Shown: positions 1-64,000 of the stretch, piece after piece
Numbering within the stretch: position 1 is the stretch's first letter
Layout of the letters: the number at the start of each line of letters is the position of its first letter
Source: Hyphomicrobiales bacterium
Lineage (GTDB): Bacteria; Pseudomonadota; Alphaproteobacteria; Rhizobiales; Beijerinckiaceae
Length of the DNA: 64,000 bases
Assembly (NCBI GenBank): GCA_930633495.1
Contig: CAKNFJ010000001.1
Coordinates: 4,239,001-4,303,000 of the forward strand
Reading direction: 5' to 3'
Notes under the pieces: model-generated
What the model was told of the DNA's origin: nothing
Database searches by the model: none
Seen by the model: only the letters and a program-made list of their open reading frames with translations
Program-made: the position numbers and the translations under genes

Positions 1-2
1 TC

Positions 3-737
3 GGCCGCTTCATCGGCACCGGCCATGTGCTGGCGCGGCTGCTGGGCGGCAATCCCAAGGCGATGCTGGCAGCGTGCGACTTGGCCGAGCAGCGCGCGCT
101 CTACGACAAGCATCTCGCGCCGGTCTTCGAGCGCAAATTGGTCCGCTGGCTCGTGCGCCAGCCCGCCTCGCTCTACGGGCTCGGCATCCCGCCGGCGCAA
201 TACAAGGCGCTTGCCGCCGACGGGGAGGACGGCATTCTCGGTGCGCTGAAGCTGAGGCTGGAGCGCCTCGCCTGCGAATTCGACCTCAAGGACAACTACT
301 TCGCCCAGCAGGCCTTCGGGCGGCGCTATGGCGAGGGGCCGGATGCGGCCTTCCCGCCCTATCTTCAGCGGCAGCATTTCGCGGCGGTGAAGGAGCGTGC
401 CCCGGGCGTCTCCTATCGCCAGAGCGCGGTCACAGCTGTTCTGGAAGACCAGCCGGCCGAGAGCTGCGATGCCTATGTGCTGCTCGATGCGCAGGATTGG
501 ATGAATGACGCCGACCTCGCGGCACTGTGGTCGCAGATCACCCGCACGGCACGGCCGGGTGCTCGGGTAATCTTCCGCACCGCCGCCGACGAGCGCCTGC
601 TGCCAGGGCGGGTGCCGGCCGCGATCCTCGACCAATGGCATTATGAGGAAGAGAAGAGCCGCGCGCTCTGCCGGCAGGACCGCTCGGCGATCTATGGCGG
701 CTTCCACCTCTATGTCCTGAAGGGGCGGGGCCAATGA
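3..737 (+). CDS. btaA: BtaA, 3-amino-3-carboxypropyl transferase for betaine lipid (5' end outside window)
   Basis: The reading frame is open from the first bases, so the N-terminus lies upstream of the window. The visible ~244 residues match the C-terminal part of the DUF3419/BtaA family, which transfers the aminocarboxypropyl group of S-adenosylmethionine to diacylglycerol, the first step of diacylglyceryl-trimethylhomoserine synthesis. Family-like stretches include GRFIGTGHVLARLLGGNP near the visible start and DAYVLLDAQDWMND in the middle. The stop overlaps the start of the following methyltransferase (ATGA), as expected of a btaA-btaB operon. The assignment rests on recognised family sequence and on this pairing. 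Confidence 0.85.
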   Translation, partial: GRFIGTGHVLARLLGGNPKAMLAACDLAEQRALYDKHLAPVFERKLVRWLVRQPASLYGLGIPPAQYKALAADGEDGILGALKLRLERLACEFDLKDNYFAQQAFGRRYGEGPDAAFPPYLQRQHFAAVKERAPGVSYRQSAVTAVLEDQPAESCDAYVLLDAQDWMNDADLAALWSQITRTARPGARVIFRTAADERLLPGRVPAAILDQWHYEEEKSRALCRQDRSAIYGGFHLYVLKGRGQ

Positions 738-1411
738 ATGCGGCCGAGGCGCCGGCCGGCTCGGCCGCCGGGCTGATGGACCGGATTTATCGGCATCAGA
801 GACATATCTACGACGCCAGCCGGAAGTTCTACCTGCTCGGCCGCGACCAGCTCATCGACGGGCTGCAGCCACCCGCGGGCGGAACGGCGCTGGAGATCGG
901 CTGTGGTACCGGGCGCAACCTGATCCGGATCGCGCAGCGCTATCCGAATTGCGCCTGCTACGGGCTCGACGTTTCCAGCGAGATGCTGGCGACAGCGCGC
1001 GCCTCCGTCGCGCGGGCGGGCCTGGAGGATCGTATTCAGCTTGCCCGCGCGGACGCGACCGGCTTCGATCCGCAGGCTCTGTTCGGCCTCGCCGGCTTCG
1101 ATCGCATCGTCATATCCTATGCGCTGTCGATGATCCCGCCCTGGGAGGGTGTCGTCGCCGAGGCGCTGCGCCGCCTCGATGCGGGAGGCTCGCTGCATAT
1201 CGTCGATTTCGGCGACCAGAGCGGGTTGCCAGCGGCCTTCAAGGTGGCGCTGCGGCGCTGGCTTGCGCTGTTTCATGTTACACCGCGCGAGGATCTGCCG
1301 GGGACGGTGCGGATGCTCGCCAGTGCCGCGGGCGCGGACTACCGGGTCGCGGCGCCCTATCGCGGCTATGCGGTGCATGCCGTCGTGACGACGAGCCGCG
1401 CCGCGACGTAG
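734..1411 (+). CDS. btaB: BtaB, SAM-dependent N-methyltransferase of betaine lipid synthesis
   Basis: This 225-residue class I methyltransferase has the glycine-rich SAM-binding motif LEIGCGTGRN at about residues 53-62 and an acidic residue at the end of the second strand (YGLDVS). BtaB methylates diacylglyceryl-homoserine three times to give the betaine lipid, a phosphorus-free membrane lipid often made under phosphate limitation. It starts at the ATG overlapping the btaA stop, which suggests translational coupling. No regulatory site is visible because the operon start is outside the window. Confidence 0.85.
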   Translation: MNAAEAPAGSAAGLMDRIYRHQRHIYDASRKFYLLGRDQLIDGLQPPAGGTALEIGCGTGRNLIRIAQRYPNCACYGLDVSSEMLATARASVARAGLEDRIQLARADATGFDPQALFGLAGFDRIVISYALSMIPPWEGVVAEALRRLDAGGSLHIVDFGDQSGLPAAFKVALRRWLALFHVTPREDLPGTVRMLASAAGADYRVAAPYRGYAVHAVVTTSRAAT

Positions 1412-1432
1412 CGGCGGGGCGGGCGAGCCCTT

Positions 1433-2242
1433 ATGCTCGTGGCGATGGATGCCGCCGACGCCCCTTCAGACGCCAGCCGCTTCGAGGCCCTCCGCAACCG
1501 GCTGCGCCAGCTCTATCACGGTCGCACGCCGGCGGCGCTGCGCTTCCAGCTGATCACGACGGTCATCGACCTCTCGATCATCGCTTTCTTCATCCTGACG
1601 CCGCTGCTCAGGCACAAATCGGGTTTCCTCTGGATCGACTATTCGGTCGCGGTCATCATGATCGCCGAGATCGCGGCGCGGCTGCTGGCCTCGACGAACA
1701 TGCTCCGGCTGCTGCGGCAGCCGACCATGCTGCTCGACCTCTTCATCCTGCTGACGCTGCTGGCGCCGCAATGGCTGGAGAATTTCGGCTTCCTGCGCAT
1801 CCTGCGGCTGTGGTCGCTCTCGCATAAGGGCATCGTCTGGGCGCAGTTCCGCGAGACCCGTTTCCGCGAGTGGGAGAACGTCGTCCGGGCGCTGAGCAAC
1901 ATCGCGACGTTTCTCTTCGTGGTCACCGGCTTCGTCTACACCTTCTTCTTCCAGCAGGAGGGCGGGCTGGAGAGCTATGTCCAGGCGCTCTATTTCACGG
2001 TCGCGACCGTCACCACGACCGGATTCGGCGACGTGACGCTGCCGGGTGTCGCAGGCAAGCTGACCTCGATCGTGGTGATGATCGTCGGAATCACGCTGTT
2101 CGTGCGCCTGGCGCAGGCGCTCTTTCGCCCGAACAAGGTGCTGTTTCCCTGTCCCGAATGCGCGCTGCAGCGCCACGAGCCGGACGCCGTCTACTGCAAG
2201 GCCTGCGGCCACAAGCTGAAGATCCCGGACGACGAGGACTGA
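1433..2242 (+). CDS. Voltage-gated-like potassium channel with C-terminal zinc ribbon
   Basis: This is an integral membrane protein of 269 residues (265 if the second ATG at 1445 is used). Several hydrophobic helices are followed by a pore loop with the filter-like motif TTTGFGDV and a last helix, the layout of the Ion_trans_2 potassium channel family. The soluble C-terminus carries two CxxC pairs (CPEC and CKAC), a zinc-ribbon-like end. Ion selectivity is inferred from the filter only. The gene follows btaB by 21 bases on the same strand, but a functional link is not evident. Confidence 0.75.
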   Translation: MLVAMDAADAPSDASRFEALRNRLRQLYHGRTPAALRFQLITTVIDLSIIAFFILTPLLRHKSGFLWIDYSVAVIMIAEIAARLLASTNMLRLLRQPTMLLDLFILLTLLAPQWLENFGFLRILRLWSLSHKGIVWAQFRETRFREWENVVRALSNIATFLFVVTGFVYTFFFQQEGGLESYVQALYFTVATVTTTGFGDVTLPGVAGKLTSIVVMIVGITLFVRLAQALFRPNKVLFPCPECALQRHEPDAVYCKACGHKLKIPDDED

Positions 2243-2254
2243 CGGCCGCGCCGG

Positions 2255-2821
2255 TCAGTGCCGCGTTTCGGTCTCGGGCTCGCGCTCTTCCTCCGGGGCA
2301 TCGACCCGAATCGCCGATTTCTGCGGCATGCCGATGATGCGGCCGATCGTGGCCGGCAGCGGCATCATGCTGTGAGCCGCCTTCATCAGGGCGATGTTGG
2401 CGAGGATGTCGGCGGGGAAGGGCGTGACTTTGCGGTGGACCATGTCGACATGCAGCGACAGGTTCTCGCTGGTCGCTGCGAGCCAGCCCTCATGGGCGTG
2501 CCGCATCTCGAGATAGTAGTGCAGGCGCTTGTCGTCGAAGCCGATCAACTGCGCGGTGACGCGGACGAGATCGCCCTCGGTCAGCTCGCGCTTGTAGAGG
2601 ATGTGGCATTCGGCGGTGAAGGTGGAGGCGTGCCGGGTCTCGACATAGTCCCGCGTCAGCCCAACGAGCGAGAAGACTTCGTCCACCGCCCGGTCGAACA
2701 GCACATGATAATACGCCATATTGAGATGGCCGTTATAGTCGATCCAATGCGGTTCGACCCGCATGGCCGACGAGACGAACGGCGCGAAGAACAGCGCCGG
2801 AGCTCGCATGTCCTGCGTCAT
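2255..2821 (-). CDS. Hotdog-fold acyl-CoA thioesterase
   Basis: The 188-residue protein has the 4HBT hotdog signature DYNGHLNMAYY near residue 29, where the Asp-Tyr-Asn-Gly-His core resembles active sites of YbgC/FcbC-type thioesterases. It probably hydrolyses a short or medium acyl-CoA. Similar domains are found fused to or beside carnitine dehydrogenases, but no such partner is present here. It is convergent with the upstream channel gene. The substrate is unknown. Confidence 0.7.
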   Translation of the reverse strand: MTQDMRAPALFFAPFVSSAMRVEPHWIDYNGHLNMAYYHVLFDRAVDEVFSLVGLTRDYVETRHASTFTAECHILYKRELTEGDLVRVTAQLIGFDDKRLHYYLEMRHAHEGWLAATSENLSLHVDMVHRKVTPFPADILANIALMKAAHSMMPLPATIGRIIGMPQKSAIRVDAPEEEREPETETRH

Positions 2822-2962
2822 GGTCGTGGTCCCTGTTCGGCGTCTTGCTCAATGGCCGGTCGCATTATTGCCGCTGCCAATCCCTGCATCGCATGCTCTA
2901 ATATGCAGCGATCCGGCAAGTTGAGGACCGACACCACCGCGTATTGGTTCCCTTGAAATTGA

Positions 2963-4411
2963 GTGTTGACGATGAGCCTGCCTGCTGACGCCCCTCTTGA
3001 CAACCCTGTTTTTCCAGCGGCGCTGCCGCCGACGCCTGAGTCGATCTCCGCCGTGACGCGAGCGCTGGCGGCGCGCTTCGGCAACAGGCTCGTTACCAGC
3101 CTCGCCGTGCGCCAGCAGCACGGGCACACCCTGACCTGGATTCCGAACCAGCCGCCGGATGCGGTGGTCTTTCCGCAGAGCACGGAAGAGGTGTCCGAGA
3201 TCGTCAGGCTCTGCGCGGCGCATGGAGTTCCGGTCATCGCCTTCGGCACCGGAACCTCGCTGGAAGGCCATGTCAACGCGGCCTTTGGCGGCGTTTGCAT
3301 CGACATGTCGCAGATGAAGCGGATCATCGCCGTTCATGCGGAAGACCTCGACGTTGTGGTCGAGGCCGGCGTGACGCGCAAGGAACTCAACGAGCATCTG
3401 CGCGACCAGGGCCTGATGTTCCCGATCGATCCGGGCGCCGACGCCTCGATCGGCGGCATGGCGGCGACGCGGGCCTCCGGCACCAATGCCGTCCGCTATG
3501 GGACGATGAAAGACAATGTGCTGGCGCTGACGGCGGTGATGGCCGACGGCTCCATCGTCAAGACCTCGACCCGCGCCCGCAAGACCTCCGCCGGCTATGA
3601 TCTGACCCGTCTGCTCGTCGGTTCCGAGGGCACGCTCGGCATCATCACCGAAGTGACGCTGAAGCTGCATGGCATCCCGGAGGCGATCGCCGCCGGCGTC
3701 TGCCCCTTCCCCTCGGTGAAGGCCGCCTGCGACGCGACGATCCTGACCATCCAGACCGGGCTTCCGGTGGCGCGCATCGAATTGCTCGACGACGTGATGA
3801 TCCGCGGCGTCAACCTCCACGCCAAGCTCGGGCTGCCCGAGACGACGATGCTGTTCGTCGAGTTCCATGGCACCGAGGCCGGCGTCGCCGAGCAGTCCGA
3901 GCGCTTCGGCGAGATCGCAGCCGAATTCGGCGGCGGCCCGTTCGAATGGGCGACCAAGGCCGAGGACCGCTCGAAGCTCTGGCAGGCCCGTCATGATGCC
4001 TATTGGGCGGCGAAGGCGCTGCGCCCCGGTTTCGATTCGGTGGCGACCGACGTCTGCGTGCCGATCTCGCGGCTGGCCGAATGCGTCGAGGAGACGAAGC
4101 GCGATATCGAGGAATCCGGGCTGATCGCGCCGATCGCCGGCCATGTCGGCGACGGCAATTTCCACACCCAGCCCCTCGTCGATCTCGACGACAAGGCCGA
4201 GGTCGAGCGGGCGCAGGCCTTCATCGACCGGCTGGTGAAGCGGGCGCTCGCCATGGGCGGCACCTGCACGGGCGAGCACGGCGTCGGGCAGAAGAAGATG
4301 AAGTATCTCGAGCAGGAGCACGGGGCGGAAGCGCTGGCGGTGATGCGGACGCTGAAGCGCGCGCTCGACCCGCAGAACATCCTCAATCCGGGAAAAATCA
4401 TCGTCCTGTGA
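2963..4411 (+). CDS. FAD-linked oxidase of the D-lactate dehydrogenase (cytochrome)/GlcD type
   Basis: The ~480-residue protein has an N-terminal PCMH-type FAD-binding domain (PQSTEEVSEIV, then AFGTGTSLEGH) and a C-terminal FAD-oxidase domain ending in GEHGVGQKKMKYL, a typical D-lactate dehydrogenase/glycolate oxidase GlcD signature. It probably oxidises a D-2-hydroxy acid and passes electrons to a cytochrome or quinone. The frame starts at a GTG; an ATG nine bases further in (2972) is an equally good start. D-lactate versus glycolate cannot be told from sequence. Confidence 0.8.
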   Translation: MLTMSLPADAPLDNPVFPAALPPTPESISAVTRALAARFGNRLVTSLAVRQQHGHTLTWIPNQPPDAVVFPQSTEEVSEIVRLCAAHGVPVIAFGTGTSLEGHVNAAFGGVCIDMSQMKRIIAVHAEDLDVVVEAGVTRKELNEHLRDQGLMFPIDPGADASIGGMAATRASGTNAVRYGTMKDNVLALTAVMADGSIVKTSTRARKTSAGYDLTRLLVGSEGTLGIITEVTLKLHGIPEAIAAGVCPFPSVKAACDATILTIQTGLPVARIELLDDVMIRGVNLHAKLGLPETTMLFVEFHGTEAGVAEQSERFGEIAAEFGGGPFEWATKAEDRSKLWQARHDAYWAAKALRPGFDSVATDVCVPISRLAECVEETKRDIEESGLIAPIAGHVGDGNFHTQPLVDLDDKAEVERAQAFIDRLVKRALAMGGTCTGEHGVGQKKMKYLEQEHGAEALAVMRTLKRALDPQNILNPGKIIVL

Positions 4412-4526
4412 CATCGGCGCGGCTTGCGCTGGTGCCACCCTTCGCGAAAATGTCGCGATCCTGCCGCGACTTGCCGGCAAGATGGCGCGGGCTCCGGTGC
4501 TGGCCGTCTTCGCGATGGAACAGACC

Positions 4527-4623
4527 CGTCATTCCGGACAAGCCGCCTTTGGCGGCGCCGATCCGGAATCCATCGAGGGGCGGCGCGCTCTATGATGGAT
4601 TCCGGGTCAAGCCCGGAATGACG
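4527..4623. repeat. REP-like imperfect inverted repeat
   Basis: Two arms face each other: CGTCATTCCGGACAAGCC and GATCCGGAATCCATC on the left, and GATGGATTCCGGG then CCCGGAATGACG on the right. Such dispersed intergenic palindromes of the CATTCCGG type are common in Hyphomicrobiales chromosomes. It lies between the oxidase gene and the asmA-like gene and could form a hairpin in the transcript. Confidence 0.65.
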
Positions 4624-4701
4624 GCGTGGTTCGGTCGCGGGGCTGGGAAGGGCCGGAAGCCGGGGTGACTCCACCGTGGCGACAGGGACAGAAAGCGGAC
4701 G

Positions 4702-7700
4702 TTGCGTGAAAGCCTGACAGTTCTGGCGGGCCTGCTGGTGCTGGCGCTGCTGGCGGCCCTGATCGGCCCCGGCTTCGTCGACTGGCGCGCCTATCGGCCC
4801 CAGATCGAGGCCAGGCTGAGCGAGGCGCTGGGCGTCGAGACGCAGGTCGGCGGTGCCATCGGGCTGAGCCTGCTGCCGTCGCCACGCATCTCCCTCGAAC
4901 ATGTGCGAATCGGCAGCGGGGACGGAGCGTCGACCGCGGCGACGGTCGAGCGCGCAACGGTCGAGCTGGCGCTGGCCGCGCTGGCGCGGGGGGAGTTCCG
5001 TTTTTCCGAGGCAGAGATCGACGGCGCCACGGTTTCGCTTGCCGTCGATGAGGCCGGCGCGATCCGGTTGCCGGCATGGGCAGGCAAGGGCCTGCCCGCC
5101 GAGGCACGGCTCGACCGGCTGCGAATCAGCCGTTCCGCCCTGGTCTGGCGCGAGCCGGGCAAGCCGGCCGTCGCGATCTCGCCGATCGCCGCCGAGGTTT
5201 CCGCCGTCAGCTTCGCCGGGCCCTGGCGTTTCGAGGGCGAGGTGGCCGGCGCGTCGCTGCGCGTGACCACGGGCGAGCTGGAAGAGGATGGCCGCCTGCG
5301 CATGAAGGCCTTCCTGACCGGCGAGGACCTTCAGCTCAATTTCGATGGCGCGCTGATGGTGCCTGTCGCGCAGGGCCGTGTCGGCATGGCGCTCGACGGT
5401 GCCTTCAGCCTGTCGCCGGGTGGGGCGGTGGCGCTCTCCGGGAAAGTCAGGGGCGGCAGCCGGCAGCTCGATCTCGCAGGCCTGACGCTCGATCTCGCGG
5501 GAGGTGCCGCGAAGCTGGAAGGCGAGGGACAGTATCTTCCGGGAATGCGGACGGGCGCGCTGGCCTTGCGGGCGCGCCGCCTCGATGCCGATGCGCTGGT
5601 GGCCGCGCTTGGGGAGCGACAAGGTTTCGAGCGGGCCTTGCAGGGCGTGCCCGGCGTGCTCGATATCGGGCTCGACCTCGACCAGGTCATTTGGCGCGGC
5701 GAGGATGTTTCCGCCTTCGCCCTGCGCGGGCGCCTGCATGGCGAGGGCCTGAGCGATGCGTCCGCATCGATGCGCATCGCGGGCGCGCTGCTCGGGGCTA
5801 GCGGCGATCTCGGCCCGGACGGGGCCTCGGGCCGGATCAATCTCAAGGCCGAGGATGCGCGGCGGGTCGCGCTGGTGCTGGCGCGCGCCGGCCTCGATCC
5901 GTCCCTGGCCGATTTCATTGCCCAGCTCGGTCGCATCGATGCCGATGCGAGCGGTTCCTGGGGAGGTGGTCGCGCCGCCTTTCAGCGCTTGCTGGTCGCC
6001 GGTTCCTCAGGCCTGCGGCTCGACGCGTCCGGGGAAATCGGGCCGAACCGGATCGCGGCCAAGGCAACGGTCAACGGGCTTGCGCTCGACGGTTTGCCGC
6101 CCGGGACGAGCCTGGCCGGCCTGTTCCGGCAGCAGGACATTGCGCTCGATCTCACGCTTGCCGATGCGCGCTTCCGCAACGTGCCGCCGGGATCGGCCCG
6201 CCTCGATATCCGCCGGGAGGGCGATGTCTGGCGGCTGAGCCGGCTTTCCGTCGACGGTTTTGGCGGCGTCAACGTCACCGGGGCGGGGTCGCTGCTGGCC
6301 GAGGGCGGCGAGATTTCCGGACGGGTTCGCGCCCCGCGCGTCGAGACGCTGACCGCGCTTGCCGGGCCGCTGCTGCCCGAGGCGGTCGTGCAGGCCCTGC
6401 TGCGCGTCAGCGACGGGCTTGCGCGGCTGGATACTGGCGTGCGCCTGACGCGGGCGGCCTCCGGAGAGACGGCCCTGACGGCCGAAGGCATGGCAGCGGC
6501 GGGGCGGCTGACGATCAATGGCCTGCTCGACCGCGCCGGAAACTGGAACCGGGCCACGCTGGGATTCGAGCTGGCGGATCGACGCCAGGCTTTCGCCGCG
6601 CTCGGCCTGCCCGCGCCGATGCAGGGTGGGGTCGGCCGGCTCTCGCTCGAACTCGGACAGGGCCGGGCCGTCGGCTCGCTGGCGGGGCCGGGGCTTTCGG
6701 TCGTCGTGGAGCAGGGCGCTGGCCGGCCGCAGGTTTCGATGCAGGCCGAGGCGCCGGGGCAGATCCTGCCCGAAGGCGTCGCAAGGCTTCTGCCCGACGG
6801 CGTACTGGATGCGCATGCGCAGCTGGAGGTGACGGGCGAAGCGGTCAGGCTCGACGGCATCGCGGCCAATCTTGCGGGCGCGGCTGCAAGCGGTTCGCTC
6901 ACCCTGCCGCGAGAGGGGCGGTATACGGGCCAGTTCGCGATTCCTGCCGCGGATCTGCGGCGGCTGATGGCGGCTTCGCTGGGAGCGGCGCCAGCGGTGG
7001 CCGGATCGCTCTGGTCCACGACCCGTTTCGGGCGAGTGGCCGGATTGCCGGACGTCGAATTCGCGATCAAGGCGGGTTCCCTGACCGTCTTCGACGGAGC
7101 GGCGATCCGCGATGCGAGCTTCGTGCTGCGCTCGGATCAGGACGGGTTGCGGATCGACGACATCCGGGGAGCCTATGGCGGCGGACAGGTGGCAGGCCGG
7201 CTCGGCCTGCGCCGCGATGGCGGGCTCGCGCAGCTCAATGGGCGGTTGAGCCTGCTGGCGGTCGATATGGCCGAGCTGACAAAGGGCGCTGTCGGCGGCA
7301 AGGCTTCAGGGCAGGTCGAGTTCGGCGGTTCGGGCGAGACGCCGGCGCGCCTGATCGCGGGCTTGAGCGGAGCCGGCAGCCTGTCGCTGACGGGTGTGCG
7401 CCTCGCACGCTTCGATCCCACCGCCTATGCGCGCATCATCGCCAATACCGGGGAGGACGCGTCGGAGAGCGATACCGCGCGGCTGCAGGACCGGCTGACC
7501 GAGGCGCTGGATCGCGATGGCTGGGCACTGGGCGACGTCTCCCTGCCCTTCACGCTGGCCGGCGGGCTGATCCGGCTTCAGCCCTTCAATTTCGAGCGTA
7601 ATGGCCTGCGCGCGGAGGTGAGCGGCATCGTCGATCTGCGGGCGCTGACTGCCGACCTCAGGCTCGGCCTGAAGCCGCTCGGGGCCTTGCCGAAGGGCTG

Positions 7701-8268
7701 GCCCGGCGATGCGCCGCAGATCGGCATGGCATGGCGCGGCCCGCTATCCGGCCTGCGGCGCGAGAGCGATGTCAGCGCCTTGTCGAACACGGTCGCCGCG
7801 CGGGCTCTCGCACGCGAGATCGAACGGGTCGAGGCCTTTGAGGCGGATGCCCGCGAGCGCGCGATGCATGCGCGTCGCCTGCGGGCCGAACGCGAGACGC
7901 GCGAGAACGAGCGCAAGCTCGCCGAGTTCCTGAAGGCGCAGGAAGAAGCCCGCATCGGCGAGGAGAAGCGTCAGGAGGAGGCGCGGCGTATCGAGGAGCA
8001 GCGTCGGCTGGCCGAGGAAAAGCGGGCGGAGGAGGTGCGCCGCGTGGAGCAACTGCGCGCGGAGCTGGAGGCGCGCAGGCGGGCCGAGGCGGAGGAGCGT
8101 TCCCGCGCGGCGGCCGAGCGGGCGGCCGTGCCGACCTCCGCGCCATTGCCGCCGTTGCCCGGCCCGCTCATCCTGCCGGGCTCGCCGCGCAACAGTTCCC
8201 CGCCGGGGGCCGTCCAGCCAACGGCGCCGCCGCTGCAGATCCTGCCGGAAGCTCAGCCGCGCAACTGA
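4702..8268 (+). CDS. AsmA-family envelope protein
   Basis: This is a large protein (1188 residues) with an N-terminal signal anchor (LTVLAGLLVLALLAALIGPGFVDW), a long repetitive beta-rich body of the AsmA/DUF3971 type, and near the C-terminus the AsmA_2 region. The last ~150 residues are a charged coiled coil rich in Glu, Arg and Ala followed by a proline-rich tail. AsmA-like proteins are inner-membrane-anchored and are thought to form bridges for lipid traffic to the outer membrane. The start is a TTG codon. The coiled-coil tail is an addition to the basic family architecture. Confidence 0.8.
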   Translation: MRESLTVLAGLLVLALLAALIGPGFVDWRAYRPQIEARLSEALGVETQVGGAIGLSLLPSPRISLEHVRIGSGDGASTAATVERATVELALAALARGEFRFSEAEIDGATVSLAVDEAGAIRLPAWAGKGLPAEARLDRLRISRSALVWREPGKPAVAISPIAAEVSAVSFAGPWRFEGEVAGASLRVTTGELEEDGRLRMKAFLTGEDLQLNFDGALMVPVAQGRVGMALDGAFSLSPGGAVALSGKVRGGSRQLDLAGLTLDLAGGAAKLEGEGQYLPGMRTGALALRARRLDADALVAALGERQGFERALQGVPGVLDIGLDLDQVIWRGEDVSAFALRGRLHGEGLSDASASMRIAGALLGASGDLGPDGASGRINLKAEDARRVALVLARAGLDPSLADFIAQLGRIDADASGSWGGGRAAFQRLLVAGSSGLRLDASGEIGPNRIAAKATVNGLALDGLPPGTSLAGLFRQQDIALDLTLADARFRNVPPGSARLDIRREGDVWRLSRLSVDGFGGVNVTGAGSLLAEGGEISGRVRAPRVETLTALAGPLLPEAVVQALLRVSDGLARLDTGVRLTRAASGETALTAEGMAAAGRLTINGLLDRAGNWNRATLGFELADRRQAFAALGLPAPMQGGVGRLSLELGQGRAVGSLAGPGLSVVVEQGAGRPQVSMQAEAPGQILPEGVARLLPDGVLDAHAQLEVTGEAVRLDGIAANLAGAAASGSLTLPREGRYTGQFAIPAADLRRLMAASLGAAPAVAGSLWSTTRFGRVAGLPDVEFAIKAGSLTVFDGAAIRDASFVLRSDQDGLRIDDIRGAYGGGQVAGRLGLRRDGGLAQLNGRLSLLAVDMAELTKGAVGGKASGQVEFGGSGETPARLIAGLSGAGSLSLTGVRLARFDPTAYARIIANTGEDASESDTARLQDRLTEALDRDGWALGDVSLPFTLAGGLIRLQPFNFERNGLRAEVSGIVDLRALTADLRLGLKPLGALPKGWPGDAPQIGMAWRGPLSGLRRESDVSALSNTVAARALAREIERVEAFEADARERAMHARRLRAERETRENERKLAEFLKAQEEARIGEEKRQEEARRIEEQRRLAEEKRAEEVRRVEQLRAELEARRRAEAEERSRAAAERAAVPTSAPLPPLPGPLILPGSPRNSSPPGAVQPTAPPLQILPEAQPRN

Positions 8269-8328
8269 GAACTTGATTCAAGCGCTTGCCGCCTTGATTC
8301 CGGTTGTCCTTTCAAGGGGCTGAAAAGA

Positions 8329-8571
8329 TTATGCTTCCGGATCGTCCGGGCGGGCGGTGGCGAGCCGCTTGTAATAGGCGAGGGCATGCAGGCGCAGGGC
8401 TGAAGAGAGGTTGAGTTCGCCTCGGCCGGAATCAACCTCGGCGACCAGGGCGGAGACCGGCTGGCCCCCGGCGGCCGCAATCTCCTTGAGCGCTTCCCAG
8501 AAGGCCTCCTCCAGCGAGATGCTGGTGCGGTGGCCTGCGATGCTGAGCGAGCGCTTGCGCTCGGAACTCAT
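8329..8571 (-). CDS. Ribbon-helix-helix domain protein
   Basis: This small protein of 80 residues has RSLSIAGHRTSISLEEAFWEALKEIA, which fits a ribbon-helix-helix fold (short strand then two helices). The family sits beside fumC in many alphaproteobacteria and is presumed to bind DNA. Its start overlaps the end of the DUF4169 gene by four bases, so the two are probably cotranscribed after fumC. No toxin partner is visible. Confidence 0.7.
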   Translation of the reverse strand: MSSERKRSLSIAGHRTSISLEEAFWEALKEIAAAGGQPVSALVAEVDSGRGELNLSSALRLHALAYYKRLATARPDDPEA

Positions 8572-8768
8572 GCCGGATCCGGCTCCTCGCCATCGCGGGC
8601 GAGGCGGTGTCCGTCGATATGGCGCGCCGCCTTGTCACGCTCGGCCTCGGTGAGGCTGCGTTCCGCCTTGGTCCGGCCGAAGCTGATGCGGTTCTGCTCG
8701 GCTGTCCTGTCCGCCTCGGCACGCGCCTTCTGCTTGCGGGCACGACGCAGGTTGATGATCTCGGCCAT
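8568..8768 (-). CDS. DUF4169 family protein
   Basis: This 66-residue, highly charged protein begins MAEIINLRRARKQKAR and matches the small alphaproteobacterial DUF4169 family of unknown function. It lies 14 bases downstream of fumC and overlaps the ribbon-helix-helix gene. The start is the ATG whose complement is at 8766-8768; longer upstream readings in this frame run through fumC and are not real. Confidence 0.7.
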   Translation of the reverse strand: MAEIINLRRARKQKARAEADRTAEQNRISFGRTKAERSLTEAERDKAARHIDGHRLARDGEEPDPA

Positions 8769-8782
8769 CGCGCGGCGACCCG

Positions 8783-10177
8783 TCAGGCTGGGCCGAGCAT
8801 CTGCTCGGGCTTGACGGTCTTGTCGAAGAGATCGGCGGCGACGCCGGCCCGCAGCGCTTCCTCGCGCAGCGTGGTGCCGTTGTGATGCGCGGCCTTGGCG
8901 ATGCTCGCGGCCTTGTCGTAGCCGATCGCCGGGGCCAGCGCCGTGACCAGCATGAGTGAACGCGACAGCAGCTCCTTGAGCTGGGTTTCGTTCGCCTCGA
9001 TGCCTTCGACGCAATTGGTCCGGAAGCTCTCGGCTGCGTCCGCCAGAAGCCGCACGGACTGCAGGAACGCAGCGCCGATCACCGGCTTGAAGACGTTCAG
9101 CTCGAAATGGCCCTGGCTGGCGGCAAAGCCGATCGTCGCCTGGTTGCCGTGTACCTGGGTCGCCACCATGGTCAGCGCCTCGGCCTGGGTCGGGTTGACC
9201 TTGCCGGGCATGATCGAAGAGCCGGGCTCGTTCTCGGGCAGGCTGATCTCGCCGAGGCCAGAGCGCGGACCGGAGCCCATCAGACGGATGTCGTTGGCGA
9301 TCTTGAACAGGTCGGAGGCGAGTGCCGCCAGGGCGCCGTGAGCTGCAGCAAGAGCGCCGTGGCTCGCGAGCGCCTCGAACTTGTTCTCGGCCGTGCGGAA
9401 GGGCAGGCCGGTCAGCGTCGCGACCTCCTTGGCGAAGAGCACCGCGAAGTCGGGATGCGTGTTCAGCCCGGTCCCGACGGCGGTGCCGCCTTGCGCCAGA
9501 GCGTAGAGCCCGCCAAGCGCGGCCTCGATCCGGCCGATGCCGAGATGAAGCTGCGTCGCATAGCCTGAGAATTCCTGGCCGAGCGTGACGGGCGTGGCAT
9601 CCTGTAGATGGGTGCGGCCGATCTTGACGAGATGCTTGAAGGCATTCGCCTTGGCGTTCAGCGCCTTTTCGAGATTGCGCAGCGCCGGCAGCAGCCTGCG
9701 GCTGATCTCGAGCACGGCGGCAATATGCATCGCCGTGGGGAAGGAGTCGTTCGAGGACTGGCCGCGATTGACGTGGTCGTTGGGGTGGACGGGGCTCTTG
9801 GCGCCGAGGCCGCCGCCGAGCAGCTCGTTGGCCCGGTTCGCCAGCACCTCGTTGGCGTTCATGTTGGATTGGGTGCCGGAGCCGGTTTGCCAGATCACCA
9901 GCGGGAAATGGCTGTCGAACTTGCCGGTGAGCGCCTCGTCGGCCGCCTGGCCGATGGCGCCGGCAACGCGCTGGTCGAGCAGGCCGAGCTTGGCATTGAC
10001 GTGAGCAGCGGCCTTCTTGACCAGCACGAGGGCGTGGATCAGGGGCAGCGGCATGCGCTCGCGTTCGCCGCCGATGCGGAAGTTTTCGAGCGAGCGCTGC
10101 GTCTGGGCGCCCCAATAGCGATCCGCGGGCACCGCGATAGGGCCGAAGGAATCGGTTTCGGTGCGCGTCTCGGTCAT
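8783..10177 (-). CDS. fumC: Class II fumarate hydratase
   Basis: The 464-residue fumarase C (fumarate to L-malate, TCA cycle) carries the signature [11 protein letters not shown], with the flexible-loop serine, and the substrate-binding region [10 protein letters not shown]. Length matches the family. It is followed by the DUF4169 and ribbon-helix-helix genes and preceded by sspB with a 12-base gap, so these four may form one operon. Confidence 0.95.
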
Positions 10178-10189
10178 GGGATCGGTCCG

Positions 10190-10765
10190 TCAGGTCTTCT
10201 TGCGGAAGGAATCGAGGCTGACGACTTCGGCGCCGCCCTTGCCGTCGTCGTCGGCTTCGCCGGTCGCAGCATCGCTGCCGCTGTCGGCGCTTTCGGCCGC
10301 CGGGGCACGCGTCTTGAGCGCCGGAACGCCGGCAGGCACGACCTTGGCGGGAACGGCGGCGGGCGTGGCGGCCGGCTCCGGCTGCGGCGCCTCCGCATCC
10401 TCGGGCTCGCCCTGCGTCTCGAATTTCAAGCCGAACTGAACGGATGGATCGAAGAAGGTCGTCACCGCGTCGTAGGGAATGAGCAGCCGCTCGGGCACGC
10501 CCGAGAACGACAGACCGACCTCGAAGGCATGGTCGCTGACGCTCAGGTCCCAGAACTGGTGCTGCAGGACGATGGTCATCTCGTCCGGGTGCTTCTCGCG
10601 CAGGCGCTGCGACAGGCGCACGCCCGGCGCCCCGGTCCGGAAGGTGATGTAGAAATGGTGTTCGCCGGGCAGCCCGTCCCGCGCCGCCTCCGCCAGGATC
10701 TTGCGGACGACGCCCTTCAGCGCGTCCTGCACCATCAGATCGTAACGAAGAACATCCTTGGACAT
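10190..10765 (-). CDS. sspB: SspB-like ClpXP adaptor
   Basis: The 191-residue protein begins MSKDVLRYDLMVQDALKG and has the alphaproteobacterial SspB fold region (GEHHFYITF, HQFWDLSV) followed by a long acidic and proline-alanine-rich linker and a short basic end. SspB tethers ssrA-tagged proteins to the ClpXP protease. Its neighbour is the tmRNA gene that encodes that tag, so adaptor and tag lie side by side. The start is the ATG with complement at 10763-10765; an in-frame extension upstream would run into the tmRNA copy. Confidence 0.85.
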   Translation of the reverse strand: MSKDVLRYDLMVQDALKGVVRKILAEAARDGLPGEHHFYITFRTGAPGVRLSQRLREKHPDEMTIVLQHQFWDLSVSDHAFEVGLSFSGVPERLLIPYDAVTTFFDPSVQFGLKFETQGEPEDAEAPQPEPAATPAAVPAKVVPAGVPALKTRAPAAESADSGSDAATGEADDDGKGGAEVVSLDSFRKKT

Positions 10766-10820
10766 GGAGGCGAGGATTCCGCTTGTTGCTCCGGCGGGAA
10801 CAGCCGGCAGGCCAAAATGA

Positions 10821-11106
10821 AAGTGGAGGCTTCTGTTGCCAGGCGCCTCCGAGCCCCGCCTTACGCGGCTAAGCGCAAGGGCTTTGGTTTGGGAACCAGC
10901 ACCGCTTACGCGGCGACGGCGACCCGAGCATTGTTGTCGTTGGCAACTATGCAACGGCCCGATAACGGCGGAACCATGCCGAGCAAAAGGAAGACCTTTA
11001 CACCCTCGTCGATCCTATTTCGCCCCCGCCGCAGCCCTGCAACCGTCAGGTTGCATCTTCCTGCTGCTCGCGCCGCAGGGCTGAGGTGGAGGCGCCGGGT
11101 ACCGAA
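10821..11106 (-). ncRNA. Second ssrA copy: intact coding piece, broken acceptor piece
   Basis: On the minus strand this repeats the tmRNA coding piece. The 5' acceptor strand GGGGGCG is at 11021-11027 and the tag reading frame at 10906-10944 encodes ANDNNARVAVAA plus stop. The next ~155 bases closely match the complete copy at 11333-11487. The intervening segment (11028-11084) has its own hairpin, and the 3' acceptor strand CGCCTCC is at 11088-11094. Beyond this the T-arm is not restorable: CCCGG lacks a complementary CCGGG, and similarity ends in the loop. No good promoter is seen upstream. It is probably a residual copy, although its coding piece could still be transcribed. Confidence 0.75.
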
Positions 11107-11113
11107 CCTTACA

Positions 11114-11311
11114 TTAGGGTTCCCATAGTTCGCCGACAGTGAAAACGCCGATTCCTCCTAGCTCCACCGCGTCGCCAAGCCAACTACTCAGGTAGCCGAC
11201 ATAACGCGAGCATTCTAGTCGCATAGACGGGAGGGTCAAAAGAAAGTTCGTTGTCTCTGCCGTCTCGCTCACAGGCTTGATCCCGCGACCGCGCTCATGA
11301 GCGTGCACCAA
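11114..11311 (-). CDS. Doubtful 65-residue open frame between the two tmRNA copies
   Basis: This short frame fills almost all of the ~220 bp that separate the complete and the broken tmRNA genes. The product (ends VFTVGELWEP) matches nothing I recognise. It may be a scrap of the DNA that once separated the copies rather than a working gene. No convincing ribosome binding site was found. Confidence 0.2.
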   Translation of the reverse strand: MVHAHERGRGIKPVSETAETTNFLLTLPSMRLECSRYVGYLSSWLGDAVELGGIGVFTVGELWEP

Positions 11312-11332
11312 TCACAGCCACCATCCAAAAAG

Positions 11333-11650
11333 AGAGTGGAGGTTTCTGTTGCCAGGTACCTCCGAACCCCGCCTTACACGGCTAAGCGCAAGGACTTTGA
11401 TTTGGGAACCAGCACCGCTTACGCGGCGACAGCAACCCGAGCATTGTTGTCGTTGGCAACTATGCAATGGCCCGATAACGGCGGAACCATGCCGAACAGC
11501 AAGCTGAACTCTTCAGCGCCCGTCGAACCTAATTCGCCCCCGCCAAAACCCTGAGTGCCCGCAGGGCTTAGGTGGAGGCGATGGGAATCGCACCCATGTC
11601 CGAACGCCTATCATGTTCAACCGTCTACTGTCGTAGCCGTTGAAGCGGCA
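11333..11650 (-). ncRNA. ssrA: Two-piece (circularly permuted) tmRNA
   Basis: The acceptor piece comes first in transcription: T-stem ATGGG/CCCAT with a 7-base loop at 11581-11597, then the 3' acceptor strand CGCCTCC at 11574-11580 and ACC. An intervening segment with a CCCTGC/GGG hairpin follows. The coding piece begins GGGGGCG (11535-11541), which pairs with the acceptor strand in a 7-bp stem, and continues with the tRNA-like GGTTCGACGGG. The tag frame at 11419-11457 encodes ANDNNARVAVAA plus stop. Terminal CCA is not fully encoded. tmRNA rescues stalled ribosomes. The mature 3' end of the coding piece is approximate. Confidence 0.9.
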
Positions 11651-11655
11651 ACCCG

Positions 11656-11684
11656 AATATAGGTGACCAAGACATTGGCTTCAA
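11656..11684 (-). promoter_or_regulatory. Promoter of ssrA
   Basis: On the minus strand a -35 hexamer TTGAAG (complement at 11679-11684) and a -10 hexamer TATATT (11656-11661) are separated by exactly 17 bases. This places the transcription start near 11648-11650, just upstream of the acceptor piece of the intact copy. The second copy has no comparable promoter. Confidence 0.7.
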
Positions 11685-11716
11685 GCTGCAAAGGGGCGGA
11701 TGTCCTCGATCCGGAG

Positions 11717-12532
11717 CTATTGGCGGGTGCACCCTCCACAAAGCGCGGTCACTTCAACTGTCAGGCAAGGATTGAATAAGGGGTTCTCGCGTTTCCCTCC
11801 TCCCTGGGGGTATCCGGCCTGATTTGATACGATCTGTGTCGTCCCGACGAGGTAGTTATGCGAGCCATGATCGTGACCGTGAATCCAGAGCTCCGGCCGA
11901 AAGCGTTCAATGATCTCTCCGAGGTCGGACGCGAATGCGGGAGAAAGCGGATCACCCCGATATCGCGGTTGGACAGATTTTGGATGCGGCGCGTGATGCG
12001 TCACCACCACCGTTGGCCCAGCAAACGGCTTCCCGAGAACGCCGGTGATGTGGGCCAGGTCCCGCCGATGCATCGATAGTGCGTGAGCTGGCCGAAACGG
12101 CATGCGCCTCCTGCCTTCGGTGATCTTGATCCGTCGATGGTCGTTCATCCCGTCCTGGGCGGCGTGACAGGCTAGCCTCGGATCTCCAAGGAGCTTGTAG
12201 TCCGTCCATAAGGTAGCGCCGACGAACCGCGTGCCTGCTATCACGGTCATTCCGGGGGCCAACAGATGGATGCCCGCCGTTTTCGCTCGGCTTCTGGCAT
12301 CCTCCAAAGAGGAAATAATCTCAGTTCCATAGAACTCGTGGTTTCCGGGGACAAAGACGACGGGCCGCTCTCTCAGAGGGCCTCGCCTTTGAAGGTCGAT
12401 CCAATCGATCGAGCTCGCGATCGGGCGGTCAATATCGCCCGCGAACACCGCGACATCGAACTCTCCGATGTCATGCGGAAGCTCAAACGGGCCGAACTCG
12501 CGATGGATATCAGACAGCACCAAGAGCCGCAT
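11717..12532 (-). CDS. Calcineurin-like metallophosphoesterase
   Basis: The 271-residue protein has all the metal-binding blocks of the family: SDIH near residue 7, AGDID, VPGNHEFY, VTHHAPHP and GHDHG. It could act on nucleotides, a phosphoprotein or nucleic acid; the sequence does not say. It lies 62 bases after the Phd-like gene on the same strand and appears to be the last gene of the ParA-like/FtsH-like operon. A Cys-Gly-Gly-Cys element sits close to the C-terminus. Confidence 0.75.
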   Translation of the reverse strand: MRLLVLSDIHREFGPFELPHDIGEFDVAVFAGDIDRPIASSIDWIDLQRRGPLRERPVVFVPGNHEFYGTEIISSLEDARSRAKTAGIHLLAPGMTVIAGTRFVGATLWTDYKLLGDPRLACHAAQDGMNDHRRIKITEGRRRMPFRPAHALSMHRRDLAHITGVLGKPFAGPTVVVTHHAPHPKSVQPRYRGDPLSPAFASDLGEIIERFRPELWIHGHDHGSHNYLVGTTQIVSNQAGYPQGGGKRENPLFNPCLTVEVTALCGGCTRQ

Positions 12533-12594
12533 GCATACTCCAATGTCCCGGAGAAAATGAAAATCGAGCTGCTGTTGCTGTTCGGGCAGGAGAG

Positions 12595-12945
12595 CTATCT
12601 CGTCGGATTCCGTCGATTTCCCCGTGGCGTCTTCGGTTGAGGTCTCAAAGCCGTTTCGAACGCTATTGCGGTCATTGCTTCTCCGAATGAGAGCGGTTTC
12701 GCGACGGCTTCGAGCAATTCAGCCAGCTCCTCCAGGGAGATCACGACCACCGGCTGCCCGTCATGGTCGGCAGCTCTCGATAGGCCTCGACTGCCTACCT
12801 CGCCTTCTAGAGCGTGCGGTGCACGTTCAAATTCTGCCCTCACGGAGGGCTGGGTGACCTCGGCGAGCACATCGATCAATGCCGCTTTCGGCTGTCCGGC
12901 AGCCCAGGCGGTTGCGCGAATGCGTTGAATATCCTGCTCTCGCAT
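12595..12945 (-). CDS. Small Phd/antitoxin-like protein
   Basis: The 116-residue product begins MREQDIQRIRATAW. Its C-terminal half (GQPVVVISLEELAELLEA then SFGEAM) resembles the Phd/YefM antitoxin pattern of a short conserved strand followed by helix and tail. The ATG at 12943-12945 has a good GAGGT site five bases upstream; a longer frame overlapping the FtsH-like gene is less likely. No RelE- or Doc-type toxin is adjacent, so if it is an antitoxin its partner must be one of the operon's own enzymes. The family call is tentative. Confidence 0.5.
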   Translation of the reverse strand: MREQDIQRIRATAWAAGQPKAALIDVLAEVTQPSVRAEFERAPHALEGEVGSRGLSRAADHDGQPVVVISLEELAELLEAVAKPLSFGEAMTAIAFETALRPQPKTPRGNRRNPTR

Positions 12946-12952
12946 GGTGACC

Positions 12953-15205
12953 TCACATGGGTTGGACGATTTCCCAGGCAGCCGATTCATGGTCGGCCGT
13001 GAGCTCGAGGGGCTCTGAATTCGAGATCAAGGCGACAATGGGCGCGAACCCGATCTTCCTCTCTTTGAGGAGCTCGTTCGCGACCTGCTTCGTCCCGATC
13101 CTGTGATGTTGAATGATTGAACGCGCCCGGGTCATTTGCTCGGCCAGGATGCCCTCGATCCGCTCGCGAACGGTTGGCGACATGTGCAGTGTTCGCCAGA
13201 GATCGGCCTCCCCGTCCGCTGCCAAGAAGGCGAGGCCTTGACCAAGGCCGTAGGATGTTTCGAGCCGGAGCGCGGTCAGGGTAGCGAGGTGAAGGTCGCT
13301 GCCGCGCGTCCCCCCACCTCCAATCGACCTGCTGCCCAGGAAGACATCCTCCGCGGCCGTGCCACCGAGCAAAAAGCAGATCTCGTCGAGAAGGCTCTGG
13401 GCCGTCGTGTCGACAACGGCCCTCGGACCGACCAAGACGCCACCCAAGGGCTGGACAGACAAGGCTGGTTCGACGACGTCGCGAATCTCCACGGACTCAA
13501 ACCGCCTCCCGAGCGCGATTGCCACGGTGGCATGTCCAGCCTCGTGGACGGCCGTGCGGCGCATCAACTGCTCCGGGATCGCAATCGTCGGCGGAAGCGA
13601 GGCCGTGAGATCCTCGATCGCGATGGCCCTGCGCGCGCGGCGAGCCAGTCGGCGGGCGTCACGGACAAGTCGCTCCAGTGCAGCGCCGCTCCAGCCTTCT
13701 GTCCGCGCAGCGATAAACGATAAATTCTCGCCGACGAGTGCGTTATCGAGATGCCAGCGAACGATGCCTTCACGGGCGCCTGCATCCGGGAGTGGAATCT
13801 GGACGTGACGGTCAAACCGGCCGGGCCGTACGAGAGCAGCATCGAGCCGTTCCGGATAGTTGCAAGCGCCTACGACGACGACACCTTCCCGCTGCTCGAT
13901 GCCATCCAAACATTCGAGCAGGCCAGCGACCACCTCGATGTTGTACTGCGCATTCTCGCCCCTGAACGTCTCCCGGTCGCCGAGGGCGTCGACTTCGTCG
14001 ATGAACAGAATGCAAGGCGATCGGCGGCGTGCTTCGTCGAACGTCGCCCGCATGGCCTTGAGCAAGTCCCCGAGGTGGCCGCGCGCCTGCCAGCGCGCAA
14101 GCGATCCCACAACCAAATTGACTGCGCAGGTGGTTGCCAACGCCTTTGCGAAGGTAGTTTTGCCTGTTCCGGGTGCCCCGCTCACGAGGACACCCTGATC
14201 CACGTCATCCCAGCCGATCTTTCCGTCACGCCAATCCTTCAAGTCGATGGCGAGCTCTCGCGCCCAGCTTCCCGCCTCGCCGAGTCCGTGAAGATGCTCG
14301 ATCCGGAGTTGGCGCACCTCGACCGGTGGCGGCTTCTCCATCGCCTTCCGCATGCGCTCGAGCGACTGCGAAACAGGGCGCCCGCGTCGAAGTATGGTGC
14401 TGATCACCGCGAGCGGCATCGATGCAAGCTCGTGGGCCTGTTCCTCGCTCACGCTTTGGCCAAGGCAGATCTTGCCCGCAGCGATGAAATGGCGAGGCTC
14501 CGGTGCTGCGAGATGGATGATGCCATCGACCGCCGCGAGAACCATCGCCGGCAACTGGGCCGTGTCCGCAGCCAAGACAACCCAGCGGTCCTCTTTCAAA
14601 AGCCCGACGCCGGCCGGATCCTTTGAGCCTTTGCTCCAGTTCTCCTCGGCTACGACGATCTTCGCAGCCGTGTTCGAGCCCAACCGAATGGTCCGACGGG
14701 ATCGCAACGATGCAAGATGAACCGCCTGCCTGTAGTCGTCGACATCGACGTCTTCCGGCATGATCAGGACGAGCGACACCGGCTCACCACAACGCAGTTG
14801 CGGATAGCGTCGGCAGTCGCGGATGACGGTGCAGTAGGCTAGGAATCGACCCAACTTCCTGGTTACCGGAAACCGCTCCCGGAGCGCAGTGGACCTCCGA
14901 TCCATTGGGAACTCCTCTTCGAGCCAGTCGGTATCGGGCCCCTCGTGACGACGAGATATCCTGGGAGGGCTCGCGGCCGATCTTGGAAATTGCTCAGCCG
15001 AATCCACCGCACCGCGCCTCGCGACATTTGGGATGGAATTCGCAGCCGTCACCGGACCTCGAATCCGCATGGATTCGAGCCACTTGATGATCTCGCTCGC
15101 AACGGCGATGAACGATCTTAGGGCTGGTACGTTTCGGCCGGCAATCACTAGTTTGGATCGCTTGCCCGGGGGCGGCGTGACCGACCGGGTTCGGCTAGAA
15201 CGCAT
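12953..15205 (-). CDS. Cytosolic FtsH-like AAA+ ATPase with M41 zinc protease domain
   Basis: The 750-residue protein has a unique N-terminal ~300 residues without membrane segments, then an AAA+ domain and an M41 peptidase domain. The AAA+ domain has Walker A GAPGTGKT (343-350), Walker B ILFIDEVDAL (about 399-408) and RPGRFDRH arginine fingers (460-467). The peptidase has HEAGH (554-558) and a likely third zinc ligand, Asp637, in GGTRGSDLHLAT. True FtsH is membrane-anchored; this one is not and should act on soluble targets. Its start overlaps the ParA-like gene by 11 bases, and its stop is seven bases from the Phd-like start. An internal Met at residue 101 is an alternative start. Confidence 0.85.
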   Translation of the reverse strand: MRSSRTRSVTPPPGKRSKLVIAGRNVPALRSFIAVASEIIKWLESMRIRGPVTAANSIPNVARRGAVDSAEQFPRSAASPPRISRRHEGPDTDWLEEEFPMDRRSTALRERFPVTRKLGRFLAYCTVIRDCRRYPQLRCGEPVSLVLIMPEDVDVDDYRQAVHLASLRSRRTIRLGSNTAAKIVVAEENWSKGSKDPAGVGLLKEDRWVVLAADTAQLPAMVLAAVDGIIHLAAPEPRHFIAAGKICLGQSVSEEQAHELASMPLAVISTILRRGRPVSQSLERMRKAMEKPPPVEVRQLRIEHLHGLGEAGSWARELAIDLKDWRDGKIGWDDVDQGVLVSGAPGTGKTTFAKALATTCAVNLVVGSLARWQARGHLGDLLKAMRATFDEARRRSPCILFIDEVDALGDRETFRGENAQYNIEVVAGLLECLDGIEQREGVVVVGACNYPERLDAALVRPGRFDRHVQIPLPDAGAREGIVRWHLDNALVGENLSFIAARTEGWSGAALERLVRDARRLARRARRAIAIEDLTASLPPTIAIPEQLMRRTAVHEAGHATVAIALGRRFESVEIRDVVEPALSVQPLGGVLVGPRAVVDTTAQSLLDEICFLLGGTAAEDVFLGSRSIGGGGTRGSDLHLATLTALRLETSYGLGQGLAFLAADGEADLWRTLHMSPTVRERIEGILAEQMTRARSIIQHHRIGTKQVANELLKERKIGFAPIVALISNSEPLELTADHESAAWEIVQPM

Positions 15206-15890
15206 CGTTCGGAACGGGCAGCAACGAGCTGCCCGTCGCCTTCAGCATCGCATAGGCAATCCCCTCCGTCGCAGTGGCCAGCCTCGGCGACAAGGATATT
15301 CGGCCGTCCACGACGGGTGGCGCTGACCTGATTTCAAACGTCGAGATCCCACCCGGCTGGATCACACGATCGCTCGACGGCGCGAGAAGCCCAGATCGGC
15401 TCATGGCGCGATTGAGTACCGGTTCGAAATCCGAGGGCTCCATGGCCGGCGGCCAGCCCACCGGCAGTATCCACGGAAGGACCAAATCGGGTGACACGAG
15501 TGAGGCTGCGATTGCGTGGAAGTCGCGAGCGGTTCGTTCAGCTTCGGCAGCGCCGGTGGCCATCGGCAAGAGGATTCGAAATGCGGGGTCGGCGATCCAG
15601 CCATGGTCAAACGCGGATACCGGGAGGTCGACGACGACCGCCTCCGCCGTTGCGGATTGTCTGATCCAGTCCCAGATCGCCGCCGAGCTTGGCGGACGTT
15701 CGGTTGCCGGGAACCAAGCGGTCGCGAACGGCGCAGGCATCTCGCCCGTTAGGACTGGCCGCTCATCCCTGCCCGTAAGCTGGATATGAACCGTCTCCAG
15801 GCCGAGCAATTTCAATCCGAAAGCCATCAGAAGGCTCGTGTTGGTTCTGATGGAATTCGCGTTCGAGCCGCTGATCAGGAAAACCTCCAT
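15195..15890 (-). CDS. ParA/MinD-like protein with degenerate P-loop
   Basis: The 231-residue protein begins MEVFLISGSNANSIRTNTSL, where a ParA family member would have a KGGVGKTT loop. The glycines and lysines are gone but the following helix and strand (GLKLLGLETVHIQL) keep the pattern. A strand AEAVVVDLPVS resembles the Walker B region. I infer a ParA-like fold that has lost normal ATP binding. It is the first gene of the four-gene operon and overlaps the FtsH-like gene. The fold assignment is from pattern only. Confidence 0.5.
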   Translation of the reverse strand: MEVFLISGSNANSIRTNTSLLMAFGLKLLGLETVHIQLTGRDERPVLTGEMPAPFATAWFPATERPPSSAAIWDWIRQSATAEAVVVDLPVSAFDHGWIADPAFRILLPMATGAAEAERTARDFHAIAASLVSPDLVLPWILPVGWPPAMEPSDFEPVLNRAMSRSGLLAPSSDRVIQPGGISTFEIRSAPPVVDGRISLSPRLATATEGIAYAMLKATGSSLLPVPNDAF

Positions 15891-15968
15891 CTCGCTTCCT
15901 TTCGAATCCTTAACGCTTCCGATTCGGAAGGAAGCTATCAGTGGTCAAATCCGAGATCCAGCTAAAAA

Positions 15969-16024
15969 GACAAATTTTCGTCATTTAAGAGCAAATTTTG
16001 TCCTTATAGACAAATTGTTGACAA
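15969..16024. promoter_or_regulatory. Divergent regulatory region with three CAAATT boxes
   Basis: Between the ParA-like operon (minus) and the XRE gene (plus) an AT-rich stretch carries the hexamer CAAATT at 15971, 15992 and 16011. The surrounding sequence is similar at the three sites (GACAAATTTTCGTC, AGCAAATTTTGTCC, GACAAATTGTTGAC). The spacing of about 21 and 19 bases is two helical turns, so a regulator would bind the same face. The neighbouring XRE protein is the obvious candidate. Confidence 0.5.
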
Positions 16025-16061
16025 GGTGGATTCCGGGCTCTTCCTGTGCTTTTTCAACGAA

Positions 16062-16307
16062 ATGTTTCCTTCCGGACGGATTTTGAAGGCAGCCCGCGTT
16101 GGCATGGGATTGAATCCCGACGAGGTCGCTGAGGAAGCGGGAATCAGTCGCGCTTCCCTGAGCCGACTGGAGGCGGGGTCATTGTCCGTCAGCGTGAAAG
16201 TGGCCGATTCCGTCCGGAAAGTTTTGGAAAATTACGGAGTGAGGTTTCTCACTGGCGACGGGGCTGTCGGGCCAAGCATTCGTTTTCCCGTGGACTACCA
16301 GGGATAG
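16062..16307 (+). CDS. XRE-family helix-turn-helix regulator
   Basis: The product is 81 residues from the ATG at 16062 (a GTG at 16026 would add twelve). The helix-turn-helix is MGLNPDEVAEEAGISRASLSRLEAG followed by a third helix. It stands alone between the minus-strand ParA-like operon and the plus-strand ABC-3C genes and could control either. The CAAATT boxes directly upstream suggest autoregulation and control of the divergent operon. Confidence 0.75.
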   Translation: MFPSGRILKAARVGMGLNPDEVAEEAGISRASLSRLEAGSLSVSVKVADSVRKVLENYGVRFLTGDGAVGPSIRFPVDYQG

Positions 16308-16542
16308 AGGCGTCTCCCACGTAGACTGGGCATAGGAGCCATATCAGGTCTGGAAACTTTCGACTGAGGTGGGCAACTTTCCTTTGCAGCCGAGATCAGC
16401 CATTGAGGCTGGCATGTGCGGTTCCGGCGGCACTGCGTAAACCCGAGTGCCGCTATACTTGGGTATTGTCCTTGTGGCTGAGGGGACTGTTATTGACAGT
16501 GCTTTGCGGGCGGCTCCTTATGACAACGGGGGGGGCAAACAT

Positions 16543-17670
16543 TTGACTGCGAACCGCGACACTGCCGTCCCACTGAAGGACGGCGTGGCAGATTATTTTG
16601 CCGAGATTGCGTCGCCGCCATCGAGCTCTACCATGCTCTCGCCTGCGCACGTCCAGAGCGGGCCGCCGATCGAACCTCTGGTCCGCATCGTCACATACGA
16701 TCCGTCTCAATGGGAGGCATTCGTCGACGAATGGGTGTCATCTCTCAAAACGAAATATGAAAAGGTCCTGCGTTACACCGGTGCCAATGACCACGGCATC
16801 GACGTGGCGGGCTTCGCCGACAAGAATTACCTGCAAGGCATCTGGGACAATTACCAGTGCAAGCACTACCGCGACGCCATCACGCCGGGCACCGCCTGGC
16901 CCGAAGTTGGCAAGATGCTGTGGTATTCGTTTTGCGGCGTTTTTACGCCGCCGCGCGCCTACTATTTCGTCGCCCCGCGCGGGACGGGCACGACGCTCAC
17001 CCAGTATCTGACGAATGCTTCCGCGTTGAAGGCGGCTTTGATCGAAGCCTGGCCGAAAGCCGTCGCAAATAAGATCACGGCAACGCAGCTCGTAACCCTC
17101 GACGGCAAGTTCGCCGAGTATGTTGACGCCTTCGACTTCTCGATCTTCCAGCCCATGTCGCCGCGCGAAGTCATCGAGCAACATCGCGCTACGCCCTATT
17201 TCATTACGCGCTTCGGCGGCGGTCTGCCGCCGCGCCCCGTCGTCGGCGCGCCGCCAACCGATCTGGGAACTCACGAGAGCGTCTATGTCGCTCGTCTGCT
17301 GGCGGCCTATTCCGAACACATCAAGGCAGAAGTTCCCGATGTCGCCGGGCTGAAGGCGTGGAAACCGCTCGAAGATCATTTCAAGCGGCAGCGCGAGTGC
17401 TACTTCCACGCAGAAGCTCTACGCATTTTTGTTCGGGACAAAGTGGAGCCCGGCGCGTTCGAGGGCTTGCAGGATGAGATCTACCATGGTGTAGCGGACA
17501 CCGCCGATGGCGATCACGCTGACGGGTTTGAGCGCGTCAAGGCTGTAACTCAGGCGGCGCAGAACGTGCCACTCGACGCCCATCCGCTGGGTGCGAGTGC
17601 GCTGGTGAAAGACAAGCGCGGCATCTGCCATCAGCTTGCCAATGAAGACCGTCTAAGATGGACGAAGTAG
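16543..17670 (+). CDS. ABC-3C system effector with restriction-nuclease-like N-terminus
   Basis: The N-terminal domain has a PD-(D/E)xK-like core: GIDVAGF (about residue 83) followed by YQCKHYRD (about 103), a typical D...QxK arrangement of Mrr-type nucleases. The last ~130 residues resemble the C-terminal domain shared by ABC-three-component effectors (CYFHAEALRIFVRDKV). The start is uncertain: this entry uses the TTG at 16543 behind a G-rich stretch, but GTG 16447 or ATG 16633 are possible. The next gene overlaps by 13 bases. The role in phage or plasmid defence is inferred from the family. Confidence 0.7.
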   Translation: MTANRDTAVPLKDGVADYFAEIASPPSSSTMLSPAHVQSGPPIEPLVRIVTYDPSQWEAFVDEWVSSLKTKYEKVLRYTGANDHGIDVAGFADKNYLQGIWDNYQCKHYRDAITPGTAWPEVGKMLWYSFCGVFTPPRAYYFVAPRGTGTTLTQYLTNASALKAALIEAWPKAVANKITATQLVTLDGKFAEYVDAFDFSIFQPMSPREVIEQHRATPYFITRFGGGLPPRPVVGAPPTDLGTHESVYVARLLAAYSEHIKAEVPDVAGLKAWKPLEDHFKRQRECYFHAEALRIFVRDKVEPGAFEGLQDEIYHGVADTADGDHADGFERVKAVTQAAQNVPLDAHPLGASALVKDKRGICHQLANEDRLRWTK

Positions 17671-18161
17671 CGCGCGACCAGTTTTCGTTGACGTTCAACG
17701 GCCCTCTCGAGGCCGGTGTCCGTGCAGTCGCTGTTCTGGGCTCCGCGTTTCCGCGCGCCTATGACATTCAGCGGCTGACGGCGTTCGACTATCTGCTCGT
17801 TCGAACGCATCAATTGGGCGGACCCGATGACCTTCATCCGGCGACACCAATTCAGACGCCCGCCACAGAAGTCCGCCGACGCGTGGTCCAGGATGCGCTG
17901 CATCTGATGATGACGCGCGAATTGGTCGCACGAATCGTCGACGAGAACGGTATCTCCTACCGCGCCGGCGAGGGCGCGGCGATGTTTCTCGATTCATTGC
18001 GCACGCCCTATCTCGCGGCGCTGAAGGACCGCGCCGACTGGCTTGTCTACCATCTTGCTGACTACACCGATTCCGCGCTCGAGGGGGTGATGCGCAAATT
18101 CTTCGATAGGTGGGTCGTGGAGTTTCAGAACGTCGAACGCAGCCTCGGTGCGTACGCATGA
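17658..18161 (+). CDS. ABC-3C system middle component
   Basis: This 167-residue soluble protein begins MDEVARDQFSLTFNGPLEAG and carries RLTAFDYLLVRTHQLGGPDDLHP, features of the middle-component 2 family that bridges effector and ATPase in ABC-3C loci. It overlaps the effector gene upstream and the ATPase gene downstream (ATGA), so the three are one translationally coupled unit. Confidence 0.75.
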   Translation: MDEVARDQFSLTFNGPLEAGVRAVAVLGSAFPRAYDIQRLTAFDYLLVRTHQLGGPDDLHPATPIQTPATEVRRRVVQDALHLMMTRELVARIVDENGISYRAGEGAAMFLDSLRTPYLAALKDRADWLVYHLADYTDSALEGVMRKFFDRWVVEFQNVERSLGAYA

Positions 18162-20026
18162 GGAAAGGCTTACGGCTGCGCAGTCTCAGCTTTCACGGGC
18201 CGGCGCGCAAATTCGCTACGATACCCTTCGGACCTGGCCTCAACGTCATCCACGGCGCATCGAACACCGGCAAGTCTTTCATCGCCGACGCAATAGATTT
18301 CATGCTCGGCGGCAAGGGACCTCTGCGCGACATCCCGGAGCGGGTCGGTTATGATAAGATCCTCCTCGCGATGGAAACGCTGGACGGCCATCAGTTCACG
18401 TTGCTTAGAAGCACGGAGGGTAACGCTTTTCGTCTTTTCGAAGGTCTCTATTCTGACACCCTCCCCGAGGGTGAAGGCACGCCGCTCGCCGACACCCATA
18501 GCGACCGCAACGAGGAAAACCTCTCGGCCTATCTGCTAGCAAAGCTCGATCTCGCTCATAAACGGGTAAGACGGAACAAGCGCGGCGACACCAACAGCCT
18601 TAGCTTCCGCAATCTTGCCCGCCTCGTTATCATCAACGAGGAAGAGATTATCCAGCAGCGCTCGCCACTATCCGATGGCAATTATACGGCCGACACGACC
18701 AATACCTCAGTCTTCAAACTGCTGCTGACCGGCGTCGACGATTCTGCACTTGCGACCGCACAGCCGCGCAGCCCGGAAGAACAAAGCCGCAGCGCCCAAC
18801 TCGACTTGCTCGATCAATTGATCGAAAGCCACCGCCGCCAGGTCAAAGAGTTGGCTGGACCACCGGACGAACTGGAAGCCCAGCGAGAACGCCTCGGCGA
18901 GTCCATGCGATCTCAAGGAGAACTTCTCGCCGTCTCGGAAACCGCATTCAGAGACGCCGCCACGCGCCGCAGGGACATCGCACGCCGGGTCGAAGAAGGA
19001 AGGGATCGGCTAACTGAGATCACGGCGCTTCTAGAACGTTTCACATTGCTCGACGCGCACTACAGTTCCGACAAGGAAAGGTTACGCGGTATCGAGGAAG
19101 CGGGCAGCCTTTTCGGCGCGCTCGGCACCGGCACCTGCCTATTCTGCGGTTCGGCACCTGAACATCATCGCAAAGCCGAATGCGATTTCGATGTCGAGAA
19201 GGCAGTCGCAGCCGCACAGTCCGAAATCCGCAAAATCGAAATACGCCAAACGGAGCTGACACAGACGATTGCGACATTGCGGAAGGAAGCTGTGAGCTTC
19301 GAGCGGCGCCTTCCGATGCTCGAAGAGCAGCTTGATACCGTATCCGGCGAGATCGACCGAGTCGTTGCGCCCAATTTGCGCCAGCTTAGAACAGCCTACA
19401 GGCAGTTGGCCGACAAGGATGGCGAGGTGCGCGAAGCGCTCGCGATACACCGCGGTCTATCGGACCTTGAGCAGCGCAAGGCCGCGCTGGAACGCGAGGG
19501 CGAAGTATCCGGCAACGGTGGCAACAGCCTCAGCGATGTCGACTTGCCGAGCTCGACCGCTGACAAGTTCGCCGGCATCGTCCTGTCCACCCTGAAAGCT
19601 TGGCATTTCCCTGAAATCGATCGCGTCCATTTCGATTCCAAGACGCGGGACCTTGTCATCAACGGCAAGAATAGGACCTCGTTCGGTAAGGGGCTTCGCG
19701 CCATCACCCAGGCAGCATTCACGGTCAGCCTTCTCCAGTACTGTCGACAGTTTGAAACCCCGCATCCGGGATTCATCGTTCTCGACTCTCCCTTGCTGTC
19801 CTACAGGGAGCCAGAGGGAGACGGCGACGATCTAAGAGGCTCCGATCTGAATTCGCATTTCTTCGAATTCCTAGCGAAGCTACAGGCCGACAGGCAGGTG
19901 CTCGTCGTTGAAAATACTGATCCTCCCGCGGAGATTCAGGCCTCTTTGCAATCGGTAAAATTCACCAAGATCGAAGGCGTGGGTCGCTATGGATTCTTTC
20001 CTATCGAGCCCGCGCCGCCAACCTAG
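18158..20026 (+). CDS. ABC-3C system Rad50/SMC-like ATPase
   Basis: The 622-residue protein has Walker A GASNTGKS (33-40), a long central coiled coil interrupted by a Cys pair (CLFCGSAPEHH, about residue 325) that resembles a Rad50 zinc hook, and a Walker B-like VLDSPLLSY near residue 540. This is the architecture of conflict-system ABC ATPases. The ATG at 18158 overlaps the stop of the middle component; a longer in-frame reading runs back into that gene. It probably senses a nucleic-acid signal and licenses the nuclease-like effector. Confidence 0.8.
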   Translation: MRKGLRLRSLSFHGPARKFATIPFGPGLNVIHGASNTGKSFIADAIDFMLGGKGPLRDIPERVGYDKILLAMETLDGHQFTLLRSTEGNAFRLFEGLYSDTLPEGEGTPLADTHSDRNEENLSAYLLAKLDLAHKRVRRNKRGDTNSLSFRNLARLVIINEEEIIQQRSPLSDGNYTADTTNTSVFKLLLTGVDDSALATAQPRSPEEQSRSAQLDLLDQLIESHRRQVKELAGPPDELEAQRERLGESMRSQGELLAVSETAFRDAATRRRDIARRVEEGRDRLTEITALLERFTLLDAHYSSDKERLRGIEEAGSLFGALGTGTCLFCGSAPEHHRKAECDFDVEKAVAAAQSEIRKIEIRQTELTQTIATLRKEAVSFERRLPMLEEQLDTVSGEIDRVVAPNLRQLRTAYRQLADKDGEVREALAIHRGLSDLEQRKAALEREGEVSGNGGNSLSDVDLPSSTADKFAGIVLSTLKAWHFPEIDRVHFDSKTRDLVINGKNRTSFGKGLRAITQAAFTVSLLQYCRQFETPHPGFIVLDSPLLSYREPEGDGDDLRGSDLNSHFFEFLAKLQADRQVLVVENTDPPAEIQASLQSVKFTKIEGVGRYGFFPIEPAPPT

Positions 20027-20080
20027 GATGCAGGCTCGCAGCCGCCAGCGCAGCAACCCGAGCAAGGGCGTCGCCAGGGA

Positions 20081-20133
20081 TCAGGCGCGGTTGACGCCGC
20101 GGTAGCGCGCGAAGCTTGTCCGGCCCGACGATC
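20081..20133 (-). pseudogene. Detached C-terminal end of the split DUF411 gene
   Basis: Read on the minus strand, the bases next to the transposon end encode GRTSFARYRGVNRA and a stop. This joins in frame to the DUF411 gene on the far side of the mercury transposon once the element and one copy of the 8-bp duplication (20126-20133) are removed. It marks the pre-insertion end of that gene. Confidence 0.85.
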
Positions 20134-20156
20134 CGGCATTAGGTAGCAAAGACCAC
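20134..20156 (+). repeat. Left terminal inverted repeat of the mer transposon
   Basis: The repeat reads CGGCATTAGGTAGCAAA followed by G and ACCAC. It is directly preceded by the target copy CGACGATC at 20126-20133. It matches the right end in 22 of 23 positions. Confidence 0.92.
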
Positions 20157-20280
20157 TGAGGGTTCGGTAAGTACCTGAATCCGAGAGGTTTCAGGCTCCT
20201 CGGTTCAAGAATTTCGATGACGCGTGGACGCCCCCGGCAGCCTCCCGAGGCCTTCGCATAGTGCGTGAGAGCCACTAGCG

Positions 20281-20709
20281 TTAGCTCGGCTCAGGCGAGA
20301 GAATGTCGAGCACTGGGCATTCGGGCGCGGTGCCGCCTTCGCAGCGGTCGATGGTCTGCCCAAGCAATCGTTCGAGTTTGCTGAGGTCGGCGATCTTTGC
20401 CCGGATATCGTCCAGGTGCTTCGTGGCGATCTCGCGAACCTCGCCGCACGGGGCGCGCTCCGGGCCGCCGAGCGCCAGAAGCGCCTTGATCTCGTCCGGG
20501 GTGAATCCGAGCTCGCGGCCGCGCCGGATAAAGGCCAGCACGCGCAGATGGTGCCGGTCGTAGACCCTGCGACCCCCCTCGGTGCGGGGCGGCGCGGGCA
20601 GCATCCCGACCTTCTCGTAGTAGCGGATGGTCTCGATGTTCACCCCGGTGAGCCGTGACAGCTCGCCGATGGGGAGCGTCCCGCCTCGCGAATGCGTGAT
20701 CGCGTCCAT
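20281..20709 (-). CDS. merR: MerR-family mercury regulator
   Basis: The 142-residue protein has an N-terminal MerR helix-turn-helix (LPIGELSRLTGVNIETIRYYEK), a dimerisation helix and three candidate ligands: Cys in APCGE and two Cys in RCEGGTAPECP. The last pair is spaced by seven residues, one fewer than in Tn501 MerR. It is divergent from merT across a 19-bp-spacer promoter, so it should repress and, with Hg(II), activate the mer genes. The start ATG has its complement at 20707-20709. Confidence 0.85.
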   Translation of the reverse strand: MDAITHSRGGTLPIGELSRLTGVNIETIRYYEKVGMLPAPPRTEGGRRVYDRHHLRVLAFIRRGRELGFTPDEIKALLALGGPERAPCGEVREIATKHLDDIRAKIADLSKLERLLGQTIDRCEGGTAPECPVLDILSPEPS

Positions 20710-20720
20710 CGAAAATGCCC

Positions 20721-20751
20721 TTGCTCCTGTAGCCACTACAGGATGCACGGT
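20721..20751 (+). promoter_or_regulatory. mer operator/promoter with 19-bp spacer
   Basis: A -35 element TTGCTC (20721-20726) and a -10 element CACGGT (20746-20751) are 19 bases apart, the overlong spacing that MerR untwists. A perfect dyad CCTGTAG-CCA-CTACAGG (20726-20742) fills the spacer and is the MerR site. merT begins 30 bases further downstream. Confidence 0.75.
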
Positions 20752-20780
20752 CGCTCCATCGACGTAAAGGAGATTGTTCG

Positions 20781-21197
20781 ATGGGTGAATTGACCCGTGC
20801 TGAGCCAAGCGGGCTGGCAAGCCGGCAGGAGGGCGCGACCTCCGCAAGAGCCAGCCAAGGCCTGCTGGCGGCCGGAGGCATTCTTGCCGCACTCGGGGCC
20901 TCGTCCTGCTGCATCCTGCCCCTCGTGCTCTTCGGCCTTGGAGCGAGCGGGGCATGGATCGGCAACCTGACCGCAATGGCGCCCTACCAGCCGGTCTTCG
21001 TGGCCGTGGCGGTGGCCTTCCTGACCTTTGGCTTCTGGCGGGTCTATCGCCAACCCAAGGCCGCCTGTGCGCCCGGAGGCTCCTGCGCGCGGCCGGGATC
21101 GAGCCGCATCGCCAAGATCGGCCTCTGGGCGGCCGCCGCGCTCGTCCTGGCGGCCGTCACCTTCCCCTATACCGCCCCGCTGCTGATCACCCTCTGA
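20781..21197 (+). CDS. merT: MerT mercuric transport protein
   Basis: This 138-residue inner-membrane protein has three hydrophobic helices. The first carries the vicinal Cys pair (GASSCCILPLV) that takes Hg(II) from MerP, and the cytosolic loop between helices two and three has a second pair (CAPGGSCARPG). It is preceded by AAAGGAG. It moves Hg(II) into the cell for MerA. The N-terminal ~25 residues are longer than in the classical protein. Confidence 0.9.
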   Translation: MGELTRAEPSGLASRQEGATSARASQGLLAAGGILAALGASSCCILPLVLFGLGASGAWIGNLTAMAPYQPVFVAVAVAFLTFGFWRVYRQPKAACAPGGSCARPGSSRIAKIGLWAAAALVLAAVTFPYTAPLLITL

Positions 21198-21208
21198 GGA
21201 GACCTGAG

Positions 21209-21514
21209 ATGAAGACCCTGTTTCGTATTGCCCTGACCGCCTCGGCCCTGATGCTCGCGGGTGGGGCCATGGCCGCACCGCGCACCGTCACGCTCAACGT
21301 CGAGAACGTGAGCTGCGCCACCTGCGCCCCGATCGTGAAGAGGGTGCTCTCCCGCATCCCGGGCGTCAGCCAGGTCACGGTGGTCGAGGACAGCGGCATG
21401 GCGACGGCGACCGTCACCTTTGACGATGGGAAGGTCACGCCCGAGGCGCTGACCCAGGCGACGACCAACGCTGGCTATCCGTCGACCGTGAAGGACGGGA
21501 AGAGTTCCTCTTGA
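21209..21514 (+). CDS. merP: MerP periplasmic mercury-binding protein
   Basis: The 101-residue protein has a signal peptide ending at AMAAP and an HMA fold with the metal site NVSCATC. It binds Hg(II) in the periplasm and hands it to MerT. It begins 11 bases after merT with a GAGGAG site. Helix and strand order are complete. Confidence 0.92.
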   Translation: MKTLFRIALTASALMLAGGAMAAPRTVTLNVENVSCATCAPIVKRVLSRIPGVSQVTVVEDSGMATATVTFDDGKVTPEALTQATTNAGYPSTVKDGKSSS

Positions 21515-21605
21515 ACCACCACGCCCTCACCAAAACCGGCAAGAGGTCTTCCTCCCCGACCGCCCGCTGCTGCGAGCCGGACGGGAACACATGAAAGTTG
21601 AGACC

Positions 21606-23039
21606 ATGAGTGACTGCTGCGGCACGGGCGCGAAGAACGGCAAGGACCGCTACGATCTGGTGGTCATCGGGGCTGGGTCGGCCGGGTTTTCCGCCGCCAT
21701 CACGGCCGCCGAACAGGGGGCACAGGTTGCCCTTGTCGGCCACGGCACAATGGGCGGCACCTGCGTCAACGTCGGCTGCGTGCCCTCCAAGGCCCTGATC
21801 CGGGCCACCGAGGCGGTGCACCACGCCAACGCGGCCTCCCGCTTTGCCGGGATCGACGGCAACGCGCGGGTGGCCGACTGGCAGGCGCTGGTTGCCCAAA
21901 AGGACGACCTTGTCGCGAGCCTGCGCCAGGCCAAGTACGTCGACCTCCTGCCGGCCTACAACAACGTGGCCTATCACGAAGGCCAGGCGCGCCTCGTTGA
22001 CGGGGGCGTGCAGGCCGGCGGCAAGCGCCTCGTCTCGGACCGCATCATCATCGCGACCGGGACGCGGCCGGCCCTGCCGGCCATCCCGGGCATCGCGGAC
22101 GTGTCCGCGCTTGACAGCACGACGGCGCTGGCCCTGACCGAGTTGCCCCGCTCCATGATCGTGGTCGGCGGCGGCTACGTCGGGGCCGAGCTCGCGCAGA
22201 CCTTCGCCCGTGCCGGAGTGGACGTGACACTGGTCTTCCGCAGCCGCCTCCTGCCGGAGGCCGAGCCCGAGATCGGAGCGGCGCTCGCCGGCTATCTCAC
22301 CGACGAGGGCATCACGGTCATGGGCGACCTGACCTATGATTCCGTTCGCAGGACGGAGGAGGGGATCGCCCTCACCGTCCTCAGGGACGGGCAACCGCAA
22401 ACCATCGGCGCCGAGCGCATCCTGGTCGCGACCGGCCGCGCCCCCAACACCGAAGGCCTTGGCCTGGCGGAGACGGGCATCGCCCAGACCCCCATGGGCG
22501 CCATCCTTGTCGACGACCGCATGCGCACCACCAGGGCCGGCGTCTACGCGGCGGGTGACGTCACGGGCAAGGACCAGTTCGTCTACATGGCCGCCTACGG
22601 CGCGAAGCTCGCGGCGAGGAACGCGCTCAACGGCGACAGCCTCCGCTATGACAATTCGGCCATGCCGGCGGTGGTCTTCACCGATCCGCAGGTCGGCAGC
22701 GTCGGGCTGACCGAAGCGCAGGCCCGCGCCGCCGGACATGACGTGCGGACCTCGGTGCTCGCCCTCGACAACGTCCCGCGCGCCCTCGCCGCCCGCGACA
22801 CGCGGGGCCTGATCAAACTCGTGGCGGACCGTGGAACCCGCAAGCTGCTCGGGGCGCACATCCTGGCCCCCGAAGGCGCGGACAGCATCCAGACGGCGGC
22901 CATGGCGATCCGGGGCGGGCTCACAATCGACGCCCTGGCTGAGACGATCTTCCCGTATCTGACCACCGTCGAGGGGCTCAAGCTCGCCGCCCAGACCTTC
23001 GACAAGGACGTCAAGATGCTGTCCTGCTGCGCAGGATAG
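21606..23039 (+). CDS. merA: MerA mercuric reductase
   Basis: This FAD- and NADPH-dependent oxidoreductase (477 residues from 21606; ATG at 21591 also possible) reduces Hg(II) to volatile Hg(0). It has an N-terminal FAD motif GAGSAGFSAA, the redox pair in GTCVNVGCVPSK, an NADPH motif GGGYVGAELAQ and the C-terminal Cys pair LSCCAG. There is no N-terminal HMA domain. It follows merP after 91 bases. Confidence 0.95.
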   Translation: MSDCCGTGAKNGKDRYDLVVIGAGSAGFSAAITAAEQGAQVALVGHGTMGGTCVNVGCVPSKALIRATEAVHHANAASRFAGIDGNARVADWQALVAQKDDLVASLRQAKYVDLLPAYNNVAYHEGQARLVDGGVQAGGKRLVSDRIIIATGTRPALPAIPGIADVSALDSTTALALTELPRSMIVVGGGYVGAELAQTFARAGVDVTLVFRSRLLPEAEPEIGAALAGYLTDEGITVMGDLTYDSVRRTEEGIALTVLRDGQPQTIGAERILVATGRAPNTEGLGLAETGIAQTPMGAILVDDRMRTTRAGVYAAGDVTGKDQFVYMAAYGAKLAARNALNGDSLRYDNSAMPAVVFTDPQVGSVGLTEAQARAAGHDVRTSVLALDNVPRALAARDTRGLIKLVADRGTRKLLGAHILAPEGADSIQTAAMAIRGGLTIDALAETIFPYLTTVEGLKLAAQTFDKDVKMLSCCAG

Positions 23040-23068
23040 CGCCTGACCACCCCATGGAGGATCGAGCC

Positions 23069-23842
23069 ATGAACAGCACCGTGAACCCCACACGAGAGGT
23101 TGCCGCGGAGATCCGGCCGGGCGTGCGGCGCCCGGACTGGTCGGCCGTGACCACGCCGGCCGCCCGACAGGCCCTCGCCGGACGCTCGGCGGCCCGTTCG
23201 GGCCTGCTCGACATGTGGTCACACGCGCTTGAGGTCAGCGAGGACATCGTCTGGCGGACCGTCCTGCGGCTCTACGCGGCCCAGGGGCGGCCTCCAAACG
23301 TCGACGAAATCGCCGCCGCGGCGGGGATCGACGGAAGCCGCGTCTCCGCGCTGCTCCGCAAGCTGCAACTGCGGGACCTCGTTGGCCTCAAGGCGGGATC
23401 GGACGCCATCTGGCTGGCCTATCCGTTCACCGAGCATGCGACCGGACACCGGGTCGAACTCAATGGGCATGTGCTGAATGCCCTGTGCGCCATCGACGCC
23501 CTCGGCGTCGCCGCGATGTACCGCACCGACGTCACGGTCGAGTCGCCGTGCCGCTCCTGTGGCGAGACGATCCGCGTCACGACAGCGGATACGGGCAGAG
23601 CACTGCGGAGCCTGTCCCATCCCGGGGCGGTCGTCTGGTACGACCTTGCCTACACCGACAGCGCGGCAGTCTCATGCTGCCCGGCGATCGCATTCTTCTG
23701 CTCCGACGGGCACCTGAAACGCTGGCTCGACAGCCAGGCGGTCCAGCGCACCGGAGCCCGTCTGGACATGAGCGAGGCTCTGGAGCTCGGCCGCGCGATC
23801 TTCGGGCCGGTCCTCAGCGAACCCGTGCCGGCGGTCGTGTGA
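23069..23842 (+). CDS. merB: MerB organomercurial lyase
   Basis: The 257-residue enzyme cleaves carbon-mercury bonds. The catalytic residues are present: Cys and Asp in NALCAIDALG (equivalent to C96 and D99) and the second Cys in VSCCPAIAFFCSD (equivalent to C159). The start at 23069 has GGAGG eight bases upstream; an ATG 15 bases earlier contains that site and is less likely. The N-terminal ~45 residues are longer than in the R831b protein. With MerA it makes the element broad-spectrum. Confidence 0.93.
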   Translation: MNSTVNPTREVAAEIRPGVRRPDWSAVTTPAARQALAGRSAARSGLLDMWSHALEVSEDIVWRTVLRLYAAQGRPPNVDEIAAAAGIDGSRVSALLRKLQLRDLVGLKAGSDAIWLAYPFTEHATGHRVELNGHVLNALCAIDALGVAAMYRTDVTVESPCRSCGETIRVTTADTGRALRSLSHPGAVVWYDLAYTDSAAVSCCPAIAFFCSDGHLKRWLDSQAVQRTGARLDMSEALELGRAIFGPVLSEPVPAVV

Positions 23843-24268
23843 GGGGGAGCGGCATCATGCGGGCCACGAGGTGCCCGCGCCGGCGGCCGTGAGGAAACCG
23901 ATCCGGGCGCGCCACACGGGCGAGATGCCAGTTCACATCCGACAGACTCGCATCGTGCTAAGTCCGCTGGAAGCCGCCGTCGGCAGCAAGTAGCGGTCGG
24001 TTAACCTCTCACCAGCGTCGCGATCGACTCCGAGCGCTCGTCCTGCCATGAGCTCCGATCATGCATCGGCTCATATGACAGCACTGACCTGAACCGCGAG
24101 GCCTTCCCGGGCTGTCGACCGTTCCCGCTGTTTCGACCATGACAATCCCAATACCGGACCGGACTCCGAGCATGACCATGCCGCTCATCACCATTGGTTT
24201 CAGCTTCCCTGCCTTCGCCGGGGGCTGGGAAATACCGCTCTCCCTCGCATCGAGGGGAGCGCTGAGCC
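23843..24268. other. Gap between merB and transposase without a recognisable gene
   Basis: About 425 bases of high-GC sequence. A 113-codon minus-strand frame overlaps the transposase start but has no family features. No terminator with a run of T was found. It may hold the transposase promoter. Confidence 0.4.
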
Positions 24269-25291
24269 ATGGAGAGGTCCGGCCAGCACTTCCTGCTTTC
24301 GCCCAAGGTCCGCGACCTGACGGTCACCGAACTCTCCCGCATCCAGGAGAGGACAGCCTACAAGTGGTTCCGGCAGGCCCGCTGGCCTGAGACGGACGGC
24401 GAGGCCTACTGCCCGCATTGCGGCAACCTGCGCTGCTACGAGATGACCCGGAGTCGTTTCAAGTGCTCCGCCAAGGAATGCGGCTCCGTCTTCACGGTGA
24501 CGTCCGGAACGGCGTTCGCCTGGCGCAAGCTGCCGTTCAAGAAGATGCTCTTCGCGATCTGGTTCGTCGCCAACTCCGTCAAGGGCAAGGCTGCCCTCCA
24601 GCTCTCCCGCGAGCTCGGCGTGCAGTACAAGACGGCCTGGGTGCTCCTGATGAAGCTCCGCGAGACCGTGGCGTCGCGCCGCGACGAGATGGTGCTCGAC
24701 GGCGAGGTCGAGATCGACGGCAAATATGCGGGCGGGCATGTGAGACCGGAAAATCGAGCGGAGGATCGTGTCGACCGACGCCTGAAGGAGAACCGGAGCC
24801 CCGACCGCCTCTGCATCCTCGCGATCCGGCAGCGGGGCGTGTCCGGCCGAACCTTCACCCGGGTCATTCGCGAGGAGGACGGTGATGCGGCATGGGCCGC
24901 GGTTCGGGATCACGTCTCCCGGAACGCGAAGGTCTTCGCCGACGAGCACGGGAGCTACAACGATGTCGTGGGTCTGAACCGCATGGGCCGGGTGAACCAC
25001 TCCGAGGCGTATTCCTCGGAGGACGGCACGAACACCAACGTCGTCGAGAGCTTCTTCAGCCGCATCCAGCGGGCCTATGTCGGCATCCACCACCGCTTCT
25101 CGACGCGATATCTCGACTGGTACGCGGCCGACATCGCCTGGCGCGAGGATATGAGGCGCACGAGCAATGGCGGGCTAACGCGTTCCCTGCTCGGGCAGGC
25201 GCTGAAGCGGCCGACGTCGCGGTCCCTGTGCGGCTACTGGCAGGGCAACAAGCCGCCTGACCTGATCTGGGAAGGCAGTGCCGCGGCCTAG
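24269..25291 (+). CDS. IS1595-family (ISXO2-like) transposase
   Basis: The 340-residue protein begins with a zinc ribbon (CPHCG and a later CxxxxC) and continues with an ISXO2-like DDE domain: EIDGKYAGG, FADEHGSYN and NVVESFFSRIQRAYVGIHHRFS with the Asn/Glu block. This is the expected length and order for the family. It is the only transposase between the terminal repeats and fits the 8-bp target duplication. Its end overlaps the convergent gene by four bases. Confidence 0.92.
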   Translation: MERSGQHFLLSPKVRDLTVTELSRIQERTAYKWFRQARWPETDGEAYCPHCGNLRCYEMTRSRFKCSAKECGSVFTVTSGTAFAWRKLPFKKMLFAIWFVANSVKGKAALQLSRELGVQYKTAWVLLMKLRETVASRRDEMVLDGEVEIDGKYAGGHVRPENRAEDRVDRRLKENRSPDRLCILAIRQRGVSGRTFTRVIREEDGDAAWAAVRDHVSRNAKVFADEHGSYNDVVGLNRMGRVNHSEAYSSEDGTNTNVVESFFSRIQRAYVGIHHRFSTRYLDWYAADIAWREDMRRTSNGGLTRSLLGQALKRPTSRSLCGYWQGNKPPDLIWEGSAAA

Positions 25292-25752
25292 GCCGCGATC
25301 TCCCAGAGATGCTTTCGGCCATCGACGGTGCCCGCTTGGCGCACGCGGCCGCGCTTGGTGAGGGCGATCAGAGCAGCGGACACCTGCGTCAGGAAACGCG
25401 GCATGGACGGATCGTCCGCGTCTGCACCGTTGCGCTCTGCGATCCGGGAGGTGCAGTCCGCTGTTGAAAGCGGTTGCTCCGCCTCGCGGAGTACCTCGAG
25501 GATGGCCTCGTTCTTGTTGATCCGTGCGAATTCGGGAGGGAGCTGTTGGGCTGCCCTCGGCCGCTGCGGCTTCGTTGCCGCGGACCCCCGCGGTACGTGG
25601 GCCGGATCGTAGATCGCGATCACCTGGTCGATCGCCGAGACCTGTCCATCGATCGCCTGAATCCTGGCCTTCAATTCCTCGACCTCGCCGAGCAGCTCGG
25701 CGCGCTTCCGCTTCAGTTCCTCGTCAACTCTCACCTGCTCCCGCTCCGTCAA
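25288..25752 (-). CDS. Coiled-coil/winged-helix partner protein of the transposon
   Basis: This 154-residue protein has an N-terminal coiled coil (DEELKRKRAELLGEVEELKA), a linker with prolines, and a C-terminal region resembling a winged helix (KNEAILEVLREAEQPLSTAD and later KRGRVRQAG). It lies inside the right terminal repeat, convergent with the transposase and overlapping it by four bases, so it belongs to the element. It could be a transposition accessory or repressor. The function is not known to me. Confidence 0.6.
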   Translation of the reverse strand: MTEREQVRVDEELKRKRAELLGEVEELKARIQAIDGQVSAIDQVIAIYDPAHVPRGSAATKPQRPRAAQQLPPEFARINKNEAILEVLREAEQPLSTADCTSRIAERNGADADDPSMPRFLTQVSAALIALTKRGRVRQAGTVDGRKHLWEIAA

Positions 25753-25791
25753 AAGGAGCCGGAAGCTACCAAAGAACCGGGATCAGATCTG

Positions 25792-25814
25792 GTGGTTTTT
25801 GCTACCTAATGCCG
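25792..25814 (-). repeat. Right terminal inverted repeat of the mer transposon
   Basis: On the minus strand it starts CGGCATTAGGTAGCAAA and ends AACCAC after one mismatch to the left end. It is followed by the target copy CGACGATC at 25815-25822. Its bases CGG CAT TAG provide the present last two codons and stop of the interrupted DUF411 frame. Confidence 0.92.
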
Positions 25815-26249
25815 CGACGATCCGAACAGGACGACCTCGTAGCTCTCCGGCGCCTTGCCGGCGACCTCCATGCCGGGAGAACCCATCGGCATTCCCGGAA
25901 CGGCGAGGCCCCGAGCCTGTGGCTTCTCGGCCAGGAGGCGCTTGACGGCGTCAGCCGGCACATGACCCTCGACCACGTAACCGGACACCTCCGCCGTGTG
26001 GCAGGAGGCAAGGTCGTCCGGCACGCCGAGGCGGAGCTTCACCTGGTCGACATCCGAGGATGTGATGACCTCGACGGGGAAGCCGGCGGCCTTCATGTGC
26101 TCCACCCAGCCACCGCAGCAGCCGCAGTTCGGATCCTTGGTCACGATCATCTTCGGCAGGGTGGCCTGCGCAAAGGCTCGTTCGGCCATCATCGCGGCGC
26201 CAGAGGTTCCGAGAACGGCGAGGAAGCTGCGGCGGTTGAGCATGAGCAT
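25815..26249 (-). pseudogene. DUF411 metal-binding protein, 3' end split off by the mer transposon
   Basis: The gene encodes a Tat or Sec signal (LNRRSFLAVLGTSGAAMM), the metal site DPNCGCCGGWVEHM and the family body to YEVVLFGSS. The frame now runs on through Arg-His to a stop at 25806 inside the transposon repeat, giving 147 residues. The original end (14 more residues) is at 20081-20125, giving about 159 residues before insertion. Since only the very C-terminus is replaced, some function may remain. It follows the HMA chaperone gene after five bases. Confidence 0.85.
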
Positions 26250-26254
26250 CTCCT

Positions 26255-26512
26255 TCAGGCTGCGACCGGGGTATAACCGGCCTTGGCGACCAGAGCCTTG
26301 ATGGATGCCAGGTCGCTGCTCCCGCGGACGGACACCAACTTGGAAGCCGGATCGGCTTCGACCTGCGTGCCGGGCAGGCCCGTCTCGATCGCGTTCTTGA
26401 TCGTGCCAGCGCAGTGACCGCAGGTCATGTCCTCGACCCGCAAGGTCAGGGCATTCGGATCACGTTCGGCCGCCTGGTCCGGCCGGGAGGAGTGGTTGTT
26501 GCATCCGCACAT
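26255..26512 (-). CDS. Copper chaperone-like HMA domain protein
   Basis: The 85-residue protein has an N-terminal Cys-rich start (MCGCNNHSS) and an HMA domain with MTCGHC. It probably binds Cu(I). The ATG at 26510-26512 has GGAGA upstream and lies 34 bases after a MerR-type promoter. It is followed directly by the DUF411 gene, so the two are cotranscribed. Confidence 0.85.
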   Translation of the reverse strand: MCGCNNHSSRPDQAAERDPNALTLRVEDMTCGHCAGTIKNAIETGLPGTQVEADPASKLVSVRGSSDLASIKALVAKAGYTPVAA

Positions 26513-26546
26513 GGAATGATCTCCGTTTCTCATCGACGATGAGAGC

Positions 26547-26577
26547 AGTCTGCACCTTCCCATGATGGTAAGGTCAA
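26547..26577 (-). promoter_or_regulatory. CueR-type copper promoter
   Basis: On the minus strand TTGACC (complement 26572-26577) and CAGACT (26547-26552) are separated by 19 bases. The spacer holds an ACCTT...AAGGT dyad, the pattern bound by CueR-like MerR-family copper sensors. It drives the HMA chaperone and DUF411 genes. Confidence 0.75.
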
Positions 26578-26728
26578 GTGGCGTTTCATCACGACGCGCC
26601 GATGTCGCGACGGCACGTACCTTTCGAGGGCGCTCTTGCGAAGGCGGACAACCCCGTGTCCGCCCGTTTTCATTGGTTCGGAGCAGGACTGACCTCGTTG
26701 CGAGCCAGGCTCCATCCGGGCTGGCGCA

Positions 26729-27406
26729 TCAGTGCTTGTTCGGGGTGTCGTCGTCAGCACCATCGGATCCGCCGGGCATCATGGCACCGCCGGGTCCCAT
26801 CATTCCCCGCCCCATCATGCCTTGCCCCATCATGCCTCGGCTGCCCATCCGGACGAGGACCGGCAGCCGCCGCTTCTGGGCCTCGTCGAGGGTCGCGTGG
26901 AGCGGCGCGGCAGCGTCCGCGAGTTTGCGCATGGCGTCGGATCCCTGGCTCATATGATCGGCCATGGTGCGCAGCATGCTCACCGGATCGTTTGCCGTCG
27001 TCCCTCCTGTCTGGCGCATGGCCTGCATATGGCTGAGGTGAAGGGTCGCCAGATTCCGGAGCGCGGTTTCGACAGGGGGCCATAGCTTTTCCTGGTCGGC
27101 GGTCAGCCTCAGCCCGGCATGGATGGACGCGATATGGGCTTCGGCGAAGGCACTCATATCCTCGGTCGAGAATTGGCCCATCATCCCTTGGCTGCCGCCG
27201 GGCATGCCTTGACCCTGCATCATCTGGCCCATGGGCATCGGCATTCCGGATTGGCCGGGCATCGCCTGAGGTTTTCCCGGCGCTGTGGATTGGGCCTGCG
27301 CCTTGGGGGCATTACCTGGATGGTGCGGGTCACTGGAAGTCGGCGCCTGGGCCAGCGTGGGCCCGGCAAGGGTAACCAGGACGGTCGCGAGAACGGACAT
27401 CTTCAT
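26729..27406 (-). CDS. Spy/CpxP-like periplasmic protein with Met-rich segments
   Basis: This 225-residue exported protein (signal ends TLAQA) has a Met-Gly-Gln-Pro-rich segment (residues ~48-75), a helical LTxxQ-like region (LRLTADQEKLWPPVE) and a second Met-Gly-rich tail (RGMMGQGMMGRGMMG). LTxxQ proteins are chaperone-like, and the Met clusters are probable Cu(I) ligands. It stands between the copper chaperone and the DUF2933 gene on the same strand. Confidence 0.75.
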   Translation of the reverse strand: MKMSVLATVLVTLAGPTLAQAPTSSDPHHPGNAPKAQAQSTAPGKPQAMPGQSGMPMPMGQMMQGQGMPGGSQGMMGQFSTEDMSAFAEAHIASIHAGLRLTADQEKLWPPVETALRNLATLHLSHMQAMRQTGGTTANDPVSMLRTMADHMSQGSDAMRKLADAAAPLHATLDEAQKRRLPVLVRMGSRGMMGQGMMGRGMMGPGGAMMPGGSDGADDDTPNKH

Positions 27407-27544
27407 GGCAGTGTCTCCTTTGAGCGGTCAAAAAGGGCAAGAACGGCGTCGGCGCAGCTTTCGCGGAATGGCCGCAGGCAGCGCCGATCAGGTTGCGTCG
27501 GGCGCAGCCATTGGTCCCGGGGCCGCAAGGGCCCCAATGTTCTC

Positions 27545-27568
27545 GGCCGGGCCGCAGACGGCCCGGCC
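27545..27568. terminator. Strong GC hairpin after the DUF2933 gene
   Basis: A perfect 10-bp stem GGCCGGGCCG/CGGCCCGGCC with a four-base loop lies nine bases beyond the DUF2933 stop, and a second hairpin (GGGGCC/GGCCCC) follows at about 27519-27535. No T-run is present. It probably separates DUF2933 from the Spy-like gene. Confidence 0.5.
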
Positions 27569-27576
27569 TTGGGCGG

Positions 27577-27810
27577 TCACTCCCGCTTGTCGTGGTGGCC
27601 GTGGCCGCCGTGCATGAACAGATGCATCAGGGGGCAGGCCAGCAGCAGGAGGTAGGGCAGTGCGGTCACGATATGACCGCCGTGGTTCGCGAGGAGGTAG
27701 ATGCCGAGAGCGGCCAACGCGAGCGAGCAGACCCAACCCAGGGGCGTGTTGATCAGCAGGGTCCGCCAGGTTCGTGGCGACTCGGGGGCAGGAGTCGGTG
27801 TGGTGGGCAT
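27577..27810 (-). CDS. DUF2933 small membrane protein
   Basis: The 77-residue protein has two hydrophobic segments (LGWVCSLALAALGIYLLANHGG and ALPYLLLLACPLMHLFMHGGHGHH) and a His-rich end, features of the DUF2933 family found in copper and heavy-metal islands. The ATG at 27808-27810 fits the family length; a longer frame upstream is not needed. Confidence 0.75.
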   Translation of the reverse strand: MPTTPTPAPESPRTWRTLLINTPLGWVCSLALAALGIYLLANHGGHIVTALPYLLLLACPLMHLFMHGGHGHHDKRE

Positions 27811-27937
27811 GTCGATCTCTCCCGGTGCGGAGCGTGCCGATCTTGGACGTTGCTTGCGAACGGCGCCTTGAGCGAAATCAAGCGGGGTACCGGAAAGGCT
27901 CGTTCCGCCCACCCGGTCTGCTCCCGCTTCCTGACAC

Positions 27938-28939
27938 CTAGCGGGCGGCGATGCCGTTCGGCCCCTTTCCGACCGGATAGGACTTCCCGGCCGAGAGGCT
28001 GCCGAGATCGATCGCGGAGATGGTGTTCGCGTAGGTGTTCGTGACGTAGGCCGTGCGACCGTCGCGAGCGATGACGATGCCGTGCGCTCCCTTGCCGACC
28101 GTCACGTTCCGGATCAGCTTGCCGTCCTCGATCGCGACGACCGACACCCGGTTGTCCGGTTTCGCCGCCGAGCCCTGGTTCGCGACCAGGGCGGCCTTGC
28201 CGTCCGGCGTAACGTAGACCTGCACGGGTCCGTTTCCGACGGAGGCCTTCCGCAGCACCTTGCGAGTGTCGACGTCGATGATGGCGACCTTGTCCTCGCC
28301 GTTGAGCGAGACCACGAGGATGCGGCCGCTCCGGTCGAACGCGACCTGGACCGGCCGCTTTCCGACGGAGATATGCATGGCCTTCTCCGGATTGCGCGTA
28401 TCCACCAACGAGACCGTGTCGCTCTTCATGTTGGCGACCGCGAGCAGGTTTCCGTCCGGCGATAGGCGCAGTCCATGCGGGTAGTTCTGCACGGGGATGC
28501 GACCGGTTACCCTACGCCCCGGGATGTCGACCACCACCACCGAGTTGGTTTCGGCGTCGGTCAGATAGGCGAAATGCCCCTGTGCGTCGGGAACGACATG
28601 CGCCGGATGCCCTCCCACGGTCACGACCTGCGGCGCGCCGGGCGCGTCGCCAGCGACGTCCATGAGAACGAGTTGCCCGCCTGCGGAGCCGTGAGCCGCG
28701 TGGCTGCCGGACTGTGCCGCAGGCATGCCGGTCGCCAGGATGAGGCGGCCATCGGCGGTGACGTCGACGTTGTGCGGCGAGATCGGAATCGCCGCGGTGG
28801 TGGTTTTCGAGGTCTGCGAGTCGATGATTGAGAGGCTCTGCCCGTTCTCATTGGCAACGACGATCGTGTCGGCCCGGGCGCTGGCGGCACCAAGGGATGT
28901 GACGAGGGCGAGTGCAATCTGGGTTCCGCGTGCGAACAT
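27938..28939 (-). CDS. YncE-like periplasmic beta-propeller protein
   Basis: The 333-residue protein has a signal peptide (ALVTSLGAASARA) and repeated blade motifs such as HVVPDAQGHFAYLTD, LRLSPDGNLLAVAN and VYVTPDGKAALVAN, as in YncE and cytochrome-d1-like propellers. No haem motif is seen. Such proteins occur in copper clusters and may bind or scaffold a periplasmic partner. The start is the ATG with complement at 28937-28939. Confidence 0.75.
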   Translation of the reverse strand: MFARGTQIALALVTSLGAASARADTIVVANENGQSLSIIDSQTSKTTTAAIPISPHNVDVTADGRLILATGMPAAQSGSHAAHGSAGGQLVLMDVAGDAPGAPQVVTVGGHPAHVVPDAQGHFAYLTDAETNSVVVVDIPGRRVTGRIPVQNYPHGLRLSPDGNLLAVANMKSDTVSLVDTRNPEKAMHISVGKRPVQVAFDRSGRILVVSLNGEDKVAIIDVDTRKVLRKASVGNGPVQVYVTPDGKAALVANQGSAAKPDNRVSVVAIEDGKLIRNVTVGKGAHGIVIARDGRTAYVTNTYANTISAIDLGSLSAGKSYPVGKGPNGIAAR

Positions 28940-29031
28940 CGCATTGTCCTTCCGAATTCGAATTGAACAGGGTCCCGGTGCCCACGCAGGCCGCGACATC
29001 ACGGAAGCGGCGGGGTCGGGATTCGGTTGGG

Positions 29032-29445
29032 TTACGCGATGGATTTTGGCGGTTTGAATCGCACCTCCGGGATTGCCCCGGCCAGCATCAGGTCATTCCC
29101 GGGCTGGAGGCAGATGGCTTCGGGCCATCCCGGGAAAGGGGCACCGGCACGGATCATCGCCGGGGGAACGACGAGGCAGCTCGAGGAAGCGCCGAGACAA
29201 TCCTGGTCACAGGAAGGGCCGCCCGCCGTTCCCTCGGCGCTGTCTTGATCCGCGTTACGGCCGTGATGGATGGAGGCCGCCGCCGGGTCGACGTGCCCAT
29301 GCTCCATGACCAACGACAGGTGCGTGGCAGGACCGGGCGCCGAAAAGGCAGGCGTCGCCATGCGACCGACCACGAGAACCATCGCGGCGACCGCGAGGAG
29401 CATGGCCATCAGCGGAGACAGAGCTTTTTTGCGACGCCTCTTCAT
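29032..29445 (-). CDS. Exported small protein of the copper cluster, unknown function
   Basis: The 137-residue product has basic residues followed by one hydrophobic helix (PLMAMLLAVAAMVLVVGRM), then a region with His-Gly-His and Cys residues (SCDQDCLGASSSCLV). I do not recognise a domain. It lies between the P1B-ATPase and YncE-like genes on the same strand, so a metal-linked role is likely. The start is the ATG whose complement is at 29443-29445. Confidence 0.55.
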   Translation of the reverse strand: MKRRRKKALSPLMAMLLAVAAMVLVVGRMATPAFSAPGPATHLSLVMEHGHVDPAAASIHHGRNADQDSAEGTAGGPSCDQDCLGASSSCLVVPPAMIRAGAPFPGWPEAICLQPGNDLMLAGAIPEVRFKPPKSIA

Positions 29446-29542
29446 TGCAGGAAGTCTACCCGGTTGGCGGACCGAAACCTTGCGCTGCATCAAACAGTCG
29501 GACGGACCGGGCGGCTCCCAATGGAACTGCCCGGCCCGGCAA

Positions 29543-31924
29543 CTACAGTCGTACCGCGCGCAGGCGGATCGCGTTGCCGATCACGCTGACCGACGACAGT
29601 GCCATCGCGGCCGCCGCGATGATCGGCGACAGCAGGATGCCGAAGAACGGAAACAGCACTCCCGCCGCCACGGGCACGCCGAGCGCATTGTAGATGAAGG
29701 CGAAGAACAGGTTCTGGCGGATGTTTCGCATCACGGCCTGCGACAGCCGTCGCGCCCGCACGATTCCGGTGAGGTCGCCTTTCAGCAGGGTCACGCCCGC
29801 ACTTTCCATCGCCACGTCGGTGCCCGTGCCCATGGCGATGCCGACATCCGCCGCCGCCAGCGCCGGCGCGTCGTTGACGCCGTCGCCCGCCATGGCGACC
29901 ACCCTGCCGTCTGCCTTGTAACGCTGGACCACGGCACTCTTCTGGTCGGGCAGGACCTCGGCCTCGACCTCGTCGATTCCGAGCCGCCTGGCGACCGCCT
30001 TCGCGGTGGTCCAGTTGTCGCCGGTGAGCATCACGACCCGGATGCCTTCCGCCCTGAGCCCGGCGAGCGCCTCCGGCGTCGAACTCTTGACCGGATCCGC
30101 AATTGCGATGGCACCCGCCACCTTCCCGCCGATTCCGGCGAAGATCACCGTGGCGCCGTCCTCGCGCAACTTGTCCGCCTGCTCCGCCAGGCGAGCTGGA
30201 TCGATGCCATGCTCGGTCAGGAAGGCCGCGTTGCCGAGCACGACGCGCCGTCCCTCGACGGTACCCAGCGCTCCCTTGCCGGTGGGCGAGTCGAAATCGG
30301 CGACCGGCGCGGTGGCGATACCCTGCTTGTCGGCGGCCGCGACGATGGCCAGCGCCAACGGATGCTCGCTTGCCCGTTCCACGCTGGCTGACAGGCGCAG
30401 GATTTCGGCTTCGTCAAAACCCGGAGCCGGAACCACGGCAGTCACGGATGGCTTGCCCTCCGTGAGGGTTCCGGTCTTGTCGACCACGAGGGTGTCGACC
30501 TTCTCCATGTGTTCCAAGGCCTCGGCATTCTTGATCAGAACGCCCGCCTGGGCGCCGCGGCCGACCCCGACCATGATCGACATTGGCGTGGCGAGACCAA
30601 GCGCGCACGGACAGGCGATGATGAGGACCGCGACGGCCGCAACGAGGCCGTAGGAGAACCGCGGCTCCGGACCCCAGAACGCCCACGCGATGAAGGCGAG
30701 TGCCGCAATGCCGATGACCGCGGGCACGAAGTAGCCCGAGACGTGATCGGCCAATCGCTGGATCGGGGCGCGGCTGCGCTGGGCCTCCGCCACCAGTTGG
30801 ACGATCCGCGACAACATCGTGTCGTGCCCAACCTTCTGCGCCTCGATCACGAGTCCGCCGGACTGGTTCATCGTGCCCCCGATGGCCGCGGCCCCCGCTT
30901 CCTTGGTGACCGGCATCGACTCGCCCGTGACCATCGACTCGTCGACCGCGCTGCGTCCCTCGACGACGACGCCGTCGACCGGGACCTTCTCGCCCGGCCG
31001 CACCCGCAGACGGTCGCCGACCTGCACGGTGTCGAGCTGGACCTCCTGCTCGGTGCCGTCGGGCATGATCCTGCGGGCCGTCTTGGGCGCGAGGTCGAGC
31101 AGGGCGCGAATGGCCCCGCTGGTGCTCTCCCGTGCCCGCAACTCGAGGACCTGCCCGAGCAAGACGAGAACCGTGATGACGGAGGCCGCTTCGAAGTACA
31201 CGGCCACCGAGCCGTCATGACCTCGGAACGCAGCCGGGAAGATCCCGGGCGCCAGCGTCGCCACCATGCTGTAGACCCAGGCCACGCCCGTGCCCATGGC
31301 GATGAGGGTGAACATGTTGAGGTTGCGCGAGACCAGGGACTGCCAGCCGCGCTCGAAGAACGGCCAGCCGGCCCACAGCACGACCGGTGTCGCGAGCAGC
31401 ATCTGGATCCAGTTCGAGGTCTGCTGGCCGACATAGTGGCCCAGACCTGTCAGGTGACCGCCCATTTCCAACACGACCACGGGCAGGGAGAGCGCGAGTC
31501 CGATCCAGAACCGGCGCGTCATGTCGATCAGTTCGTGGCTGGGGCCGGTCTCCGCCGTCGCGAGCACCGGTTCGAGCGCCATTCCGCAGATCGGACAAGA
31601 GCCTGGTCCCACCTGTCTGATCTGGGGATGCATCGGGCAGGTGTAGATCGTGCCTTCCGGCACGGGTTCCGCCGTCCGGGCCGCCGCTGGCTCGACGTAT
31701 TTGGCGGGCTCCGCCATGAATTTCGACTGGCAGCCGGAGGAGCAGAAGTAATAGGGCTTGCCCCCGTACTGCGCCCGGTGCGTCGTCGCGTGCGGGTCGA
31801 CCGTCATCCCGCAGACCGGGTCCTTTACCTTCCCGGCTTCTCCCTCGTGCTCATGATGATGTCCCCCATGGGCGCCATGGTCATGATGATGGCCATGGCC
31901 CTTGCTGGTTGGGGTGTCGGTCAT
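29543..31924 (-). CDS. P1B-type copper-exporting ATPase with YHS and Cys-rich N-terminus
   Basis: The 793-residue protein has a His-rich start ([18 protein letters not shown]), a YHS domain ([19 protein letters not shown]), a metal-binding domain (YTCPMHPQI then [10 protein letters not shown]) and a full P-type ATPase. The ATPase has TGESMPV, the CPC channel motif ([13 protein letters not shown]), the phosphorylated [15 protein letters not shown] and [10 protein letters not shown]. It exports Cu(I), or Ag(I), from the cytosol. The start at 31922-31924 has GGAGA upstream and a MerR-type promoter 36 bases away. Confidence 0.92.
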
Positions 31925-31960
31925 GACGGTTCTCCGCATATGCATCGATGAGCTGACGCA

Positions 31961-31991
31961 AGGTTGAGGATTCCCATGATGGGAAGGTCAA
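31961..31991 (-). promoter_or_regulatory. CueR-type promoter of the copper ATPase gene
   Basis: Minus-strand TTGACC (31986-31991) and CAACCT (31961-31966) are 19 bases apart, with CCCATCATGGG as dyad centre in the spacer. The same design precedes the HMA chaperone gene at 26547-26577. Confidence 0.75.
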
Positions 31992-32086
31992 GTACTTGCC
32001 TCCGGGGCCTCTACATCGACGCGATCGAGGCGGATCTCGACCTCGGTGAACCACCCCAAGGCTTGCTCCACCCAGGTGTCCCGAAT

Positions 32087-32136
32087 GGCCGATCCGGCGC
32101 AAGCAAACCGGGAAATGCCTGCGCCCCGGATCGGCC
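32087..32136. terminator. Inverted repeat after cusF-like gene
   Basis: A perfect 11-bp stem GGCCGATCCGG/CCGGATCGGCC with a 28-base loop lies seven bases beyond the CusF-like stop. It probably ends the copper oxidase operon before the ATPase promoter. Confidence 0.55.
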
Positions 32137-32143
32137 GTTTAGG

Positions 32144-32422
32144 TTACTTCGCCTTTTGAAGCTTGGTGACCGTGATCTGGCCGTTGACGCGGTCGGCGTC
32201 GAACTTGATCTTGTCCCCGGCCTTCAGCCCTTTGAGCATGGCGGGATCGCCAGCCCGGAACACCATGGTCATGGCGTCCATGTCGAGGTTCTTGATGGCG
32301 CCGTGGTTGATGGTGAGCTTGCCCTGAGCCTCGTCGACCTTGGTGACGGTGCCGCTGACCGACTGGGCGGCAGCCGGTAGCGCGACCATCAGGAATGCGA
32401 GGGTGGCGGTGGTCTTCAGCAT
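32144..32422 (-). CDS. CusF-like periplasmic copper-binding protein
   Basis: The 92-residue protein has a signal peptide (FLMVALPAAAQS) and an OB-like CusF fold. LTINHGAIKNLDMDAMTM supplies the His and Met ligands for Cu(I). It is the last gene of the TolC-oxidase-cupredoxin run and starts 23 bases after the cupredoxin stop. Confidence 0.85.
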   Translation of the reverse strand: MLKTTATLAFLMVALPAAAQSVSGTVTKVDEAQGKLTINHGAIKNLDMDAMTMVFRAGDPAMLKGLKAGDKIKFDADRVNGQITVTKLQKAK

Positions 32423-32445
32423 GGGATGATCCTTTCCTCTGACGC

Positions 32446-32928
32446 TTACTTGACGATGATCTTGCCGGTCATGCCGGCTTCCCGATGGCCGGGGATCAGG
32501 CAGGAGAAGTCGAACTCGCCCGCCTTGGTGAAGGCCCAGACGATCTCGCCGGTCTTCTTCGGCGCGAGCCGCTTGGCGTTCGGATCGTCATGTTCCATGT
32601 CGGGGTTCTTCTGCATCTCGATGGCATGCTTGAGGTTCTCCTCCAGCGTGGCCAGCACGAGTTCATGGTCGAGTTCGCCGTTGTTGCGAAGCTGGAAGCG
32701 AATCTGCTCGCCGCGACGCACCTCGATCCGGTCGGGGATGAAGGCCATCTTGCCGTCCTTCTCGCTCATCACGACCTGGACGATCCGGGCCGGTTTCTTG
32801 GGATCGCCCGCCTTGCCGTAAGCCGCCTCGTCGCCATGGCTGTGGCCGGCCGCGCCGGGCCCGGCAAACGCGGCGCCAGCCGACATCAAAAGTCCGATCG
32901 CGGCAAATTTGAACGGTGCTGTCTTCAT
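32446..32928 (-). CDS. Periplasmic cupredoxin
   Basis: The 160-residue exported protein has a plastocyanin/azurin-like domain with type 1 copper ligands: His in GELDHELVLA, then Cys, His and Met in FSCLIPGHREAGM. A HSHGDE segment follows the signal peptide. It probably carries copper or electrons for the oxidase encoded 28 bases upstream. Confidence 0.85.
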   Translation of the reverse strand: MKTAPFKFAAIGLLMSAGAAFAGPGAAGHSHGDEAAYGKAGDPKKPARIVQVVMSEKDGKMAFIPDRIEVRRGEQIRFQLRNNGELDHELVLATLEENLKHAIEMQKNPDMEHDDPNAKRLAPKKTGEIVWAFTKAGEFDFSCLIPGHREAGMTGKIIVK

Positions 32929-32956
32929 CTCTATCTCCGGAAGTGAATGTTCTGCG

Positions 32957-34393
32957 TCAGTGGTTGGAATGCGGGCTCTTGGCGGCGGGGCGCGGCTTGC
33001 CGTCGGGTCCGAGGCTCGGCTTACGCGGATCCTTCACGCGCCATTCGGTCGCATCGAGGCCGCTATCGGGCGATTTTGCGCGCGGCGCCTCGCTCAGCTT
33101 CTCGCCCTTGAGTTCGTAGGCGACGGTTCCTTCGGGGTGCTTGAACCAGCCGGGGTCCTTGTAGTCGTTCTTCGCCAGCCCCTCGCGGACCTTCACGACC
33201 GAGAACATGCCGCCCATCTCGACGGCGCCGAACTGGGCGAAGCCGGTCATCATCGGCAGGGTATTGTCCGGCAGCGGCATCTCCATCGAACCCATCTCGC
33301 CCATGCCGTTCGACCCCATCGGCATGTAGCCCGGCGCGATCTTCGCGATGCGCTTCGCCAGGTCCTTCTTGTTCACGCCGATATAGGTCTTCACCGAGTG
33401 GCCCATGGCGTTCATCGTGTGGTGCGACTTGTGGCAATGGATCGCCCAGTCGCCCGGCTCGTCGGCGACGAAGTCGAAGGCGCGCATCTGGCCGACGGCG
33501 CAGTCGATCGAGACCTCGGGCCAGGCGGCAGCGGGATCGACCCAGCCGCCATCCGTGCCCGAGACCTTGAACTCGTAGCCGTGCATGTGGATCGGGTGGT
33601 TGGTCATGGTCAGGTTGCCGAAGCGGATGCGGACCTTGTCGTCCTTGCCGACGACGAAGGGATCGATGCCGGGGAAGACCCGGCTGTTCCAGCACCACAT
33701 GTTGAAGTCGGTCATGGTGTTGACCTTCGGCACGTAGGACCCGGCCTCGATGTCGAAGGCGTTGAGCAGGAAGACGAAGTCGCGGTCGACGCGGCGGAAC
33801 GCCGGATCCTTCGGATGGACCACGAAGAAGCCCATCATGCCCATCGCCATCTGGACCATCTCGTCCGAATGCGGGTGGTACATGAAGGTGCCGGAGCGCC
33901 GGAGCTGGAATTCGTAGACGAAGGTCTTGCCCGGCGGGATATGCGGCTGGGTCAGCCCGCCGACGCCGTCCATGCCGTTGGGCAGGCGCTGGCCGTGCCA
34001 GTGAACGGCCGTGTTCTCCGGCAGCTTGTTGGTGACGTAGATGCGGACCTTGTCGCCTTCGACCGCCTCGATGGTTGGCCCCGGCGACTGGCCGTTGTAG
34101 CCCCACAGATGGGCCTTCATGCCCGGGGCGAGCTCTCGCACCACCGGCTCGGCGACGAGATGAAACTCCTTCCAGTCGCCGTTCATCCGCCAGGGCAGGG
34201 ACCAGCCGTTCAGGGTAACGACCGGCTGGTAGTCCGGCCCCGTGGTCGGCACGAGCGGCGACTGCGTCGTCGCGTCCTTCATGGTCGGGGCCTCGGGCAC
34301 CGCCGCGAAGGCGGTGCGCCCCGAAACGGCGGTCGCACCGGCCAACACGAGCCCGGACGAACCGATGAAGCCTCTGCGGGATAGGGATGTCAT
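32957..34393 (-). CDS. Multicopper oxidase, CopA/CueO type
   Basis: The 478-residue protein has a Tat signal (SLSRRGFIGSSG) and the copper-site motifs HWHG, HPHSDE, HPIHMHG and HCHKSHH. A Met-rich stretch (MPMGSNGMGEMGSMEM) near residue 385 may bind Cu(I). It probably oxidises Cu(I) to Cu(II) in the periplasm. It starts 14 bases after the TolC-like gene. Confidence 0.9.
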   Translation of the reverse strand: MTSLSRRGFIGSSGLVLAGATAVSGRTAFAAVPEAPTMKDATTQSPLVPTTGPDYQPVVTLNGWSLPWRMNGDWKEFHLVAEPVVRELAPGMKAHLWGYNGQSPGPTIEAVEGDKVRIYVTNKLPENTAVHWHGQRLPNGMDGVGGLTQPHIPPGKTFVYEFQLRRSGTFMYHPHSDEMVQMAMGMMGFFVVHPKDPAFRRVDRDFVFLLNAFDIEAGSYVPKVNTMTDFNMWCWNSRVFPGIDPFVVGKDDKVRIRFGNLTMTNHPIHMHGYEFKVSGTDGGWVDPAAAWPEVSIDCAVGQMRAFDFVADEPGDWAIHCHKSHHTMNAMGHSVKTYIGVNKKDLAKRIAKIAPGYMPMGSNGMGEMGSMEMPLPDNTLPMMTGFAQFGAVEMGGMFSVVKVREGLAKNDYKDPGWFKHPEGTVAYELKGEKLSEAPRAKSPDSGLDATEWRVKDPRKPSLGPDGKPRPAAKSPHSNH

Positions 34394-34407
34394 CTCGGAA
34401 AGCTCCT

Positions 34408-35940
34408 TCAGTGCCCGCCAGCGGCGTCACCGCCGGCAGCCGCCGCGGTGACCGTGGCGCCGCCGCCCCCGCTGCCGCCACCGATCAGCGCGTGCTTGAA
34501 GTCGGTATGGGCGATCCAGAAGTCACGCCGGGCGTTGATCGCCGCGACGTTCGACAGGATGCGGTTCCGAGCGTCGGTAATCAGATCGGTCACGTCGTTC
34601 AGCATGCCGCTGTATTGCAGCAACGACTCGTCCTGGATGATCTTCCGAAGCGGCAGCACGTTGTTCTGGTACTGGCGGGTGATGTCGTAATTGGCGCGAT
34701 AGGCGGTATAAGCCTCGCGCGCCTCGGAGCGGATATTGACCGCCTTTTCCGCCAACTTGTTGGCAGCCTGCATGTAGGTCTGTTCGGCGAGGGCGACCTT
34801 CGACTGGCCGAAATCATAGATCGGAATCTCGATCTCGAGTTCCAGTGTCTTGCTGCGGCTCGACTCGCGCTCGACATGGCCATGGTCGTTGATGACGCGT
34901 CCACGATCATAGGTGCGGCGGCCGAGCAGGTCGACATCGTTGACGAAGCGCGTCGCCTGGGTGAGCCCCAAGGACTTCGCCAGAACGTCGAGTTCGGCGC
35001 GCGCGACGCGCAGATCGATCCGCTTGCGCAGAGCTTCCGCTTCGACCGCCTTCACCGATTGCAGCTTCGGAAGGGGAGGCAGGCTGCCAAGCTGGAATTT
35101 GAGATCGTCGCCCCAGAGCCCAAGCTGGCGGACGAGGCGCTCGCGTTCCTGTCGCTGCTGCTGGCGCGCCTGTGCGAGCTGCACCGTCAACTCGGCTTCG
35201 AAGGCGTATTCCCGCGCCTGGTCGAGCTTGTTGACGCCGCCGGTTTCGCCGAGCCGCTTGAAAAGCTCGGAGGCAGCGTCGGCGGAAGCCTTGGCCTCCT
35301 GATAGAACGTGACCTGGGCGTTGGCGGCGACCGCCCGATAATATTGGCGGCGGGTATCCGCCGCCAACCTGAGCACCGCTTCGGCGGCACGCAGTTGTGC
35401 CGCCTGGAAGCGATCCTGAGCGATCTCCGCTCGGGCAGGCAGTGTCGCAAGCGCCAACAAACTCCCCGCGATCTGTCGTTCGATCTCGATCTCGAAGCGG
35501 CCGGAGAGCTTGGAGATGCCGAAGCTCGGATTGGGGGGCAGGCTGGCCGCAACCATCTGGGCCTCGGCCATGCCGAGCTCATTGAAGGCGGCCTGAAGGC
35601 CCCGGTTGTTGAGCAAGGCTATCTGCACGGCTGCATCCGCCGTCAGCGGCTTGCGCAGGAGTTGATCGACCCGGGCCTTCGTCGTGAGCTCCGCTTGATC
35701 GTCGCCGATCTTGACCACCTGCTTGCCGATATCGGCATAGGTTGCGGACTGGATTGCCCCCATGCCGCCGTCGGCCGAGAAGCTGGCGCAGCCTCCGAGA
35801 AGCGCGGCCGCCCCGATGAGCAGGGTCCAGCGCAACGAGCGGCGGCCGATCGGTAAGGTCGAAGGAAGCAAGGTCGGCCTTTCGGGGTCGGCTGGAAATC
35901 GTGGAATGAACGAAGCGGTCGGCTGGTCAGGCAAGGTCAT
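34408..35940 (-). CDS. TolC-family outer membrane lipoprotein
   Basis: The 510-residue protein has a lipobox (LLGGCASF) and the two helical repeats of outer-membrane efflux proteins (AVQIALLNNRGLQAAFNELGM and later DFGQSKVALAEQTYMQAANK). The C-terminus is Gly-Ala-rich. No RND pump or membrane-fusion gene is present in the window. The start at 35938-35940 overlaps the preceding lipoprotein stop (ATGA). Confidence 0.85.
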   Translation of the reverse strand: MTLPDQPTASFIPRFPADPERPTLLPSTLPIGRRSLRWTLLIGAAALLGGCASFSADGGMGAIQSATYADIGKQVVKIGDDQAELTTKARVDQLLRKPLTADAAVQIALLNNRGLQAAFNELGMAEAQMVAASLPPNPSFGISKLSGRFEIEIERQIAGSLLALATLPARAEIAQDRFQAAQLRAAEAVLRLAADTRRQYYRAVAANAQVTFYQEAKASADAASELFKRLGETGGVNKLDQAREYAFEAELTVQLAQARQQQRQERERLVRQLGLWGDDLKFQLGSLPPLPKLQSVKAVEAEALRKRIDLRVARAELDVLAKSLGLTQATRFVNDVDLLGRRTYDRGRVINDHGHVERESSRSKTLELEIEIPIYDFGQSKVALAEQTYMQAANKLAEKAVNIRSEAREAYTAYRANYDITRQYQNNVLPLRKIIQDESLLQYSGMLNDVTDLITDARNRILSNVAAINARRDFWIAHTDFKHALIGGGSGGGGATVTAAAAGGDAAGGH

Positions 35941-36170
35941 GACTTCGGTCCGACCTGGCGGTTGAGTTCCTTCCAATCCTTGGGCTCGGCCGGGCGGAAG
36001 GTGGAAGCACCGGCCGTCACGCTGCGATAGGCGACGGCGGGAACGCGGACGTTCGGATCGGCAGGTCGCGCCAGATGGTCTGGAACCGTGGCGGAGCAGG
36101 CACCGAGTGCCAGACCTACCGCCATCAGCAACGGCACCTTCATCAAGCTCACGATTCGGCTCCCTGTCAT
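35937..36170 (-). CDS. Small lipoprotein of the copper operon
   Basis: This 77-residue protein has a signal peptide with lipobox (LALGACSA) and no domain that I recognise. It overlaps the TolC-like gene by four bases and is divergent from the response regulator gene, so it is probably the first gene of the oxidase operon. A start at Met10 is also possible. Confidence 0.65.
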   Translation of the reverse strand: MTGSRIVSLMKVPLLMAVGLALGACSATVPDHLARPADPNVRVPAVAYRSVTAGASTFRPAEPKDWKELNRQVGPKS

Positions 36171-36312
36171 GATGCAACAGGGGTAACAGCGGCCGTCCGT
36201 CGGTGTCCGTTACAAATTGTTTCAATCCGGCAGGCGGCACTCCCTTCCGGGCGCGCTATACAAGTCCGGCTCGGCAGAAGCCGAGGCGCATTGCGGACTG
36301 GAAACGACGCGC

Positions 36313-37065
36313 GTGACGAACACGGCTTCCGAAGACCACGGGCATATCCTGGTTGTGGATGACGATCCGCAGATCAGGCTGCTGGTCGCCCGTTTTCTCC
36401 AGCGCTACGGCTATCAGGTCACCGGGGCTCCGGACGGGCGCGTCATGATGGATGTCATGGCCCACTCCGCCATCGACCTGATCGTGCTCGACCTGATGCT
36501 GCCCGGTCGCTCCGGCATCGAGCTCTGCCGGGACGTCCGGGCGACCTCGCAGCTTCCGATCGTGATGTTGACGGCTCGCGGCGAAGAGAGCGACCGGATC
36601 ATGGGATTCGAAGGCGGGGCGGACGACTACGTCACCAAGCCCTTCAGTCCGGGCGAGCTGCTCGCCCGGATACGCGCCGTGCTGCGTCGGTCACGCGCCG
36701 CGCGCGGTCCGGCCGAAGCGAGTCCGAGCGAGGCGGTCAGCTTCGACGGTTGGCGCGTGGATCTGCGTCGGCGTGAACTGGTTTCGCCGAGCGGCACGTT
36801 GATCGATCTCTCGACCGGCGAGTTCGACCTGCTCGTTGCGTTCGTCGAGCACGCCAATCGCGTCCTGTCCCGGGAAGCGCTGATGCAGTTCGCCAAGGCC
36901 CGGACGAGCGGCGATCCCTTCGATCGCACGATCGACGTGCAGATCAGCCGCCTGCGGCGCAAGCTCGAGGCCGATGCCCGCGGGGGGCAGTTGATCAAGA
37001 CGGTGCGCGGCGCCGGCTACATCTTCACGTCCCAGGTCGATCGTCGGGAAGGACGAGTCTCTTGA
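36313..37065 (+). CDS. OmpR-family response regulator
   Basis: From the GTG at 36313 the product is 250 residues: a receiver domain (HILVVDDD, phosphorylated Asp about residue 60 in LIVLDLMLP, YVTKPF) and a winged-helix DNA-binding domain (GEFDLLVAFVEH, DVQISRLRRKLE). It is divergent from the lipoprotein-TolC-oxidase operon, which it probably controls as a CopR-like regulator. It overlaps the sensor gene by four bases. Confidence 0.9.
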   Translation: MTNTASEDHGHILVVDDDPQIRLLVARFLQRYGYQVTGAPDGRVMMDVMAHSAIDLIVLDLMLPGRSGIELCRDVRATSQLPIVMLTARGEESDRIMGFEGGADDYVTKPFSPGELLARIRAVLRRSRAARGPAEASPSEAVSFDGWRVDLRRRELVSPSGTLIDLSTGEFDLLVAFVEHANRVLSREALMQFAKARTSGDPFDRTIDVQISRLRRKLEADARGGQLIKTVRGAGYIFTSQVDRREGRVS

Positions 37066-38519
37066 GACGCCCGGCGAAATGGCTTTGGCCGGATACGGTC
37101 GCCAGCCGCGCCATCCTGATCCTGGTGGCGGCGCTGCTCGCCTTTCACCTGCTGGGCTATTGGGCCTATCGCGTCAGCGTGGAGAACCTCGCGACCCTCG
37201 GACAGGATCGCGGCCTGGCCGAGCGCATCGTCTCGATCAAACGGGTGATCGCAGGCCTTCCGGAGGCGCCGGACCGCGACCGCGTCGCCCACGATCTGTC
37301 GAGCGCAAGCTTGGAAGTGCATTGGAGCAAGGTCAGCCTGGTCCTCGGCAGCGCTCCGGGAACGGAGAGGACGCGAACGATGGAGGCGCGGCTCGAGACG
37401 CTCGCGCCCGAACTCGCCGCGGAATCCTTTAGGGTGGGTTTCGCCGACGACGGAGCGCTGGCAGCAGGCGAGGCGGACGCCTATCGGCACATGATGCTGG
37501 TTTCGGTGCGGCTCGATGACGGTTCCTGGGTGAATTTCTCCTCTTCCGCCCTCGGAGTGAACCAACATGCCGACTGGAGCGTCATCGCGGCGACGATCTG
37601 CTTCGGGGTCGGCATCGTCGTCGTCGCGCTGCTTCTGTTGCGCTGGGCGACGCGTCCTCTGAAGGATCTCGCCCTCGCGGCCGAGCGCTTCAGCCTGGAT
37701 CAGGCGCCGCAACCCCTCTCCGAGGGTGGCCCGGCCGAAGTGCGCCGTGCCGCCCGCGCCTTCAACACCATGCGGGAGCGGATCCAGCGCCTCGTAGCCG
37801 AGCGAATGCAAGCCATGGCCGCGGTGTCGCACGACCTGCGCACCCCGATCACCAGGCTTCGGCTTCGTTCGGAACTGCTTGACGATGAAGCCACGCGAGG
37901 CCTCATCGACGCGGATCTCGGCGAGATGGAAGCGATGATCGACTCGACGCTGGAATACCTTCGCGGTGGCGTTTCCAGCGAAGCCATCCGGTTGATCGAC
38001 CTCGCGTCGGTCATCGAGACGATCGTCGACGAGCATGTCGACCTGGGGCACGACGTCTCACTGGCGGGCATCACATCCGCCCCCGTCTCGGGGCGCTTTC
38101 TGTCCCTGAAACGGGCATTCTCGAACATCATCGGCAACGCGATCAAATACGGCGCGAAAGCCCAGGTCATGATCGCGGACATCGGCGATAGCCTCGTCAT
38201 CACCGTGGAGGATGAGGGCCCCGGAATCCCGGAGACCGATATGGAGCGGGTGTTCCATCCTTTCGTCAGGCTTGAGGAATCCCGGGGGCGCGAGACCGGC
38301 GGGACCGGCTTGGGGCTCACCATCGCGGCATCCGTGATCCGCACTCACGACGGGAAGATCGATCTGGCCAATCGAGCCTCCGGCGGCTTGCGCGTCATGA
38401 TCACCTTGCCGAAGGCCAAGCCCCACGGGGCGATCACGGCGAGATCGCCGAACTCCGTCGAGCTTGCGAAGCTCGGGGTCTCGGATCGAGCAGAGCGATC
38501 GCTGGCGGCCAAGAACTAG
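37062..38519 (+). CDS. Sensor histidine kinase, EnvZ-like
   Basis: The 485-residue kinase has two membrane helices (AILILVAALLAFHLLGYW and VIAATICFGVGIVVVALLLL) around a ~130-residue periplasmic domain, then HAMP, the His box (SHDLRTPITRLRLR, about residue 256) and the ATPase boxes NIIGNAIKYG, DEGPGIPE and GGTGLGL. The start is a TTG that overlaps the regulator stop (TTGA). It is a probable copper or envelope sensor by context. Confidence 0.9.
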   Translation: MRRPAKWLWPDTVASRAILILVAALLAFHLLGYWAYRVSVENLATLGQDRGLAERIVSIKRVIAGLPEAPDRDRVAHDLSSASLEVHWSKVSLVLGSAPGTERTRTMEARLETLAPELAAESFRVGFADDGALAAGEADAYRHMMLVSVRLDDGSWVNFSSSALGVNQHADWSVIAATICFGVGIVVVALLLLRWATRPLKDLALAAERFSLDQAPQPLSEGGPAEVRRAARAFNTMRERIQRLVAERMQAMAAVSHDLRTPITRLRLRSELLDDEATRGLIDADLGEMEAMIDSTLEYLRGGVSSEAIRLIDLASVIETIVDEHVDLGHDVSLAGITSAPVSGRFLSLKRAFSNIIGNAIKYGAKAQVMIADIGDSLVITVEDEGPGIPETDMERVFHPFVRLEESRGRETGGTGLGLTIAASVIRTHDGKIDLANRASGGLRVMITLPKAKPHGAITARSPNSVELAKLGVSDRAERSLAAKN

Positions 38520-38565
38520 GCAGCCTGATCGGGAAGGCCCCGCTGCCGCGATATCGCGGCGGGTC

Positions 38566-38596
38566 TTGACCTTGCCGTCGTGGGAGGGCGCACGGT
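38566..38596 (+). promoter_or_regulatory. MerR-type promoter upstream of a small open frame
   Basis: TTGACC (38566-38571) and CACGGT (38591-38596) are 19 bases apart, with a partial ACCTT/GGGAGG dyad. The -35 is the same as in the two copper promoters and the -10 is the same as in the mer promoter. The next ATG is 28 bases downstream. Confidence 0.6.
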
Positions 38597-38623
38597 TCCG
38601 GATCTTCAGCGAAAGAGGTCGCC

Positions 38624-38800
38624 ATGACCATCAAGAAGCGGAAGCTCGAAACAGTCGCCCTTGCCGCCCTGAAGCAGGCCATCGCGGAAAACAGGCCAGA
38701 TGTCGCAGAGTTGTTCTTGCAGGCTCTGGAGGTCCTGGCTTCGGCACCCGAGGCGTTCAGGGGACGGTCATCGTCACGATCGAACGGACGGCACCGTTGA
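38624..38800 (+). CDS. Small 58-residue open frame behind the MerR-type promoter
   Basis: The product begins MTIKKRKLETVALAALKQAI and is predicted helical for most of its length, ending in Ser-Arg-rich residues. AAGAGG lies eight bases before the ATG. I know no family. The promoter just upstream is the main reason for the call; the last ~15 residues could be a frame-shifted end of a longer ancestor. Confidence 0.4.
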   Translation: MTIKKRKLETVALAALKQAIAENRPDVAELFLQALEVLASAPEAFRGRSSSRSNGRHR

Positions 38801-39095
38801 TCCATCCGGCATCCTCCCACGCAGGGATCGATGCCGCCGTAATCCTCTTGCGGTGGAATGTCCGGAACGGCGTCGGTCCCTTGCCGAAGGTTGACCCGGG
38901 AGGGCTTGGGGGAGAGAGGTTCGCGATGATCGATTTCGAGATCGAAGCCGATGACATGGGGGCGCTTGGCGGCCTGGATGAACGAGATTCCGCGCGCGAT
39001 TCCCTGCCTCATGCGTGACCGCGAGCGCCAGGAAGTCGAAGGAGCACCGCCGGAGCCTGGTTTACATCAAGACGGCTTCATCATCACGGGGCGTC
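38801..39095. other. Intergenic stretch without a recognised gene
   Basis: About 300 bases of coding-like composition between the small open frame and the DUF305 gene. Frames are open on both strands but none has a start with a ribosome site or a recognisable domain. It may be a decayed gene. Confidence 0.35.
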
Positions 39096-39593
39096 CTACA
39101 GCCGACCTCTTATCGCCTCCATCTGCTGGATCTCCTCGCGTTGTGCCTTCGTGATCGCCTCGCACAACCTCCTCAGATCCGGATTGGCGAGCTTCGCCTC
39201 ACGACACATGAGGATCGCGCCGGAGTGATGCGGGATCATCGAGTCGACGAACTGGCGATCGTCGATCAGGGTCTGGCTTCGCGTTCCGTAAAACGATGCG
39301 ACGGTGAGAAACGCAAAGGCGACGTAGTGAATGGTGTTGGCACTCTTGTTCGGGAACATGCCCGGCATCGTCGCCAGCATGAGGATGCCCATCGGCGCCC
39401 ACATCGTGACCGCCATGTAGAACATGTTCAGATTGTTCCGGAAGTCGCGCCAGCCGTCGATCATCGAGAACATCACGACGTACATGACGATCAGACCGAG
39501 GATCATGTTCAGCCAGAACATCAGATAGGGCCTGCCATGCGAGCCTTGATCGGCTTGGGAAGGGTGTTCGTGGGCCTGATGATGCTGTTGCAT
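39096..39593 (-). CDS. DUF305 protein with N-terminal membrane anchor
   Basis: From the ATG at 39591-39593 the product is 165 residues: a His-rich start, hydrophobic segments (YLMFWLNMILGLIVMYVVMF and MLATMPGMF) and a ferritin-like DUF305 end with SMIPHHSGAILMCREA and EEIQQMEAI. DUF305 proteins are common in copper islands. The start two codons earlier is possible; GGAG spacing favours 39593. Confidence 0.8.
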   Translation of the reverse strand: MQQHHQAHEHPSQADQGSHGRPYLMFWLNMILGLIVMYVVMFSMIDGWRDFRNNLNMFYMAVTMWAPMGILMLATMPGMFPNKSANTIHYVAFAFLTVASFYGTRSQTLIDDRQFVDSMIPHHSGAILMCREAKLANPDLRRLCEAITKAQREEIQQMEAIRGRL

Positions 39594-39840
39594 AGTCATC
39601 TCCGCTCGCGCTTGCTGGTGAACCGGACCCATCAGCTTGACGATCATCGAGATCGCCGTGGCGGCCGTCATTAGGCTCTCGGTCAGCGAGACGAACCCCG
39701 AGCGGGCCTGGCTGGTAAGGCTACGCCGGAGGCGGGTTTTCGTTCCTACGGCCTGAGGTCGGACCCGCGACGACCGACTATGACAAAGTCTTGAAGCGCG
39801 GGGCCTTTCGCTGGCTCCGCCGCCATGGCAATGAAGCCTC

Positions 39841-40194
39841 ATGAAGCTTCGGCTCGTTGCGCACTGTCTGATACTGGCCCTGTTCGTCGCGGCCACCGTG
39901 CTGGCTGCCTTCGTCAGCCCGGCGACGGCCGGATTCGAGCGGGCCGATACGGTTGAAGTGGCGATGCCGATGGACGGCGCCATGCCGTGCTGTCCGACGG
40001 ATCACGACAAGGCCAAGGACTGCACGACCAACTGCCCGGCGTTGAGCTTCTGCCTGACCAAGTGCTTCGCCAGCGAGCCGACGTCGTTCGTCACGCTCGC
40101 CAGGGCGTTCGTCGCCGAACTCAGCCTGACCGGCGACGAGGCCACGCGTCAGTCTCGTCCGTTCGAGCCACCCGCGCGACCTCCACGAAGCTGA
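39841..40194 (+). CDS. Exported Cys-rich protein of the copper module
   Basis: The 117-residue product has a signal anchor (LILALFVAATVLAAFV) and a Cys cluster (AMPCCPTDHDKAKDCTTNCPALSFCLTKC), a likely metal-binding segment. Similar small proteins accompany copper clusters, but I cannot name a family. It precedes the truncated FixH-like gene by ~130 bases. Confidence 0.6.
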   Translation: MKLRLVAHCLILALFVAATVLAAFVSPATAGFERADTVEVAMPMDGAMPCCPTDHDKAKDCTTNCPALSFCLTKCFASEPTSFVTLARAFVAELSLTGDEATRQSRPFEPPARPPRS

Positions 40195-40322
40195 GGCATC
40201 GCCGGCGCGAACCGCGCTGGCTTCGTCCGCACGGGACTTCCGGGCGGACGGTGAGCCGTGGCCAACGCCACGTCCGAGGCTGTGCGCCTGTGCGGCAGCC
40301 TGATGCACTCAGGACTACGAAC

Positions 40323-40478
40323 ATGACCCTCATCAAGACGTTGCGCGTGCTTGCCGCAGCGCTTCCGCTCGCCGCCGTTTCGCTCCCGGCGCTCGCGGAC
40401 ATCAAGGATTACGAGTTCCGGCTCGTGCAGAACGAGATCAAACAGGGCAACGGCGTCGTCGTCGCCGTGACGCTCATC
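40323..40478 (+). pseudogene. FixH/YtkA-like exported protein, truncated by an IS21 element
   Basis: The frame begins with a signal peptide (LAAALPLAAVSLPALA) and the start of a FixH-like domain (DIKDYEFRLVQNEIKQGN, then VVVAVTLI). It is cut at the left end of the IS21-family element, whose first bases add Cys and a stop at 40482-40484. The rest of the domain is not found on the other side of the element, so the gene is lost rather than simply split. Confidence 0.75.
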
Positions 40479-40548
40479 TGTTGATTTCCGCCGAGAAGTG
40501 ACCCGGGGTTTCCACTGAGAAGTGACCCGCCCAGATGGTGTTTGTGGT

Positions 40549-41343
40549 TCAGGTTGCGGTCAAGTTTTTGGCTTTCTCCCTGGCTGGCTTGTCGGGTTTC
40601 GCGGAGCTGTTCTTGAAGCGGAAGCTGTCGTTTCCGGTTTCGATGATGTGGCAGTGGTGCGTGAGCCGATCGAGCAAGGCGGTGGTCATCTTGGCATCGC
40701 CGAAGACGGTGGCCCATTCGGAGAAGCTGAGATTGGTGGTGATGACGACGCTGGTGCGCTCGTAGAGCTTGCTCAGCAAGTGGAAGAGCAAGGCACCACC
40801 CGACGCGCTGAAGGGCAGGTATCCGAGCTCATCGAGGATGACGAGATCGGCGTAAGCGAGCCCGGCGGCCATCTGTCCAGCCTTGCCCCGGGCCTTTTCC
40901 TGCTCGAGGGCATTGACGAGTTCGACCGTGGAGAAGAAGCGGACCCGCTTGTGATGGTGCTCGATGGCCTGGACGCCGAGAGCCGTGGCGACGTGGGTCT
41001 TGCCGGTGCCCGGCCCTCCCACCAGGACGACGTTGTCGGCGTCCTGGAGGAACTCGCAACAATGCAGTTGGCGAACGAGCGCCTCGTTGATCTCACTGCT
41101 GGCGAAGTCGAAGCCGTTGAGGTCGCGATAGGCCGGGAAGCGCGCGGCCTTGAGTTGGTAGGCCGTTGATCGGACCTCTCTTTCGGCCATCTCCGCCTTC
41201 AGGAGTTGCGAGAGGATCGGCACGGCGGCCTCGAAGGCCGGCGATCCCTGCTCCGTCAGTTCGCCGACGGCCTGGGCCATGCCGTGCATCTTGAGGCTAC
41301 GCAGCATGATGGCGATGGCGCCGCTCGCAGGGTTATGACGCAT
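40549..41343 (-). CDS. istB: IS21-family helper ATPase IstB
   Basis: This 264-residue AAA+ transposition helper has Walker [10 protein letters not shown], Walker [12 protein letters not shown] and sensor 1 [10 protein letters not shown]. The start at 41341-41343 overlaps the istA end, as usual for the family. The protein is full length and appears intact. Confidence 0.93.
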
Positions 41344-42862
41344 GGCGCACGTCCTCGGCTTGGCGCAGGGCGTCATAGCGTTCGACATTGGCGCGCGGCT
41401 CGGTGGTCAACGCAAGGACCGAAGGGGTGTCGACCGTCGGCGTGGTCAACGGCGTGCCGTCGACCAGCCGGTGAAGGAGGTTGATGATGTGGGTCTTGGT
41501 CGGCACGCCGGCCTTCAGGGCCAGTTCGACCGCCGTCAGCACGATGTGTTCGTCATGCTGCAGGACCAGAGCCAGGATCTCGACCACCTCCCGCTCGCCA
41601 CCCGGGCTCTTGAGCAGATGCTGCTGCAGGGATCGGAAGGCTGGCGGCATCTCGGCAAAGGGAGCACCGTTACGCAGAGCCCCGGGTTTGCGCTGGAGGA
41701 CCGCCAGATAATGTCGCCAGTCGTAGACTGTCCGGCTGAGACGATCATGCGAGCGGGTGAAGACCCGGCGATGTTCGCAGATCACCTGTCCCTCAGCGAC
41801 AATGAGGATGCGATCGGGATAGACGCGCAAGCTGACCGGGCGGTTCGCGAAGGACGCCGGCACGCTGTAACGATTGCGTTCCAGATGGACCAGGCAGGTT
41901 GGGGAGACGCGCTTGGCGTACTCGACGAAGCCATCGAAGGGGCGCGGCATCGCCATCAGGTGCCGGATCTCTTCAGTCCAGACATCGGCAACCGTTCCAG
42001 GTTGGGTGCCGTGCGCGGTCTGCGACCATAACTCCCGACACCGGGTCTCCAGCCAGTCGTTCAGTGCCTCCAGCGACGGGAAGTTCGGCAGAGGCTGCCA
42101 GAGTCGATGCCTGGCATCCTGGACGTTCTTCTCGATCTGCCCCTTCTCCCAGCCTGATGCCGGATTGCAGAACTCGGCTTCGAACAGGAAGTGGCTGACC
42201 ATGGCCGAGAAGCGGATATTGACCTGGCGGTCCTTGCCGCGGCCGACCTTGTCTACGGCCGTTTTCATATTGTCGTAAATGCCCCGCCGCGGCACGCCGC
42301 CCAGCGCCCGGAAGGCGTGGTTATGGGCGTCGAACAGCATCTCATGGGTCTGCAGCGGGTAGGCTCGCAGTGTGAAGGCGCGGCTGTAGGACAGCTTCAC
42401 ATGCGCCACCTGCAGCTTGGTGCGCTCGCCAGCGATGATCGCCCAGTCCTCCGACCAGTCGAACTGGAACGCTTCACCCGGCACAAAGGCCAGGGGGACG
42501 AAGGTGCCACGGCCGCTGGTCTGCTGCTCGCGCAGGCGGGCTGCCTTCCAGTCCCGGGCAAAGGCCGCGACCCGATTGTAGGAGCCCTCATAACCGAGCA
42601 AAATCAGATCGGCATGCAACTGGCGGACCGTGCGCTTGTGCTTGCGCGACTTGCCGCCTTCGATCCGAAGCATCGCCGAGAGCTTGTCGGCATAGGGATC
42701 GAGTTTGCTCGGCCGGTCGGGAACATGAAACCGGGGCTCGACGCTATCCGCACGCAGATACTTGCGAACCGTATTCCGCGAGAGCCCCGTGCGCCGGGAA
42801 ATCTCCCGGATCGAAAGATGATTCCGCCCATGCCAGCGGCGGATGACACTCAATAACTCCAT
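41333..42862 (-). CDS. istA: IS21-family transposase IstA
   Basis: The 509-residue transposase has an N-terminal helix-turn-helix ([21 protein letters not shown]) and an integrase-type DDE core ([46 protein letters not shown]). It starts at the ATG 42860-42862; further upstream codons are within the terminal region. It is intact. Confidence 0.93.
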
Positions 42863-43021
42863 GTCGATCACTCCGAGGTCCCCCGCATAGCCCGCGTGAG
42901 ACGTGGTCAAAACATGGGTCAATTCTCGATGGAAAAATCCCCGCCTAACGGGTCAATTCTCGACGGAAATCAACACATTGATGCCAACCCTCATGTCGCC
43001 CTCTACCCCTTGCCGTCGCTA

Positions 43022-43089
43022 CATTTCGATATGTCGCTTGACATCGAAATGACAGGGGAGTCAATCATGTCGACAGTTATCGAAATGAC
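43022..43089. promoter_or_regulatory. ArsR-type operator region
   Basis: A perfect 9-bp inverted repeat CATTTCGAT (43022-43030) and ATCGAAATG (43043-43051) is followed by a further direct copy ATCGAAATGAC at 43079-43089. TTGACA (43038-43043) lies inside the first dyad and could be a -35. The arsC start is 13 bases beyond the last box. Binding by one of the ArsR proteins encoded downstream is likely. Confidence 0.6.
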
Positions 43090-43101
43090 GAGATGGTGAT
43101 C

Positions 43102-43620
43102 ATGGCTCGGGCTCCCCTCAACGTTCTCTTCGTCTGCACTGGCAACTCGGCCCGATCGATCATGGCCGAGGCGATCATCGGCCGGATCGCTCCCGGGAAG
43201 TTCAAGGGCTACAGCGCCGGCAGCGATCCCCGCGAAGAGATCAACCCGTTCGCGGCCCGGCTGCTCAAGTCGCTGAACTTCGACGTCACGCAATTCGAGC
43301 CGAAGAGCTGGGAGCAGTTTGCGAAGGTCGACGCGCCGCCCCTGGATTTCGTCTTCACGCTCTGCGACGACGCTGCGAACGAGCCTTGCCCGCACTGGCC
43401 GGGTCAGCCGATGAGCGCCCACTGGGGCTTGCCGGACCCTGCCGCATTCGTCGGCGAGGACGTCCAGAAGGCCCTTGCCTTCGCCGACGCCTACCGCATG
43501 CTGAACAACCGGATCTCGATCTTCAGCAACTTGCCGCTGGCCTCCCTCGAGCGGGTCGCCCTACAGCACCGGCTGGACGCGATCGGAACGGATCCCGGAA
43601 TGAAGGACGACGCAGCTTGA
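43102..43620 (+). CDS. arsC: Arsenate reductase, LMW phosphatase (thioredoxin-linked) type
   Basis: The 172-residue protein (ATG 43093 gives three more) has the P-loop VLFVCTGNSARSIMAEA and Asp-Pro (GLPDPAAF) of the low-molecular-weight phosphatase fold. A second Cys in FTLCDDAANEPCP fits the ArsC relay. It reduces As(V) to As(III). Its stop overlaps the TTG start of the ArsR-ArsC fusion. Confidence 0.88.
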   Translation: MARAPLNVLFVCTGNSARSIMAEAIIGRIAPGKFKGYSAGSDPREEINPFAARLLKSLNFDVTQFEPKSWEQFAKVDAPPLDFVFTLCDDAANEPCPHWPGQPMSAHWGLPDPAAFVGEDVQKALAFADAYRMLNNRISIFSNLPLASLERVALQHRLDAIGTDPGMKDDAA

Positions 43621-44498
43621 CTACCCGCCTCGAAGCCGCCAACGCCGTCGAGCTGCTGGGTGCGCTCGCCCAGCCCACACGGCTGGAGATCTTCCGGCTG
43701 TTGATGCGCTATCGGCCGCATGGCCTTGCGGCAGGCGATATCGGTCGGCTGCTGGCGGTTCAGCACAACACGCTGTCGACCCACCTTGCGGCGCTGGAGC
43801 AGGTCGGCCTGCTGGCGTCGCGCCGCGAGGGCCGCCACATCATCTTCGCGGCGGTGCCCGACCGAGCCGACGCCCTTCTCGGCTTCCTGTCGGAGGCGTG
43901 TTGCACGGAGCGCCCGTCTGTCTGCGGGAGCGAGGCCGCATCTTATCTCTCCCGCAGGGAGGCGGAGCCGACCGAGAAGCCCTGGCGGGTTCTCATCGTC
44001 TGCACTGGCAACTCCGCCCGGTCGATCATGGCGGAGGCGGTCATGAACCGCGAAGGCCTCGGCCGCATCCGAGCCTATTCGGCGGGAAGCCGCCCGCATG
44101 AGGAACCGCATCCGCAGGCGCTTCGGCTGCTTGCCGATCTGGGCTACGAGACAACCGATTTCCGATCGAAGTCCTGGGACGAATTCCTGGGCGCTGACGC
44201 CCCCCCGATCGACCTCGTCGTCACGGTCTGCGATTCCGCCGCGGAGGAGGAGTGCCCGTCGTTCCCGGGAGCGCCCTTGCGCGTCCACTGGGGACTGGAT
44301 GATCCGGCTCGTATCGGCGGGCCCGCCGAGGCGCAGCGTGCCGCCTTCCGTCAGAGTTATCGCGATCTGACCGCTCGGGTCACTGCCCTCGTAAACCTGC
44401 CGTTCGAGACCATGACGCTGGCCGAGCTGGCGCCTGCGCTCGAGGCCATTGGACGCATGGACGGGGCCACGCCCAAATCGCTCGCTCAGGCGGCCTGA
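43617..44498 (+). CDS. ArsR-ArsC fusion: regulator plus arsenate reductase
   Basis: The 293-residue protein has an ArsR winged helix at residues ~1-95 (LAQPTRLEIFRLLMRYRPHG, HNTLSTHLAALEQVGLL) and a Cys pair after it (SEACCTERPSVCG). A second LMW-type ArsC follows at ~125-280 (VLIVCTGNSARSIMAEAV, DLVVTVCDSAAEEECP). It is coupled by TTGA overlap to the preceding arsC. A single chain could sense As(III) and make it. The start at TTG is supported by coupling. Confidence 0.85.
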   Translation: MTTRLEAANAVELLGALAQPTRLEIFRLLMRYRPHGLAAGDIGRLLAVQHNTLSTHLAALEQVGLLASRREGRHIIFAAVPDRADALLGFLSEACCTERPSVCGSEAASYLSRREAEPTEKPWRVLIVCTGNSARSIMAEAVMNREGLGRIRAYSAGSRPHEEPHPQALRLLADLGYETTDFRSKSWDEFLGADAPPIDLVVTVCDSAAEEECPSFPGAPLRVHWGLDDPARIGGPAEAQRAAFRQSYRDLTARVTALVNLPFETMTLAELAPALEAIGRMDGATPKSLAQAA

Positions 44499-44609
44499 CC
44501 CTCCCAGAAGGCTCTCGCGCCCTTCTGTCCGACGACGGCGGCGCTGCGTGTCTCAGAAATCCGCGGTCAGACACTTGCATTCTACAAGGATAGTTGCAAT
44601 ATTGAATTC

Positions 44610-44957
44610 ATGAACGATGAACAGGCTGTCGCCTCCCTCTCAGCTCTTGCGCATGTCGACCGACTGGCGGCCTTCCGAATGCTGGTGAAAGCCGGACCTG
44701 ACGGGATGCCGTCAGGAGAGCTAGCGGAGCGTCTTGAGATCCCTCCGACACGGATGAGCTTCCATCTGGCGACGCTGGAGCGATCGGGTCTCGTCGCGTC
44801 GCGGCGTGATGGACGCCGGATCATCTACGCCGCGAGCTACGATGACATGCGGGGGCTCCTCGGCTTCATCACCGAGGACTGCTGCGGCGGCAATGTTGCC
44901 ATCTGTGGTGACCTCATGACGCTGGCCAACAAATCCTGCGTTTCGGCGACGTGCTGA
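44610..44957 (+). CDS. arsR: ArsR-family repressor
   Basis: The 115-residue winged-helix repressor has ALAHVDRLAAFRMLV and TRMSFHLATLERSGLV. The C-terminal Cys pair with a third Cys (EDCCGGNVAICGD) would bind As(III), as in the alpha-5 site of ArsR proteins with C-terminal cysteines. It has its own AT-rich upstream region with TTGCAT and GTTGCAATATTG, so it may be separately transcribed. Confidence 0.85.
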   Translation: MNDEQAVASLSALAHVDRLAAFRMLVKAGPDGMPSGELAERLEIPPTRMSFHLATLERSGLVASRRDGRRIIYAASYDDMRGLLGFITEDCCGGNVAICGDLMTLANKSCVSATC

Positions 44958-45107
44958 TGCGCCTCCTACGCGCGCCCTGACGCCGACAGGGCAAATACCA
45001 ACCGCAATCTAACCATCTCCGATGTGCCCCAAGCGCGCCTCGGTCCGTTGGCGTGGGTGCGGCCCACCTGCCGCGCGCATACGCCGTCATCACTTGGAAG
45101 GTCCACG

Positions 45108-45521
45108 ATGACCGTCACCATCTACCACAACCCCGCCTGTGGCACGTCACGCAACGCGTTGGCGATGATCCGCCTCTCCGGCGAAGAGCCGGTTGTCGTT
45201 GAGTATCTCAAGACGCCGCCGAAGCGGGAGACGCTGGTTTCCCTCCTAGCAGCGATGAAGCTCACGCCTCGCGATGTCCTTCGCCAGAAGGGGACGCCCT
45301 ATGCCGAACTTGGCCTCGAGGACGCGAGCCTCACGGACGAGGCGCTTCTGGATGCGATGATGGCACATCCCATCCTGATCAACCGGCCGATTGTCATCAC
45401 GGACAAGGGCGTCAGGCTATGCCGCCCATCCGAGGCGGTTCTCGAGTTGCTCGACCGACCGGTGGCGAGCTTCACCAAGGAAGACGGCGAGGTCGTGGGC
45501 GACGTAGGAGCAAGGTCATGA
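45108..45521 (+). CDS. arsC: Arsenate reductase, glutaredoxin-linked type
   Basis: This 137-residue ArsC of the E. coli type has [16 protein letters not shown] with the catalytic Cys and the Arg of the [15 protein letters not shown] block. It is the second arsenate reductase class in this cluster. It ends with an ATGA overlap to arsH. Confidence 0.9.
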
Positions 45522-46249
45522 AGGCGACGGCTACAAGCTTGATCGATCTTCCGAACGTAGCCATCGACCAGTTGCAGTCGATCGACGAACCGGCCCTCGC
45601 CGAAGGCGCCACGCCCCAGCATCCACCGCGCATCCTCGTGCTGTACGGCTCGATCCGTGAGCGATCCTACTCGCGCCTGGCGGCGGAGGAGGCTGGTCGC
45701 CTGCTGCGCTGGTTCGGCTGCGAGGTGAGGACCTTCGATCCGCGCGGTCTGCCACTGCCTGACGGCGCTGAGCCCGATCATCCCAAGGTGAAGGAGTTGC
45801 GTGATCTCGCCGGCTGGGCCGAGGGCATGGTCTGGGTCAGCCCCGAGCGCCATGGCGCCATGACCGCGATCATGAAGGCGCAGATCGACTGGATACCGCT
45901 CAGTCTCGGCGCAAAGCGCCCGACGCAGGGGAAGACGCTGGCACTGATCCAGGTCAGCGGCGGGTCGCAGAGCTTCAACGCCGTGAACCAGATGCGCATC
46001 CTCGGCCGCTGGATGCGAATGATCACGATCCCCAATCAATCCTCGGTTCCGAAGGCCTTTCTCGAGTTCGACGAGGCCGGCCGCATGAAGCCTTCGCCCC
46101 TCTATGACCGCATCGTCGATGTCTGCGAGGAGCTGGTGAAATTCACCCATCTGACTCGGGGCCGCTCATCCTATCTCACCGACCGCTACTCCGAGCGGGT
46201 TGAAAGTGCGGAGGCGCTGATGAAGCGAGTCAACCAGAGCGCGATCTGA
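45518..46249 (+). CDS. arsH: ArsH NADPH-dependent FMN oxidoreductase
   Basis: The 243-residue flavoprotein has [22 protein letters not shown] and [20 protein letters not shown], typical ArsH signatures. ArsH oxidises trivalent organoarsenicals and can reduce quinones. The start overlaps the upstream arsC stop. Confidence 0.93.
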
Positions 46250-46324
46250 CTCACACCATCGGCAGCGGCCCCATGAGCTTCCTTTGGGGTCGGTTTCGCG
46301 GCACCGTTTCACCTGGATATCTTC

Positions 46325-47629
46325 ATGCTCTCTCTCGCCATCTTCGTGGCCACCCTCGTCCTCGTTATCTGGCAACCGAAGGGGTTGGGCATCGGCTGGT
46401 CCGCACTCGGCGGCGCCGTGGTCGCCATGCTCGTCGGTGTCGTCGGCTGGGCCGATCTCGGCACGGTCTGGGGGATCGTGTGGGACGCCACCTTTACCTT
46501 CGTCGGCCTGATCATCATCTCGCTCATTCTCGACGAGGCCGGCTTCTTCGCCTGGGCGGCGCTGCATGTCGCGCGCTGGGGCGGCGGCAACGGCCGCCGG
46601 CTCTTCCCACTCGTCATACTGCTCGGCGCCGTCATCGCAGCCTTCTTCGCCAATGACGGAGCGGCGCTGCTGCTGACGCCGATCGTGCTGGCGATCTTGC
46701 TTCGGCTGAACTTCCCGCCGGCAGGTGCAATGGCCTTCATCGTTGCCTGCGGTTTCGTCGCCGACACGACCTCGCTGCCGCTGGTGATCTCCAATCTCGT
46801 CAACATCGTCACCGCGAACTATTTCCAGATCTCGTTCGGCCGCTATGCGGCTGTAATGGTGCCGGTCAATCTGGTCTCGCTGGCAGCGACGCTCGTCGTG
46901 CTGTGGGTCTATTTTGGTCGCGACGTCCCGGCGTCGTATGCGGTCGGCGATCTGGAAAAGCCCAGTTTTGCGATCAAGGACAATGCCGTCTTTCGTGCCG
47001 CTTTCCCGCTGCTTGGCGTGCTGCTGGTGGCGTATTTCGCCACCGCGCCGCTCGGCATCCCCATCGCCTTCGTGACAGGGGCCGCCGCACTCGTTCTCAT
47101 TGCCATCGCCGGCCGATGGACCACTGGCGGGAAAGGCGCCGTCGTCTCGGTGTCGAAGGTCCTGCGTGAGGCTCCGTGGCAGATCGTCCTGTTCTCGATC
47201 GGCATGTATCTCGTCGTCTATGGCCTCGGGAACGCCGGCCTGACCGATATAGCGGCCGGTGTTCTGATCTGGCTTGCCGACAAGGGGACCTTCGTCGCTA
47301 CGGTCGGGACGGGGTTCGTCGTCGCCATCCTGGCTTCGGTGATGAACAATATGCCCGCTACCCTCGTCGGCGCGCTTGCCATCGACAGAGCTGCCGTCGC
47401 TCCGCTTACCCAAGAGCTGATGGTCTACGCCAACGTGATCGGGAATGACCTCGGACCGAAGTTTACCCCGATCGGTTCGCTCGCGACGCTGCTCTGGCTG
47501 CATGTTCTCGCCGGCAAGGGTCAGACCATCACCTGGGGCCAGTACATGAAGGTCGGGCTCGTCATCACGCCGCCCGTGCTGCTCGTGACGCTCGTCGCAC
47601 TCTGGCTCTGGCTTCCGGTCATCACGTGA
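46325..47629 (+). CDS. arsB: ArsB arsenite efflux permease
   Basis: This 434-residue membrane protein has about twelve helices and the family blocks [35 protein letters not shown] and [23 protein letters not shown]. It extrudes arsenite and antimonite. It lies 75 bases after arsH. The start ATG has a weak ribosome site. Confidence 0.92.
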
Positions 47630-47673
47630 AGGGTGGGGAGCAGGATCATGCCGGGCAGGAGAAGAGCGCTGAC

Positions 47674-48735
47674 ATGAGCGCGCCCCTTGACGTGGTGGTC
47701 ATAGGCGGGGGTCAAGCCGGGCTGGCCTCGGCTTACTTCCTGCGGAGGGCCGGTCTCAGCTTCTCCATCCTGGATGGCGAGCAACGTGCGGGAGGAGCAT
47801 GGCTTCACGCCTGGGAATCGCTGCGCCTGTTCTCTCCGGCCCAATGGAGTTCGCTGCCGGGGTGGCCGATGCCGGCAACCGAGGACGGCTATCCCAAACG
47901 CGACGCGGTAATCGACTATCTCAGCCGGTACGAGGAGCGCTATGGGCTCGCCGTCAAGCGCCCGGTTGAGGTTGAGGGCGTCAGGAAAGACGGCGGCCTG
48001 TTCACCGTCGAAACGAATGCGGGGCCGGTGCGGGCGCGCGCCGTGATCAGCGCCACTGGAACGTGGAGGAACCCATTTTGGCCATCCTACCCCGACCAAC
48101 ATCTTTTCCGGGGTCAGCAGATCCATTCGGCGAGGTATCGATCACCGGCCGAGTTTGCCGGGCGCCGCGTGCTTGTCGTGGGTGGCGGAAACTCCGGGGC
48201 TCAGATCCTGGCGGAGCTATCCATGGTCGCCGACGTCACGTGGGTGACACCGACGCCTCCTTCATTTCTTCCTGATGACGTGGACGGACGCGTCCTGTTT
48301 GAGCGCGCGACAGCCCGTTGGCGGGCCGCGCAGGAAGGTCGTTCCGTCAACGTGCCGCAAGGCGGATTCGGCGACATCGTTATGGTGCCACCAGTCAAGG
48401 AGGCACGGGCGCGAGGCGAACTTCATGCCGTCGCGCCGTTTGTTCGCTTCACAGAAGGCGGCGTGGTCTGGGGAGACGGTAGGCAGTCTACCTTCGATGC
48501 GGTGATCTGGTGCACGGGGTTCCGACCGGCGCTGTCCCATCTCGATCCCCTCGGGATTGTGGGTGAGAACGGGCTCGTGGAAACGAATGGCACACGAGCC
48601 ATCGAGGAGCCGAAGCTATGGCTAGTCGGTTATGGCGACTGGACCGGCGCTGCCTCGGCAACCCTGATCGGCGTGATGCGGACGGCGCGGACAACCGTGT
48701 CCGAGATCGCCGAATCCTTGGCCGAACTCAGATAG
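47674..48735 (+). CDS. arsO: ArsO-like flavin-dependent monooxygenase
   Basis: The 353-residue protein has an N-terminal FAD motif [19 protein letters not shown] and a central NADPH motif [17 protein letters not shown], the layout of ArsO/CzcO-like oxidoreductases in arsenic operons. AGGAGAAG lies nine bases before the ATG at 47674; a GTG at 47626 overlapping arsB is an alternative. The role in arsenic detoxification is by context. Confidence 0.75.
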
Positions 48736-48812
48736 CCCGATGCAGCCAGATGAGGCCGCAGTCTCGCGATGGGTTCGCGATATCCCTTCTGCGGCGTTCT
48801 CCGGGGGACTGG

Positions 48813-48888
48813 TAATTCGACGAATGTGGAATTTATCTTGACTGAGGGTGGGGGGCATGAAAATCATGTTTCCATGAATGTCGAATTA
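48813..48888. promoter_or_regulatory. Possible operator of the third arsR gene
   Basis: Perfect inverted arms TAATTCGAC (48813-48821) and GTCGAATTA (48880-48888) flank the start of the arsR gene, and TTGACT lies between them. One arm is inside the first codons. Autoregulation is plausible but unproven. Confidence 0.4.
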
Positions 48889-49191
48889 GCAGCAGCCCAG
48901 CTCGAAGCTCTTGGCAACCCAACCCGGCTTCGGATCTATCGTGCGTTGGTCCGGGCCGGGCATGTCGGTCTTCCGGTCGCCCAGGTGCAGGAGCGTCTCG
49001 GCATCCCGGCCTCGACCCTGTCCCATCATCTTCAGCGTCTCATCCGAAATGGCCTCGTCTCGCAGGAGCGCCAGGCGACGACACTGATCTGCCGCGCAGT
49101 CTATCCGGCAATGAACGCCTTGCTCGGCTTCCTGGCCGACGAATGCTGCATCGACGAGGGTTGCTCGGCAGGGTCTGAGCAGGCCGCCTGA
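48874..49191 (+). CDS. arsR: ArsR-family repressor
   Basis: From ATG 48874 the product is 105 residues with LGNPTRLRIYRALVRAGHVG and PASTLSHHLQRLIRNGLVS. The C-terminal Cys-Cys and further Cys (LADECCIDEGCSAG) are likely As(III) ligands. It precedes the Cys-tailed flavoprotein and MFS genes and probably controls them. Confidence 0.85.
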   Translation: MNVELAAAQLEALGNPTRLRIYRALVRAGHVGLPVAQVQERLGIPASTLSHHLQRLIRNGLVSQERQATTLICRAVYPAMNALLGFLADECCIDEGCSAGSEQAA

Positions 49192-49245
49192 GCGCGCTTT
49201 CATTTGTCACATAATTCCATCATTCCGGAAGTAGCGGAGGATAGC

Positions 49246-50661
49246 ATGCAGGAACTTCCCGTCGTAGTGATTGGTGCCGGCCCCGTCGGCCTGGCCGCCG
49301 CAGCCAATCTGATCGCTCGTCGAATGGCCGTGAAGGTCTACGAAGCCGGGGCGTCCGTCGGCGCCAACATCCGCGACTGGGGTCATGTGCGGCTGTTCTC
49401 GCCGTGGGAGTTCAACGTAGACCCGGCGAGCCGAAAGCTGCTCGAGGCCGCGGGTTGGGCGGAGCCGGACAAGCAGGGCTATCCGACAGGACACGAGCTG
49501 ATCGATCGCTACCTCGATCCTTTGGCGGGGACAGTTGAGCTCGCCCGGGTCATCGAATACGGCGCCCAAGTCATTGCGATCGGTCGTCGCGGCATCGACA
49601 AGGTGGTCAGCCGGGATCGGGAGCTTCACGCGTTCCAACTCGTCATTCGCGACCGGGACGGCGGTACGCGTCGCGTTCTTGCCCGCGCAGTCATCGACGC
49701 TTCCGGAACCTGGACCACTCCGAACCCGGCAGGGGCGGGAGGCATGCCTGCCGATGGCGAGGAAGCGCTTGCGGACAGGATCGCTTACGGCATCCCGGAC
49801 GTGCTCAATCGCGACCGCGACACCTATGCGGGGCGCACGACGCTCGTGCTCGGGGCCGGGCATTCTGCTGCGAACGTGTTGCTCGACCTTGTCGAGCTGG
49901 CCGAGCAGGATGCGGCAACGAAAGCGATCTGGGTGACGCGCGGCCGCGACCTATCCCGGGTCTACGGCGGCGGCGCGAACGATCAGCTCGCCGGGCGAGG
50001 CGACCTCGGCACGCGGCTGCGGCAGGTTGTCGATAGCGGCCAGGTCGAACTCGTCCGCGGCGTCGCCCTCGCGGGCATCCGCGAGCAAAGCGGGCGCCTG
50101 CTCGTCATGGGCGAGACGCCGGAGGGCGGGCGCACCGTCGGTCCCGTCGACCGGATCGTCGCCTGCACGGGACAGCGCCCGGATCTCACCCTGACCCGAG
50201 AGCTGCGGGTCGAACTCGATCCCTGGCTCGAGAGCACCCGCATGCTCGGGCCGATGATCGACCCGAACTTGCATTCCTGTGGATCGGTGCCGCCGCACGG
50301 ACATCGCGAACTCTCGCATCACGAGCCAGGCTTCTACACGGTCGGGATCAAGAGCTACGGGCGTGCGCCCACCTTCCTGATGCTCACGGGCTTCGAACAG
50401 GTTCGGTCGGTTGTCGCCGCCATCGCGGGCGATATGGTGGCAGCGGACGACGTCAAACTGGTTCTCCCGGAGACCGGCGTGTGCACGACGGCTCCGGCGG
50501 GTACGGCGGGCTGCTGCGGCGGTCCCGCTCCCGAACCCGCTTCTGCCTGTTGCGCCGAAGATGCCCGTGCGAAGGCCGATGGTCAGGAGGGCTGCGGTTG
50601 CGGCCCCGCCAAGCTCCCGGAACCCGTGACGAACTCCTCCTGCTGCGGCGAGGTCGCGTGA
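49246..50661 (+). CDS. NAD(P)/FAD oxidoreductase with Cys-rich C-terminal tail
   Basis: The 471-residue flavoprotein has FAD motif VVVIGAGPVGLAAAANL and NADPH motif LVLGAGHSAANVLLDL. Its last ~60 residues form a tail with CC, CC, CGC and CC clusters (GCCGGP, ACCAED, GCGCGP, SSCCGE) separated by Pro/Ala linkers. Such a tail would bind As(III) or another thiophilic metal. GGAGG lies five bases before the ATG. The stop overlaps the MFS gene start (GTGA). The reaction is unknown. Confidence 0.7.
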   Translation: MQELPVVVIGAGPVGLAAAANLIARRMAVKVYEAGASVGANIRDWGHVRLFSPWEFNVDPASRKLLEAAGWAEPDKQGYPTGHELIDRYLDPLAGTVELARVIEYGAQVIAIGRRGIDKVVSRDRELHAFQLVIRDRDGGTRRVLARAVIDASGTWTTPNPAGAGGMPADGEEALADRIAYGIPDVLNRDRDTYAGRTTLVLGAGHSAANVLLDLVELAEQDAATKAIWVTRGRDLSRVYGGGANDQLAGRGDLGTRLRQVVDSGQVELVRGVALAGIREQSGRLLVMGETPEGGRTVGPVDRIVACTGQRPDLTLTRELRVELDPWLESTRMLGPMIDPNLHSCGSVPPHGHRELSHHEPGFYTVGIKSYGRAPTFLMLTGFEQVRSVVAAIAGDMVAADDVKLVLPETGVCTTAPAGTAGCCGGPAPEPASACCAEDARAKADGQEGCGCGPAKLPEPVTNSSCCGEVA

Positions 50662-51830
50662 CCGATCGAAACCGTCTGACGGTCATCTCGGCCCTGGGCG
50701 TGGTCCAAATCCTCGCCTGGGGGTCCTCCTACTATCTCCCTGCGGTTCTAGCGGCACCCATCGCTGCCGACACCGGATGGCCATTGTCTTGGATTGTCGG
50801 CGCGCTCTCGGTCGGCCTGCTCACGGCCGGAGCCGTTGCGCCCTATGTCGGTCGCCTCATCGGGGAGACCGGCGGAAGGCCGGTCCTGGCCGCTGCCGCC
50901 ATCCTCATCGCCTCCGGGCAGCTCATTCTCGGTCTGTCGCCGAACCTTCCCATATTCGTCCTCGGCTGGGTCGTGTTGGGGGCCGGCATGGCCGCTGGAC
51001 TGTACGATGCGGCGTTCTCGACACTCGGACGCCTCTATGGCGGAAGCGCGCGATCGGCGATCACCGTGCTGACGCTTTGGGGCGGCTTCGCCAGCACGGT
51101 CTGCTGGCCGCTGTCGGCCTATCTCGTCGAGCAATTCGGTTGGCGGGGGACCTGCTTCGTCTACGCAGCCATCCAGCTTCTGATCTCATTGCCACTCGTG
51201 TTGACGATCTTGCCGCGCGTTCCGCCGGAACTGCCGACGCCGACAGTGGGGACTTCCGGGACGGCATCGAGCCTGCTCCCGGCGGAGCGTCGCGCTTTCC
51301 TGCTTCTCTCCGGGATCGTCATCATCGGCGGCGCGATCGGCGCTATCGTCGGCGTTCATCTGCTGACGCTCCTCCAGGCGCAAGGAATTGGTCTCGCGGC
51401 TGCCGTGGCTCTTGGCGCGCTCGTCGGCCCGGCGCAGGTCGGCGGGCGGGTGATCGAGATGGCGGGCGGAGGGCGGCATCATCCGCTCTGGACCATGAGT
51501 GCGGCCCTCGGACTGATAGCCATTGGCCTCGGACTTATGGCGCTTGACGTCGGCCCGATAGGCGCTGCGATCGTCCTTTATGGGGCTGGCAACGGCGTTT
51601 TCTCGATCGCCAAGGGCACGCTGCCGCTGACGCAGTTTGGCGCTCAGCGTTACGCGGCCCTGATCGGAAGGCTGGCTCGGCCCAGTCTCATCGCTCAGGC
51701 GCTGGCGCCGGCAATGGGAGCCTTTCTCTTCGACAGGGCGGGCGCATCTTGGACCTACGGCGCGCTGATGCTCCTCGCCATGTTGAATGTACTGCTGGGG
51801 GCGTGCCTCTGGTTAACCCGGACCCGCTAG
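50658..51830 (+). CDS. MFS exporter of the arsenic cluster (ArsK-like)
   Basis: This 390-residue membrane protein has twelve predicted helices and MFS features (PYVGRLIGETGGRP between helices 2 and 3). It is coupled by GTGA overlap to the Cys-tailed flavoprotein and follows an arsR. It could export trivalent arsenicals or antimonite as ArsK does, or a product of the flavoprotein. The ArsK name is a suggestion from context. Confidence 0.65.
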   Translation: MTDRNRLTVISALGVVQILAWGSSYYLPAVLAAPIAADTGWPLSWIVGALSVGLLTAGAVAPYVGRLIGETGGRPVLAAAAILIASGQLILGLSPNLPIFVLGWVVLGAGMAAGLYDAAFSTLGRLYGGSARSAITVLTLWGGFASTVCWPLSAYLVEQFGWRGTCFVYAAIQLLISLPLVLTILPRVPPELPTPTVGTSGTASSLLPAERRAFLLLSGIVIIGGAIGAIVGVHLLTLLQAQGIGLAAAVALGALVGPAQVGGRVIEMAGGGRHHPLWTMSAALGLIAIGLGLMALDVGPIGAAIVLYGAGNGVFSIAKGTLPLTQFGAQRYAALIGRLARPSLIAQALAPAMGAFLFDRAGASWTYGALMLLAMLNVLLGACLWLTRTR

Positions 51831-51921
51831 CGGATACCTTCCTCCGAGAACGGCAGGGAAGGTGGATCGCCACGAACGGCCGGCGACAACGAAATGCAGG
51901 CGGTCGAGCATCGCCGGGCGC

Positions 51922-52107
51922 TCACGCGAACTCACGCCTGCCCCACATCCGGATGCCCAGCGCCTTGGCCTCGGCCGTCCGGGCGACCGCGCAGCCATCG
52001 TTGTTGGACAGCACGATGACGGGCCGCCCCTTCAGTTTCGGATCGAAGACCCGCTCGCAGGAGCAGTAGAAGCTGTTGCCGCCGATCAAGGCGAACGAGC
52101 GGGTCAT
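51922..52107 (-). pseudogene. N-terminal remnant of a UmuC-like DNA polymerase V gene
   Basis: A 61-residue frame begins [20 protein letters not shown] and continues through [20 protein letters not shown], the first block of the UmuC/ImpB family, then breaks off after GIRM. The usual Asp of FALIDGN is Gly here. The remaining ~360 residues are absent. Confidence 0.8.
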
Positions 52108-52226
52108 CTCCGGAAGCGCCGCACCGTGTTGGTCACGACGCCGAAGATCTCGATCTCGGCGTCCGGCCCGGGGGCGTAGTCGGGATAGCGCCGGTTGCCG
52201 AACGCGAGACTTGGTCGGCCCGCGGC
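52104..52226 (-). pseudogene. C-terminal remnant of a UmuD-like gene
   Basis: Upstream of the UmuC remnant and overlapping its start (ATGA), a frame encodes [20 protein letters not shown] then [11 protein letters not shown], which resembles the C-terminal strand region of UmuD/LexA-type peptidases. The catalytic part is missing, replaced by transposase sequence. Confidence 0.6.
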
Positions 52227-52470
52227 TCTCCTGAGGCTGTCGTAGCGGGCACAATCGGCGGCGGGCTCATGGCGCAGGCGTCATGATCGTGATCGCTGCC
52301 GCCGGCTCCCGGCGCCGGGCCTGGATGTTGATGATCACGTCGGCGGAGCGGACGCCCTGCCGAAGAGCGTCCGCGCAGGCAGCTTCGACGGCAGGCAACC
52401 CGTCGCTGAGCACCGCGGTGAGGATCTCGACCATCTGCCGATCGCCGTCTTCAACGTCTGCGAGCTTACG
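52227..52470 (-). pseudogene. C-terminal remnant of another IS21-type IstA
   Basis: VEDGDRQMVEILTAVLSDGL, ACADALRQGVRSADVIINI and, in a shifted frame, [10 protein letters not shown] match the end of IS21-family transposases with a frameshift near 52267. The rest of the element is not visible. The full istA at 41.3 kb is a different sequence. Confidence 0.65.
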
Positions 52471-52982
52471 TCGGACCCGGTCGATCGCGCCGGACCCAAT
52501 CCTTGAAGGGCGCGCCGTAAGGAACGCATCGTCGAGTTTCACTATCGGCGCTGCGGATCCTCGATCCCGACAGGCTGATTGAGGTGGAGGGAGTCGAGCC
52601 GGAAATGGCGAGGGCTTGGATGGAGCAGCGGCTACAGCCAATGAATGATATTGGCCGCTATCTTGAACGCCATTGTCGATACGCCGCGACTCGGACCGGC
52701 GCTTCTTTAGTGTTACCGCGCTCCAGCCTGCTCGGGAACGCGCTGGCGGTCATGTTCGTCACTTCCGTTTGGGGCGAGCGAGCGCGTCGTCGTTGCCCAG
52801 GCGGGGCCGCGAGGGCGAGAGGTATTATCACGCTGAAAACCGACGGCGCCTGTGCGGCGATCAAACGCATGATCTAAACGGATGTGTGCTCAGTCGGTCT
52901 CTTTTTGATCTGGTTGAGCACGGCCCACATACTAGCGTATCTGGGCTCGGTGGGCTGCCCGTTTTGGGCAGCCACCATTGCG
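52471..52982. other. Stretch without a recognised gene
   Basis: About 500 bases between the transposase remnant and the recombinase unit. A 97-codon plus-strand frame (52584-52877) has no known domain. Base composition falls towards AT on the right, marking the edge of the recombinase unit. Confidence 0.4.
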
Positions 52983-53441
52983 CTACCGCTTGTGATTGAA
53001 CTTGCGGACATTCCCAAACTCAGCTTGACTTGCACGAAGCACTCTGGATTGGTCGCGCATGCGATGAAACCAGATATTGCAATGCCGTGCGAGTTTTCGG
53101 TACCTATCTTCCCAGTATTTTGCTTCAGATTGAGCTTTATCTAATTCCGATTGCTCGGGTTCAATTTCGTCTTCTGGTTTTATTTTTTTCCATAGTTCAT
53201 TGATTTCATTAATACGACGTTGGATTTTAGGTTTAGTAGTATATTTGTGTTTTTGACCGTAGAGGAATTTTTCGCCTACGCCCGCGCGGGTTTGGACAGT
53301 TTTCAGGTCGAGCGGTTCAGTGAGGCGGCCGATGTCGCACTCGACGTCCGCAAGAACGGCGTAGAGTGCGTTGAGCTTGTCGCTTGTCCGCGCTTGAGCC
53401 GATCGTCTCAGGCCATCGTTCAGTTTGCGGTCGGTGGACAT
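52983..53441 (-). CDS. Small TnpC-like protein following the recombinase trio
   Basis: The 152-residue basic protein has a helical first half (LRRSAQARTSDKLNALYAVL) and a coiled coil in the second (EPEQSELDKAQSEAKYWEDRY). Position and size resemble TnpC/DUF6262 proteins of Tn554-like transposons. It overlaps the third recombinase by 22 bases. The family call is tentative; its place in the operon is clear. Confidence 0.55.
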   Translation of the reverse strand: MSTDRKLNDGLRRSAQARTSDKLNALYAVLADVECDIGRLTEPLDLKTVQTRAGVGEKFLYGQKHKYTTKPKIQRRINEINELWKKIKPEDEIEPEQSELDKAQSEAKYWEDRYRKLARHCNIWFHRMRDQSRVLRASQAEFGNVRKFNHKR

Positions 53442-55348
53442 TCATCAATCCCCAAAATCATCCGCTTCAGCATGGTTGGCATCCCGGGAAAATCATCCAG
53501 TTGGGCGGCCAATTCCGGCCAAGCGCGAATCTGATCGCGACACTGCGCTCCCCAATAATGCTGTTGAAGCGATGTCCAGGACGTCCACTTTTGGGCAATT
53601 CGACGGATCACGAAGACGATGACCTCGCGTCGATGGGCCTCTTGCACCTGCCATGTACAGGCGGCAGAGCATCGAGCGGGATCCGCCAGGCGGTCTCCTG
53701 ATGTTATCGCGCAAGCGCCTCTGGCATTCGCGGGCTTCATGCAGAGGACGCCTGGCATGACGGGGATGGGCAGCATGTTCTGTCGGAGCATCTCTTCAAC
53801 GAACTCATCGATCGTTTTGCCTACGTCAATCTCGGTAATGTCAGTGGCAAAGAGCTCGCTGAAGCGCCGCTCCATTTCCTTTCCGTGTCTTCCTCCGAGG
53901 CCAGGTCCGCCAAAAACAGACAGGCTTTCAAGTAAGGTTTTTCCTGTTCTTCTTACTTCATCAAGAGTTAGGTCACGTATTTCTTCTCGTATGAATGGGG
54001 ATGCCAGAATGTACCGAGCGGTCATTGAGAGGCTTGCGTGGCCGAATAGTTCCTTTAAGTGAACTGATGCGTTAGTAAAAACACGAACGGCAAGGGCTGC
54101 GACGGTTTTTCGCCACCTGTGCCCTGTCAGCTCGATGTCCAAATTGTGAAGCTCGCAGAACCTTCCGAGGACGCTTTTGTTCCAACGCTCGGTGATATAT
54201 GGTCTCGATTCTCCAGGCGGAGTGAATAAATACTCTCCGGGAGTTCCAAGCGCTTTACGAATCTCCTCTAAGGCGGCTGAAATCTCGATGAGTTTCGGAT
54301 GGGCTTTTACTGCTCGCTGGCGCCCTTGCAGACTGAGTACGGTCTTATAGGTTGTAAAATTTAGCAATAATTTCCTAGTATCGAATAATGCCTCCGATTG
54401 ATCTGTGTTTAGGAATCCGGTCTTTATTGAAAGTAGCTCTGATACTCTCAATCCTGCGTGAAATGAGAGAAAATTACTGCACGACGAGTAAACAAGCGCA
54501 CACAGGTTATGCAAGAGTTGTCTTCCACCGAGCCGTTTTGAAAGCTTTGAGCCGCATGGTAAATTGGATCTCGCCCAATTCAGTACCTCATGCCTTCGAT
54601 TTTGGGGCTCTTTCCGGAGGTAATCGATCCATTTCGCAATCTCTTGAACGTGACTGACGTAAAATTCCGATATTCGGATGATCTCTGAGACATTCGAGTC
54701 ACTAATGGGTTGCCATCCGCGAGGGCCTGATGAGTCGGGAAACGCTTTGGCGGGTGGCGAAATCTCAAAATCTAGGTCGAGAAGACCATCAATAATAAGA
54801 CCATGGCGGCAAGCGCAAAGAAGGTCCGTGAAGGTGGTCGCGAGGCTGTCAAAGGCGTTTGCAGATGGCTCAAGCATTTCCAGCGTCTCCGCCAGCACAG
54901 CCGGGTTCACTTCCCTTAAAGACCGGCATCCGCATCGTTTGAAGGCAACGAATAAACGACGCAGCGGTTGCAGTAGGCTATAGACGCCTGTTGGCCGCAG
55001 GTGGCGGACGCGCGTGCGCTCGGAGGTCAATATCCCACGACGATATGTAAGGGCAATGAGCGCTTCCTTGAGCTGCCGAATCAGAATTGCGTCGGTGACT
55101 GGGGACAACGAAAGTCGAGTTCCATCCGGGAAGGTGCCATTCCCTAAGAAATCTAAGGTAAGGCAATTGCGGTTATTTTCAGACGCCCAAGTCGTTGGGT
55201 ACTCCCAAGTGTCATCCTTGAATTGAGATAATGGAGTTGTTGGAAGTTCACCTTGGTATGGTGGTTTAGATGGCATGGATTTTCGTGCATGCACCACCCA
55301 CATTCGAGAATCTGCGAAATCGGTGAACCACGGGGTTGTTTCATTCAT
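53420..55348 (-). CDS. Tyrosine recombinase (third of trio)
   Basis: The 642-residue protein has a complete tyrosine recombinase core: Arg in FHAGLRVSELL, Lys in TTYKT, His-x-x-Arg in GHRWRKTVA, His in LFGHASLSM and Tyr in ARYILAS. A Cys-containing C-terminal extension (CMKPANARGACAITSGDR) is present, as in TnpB-like integrases. It overlaps the second recombinase by four bases. Confidence 0.85.
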   Translation of the reverse strand: MNETTPWFTDFADSRMWVVHARKSMPSKPPYQGELPTTPLSQFKDDTWEYPTTWASENNRNCLTLDFLGNGTFPDGTRLSLSPVTDAILIRQLKEALIALTYRRGILTSERTRVRHLRPTGVYSLLQPLRRLFVAFKRCGCRSLREVNPAVLAETLEMLEPSANAFDSLATTFTDLLCACRHGLIIDGLLDLDFEISPPAKAFPDSSGPRGWQPISDSNVSEIIRISEFYVSHVQEIAKWIDYLRKEPQNRRHEVLNWARSNLPCGSKLSKRLGGRQLLHNLCALVYSSCSNFLSFHAGLRVSELLSIKTGFLNTDQSEALFDTRKLLLNFTTYKTVLSLQGRQRAVKAHPKLIEISAALEEIRKALGTPGEYLFTPPGESRPYITERWNKSVLGRFCELHNLDIELTGHRWRKTVAALAVRVFTNASVHLKELFGHASLSMTARYILASPFIREEIRDLTLDEVRRTGKTLLESLSVFGGPGLGGRHGKEMERRFSELFATDITEIDVGKTIDEFVEEMLRQNMLPIPVMPGVLCMKPANARGACAITSGDRLADPARCSAACTWQVQEAHRREVIVFVIRRIAQKWTSWTSLQQHYWGAQCRDQIRAWPELAAQLDDFPGMPTMLKRMILGIDECPPTAN

Positions 55349-57324
55349 GATACGGATCCAAAAAAAAGATCTGGCTCTCTTTTCATTTTTGACTTTGCCG
55401 CCTCAAGAGCTTTGTTCACTGTTTCAGCAGGCCATCGAGTAAGGAGTTCTCGACAGCGATTGATGCGGCTCTCCAACGAGCTGCCTTCGGTTGACTGAAG
55501 ACTTAATCTTTCATGCAGTCGTTCTGCATTTATCAATTCACGACAGACGTACTCGACACTGTCTGCGAACCAACGTGCGTGAGGGCACCCGTCAATGCAG
55601 TCTTGCGATTGGCAAGTTCCAGCAGCATCTCTGGCGAAATCTTTGGGTGGATTCTCTGGGTCTGCGCACCTATTGCCCCATCGCGCTCGATTTTCCCGGT
55701 TTGTCAGGTTGTCAATCTGGTGCGAGGTGAGGCCCTGTTGCTTCAGGATCGTCCGCACCTTGTCGGTGTTGAAGTCGCCCGATTGGATCAAGCTGAGCGA
55801 GGCGTCGAACAACCGGACGGCGTCGTCCCAAACCCTCTCTTGCGTCCGCCTTCGACGAACATAGAGGGCGGTCGTCTCCCGATCTGTGTGATTTGCAGCA
55901 ATCTGTGCAACAAATAAATTCTGCCCAGATGTTTCATAGCTGAAAAGTATTGTTGCATCGCGAAGATCCCTCACGCTCGCGTCCGATCCGCATCGTTGCA
56001 AGAATGCCTGAATTCCCCGGGTTTTTCCGTTTCTAGCTTCCCAATATAAGGAAGTAATCCCCCTCTCACTCTTGTATATAAAGATATCGTCTTTAATCTG
56101 CGATAATTTGTTCAGTTCGTCTTCATCAGATTTTTCTAGTTTCGCTTTTCGAAGAAGTTCGTTCAGCTTTCGGTACATTTCCTTTCGTAAGGCGAGCGTT
56201 AGATAATCCAAATATTTGAGTAGGCGATATGGGTGTGACCAAGGTCGTTTTGATGACGGGGCTTTGACAACGGCGCTCGATTGGAGGCGGCTGCTGCGGC
56301 CACGTGTCTTGTATGAGACTACGTAGACATGGTCCTCCCCAGTTCGTCCGCTCAACCGAAAGGGATAGGGCTCGACCCAGGAGCGGGTGCGCAATGCTGC
56401 GACAGTGGATAGATTCCAGCCGGTACGGAGCATAACAAGTACGATGAACGGTGCCATGTCATCCGCCCACGGGAAGAACCATCGTAGGTGGCCCATCCAA
56501 CCCACCATTCTCTGGATTGTCCCGTCGGGTGCGACGTATTCTGCTCCGGGCTGTCCCTCGAGGCCGCGGATCAATGTGTTTCGGCCGAGATTGAGCCGTA
56601 GGTCTTCGAAAGAATGGATCTCTCTGTTCAGCAGCCGCTTTATGACCCAAGCTCGGTTTTTGGGTTGTTGCCAATCGCCATGGCGTCCGCCTGCATTGCG
56701 GTGGGGGTCGTGGCCAGATCCAGCAAGACGATGCGCCTCGTGTGTCCGGCGCTTGACGATTCCGATCTCGAATTTTGCTTGATTGACGATTTTTCTCGCC
56801 TCCGCCTTTGACAAGGTGTCGCCAGGCGTGGGGAGATCGTTGTCGTGAAAGGGGTTACTTGGAATCAGGCTAGGTGAGGCGCCTACAGCGCGCAAAACTC
56901 GTATGAAGAATCGCATTGCGGCTGCAAGCGAGCTTTGCGGCTGCCCTGGGAGAACCAACCAGGCGGCGAAAGTGTTGCAGAAATGATCATCGATTTCTGC
57001 GGCCGTCTCAGGTGGAGCGGTCTGAAATGTATCAGAATACCATATAATATATCTCTCGATATGCCTCAGCCTTCCCTTGTATCCATCGGCTGTCTCTGGC
57101 GACGCATTCATAAAAATCTCTCGGATCCCAGGAGAGTTATTCCTAAATAATTGCACGCGATCGAGATCATCGAGTTGAATGCTCGATGTTCTCGACACCC
57201 CATGTCCGATGCTGGCAGAAATAACGAGAGGCTGCCTCCCGTGTCCAGGGTCGGGTGGCGAGGCAATATTCGCGATATTGGAGTGAGATTCCGAGAAATC
57301 GCCTTTTCTGTACCTCCTAGACAT
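55345..57324 (-). CDS. Tyrosine recombinase (second of trio), altered HxxR box
   Basis: From ATG 57322-57324 the product is 659 residues. The Arg (MLRTGWNLSTV), Lys (SYKTRGRS), His (AANHTDRETT) and Tyr (ALYVRR) positions are found, but the HxxR box reads RDLRDAT, so its His is replaced by Arg. A Cys cluster (CQSQDCIDGCPHARW) lies in the C-terminal part. The start overlaps the first recombinase by eight bases. Confidence 0.8.
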   Translation of the reverse strand: MSRRYRKGDFSESHSNIANIASPPDPGHGRQPLVISASIGHGVSRTSSIQLDDLDRVQLFRNNSPGIREIFMNASPETADGYKGRLRHIERYIIWYSDTFQTAPPETAAEIDDHFCNTFAAWLVLPGQPQSSLAAAMRFFIRVLRAVGASPSLIPSNPFHDNDLPTPGDTLSKAEARKIVNQAKFEIGIVKRRTHEAHRLAGSGHDPHRNAGGRHGDWQQPKNRAWVIKRLLNREIHSFEDLRLNLGRNTLIRGLEGQPGAEYVAPDGTIQRMVGWMGHLRWFFPWADDMAPFIVLVMLRTGWNLSTVAALRTRSWVEPYPFRLSGRTGEDHVYVVSYKTRGRSSRLQSSAVVKAPSSKRPWSHPYRLLKYLDYLTLALRKEMYRKLNELLRKAKLEKSDEDELNKLSQIKDDIFIYKSERGITSLYWEARNGKTRGIQAFLQRCGSDASVRDLRDATILFSYETSGQNLFVAQIAANHTDRETTALYVRRRRTQERVWDDAVRLFDASLSLIQSGDFNTDKVRTILKQQGLTSHQIDNLTNRENRARWGNRCADPENPPKDFARDAAGTCQSQDCIDGCPHARWFADSVEYVCRELINAERLHERLSLQSTEGSSLESRINRCRELLTRWPAETVNKALEAAKSKMKREPDLFFGSVS

Positions 57325-58768
57325 CGAGCTGAACCTCATCCAAGAACTGGTTCCAAGTTTGATGAGCGGACATTCGGATCCAACCTTTGGCAACCTGTTC
57401 GAGGTACTTTTTGGTTGATTTGGCTTCCGAATGGCCGAGGTCAGATTGAATTGTCAGAAGAACCGTGCTCCCGTGCTCCAAGATAAACTCGGGTGGAATC
57501 GAGTTTCGATCGTAACCGCGATCTTGCCCTGCCTTAATTATTGCTGCTTCTAAAAAATAGCAGGCATATGCATGCCGCATAACGTGTGGCGTAAGACGCA
57601 ATGGTGACTTGATCGCGTGGTTGGCCGCATTGAAGGCTTCCCAGACTGCGTGATACGACATTTTCTGCTGAAACCTATTCAGGTAAACATGCGCGGAGCC
57701 TTCGCCGCTACGGCGCGCTCCGTTGATGTAGGCCCAAATGGCTAGGAGGAGCTTGGGTGGAAGATGAGCCAGGCGAACCTTGGGACCCTTTCCAATAATC
57801 CGATAGTCGCACTGGTAACCGTAGTCCAATCCGCTGCCGGGACTTGATCGGCGATCCCAGCCCGAGCCTGGCCTCAATTTCCATTCCACCATCTCTAGTG
57901 GAGGTATGACGCCGATCATTCGATCGTCACCCAAGGACCATTGGAGTGTTAGCGGTTGACCTGACCAGCTCGGATGTACATGCCACTTCGACCGATCCAT
58001 GCAGCGTTGGTGAACGCGCCCAGGGATCAGGGTGTTCTCGATGACCTCCATTGCACGCATGCCGGTTTCGAACATTTGCAGCGCGATCAGCCTGTGCGGC
58101 CCGGTTGGCAAAGCCGAGAAGAACGCATGGAGATGCGGCAAAGTCGGTAAAGGCTGATCGCCTGGCGATTTTCGAAACGCCCGAGCGGCGACTGGGACCG
58201 AATTTGTAACCGCCTGTTGCAGCTCCCTGCGATACGAGAGCAGGCACGCGTCCTTCGAAAGAGTGATCGTTTGAAGAGCGGGCTCGTAATCGAAATTCGT
58301 GACAAAGCCGTTGTCCGCCATCCACTTAAAGCAGCCTAAGGCATGGCTGATTTTTGTCCGGACTGTTTCGGGGGCAATGGGCGACGGCGACTTCGTTCTG
58401 AAGAAGTTTTCTGACCAGTATCCGCGAATGAGCGCATCCTGGTACATCTCAAGGATGTGCCAGCTTTTCAGTTGATCCCATCTGATGCTGCCCTGCGTTG
58501 GATGTGCTCTTTCTGTTTCACCCCAGGTCAACAGGTCCGCGAGATTATAAGCGATCTTGCGACGTGCCTCTCGGTCGAGGGGGCGCAGACGAACCCGCGG
58601 AGCGGCGCCGTGAAGCGCGGAGACTTTTCCGCGCGCTCTTTCGAGAATGAAGGCGTTGATGCCATCGGGAAATTCCTCTTCGCCAGTCATGATGAAGGGG
58701 ACGCCGATGAGGTGCGCGCGTTTCGGCACGCGAGCGACCTCGTTCCCCGGCCAATGGACCGTGGCCAT
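57317..58768 (-). CDS. Tyrosine recombinase (first of trio)
   Basis: The 483-residue protein has Arg in FETGMRAMEVI, Lys in GKGPKVRLAHLP, His-x-x-Arg in TPHVMRHAYA, His in DLGHSEAKS and Tyr in TKKYLEQV, so the catalytic set is complete. It is the first gene of an overlapping series of three recombinases and one small protein. The trio lies at the thyA side of the accessory block. Confidence 0.88.
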   Translation of the reverse strand: MATVHWPGNEVARVPKRAHLIGVPFIMTGEEEFPDGINAFILERARGKVSALHGAAPRVRLRPLDREARRKIAYNLADLLTWGETERAHPTQGSIRWDQLKSWHILEMYQDALIRGYWSENFFRTKSPSPIAPETVRTKISHALGCFKWMADNGFVTNFDYEPALQTITLSKDACLLSYRRELQQAVTNSVPVAARAFRKSPGDQPLPTLPHLHAFFSALPTGPHRLIALQMFETGMRAMEVIENTLIPGRVHQRCMDRSKWHVHPSWSGQPLTLQWSLGDDRMIGVIPPLEMVEWKLRPGSGWDRRSSPGSGLDYGYQCDYRIIGKGPKVRLAHLPPKLLLAIWAYINGARRSGEGSAHVYLNRFQQKMSYHAVWEAFNAANHAIKSPLRLTPHVMRHAYACYFLEAAIIKAGQDRGYDRNSIPPEFILEHGSTVLLTIQSDLGHSEAKSTKKYLEQVAKGWIRMSAHQTWNQFLDEVQLDV

Positions 58769-60041
58769 AGTGAAGACTCCATACTTTCAGATCGGGAGGA
58801 TTGCTTCCGGGACGATTGAGGTCCCTGGCTCGCTATCCTGTCACCGGCCGCGCGAGTTCGAGGGGACGATAACCGAGAGAGATCGCGCTGCCTCTGGCCG
58901 CTGGTTTGGGGTGGAGGCTCGTTGCAGAGGGGGTGCTGCACGCGAGTGGCGGTCTTTTTGTCCTGACGGCTTTGTCACTTGGTCTCCCCCAGATCGAACA
59001 ATCACTTGTTGTCCATATGTTGGGTCAGGGGTAGCAGGGAATGCGCGAGAAGGCAAGGCGTGCGATTTATAACCGATTGAAGTTGCAATCGAATCCTTTA
59101 ATTCAAGGGCCATTCTTTCCATCGTGAATCCTGCAACTAATGGGCGAGTCCTTGGGGCGCTTGCTGGGATTCAGAGCGGTGCCTTCGGGGGGCGAATCCC
59201 TAGAATGAGGGATTGAATCCCAGTCCGCTGAGATAGCTGCCTGCTGAGTGCCGTACGCTGCCTACGGACTTTTCATGATGGACCTCGCGCGGGCTCCGAT
59301 CGCGAGACAGCCGGGTCGAAATTTCCGAAGGCCACGGCTCGAGATGCTCGCGGCGGCACCCACCGCAACAGGCGCCTGCGCCAAGGACGGGTGCCGGCTG
59401 AAAGCGCACGGACCGCGCCGTGAACGGAGAAAGGAGTTCGCGGATTTTTAGAGGCGAAGCGCATTCTGGCGGAGGCAAGCGTCTCGTCTGCTCGAGAAGC
59501 GATCAGCCCAGACATGCGTTGAAGCTCGTCGGCGATCGAATTCGGAATGCCGCCGGCTTGGAAAGCCCCGTTGAGCCGAGGCAGGCGAGCACGTGCCCAA
59601 TAGGGACTAAACTTCTGAGCGCCCCAATTTGAGGGCGAGAGCCCAAAATGGCGGCGGACGGAAACGGCTGCGCGGCGGCGCTTTACCACTTCACTTCCCG
59701 TCGGGCTCTACAACCAGAGGCTGGATGTGCCGATTGCGCTCGGCCATGGACTCCCAGCTCCGATGTCGCGCTATGGCCGGCTGCGCAACCCAGACCAGCT
59801 TCGCCGGCCACCCGACCGTCGCGCCAGAGAGCAGCATCAAGGCTAGAGATAATTGCGAACGGATTGTGTCGACTACACGACCTCTGACCCTAAGGTACCG
59901 CCCCCGGGTCCGAAAGGCTTATTACGAAATCCGTTTATCGCCATAGCCGTTCTTGCGAGCGGCACCTGCGAATATAGTCATAGCAGCGGCGCTGGAAAAG
60001 GGTGCTGAGCCGATTTCGACAGCTTGTGCGGCTTTCCCGCC
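58769..60041. other. 1.3-kb stretch without a convincing gene, right edge of accessory DNA
   Basis: Only short frames occur, none with a domain I recognise or a good start. A fragment at 59700-59850 is open (reads LYNQRLDVPIALGHG) but has no start and may be a remnant. No tmRNA-like repeat was found that would define a right attachment site. The switch to core chromosome is somewhere in this region. Confidence 0.4.
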
Positions 60042-60299
60042 TCAATCGAGAATGCGACCATTTCTGATGTCGATATCGAGGATCATTTCATCGTCGTCCG
60101 CGCTGCGGCCGGCGACCTCCCAACGGTCGCCGGTGCGGGTGATCTCCTCGACGTGAATCAGGCCGGCGCGCCAGGCGATATCGCGCGCCTGGCTTTCCGA
60201 TATCGTCAGCTCCGGTTCCATGCCGTGGCTTGCCGGAATGGCGAGGCCGTTCAGCGCGAGTGCGGCCAGCAGGCCGATCATGGCAGCTTTCGCCTGCAT
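60042..60299 (-). CDS. PepSY-domain exported protein
   Basis: The 85-residue protein has a signal peptide (IGLLAALALNGLAIPASHG) and a short PepSY domain (ISESQARDIAWRAGLIHVEE, DIDIRNGRILD). Such proteins are thought to modulate peptidases or bind envelope partners. It is divergent from thyA. Confidence 0.75.
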   Translation of the reverse strand: MQAKAAMIGLLAALALNGLAIPASHGMEPELTISESQARDIAWRAGLIHVEEITRTGDRWEVAGRSADDDEMILDIDIRNGRILD

Positions 60300-60540
60300 C
60301 GTCGTATCCCCCGTGAATCAGGCCGGGATGAGCGGCCGCGATTGCGGCAGGTTTGCGGATGGAGGCTCTCACGGGTGGTCGCGATCGCGTGAGCACCGGC
60401 CTGTACCCTGTGCAAAAGCAATGGAACGCCGCGCCGTTTCGGGGTACCCGGAGGCGGCAGCGGCCTGTCGCCAGCACTCCCGACAGGATTCGGCGCGGGG
60501 CCTGCGAAGCTCGCGCAAGCAAAGGCTGGGGAGATCGCGC

Positions 60541-61443
60541 GTGACCCGAAGGCATCCGGAGTATCAGTATCTCGATCTGCTCCAGGACGTGCTGGACCGG
60601 GGCGACGAGCGCCTCGACCGCACCGGGGTCGGCACGCGCTCCCTGTTCGGAGCGATGGTGCGCTTCGATCTGTCGGACGGCACGGCGCCCATCCTCACCA
60701 CGAAGCGCGTCTACTGGAAGACGGCGGTCAAGGAGATGCTCTGGTTCCTGACCGGCGGCACGAATCTCCAGCCGCTCCTGCGCGAGAACGTCCGCATCTG
60801 GACGGACTGGCCGCTGGCCGCCTATCGCCGCGAGACGGGCGAGGAGATTTCGCAGGAGGCGTTCGAGCGCAGGATCGTCGAGGACGATGCCTTCGCCGCC
60901 CGCTGGGGCGAGCTCGGCCCCGTCTACGGCAAGCAATGGCGCCGCTGGCTGGGCACCGACGGTCGCGAGCATGACCAGATCGCGACGCTGGTCGAGACGC
61001 TCAGGACGAATCCGGCGAGCCGCCGGATGCTCTTCCACGGCTGGAACGTGCCTGAACTCGGCGCGATGGCCCTGCCGCCGTGCCACATGGTCTATCAATA
61101 CCATGTCACCTCCGACGGCCGGCTCAATTGCCTGCTGTATCAGCGCTCGGTTGATCTGCTGCTGGGCGCGCCGTTCAATTTCGTGGGCGCGACGGCGCTC
61201 CAGCTCATGCTCGCGCAGCAATCCGATCTGCGCCCAGGCGAGTTCGTCTGGGTGGGGGGCGACGCTCACCTCTATTTGAATCATCTGGATCAGGCGCGCG
61301 AGCAGATCGCGCGCGAGCCGCGCCCGTTCCCGATGATGCGGCTGACGCGGCGGGCCGCGAGCATCGACGATTACCGCATCGAGGATTTCGAGGTCGACGG
61401 CTACGCGCCCCATGCGGCCATCAAGGCGGATGTGGCAGTCTGA
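60541..61443 (+). CDS. thyA: Thymidylate synthase
   Basis: The 300-residue ThyA starts at GTG 60541 (VTRRHPEYQYLDLLQDVL). The catalytic Cys is in LPPCHMVYQYHV (about residue 181), with the conserved RRMLFHGWN, QRSVDLLLGAPFN and DAHLYLNHL blocks. It makes dTMP from dUMP using methylene-tetrahydrofolate; the folA gene for recycling dihydrofolate lies 1.8 kb downstream. Confidence 0.95.
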   Translation: MTRRHPEYQYLDLLQDVLDRGDERLDRTGVGTRSLFGAMVRFDLSDGTAPILTTKRVYWKTAVKEMLWFLTGGTNLQPLLRENVRIWTDWPLAAYRRETGEEISQEAFERRIVEDDAFAARWGELGPVYGKQWRRWLGTDGREHDQIATLVETLRTNPASRRMLFHGWNVPELGAMALPPCHMVYQYHVTSDGRLNCLLYQRSVDLLLGAPFNFVGATALQLMLAQQSDLRPGEFVWVGGDAHLYLNHLDQAREQIAREPRPFPMMRLTRRAASIDDYRIEDFEVDGYAPHAAIKADVAV

Positions 61444-61556
61444 GAGCGCTCACGCCCGGCCGTGAGGGGCTGCCGCGACCGACACGGCGCAACCCGCTTT
61501 GCGGTTCCGGCCCAGGAAGCTAGACTCCGTTCCGATCCACCGGAGGGGAGGGCAGC

Positions 61557-62600
61557 ATGCAGGTTCCGTCATGGGGCGTCAGCCGTCGCAGGGTCCTGTC
61601 TTTCGCGCTGGGTTTCGGGCTTGCGGCGGGGCTCGCTCCGGGCATCGCGGGGCAGGCTCTGGCTCAGGCCGATCCCCTGCCGTCCTGGAACAGCGGCGCG
61701 GCCAAGACCGCCATTCTCGACTTCGTCGCTAAGGTGACGCGGGAGGGCGGCCCCGATTACGTCAAGCCGGCCGAGCGCATCGCCACCTTCGACAATGACG
61801 GCACGCTCTGGGCCGAGCAGCCGGCCTATTTCCAGCTGCTCTTCGCCTTCGACGAGGTGAAAAGGCTGGCGCCGCAGCACCCCGAGTGGAAAGGCAAGGA
61901 GCCTTATCGCTCGGCGCTGGCCGGCGACATGAAGGGGCTCGCCGCCTCCGGCGAAAAGGGTCTTCTGCAACTCGTTGCCGCCACCCATTCGGGCATCACG
62001 ACCGAAGCCTTCGAGAAGTCGGTTTCGAACTGGCTGGCCACGGCCCGGCACCCGACCAAAAAGCGCCCCTATACCGAACTCGTCTATCAGCCCCAGTTGG
62101 AGCTTCTCGCCTATCTCCGGGCCAACGGATTCAAGACGTTCATCGTCTCGGGCGGCGGCGTGGAGTTCATGCGCGTCTTTGCGGAGAAGGTCTACGGCAT
62201 CCCGCCCGAGCAGGTGGTCGGCTCGTCCGGCGTGGTGAAATTCGTGACCGGGCCGGACGGCACGTTCCAGCTGGTCAAGGAGCCCAAGGTCGAGTTCATC
62301 GATGACGGCGCCGGCAAGCCGGTGGGCATCAACCGCTTCATCGGGCGCCGTCCGATCCTCGCTTTCGGCAATTCGGACGGCGACCTTCAGATGCTGCAAT
62401 ACACGACGGCCGGAAGCGGCCCGCGGCTCGCTTTGATCGTCCACCACACCGATGGCGAGCGGGAATGGGCCTATGATCGTAAATCCTCGATCGGGAAGCT
62501 CGACAAGGCGCTCGACGAAGGACGCGCCAAGGGCTGGACGATCATCGACATGAAGAACGACTGGAAGACAGTGTTTCCGGCGGAACGGTCAGGCGGCTGA
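61557..62600 (+). CDS. Exported HAD-family phosphatase
   Basis: The 347-residue protein has a Tat-like signal (VSRRRVLSFALGFGLAAG) and HAD motifs: FDNDGTLWAEQ, IVSGGGVEF, a conserved Lys region and FGNSDGDLQM. It probably removes phosphate from a periplasmic substrate. Same strand and direction as thyA. Confidence 0.8.
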   Translation: MQVPSWGVSRRRVLSFALGFGLAAGLAPGIAGQALAQADPLPSWNSGAAKTAILDFVAKVTREGGPDYVKPAERIATFDNDGTLWAEQPAYFQLLFAFDEVKRLAPQHPEWKGKEPYRSALAGDMKGLAASGEKGLLQLVAATHSGITTEAFEKSVSNWLATARHPTKKRPYTELVYQPQLELLAYLRANGFKTFIVSGGGVEFMRVFAEKVYGIPPEQVVGSSGVVKFVTGPDGTFQLVKEPKVEFIDDGAGKPVGINRFIGRRPILAFGNSDGDLQMLQYTTAGSGPRLALIVHHTDGEREWAYDRKSSIGKLDKALDEGRAKGWTIIDMKNDWKTVFPAERSGG

Positions 62601-62719
62601 GGGCACAACGCCGTTCTGCCGGCGCATGTGCACAAATCGGAGCGCGGTGCTAAGGGTGATTCCGGCCGGCGGGGCGCGCCGGCACTCTCCCACCTCATCA
62701 GCAAGGCCTCGATCCGCGC

Positions 62720-63202
62720 ATGTCGCTCGCTATCCGTTCCGCCAGGCCCGGTGAGGCCGGGCTCGTCCTCGCCTTCATCAAGGAGCTGGCCGAGTACGAG
62801 AAATTGCTGCACGAGGTCGTCGCGACCGAGGCCGAGATCGAGGCGGCGCTGTTCGACCCGAATCCGAAAGCCTTCTGCGACATCGCCGAATGGGATGGCG
62901 AGCCGGTCGGCTTCGCCGTCTGGTTCTATACCTATTCGACCTTCTCGGGCCGCCACGGCATCTGGTTGGAAGACCTCTATGTGCGGCCCGGCCAGCGCGG
63001 ACGCGGCATCGGCAAGGCGCTGATCGCGGGGCTGGCGCGCCGCTGCGTGGCGGAGAATCTGCCGCGCCTCGCCTGGTGGGTGTTGAACTGGAACGAGCCC
63101 TCGCGCGTTTTCTACCGCGCCCTCGGCGCCAAGGCGCAGGACGAATGGACCGTCAAGCGGCTGGAGGGCGAGGCGCTGAGAAGGCTGGGCGCGGAGGGTT
63201 GA
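62720..63202 (+). CDS. GNAT acetyltransferase
   Basis: The 160-residue N-acetyltransferase has the acetyl-CoA-binding motif VRPGQRGRGIGKALIAG and the following ARRCVAENLPRLAWWVLNWN. The sequence is close to diamine acetyltransferase-like proteins, but the substrate is not known. It lies four bases before folA. Confidence 0.85.
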   Translation: MSLAIRSARPGEAGLVLAFIKELAEYEKLLHEVVATEAEIEAALFDPNPKAFCDIAEWDGEPVGFAVWFYTYSTFSGRHGIWLEDLYVRPGQRGRGIGKALIAGLARRCVAENLPRLAWWVLNWNEPSRVFYRALGAKAQDEWTVKRLEGEALRRLGAEG

Positions 63203-63206
63203 GGAT

Positions 63207-63722
63207 ATGCAGAAGCGTCCGATCGTCGTCATCGCCGCCGTTGCCGACAACGGCGTGATCGGCGACGACAACCGGTTGATCTGGCGGCTGAGGACCGATC
63301 TCAAACGCTTCCGCAGCCTGACCATCGGGCGACCGGTGGTGATGGGGCGCAAGACCTTCCTGTCGATCGGCAAGCCTTTGCCGGGGCGCGAGACGATCGT
63401 GCTGACGCGTGATTCCGGCTTTGCCGCCGAGGGCGTTCGCGTCGCCCATTCGCTCGACGAGGCGCTGAGGCTCGGGCAGGAGGTCGCGGCCGCGAGCGGG
63501 ACGGATTCGGTGACCGTCGCCGGAGGCGCGGAGGTCTATCGGCAGGCGCTGCCTCTCGCCGACCGGCTCGAGCTGACGCTGGTCCATGCCAAGCCGGCGG
63601 GAGACGCACTTTTCCCGGACTGGGAGCGCGAGGCCTTCCTGGCCGGAGCCAGGGAACACCATCCGGCCGATGCCGAGAACGAGCACGCTTATACCTTCGT
63701 CACCTACAGCAGGCGCGGCTGA
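63207..63722 (+). CDS. folA: Dihydrofolate reductase
   Basis: The 171-residue DHFR has VVIAAVADNGVIGDDNRLIW, DLKRFRSLTIGRPVVMGRKT and SVTVAGGAEVYRQAL. It regenerates tetrahydrofolate after the ThyA reaction. It is followed by hflK, a gene order common in Hyphomicrobiales. Confidence 0.94.
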   Translation: MQKRPIVVIAAVADNGVIGDDNRLIWRLRTDLKRFRSLTIGRPVVMGRKTFLSIGKPLPGRETIVLTRDSGFAAEGVRVAHSLDEALRLGQEVAAASGTDSVTVAGGAEVYRQALPLADRLELTLVHAKPAGDALFPDWEREAFLAGAREHHPADAENEHAYTFVTYSRRG

Positions 63723-63876
63723 TCGCCGCTTTCCGTTCACGATGAATGGCTTGCGCCGTTGACGAATCCATGGCCCATGACCAAGTCAGCCGAGCGCCTT
63801 CAACCGAAGGCGCTGACAAGTGGTCGCTGTTCGCCTATGGCTCGGCCGCGATAGAACGAAAGGGAACGGCTCGGGA

Positions 63877-64000
63877 ATGCCTTGGAGCAATCAGAGCGGC
63901 GGTGGCAGCGGCGGGGGTGGTCCCTGGGGTCAGCGCGGAGGTGGCGGCGGCGGAGGCCCCTGGGGGGGCGGTTCAGGCGGTGGCAACGGCAACCCGCCCG
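63877..64000 (+). CDS. hflK: HflK, N-terminal start only (3' end outside window)
   Basis: The frame begins MPWSNQSGGGSGGGGPWGQR and is extremely Gly-rich, typical of the HflK N-terminus that precedes the membrane helix and SPFH domain. HflK with HflC regulates the FtsH membrane protease. The rest lies beyond the window. Confidence 0.8.
   Translation, partial: MPWSNQSGGGSGGGGPWGQRGGGGGGGPWGGGSGGGNGNPP

Follow-up and report, generated by a model that had tools for sequence, protein, structure and literature searches.

A complete transposon of 5,681 bp is situated at 20134-25814 of the window, the 64-kb stretch of soil-bacterium DNA that was analysed, and interrupts a DUF411 gene (PF04214), the final codons of which are left on the left side of the element. 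The features of the locus are as follows.

20126-20133, no strand: left copy of the 8-bp target duplication CGACGATC, found as a single copy at the empty sites L152 and L153
20134-20156, plus: left terminal inverted repeat, 22/23 complementary to the right one; relatives have similar ends
20134-20239, plus: left core end, ahead of the mer cassette; element positions 1-106 match L125, 1-93 match L147 and 1-69 match L126
20287-23865, no strand: mer cassette, 86% DNA identity to Microvirga plasmid pMVF16-3, where it occurs without the transposon
20281-20709, minus: merR (PF13411, PF09278); the ATG at 20709 was picked by reading, the listed open reading frame (ORF) reaches 20976
20781-21197, plus: merT (PF02411)
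21209-21514, plus: merP (PF00403; TIGR02052 at 86.1 bits, slightly under the cut-off of 92.55)
21591-23039, plus: merA (TIGR02053, PDB 5x1y, motifs)
23054-23842, plus: merB, organomercurial lyase (PF03243, PDB 5c17 and 1s6l, 62% identity to the pMR68 protein)
24269-25291, plus: IS1595-family transposase (PF12760, PF12762, NF033547), with zinc ribbon and DDE residues D150, D225 and E260
25288-25752, minus: partner gene of 154 aa, predicted N-terminal helix (residues 3-48) and winged helix, convergent with the transposase gene and 62 bp from the right end
25792-25814, minus: right terminal inverted repeat, 22/23 complementary to the left end
25815-25822, no strand: right copy of the target duplication
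25815-26249, minus: main part of the interrupted DUF411 gene (PF04214), the last codons of which lie at 20081-20133; unbroken in L152 and L153

The first-pass annotation had described a complete transposon within 20126-25822, and the 23-bp inverted ends with one mismatch, the perfect 8-bp direct repeat directly outside them, merR-T-P-A-B, an intact IS1595-family transposase gene and the 154-codon gene are all present as claimed. A search for 23-bp arms with an exact 11-base seed, at most one mismatch and a separation of more than 500 bp returned one qualifying pair, whether run on the 6.2-kb region or on the whole window, and this is the pair flanked by the target duplication. None of 200 dinucleotide shuffles of the 6.2-kb region contained any such pair. 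With up to two mismatches, the terminal 15-mer occurs at two places only in the 5.94-Mb host genome, which are the ends of the element, while the reversed pattern used as a control occurs at 30. With up to one mismatch, it occurs at 45 places in 19 of 67 Bosea genomes, compared with 13 places in 12 of the 67 for the reversed control.

The transposase carries the DDE_Tnp_IS1595 domain (PF12762, 138 bits, cut-off 27), matches NF033547 (139 bits, cut-off 75) and possesses an N-terminal zinc ribbon (Zn_ribbon_IS1595, PF12760, 34.1 bits, cut-off 25.4). The putative catalytic residues D150, D225 and E260 are invariant in the window transposase and 75 sequences of its branch; in distant IS1595 transposases, D150 and D225 are retained in 8/8 and E260 in 6/8. 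The IS1595 family is divided into seven subgroups in ISfinder. According to the portion of the family description available, the zinc ribbon is found in every group except IS1016, and one transposase gene is named (PMC8101967). The window element likewise has a single transposase gene, the partner being an additional gene without similarity to a transposase. The 8-bp duplication typical of the family is observed, as CGACGATC is present twice here and once in the empty sites, and merR-T-P-A-B, unrelated to transposition, lies between the ends. The element is an IS1595-family transposon of the type termed tIS, insertion sequences that carry passenger genes.

The passenger genes form a mercury cassette. 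MerA scores 543 bits with NCBIfam TIGR02053 (cut-off 454) and contains the motifs CVNVGC at residue 58 and SCCAG at the C-terminus, while no N-terminal HMA domain was reported in the Pfam and NCBIfam domain scans. The NCBIfam MerR and CueR models tie for the regulator, each below its cut-off, so the name merR is taken from the context. The proteins resemble those of mer cluster 1 on plasmid pMR68 of Pseudomonas K-62, with identities of 82% for MerA, 62% for MerB, 72% for MerT, 71% for MerP and 54% for MerR; MerB has a Cys, three residues past a conserved Cys, where the pMR68 protein has a Ser. In contrast to the window element, the pMR68 cluster, as far as its report was available, includes merF and extra ORFs and is flanked by transposase genes of the IS4 and IS5 families rather than by an IS1595 core; cloned in E. 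coli, it conferred resistance to Hg(II) and phenylmercury (PMC3737084). The broad-spectrum mercury resistance first attributed to the element is likely, yet it is extrapolated from the similarity of its MerA and MerB to the pMR68 proteins. In such a pathway, MerR would sense Hg(II), MerT and MerP would import it, MerB would cleave organomercury compounds, and MerA would reduce Hg(II) to volatile Hg(0). The mer operon of pMVF16-3 (Microvirga sp. VF16) shares the merR-T-P-A-B order and a MerA that is 89% identical, but the 15.6 kb examined there contains no transposase, partner or end pair. The merR-TPAB cassette exists elsewhere without the transposon core.

The mer genes usually ride on Tn3-, Tn5053- or composite-type transposons, of which the Tn3 and Tn5053 types have resolvase or TniA-type genes and produce a 5-bp duplication. 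It could accordingly be asked whether the ends belong to such a carrier, with the IS1595 gene as a bystander, but this is highly improbable. The duplication is 8 bp rather than 5 bp, no resolvase or TniA-type gene was detected among the seven element proteins scanned with Pfam and NCBIfam, and similar ends bound IS1595-core elements that lack mer genes. A Tn3 or Tn5053 carrier is rejected on the 8-bp duplication and these shared ends. A composite transposon is rejected as well, because no IS pair flanks the genes and the host genome has one transposase match and one pair of ends.

The elements with similar ends were collected under the rule of a 16-nt end with at most four mismatches on each side and a target duplication matching at 7-8 of 8 bp. 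Of 95 transposase relatives in genome contigs, 80 were taken in. The rule yielded 43 candidate elements among loci L001-L147, 42 of them with a transposase match, reaching up to 9.7 kb; the list includes related, non-independent elements and some broken transposases, four duplicate rows having been dropped and L082 being counted twice for its two possible right ends. Several close relatives fall outside the 43, with one end or a matching duplication missing from the stretch examined. The mer proteins match only the window element among the 43, which indicates that the ends belong with the transposase and not with the mer genes; this contradicts the idea that the repeats come from a different element with a transposase of its own. 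The other cargo often consists of restriction-modification (R-M) genes, the counts being lower bounds from the part of the cargo ORFs that was scanned.

Within the partner-bearing branch, an element of 2,752 bp on a Microvirga ossetica plasmid (L103), two from Acinetobacter (L031 and L038) and a copy in Bosea G057 (L125, outside the list of 43) share ends like CGGCATTAGGTAGCAA, an 8-bp duplication and the transposase-partner order, and differ in cargo, which includes inositol monophosphatase, EcoRI-like R-M and type III R-M genes, among others. The core of the Bosea G057 copy is 92% identical over 24235-25804, lacks mer genes and has other sequence in their place. The core common to the relatives has two parts, the left end and, on the right side, the transposase and partner genes with the right end. 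These two parts enclose a cargo slot, here filled by the merR-TPAB cassette. The search for these ends together with the transposase, as proposed by the first-pass annotation, thus found like ends around like transposases with other cargo, and the carrier, first thought rare or undescribed, belongs to a widespread branch. Passenger-bearing IS1595 elements are also known already, namely tISCpe8 and MTnSag1/tISSag10, which, in the part of the account available, combine an IS1595-type DDE transposase, inverted ends of about 25 bp and a target duplication with a passenger gene (lincomycin resistance in tISCpe8) and are mobilizable by conjugation; the window element differs from them in its mer cargo and its branch-conserved partner gene (PMC5704250). 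No account of mercury cargo on an IS1595-family element was found in the literature searched, which covers the field in part, nor any of a Bosea mercury resistance transposon or of IS1595 elements with defense-system cargo.

The partner ORF occurs in 42 of the 43 candidate elements, usually 33-88 bp from one end. It lies near 85/91 branch transposases versus 0/8 distant IS1595 transposases, the latter hand-picked among 60 matches listed of 297 records. The gene marks this IS1595 branch, as judged from its distribution in the sequences compared. The 154-aa ORF has no match in Pfam and NCBIfam at E 0.001. A PDB sequence search with the partner alignment returned chiefly coiled coils along with weak matches, led by Sc-apCC-2-KLHL20-4 (E 2e-4) and SdeA (E 0.012). 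In a Foldseek search with the structural model, the lowest E-value was 3.6e-3, above the limit of 0.001, and the N-terminal helix was barely covered. The leading structural matches are mostly winged-helix proteins (MarR, Fur, linker histone, forkhead, Z-alpha), together with a methyltransferase, LACTB2 and MukBEF. As these matches are mixed, no specific family is assigned. The partner is predicted to be a coiled-coil/winged-helix protein.

The DDE transposase would bind both 23-bp ends and join the element to a target cut with an 8-bp stagger, and the partner may aid DNA binding, end pairing or expression control. We tentatively propose, at slightly short of an even chance, that this branch relies on a core of two genes, one for the DDE transposase and one for an obligate co-factor of the coiled-coil/winged-helix type that usually lies next to the right end, and that this core lets large and freely exchanged cargo ride. 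The partner could instead be mere cargo or an independent small regulator, outside the transposition machinery. This is possible but doubtful. In its favour, winged helices like the one predicted are common among regulators, the available part of the family description names one transposase gene (PMC8101967), and L020, a nearly complete branch transposase, lacks the partner within 6 kb. The partner's retention beside very different cargo and its absence near the distant transposases speak against it.

At the insertion site, the proposal that relatives should have an empty site with an intact DUF411 gene was borne out in two other Bosea genomes (L152 and L153), which have one CGACGATC and an unbroken ORF of 159 codons. 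The identical element is found at the identical site in three Bosea species, and the mer version was seen nowhere else among the copies found; a single insertion explains all three. In these species, the element lies in a stretch of some 25 kb that is nearly identical between them. From about 11.5 to 36.5 kb of the window, the identity to the two other species is 98.8-100% per 500 bp, and to the left of about 11.5 kb it is mostly 75-94%. Since the three copies share one site inside this stretch, the larger stretch, rather than the transposon alone, appears to have spread recently between Bosea species. The perfect duplication had been read as a sign of recent movement, but with one shared site inside a shared stretch it does not date the jump. 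The transposon would have been carried in a metal-resistance stretch that is probably an island. A recombinase block and arsenic genes may also be read as part of it, the near-identity stopping near 36.5 kb.

The same copies raise the question of whether the element is a fossil that jumped once long ago and is now immobile, carried only by the larger stretch. Three identical copies at one site, the single end pair in its own genome, and the finding that 0/151 matching plasmid records contain 80% of the element would agree with this. However, the transposase catalytic residues, the partner gene, both ends and the perfect duplication are all intact, and a cut-and-paste element is likewise expected as a single copy, making the fossil unlikely. 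The element is complete and apparently autonomous, as first annotated; with the mer version at one site only, its activity rests on the intact genes and on relatives in which like ends enclose a transposase of this kind together with different cargo. Taken together, the locus is very probably an IS1595-family mer transposon with a shared core and an exchangeable slot, which inserted into a DUF411 gene and spread inside a larger Bosea stretch.

Mercury detoxification joins the cargo seen on IS1595-type elements. The locus provides a clean case of a small transposon gaining an operon, in which the filled site, the empty site, the cassette alone and the carrier with other cargo are all represented. 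With the conserved partner, it becomes a testable question what small IS-like elements require for carrying large cargo. Of most interest is the two-gene core, which, if the proposed co-factor role is true, would serve as a general vehicle for modules of defence and resistance, with mercury resistance in Bosea and restriction-modification and other defence-like genes elsewhere.

The mercury resistance transposon of the window splits a DUF411 gene and is delimited as follows.

window 20134-25814: mer element, 5,681 bp, holding between its ends, in order, merR (minus strand), merT, merP, merA, merB, an IS1595-family transposase and a 154-codon ORF, the partner, convergent with the transposase

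Its ends are 23-bp inverted repeats, complementary at 22 of 23 positions, and CGACGATC flanks the element on both sides as a perfect 8-bp duplication. When 23-bp arms were sought (exact 11-base seed, no more than one mismatch, spacing above 500 bp), the 6.2-kb region and the whole window each yielded one arm pair, that with the 8-bp duplication; 200 dinucleotide shuffles of the region yielded none. At up to two mismatches, the end 15-mer occurs at two places only in the host genome (5.94 Mb), both of them the element ends; the reversed 15-mer control occurs at 30 places at the same tolerance.

The transposase comprises zinc ribbon and DDE domains. MerA scores above the NCBIfam MerA cut-off (543 vs 454 bits) and displays the motifs CVNVGC and C-terminal SCCAG; the domain scan reported no N-terminal HMA domain. 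Solved MerB proteins are distant relatives of the element MerB (best 5c17, E 7e-9). Three residues past a conserved Cys, the element MerB has a second Cys, the position being Ser in the protein of the Pseudomonas K-62 plasmid pMR68 and Asp in classical MerB. Identity to the pMR68 proteins is 82% for MerA and 62% for MerB. Cloning of the pMR68 cluster made E. coli more resistant to both Hg(II) and phenylmercury (PMC3737084). Because of this resemblance, the broad-spectrum mercury resistance attributed to the element is likely.

An empty site with an intact DUF411 gene, which the first-pass annotation had proposed to look for in relatives, was found. Leaving out weaker matches to the 786-bp query, the site is empty in two of 67 Bosea genomes (G012 and G038, 97% identical over the query) and filled in three (G000, G026 and G056). 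The empty site contains a single CGACGATC, its flanks match the window at 77 of 80 bases (40 per side), and the uninterrupted DUF411 ORF is open for 159 codons. On the right-hand side of the site, 1,500 bp of both genomes align to the window at 96% identity; on the left-hand side, the match extends 56 bp only.

All 5,681 bp recur at 100% identity in Bosea thiooxidans DSM 9653 (G026, locus L003) and Bosea sp. 67-29 (G056, locus L004), and the flanks at both loci are the same as those of the window, at 99.98-99.99% over the 17 kb compared. In 500-bp steps, identity of the window to both genomes is 98.8-100% between ~11.5 and 36.5 kb and 92-99.8% between 36.5 and 40.5 kb; between 40.5 and 52.5 kb the G026 and G056 stretches compared give no match, and between 52.5 and 59 kb identity is 80-96%. 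To the left of 11.5 kb, it is 75-94%, with the exception of one 393-bp match to G056 at 99.2%. G026 and G056 have ~62.5 kb in common at 99.7-99.99%, in surroundings at 75-92%. The following features were recorded in the window.

window 10812-11094: second tmRNA match, partial
window 11328-11662: tmRNA gene, on the border of the near-identical stretch
window 53420-55348: ORF with a weak phage-integrase match
window 57317-58768: ORF with a weak phage-integrase match

The two tmRNA-like stretches are adjacent (window 10812-11662), as if insertion of an island at ssrA had restored the gene. Both weak integrase ORFs are included in a block of ORFs with low third-position GC (window 52983-58768), possibly the recombinases of an island. 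One reading is that an island inserted at ssrA, with the mer and copper part common to three species and the far part different. The mer transposon entered a single time, and what moved between species was the larger stretch. The perfect duplication, from which recent movement had been deduced, is therefore no sign of a recent jump: three species carry one insertion in a larger near-identical stretch.

Metal genes surround the transposon at window 26255-38519 and 44610-47629, including a YHS/HMBD P-type ATPase, a multicopper oxidase and ArsB; an HMA chaperone, a two-component pair and an ArsR-like ORF were recognized there by reading alone. IS21-type genes lie at window 40549-42922. Near the edge of the near-identical stretch, an AAA and peptidase M41 protein is encoded at window 12953-15205; this domain pair is also present in the cargo of a related Rhodopseudomonas transposon (L019:5704-7680).

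The transposase scan matched 95 relatives in genome contigs, of which 80 were retained. Allowing at most four mismatches in 16 nt per end and requiring 7-8 of 8 bp of duplication, 43 non-duplicate candidate elements (loci L001-L147) of 1,061-9,737 bp, median 4,331, were obtained from hosts including Rhizobium, Ensifer, Mesorhizobium, Rhodopseudomonas, Acinetobacter, Methylobacter, a Gallionellaceae bin and Arcobacter. Among these 43, mer protein matches are confined to the window element; the wider set of loci examined added the plasmid loci L104 and L148 and, in L170, a single MerR-like match. The end 15-mer, with at most one mismatch, occurs at 45 places in 19 of 67 Bosea genomes (reversed control, 13 places in 12), and the exact 15-mer in 15 of 397 genomes sampled from the order (reversed control, 0). 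The ends therefore belong with the IS1595 core (left end, transposase, partner and right end) and not with mer. Similar ends bound IS1595-core elements without mer, which speaks against their belonging to a different element. We note that the element at L133:7240-8300, 1,061 bp long, has these ends, a perfect 8-bp duplication and a partner remnant only, without transposase, and is perhaps a non-autonomous derivative, and that two different partner genes stand in tandem next to the right end of one element (L034:9023-9886).

The element shows the features of the IS1595 family as set out in PMC8101967, namely its domains, the N-terminal zinc ribbon, the DDE triad and a target duplication of 8 bp. 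Passenger-carrying IS1595 elements are known as tIS, with tISCpe8 and MTnSag1 as examples (PMC5704250). The suggestion of a rare or undescribed carrier type thus gives way to a known one, with 43 end-bounded candidates across many hosts. The portions of the literature searched, a scope outside which the family-defining paper and ISfinder fall, revealed no IS1595 element with a mer operon as cargo; the partner or the cargo range may have been described before.

Homology to the core extends over about 106 bp at the left end of the element and begins again near element position 3882. Another Bosea genome, G057 (locus L125), has a core that matches element positions 4102-5671 at 92% identity, with no mer match and adjoined by other sequence, including, by reading, another transposase-like ORF. 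The plasmid pMVF16-3 of Microvirga sp. VF16 matches the mer cassette over window 20287-23865 at 86% identity, and neither a core protein nor an end pair was found beside it. The cargo slot lies mostly between left end and transposase, and some elements (e.g. L043, L054, L060) also have ORFs between transposase and partner. Several scanned cargo proteins gave no match at all (e.g. in L016, L028, L052); the following cargo was recognized.

L077: PD-Lambda-2_B-like
L060: PDC-S05-like
L050, L130: Panacea domain
L131: HTH/M78
L008: LysR/flavodoxin
L009, L012: ATPase_2/DUF234
L019: AAA/M41
L103: inositol monophosphatase

Among the proteins scanned, restriction-modification or DNA-methylase genes are found in at least 13 of the 43 candidate elements (L029, L031, L034, L036, L038, L039, L041, L047, L049, L059, L061, L065 and L075, with L029, L039, L047 and L065 counted from a methylase alone), and the branch may act quite generally as a carrier of genes for defence.
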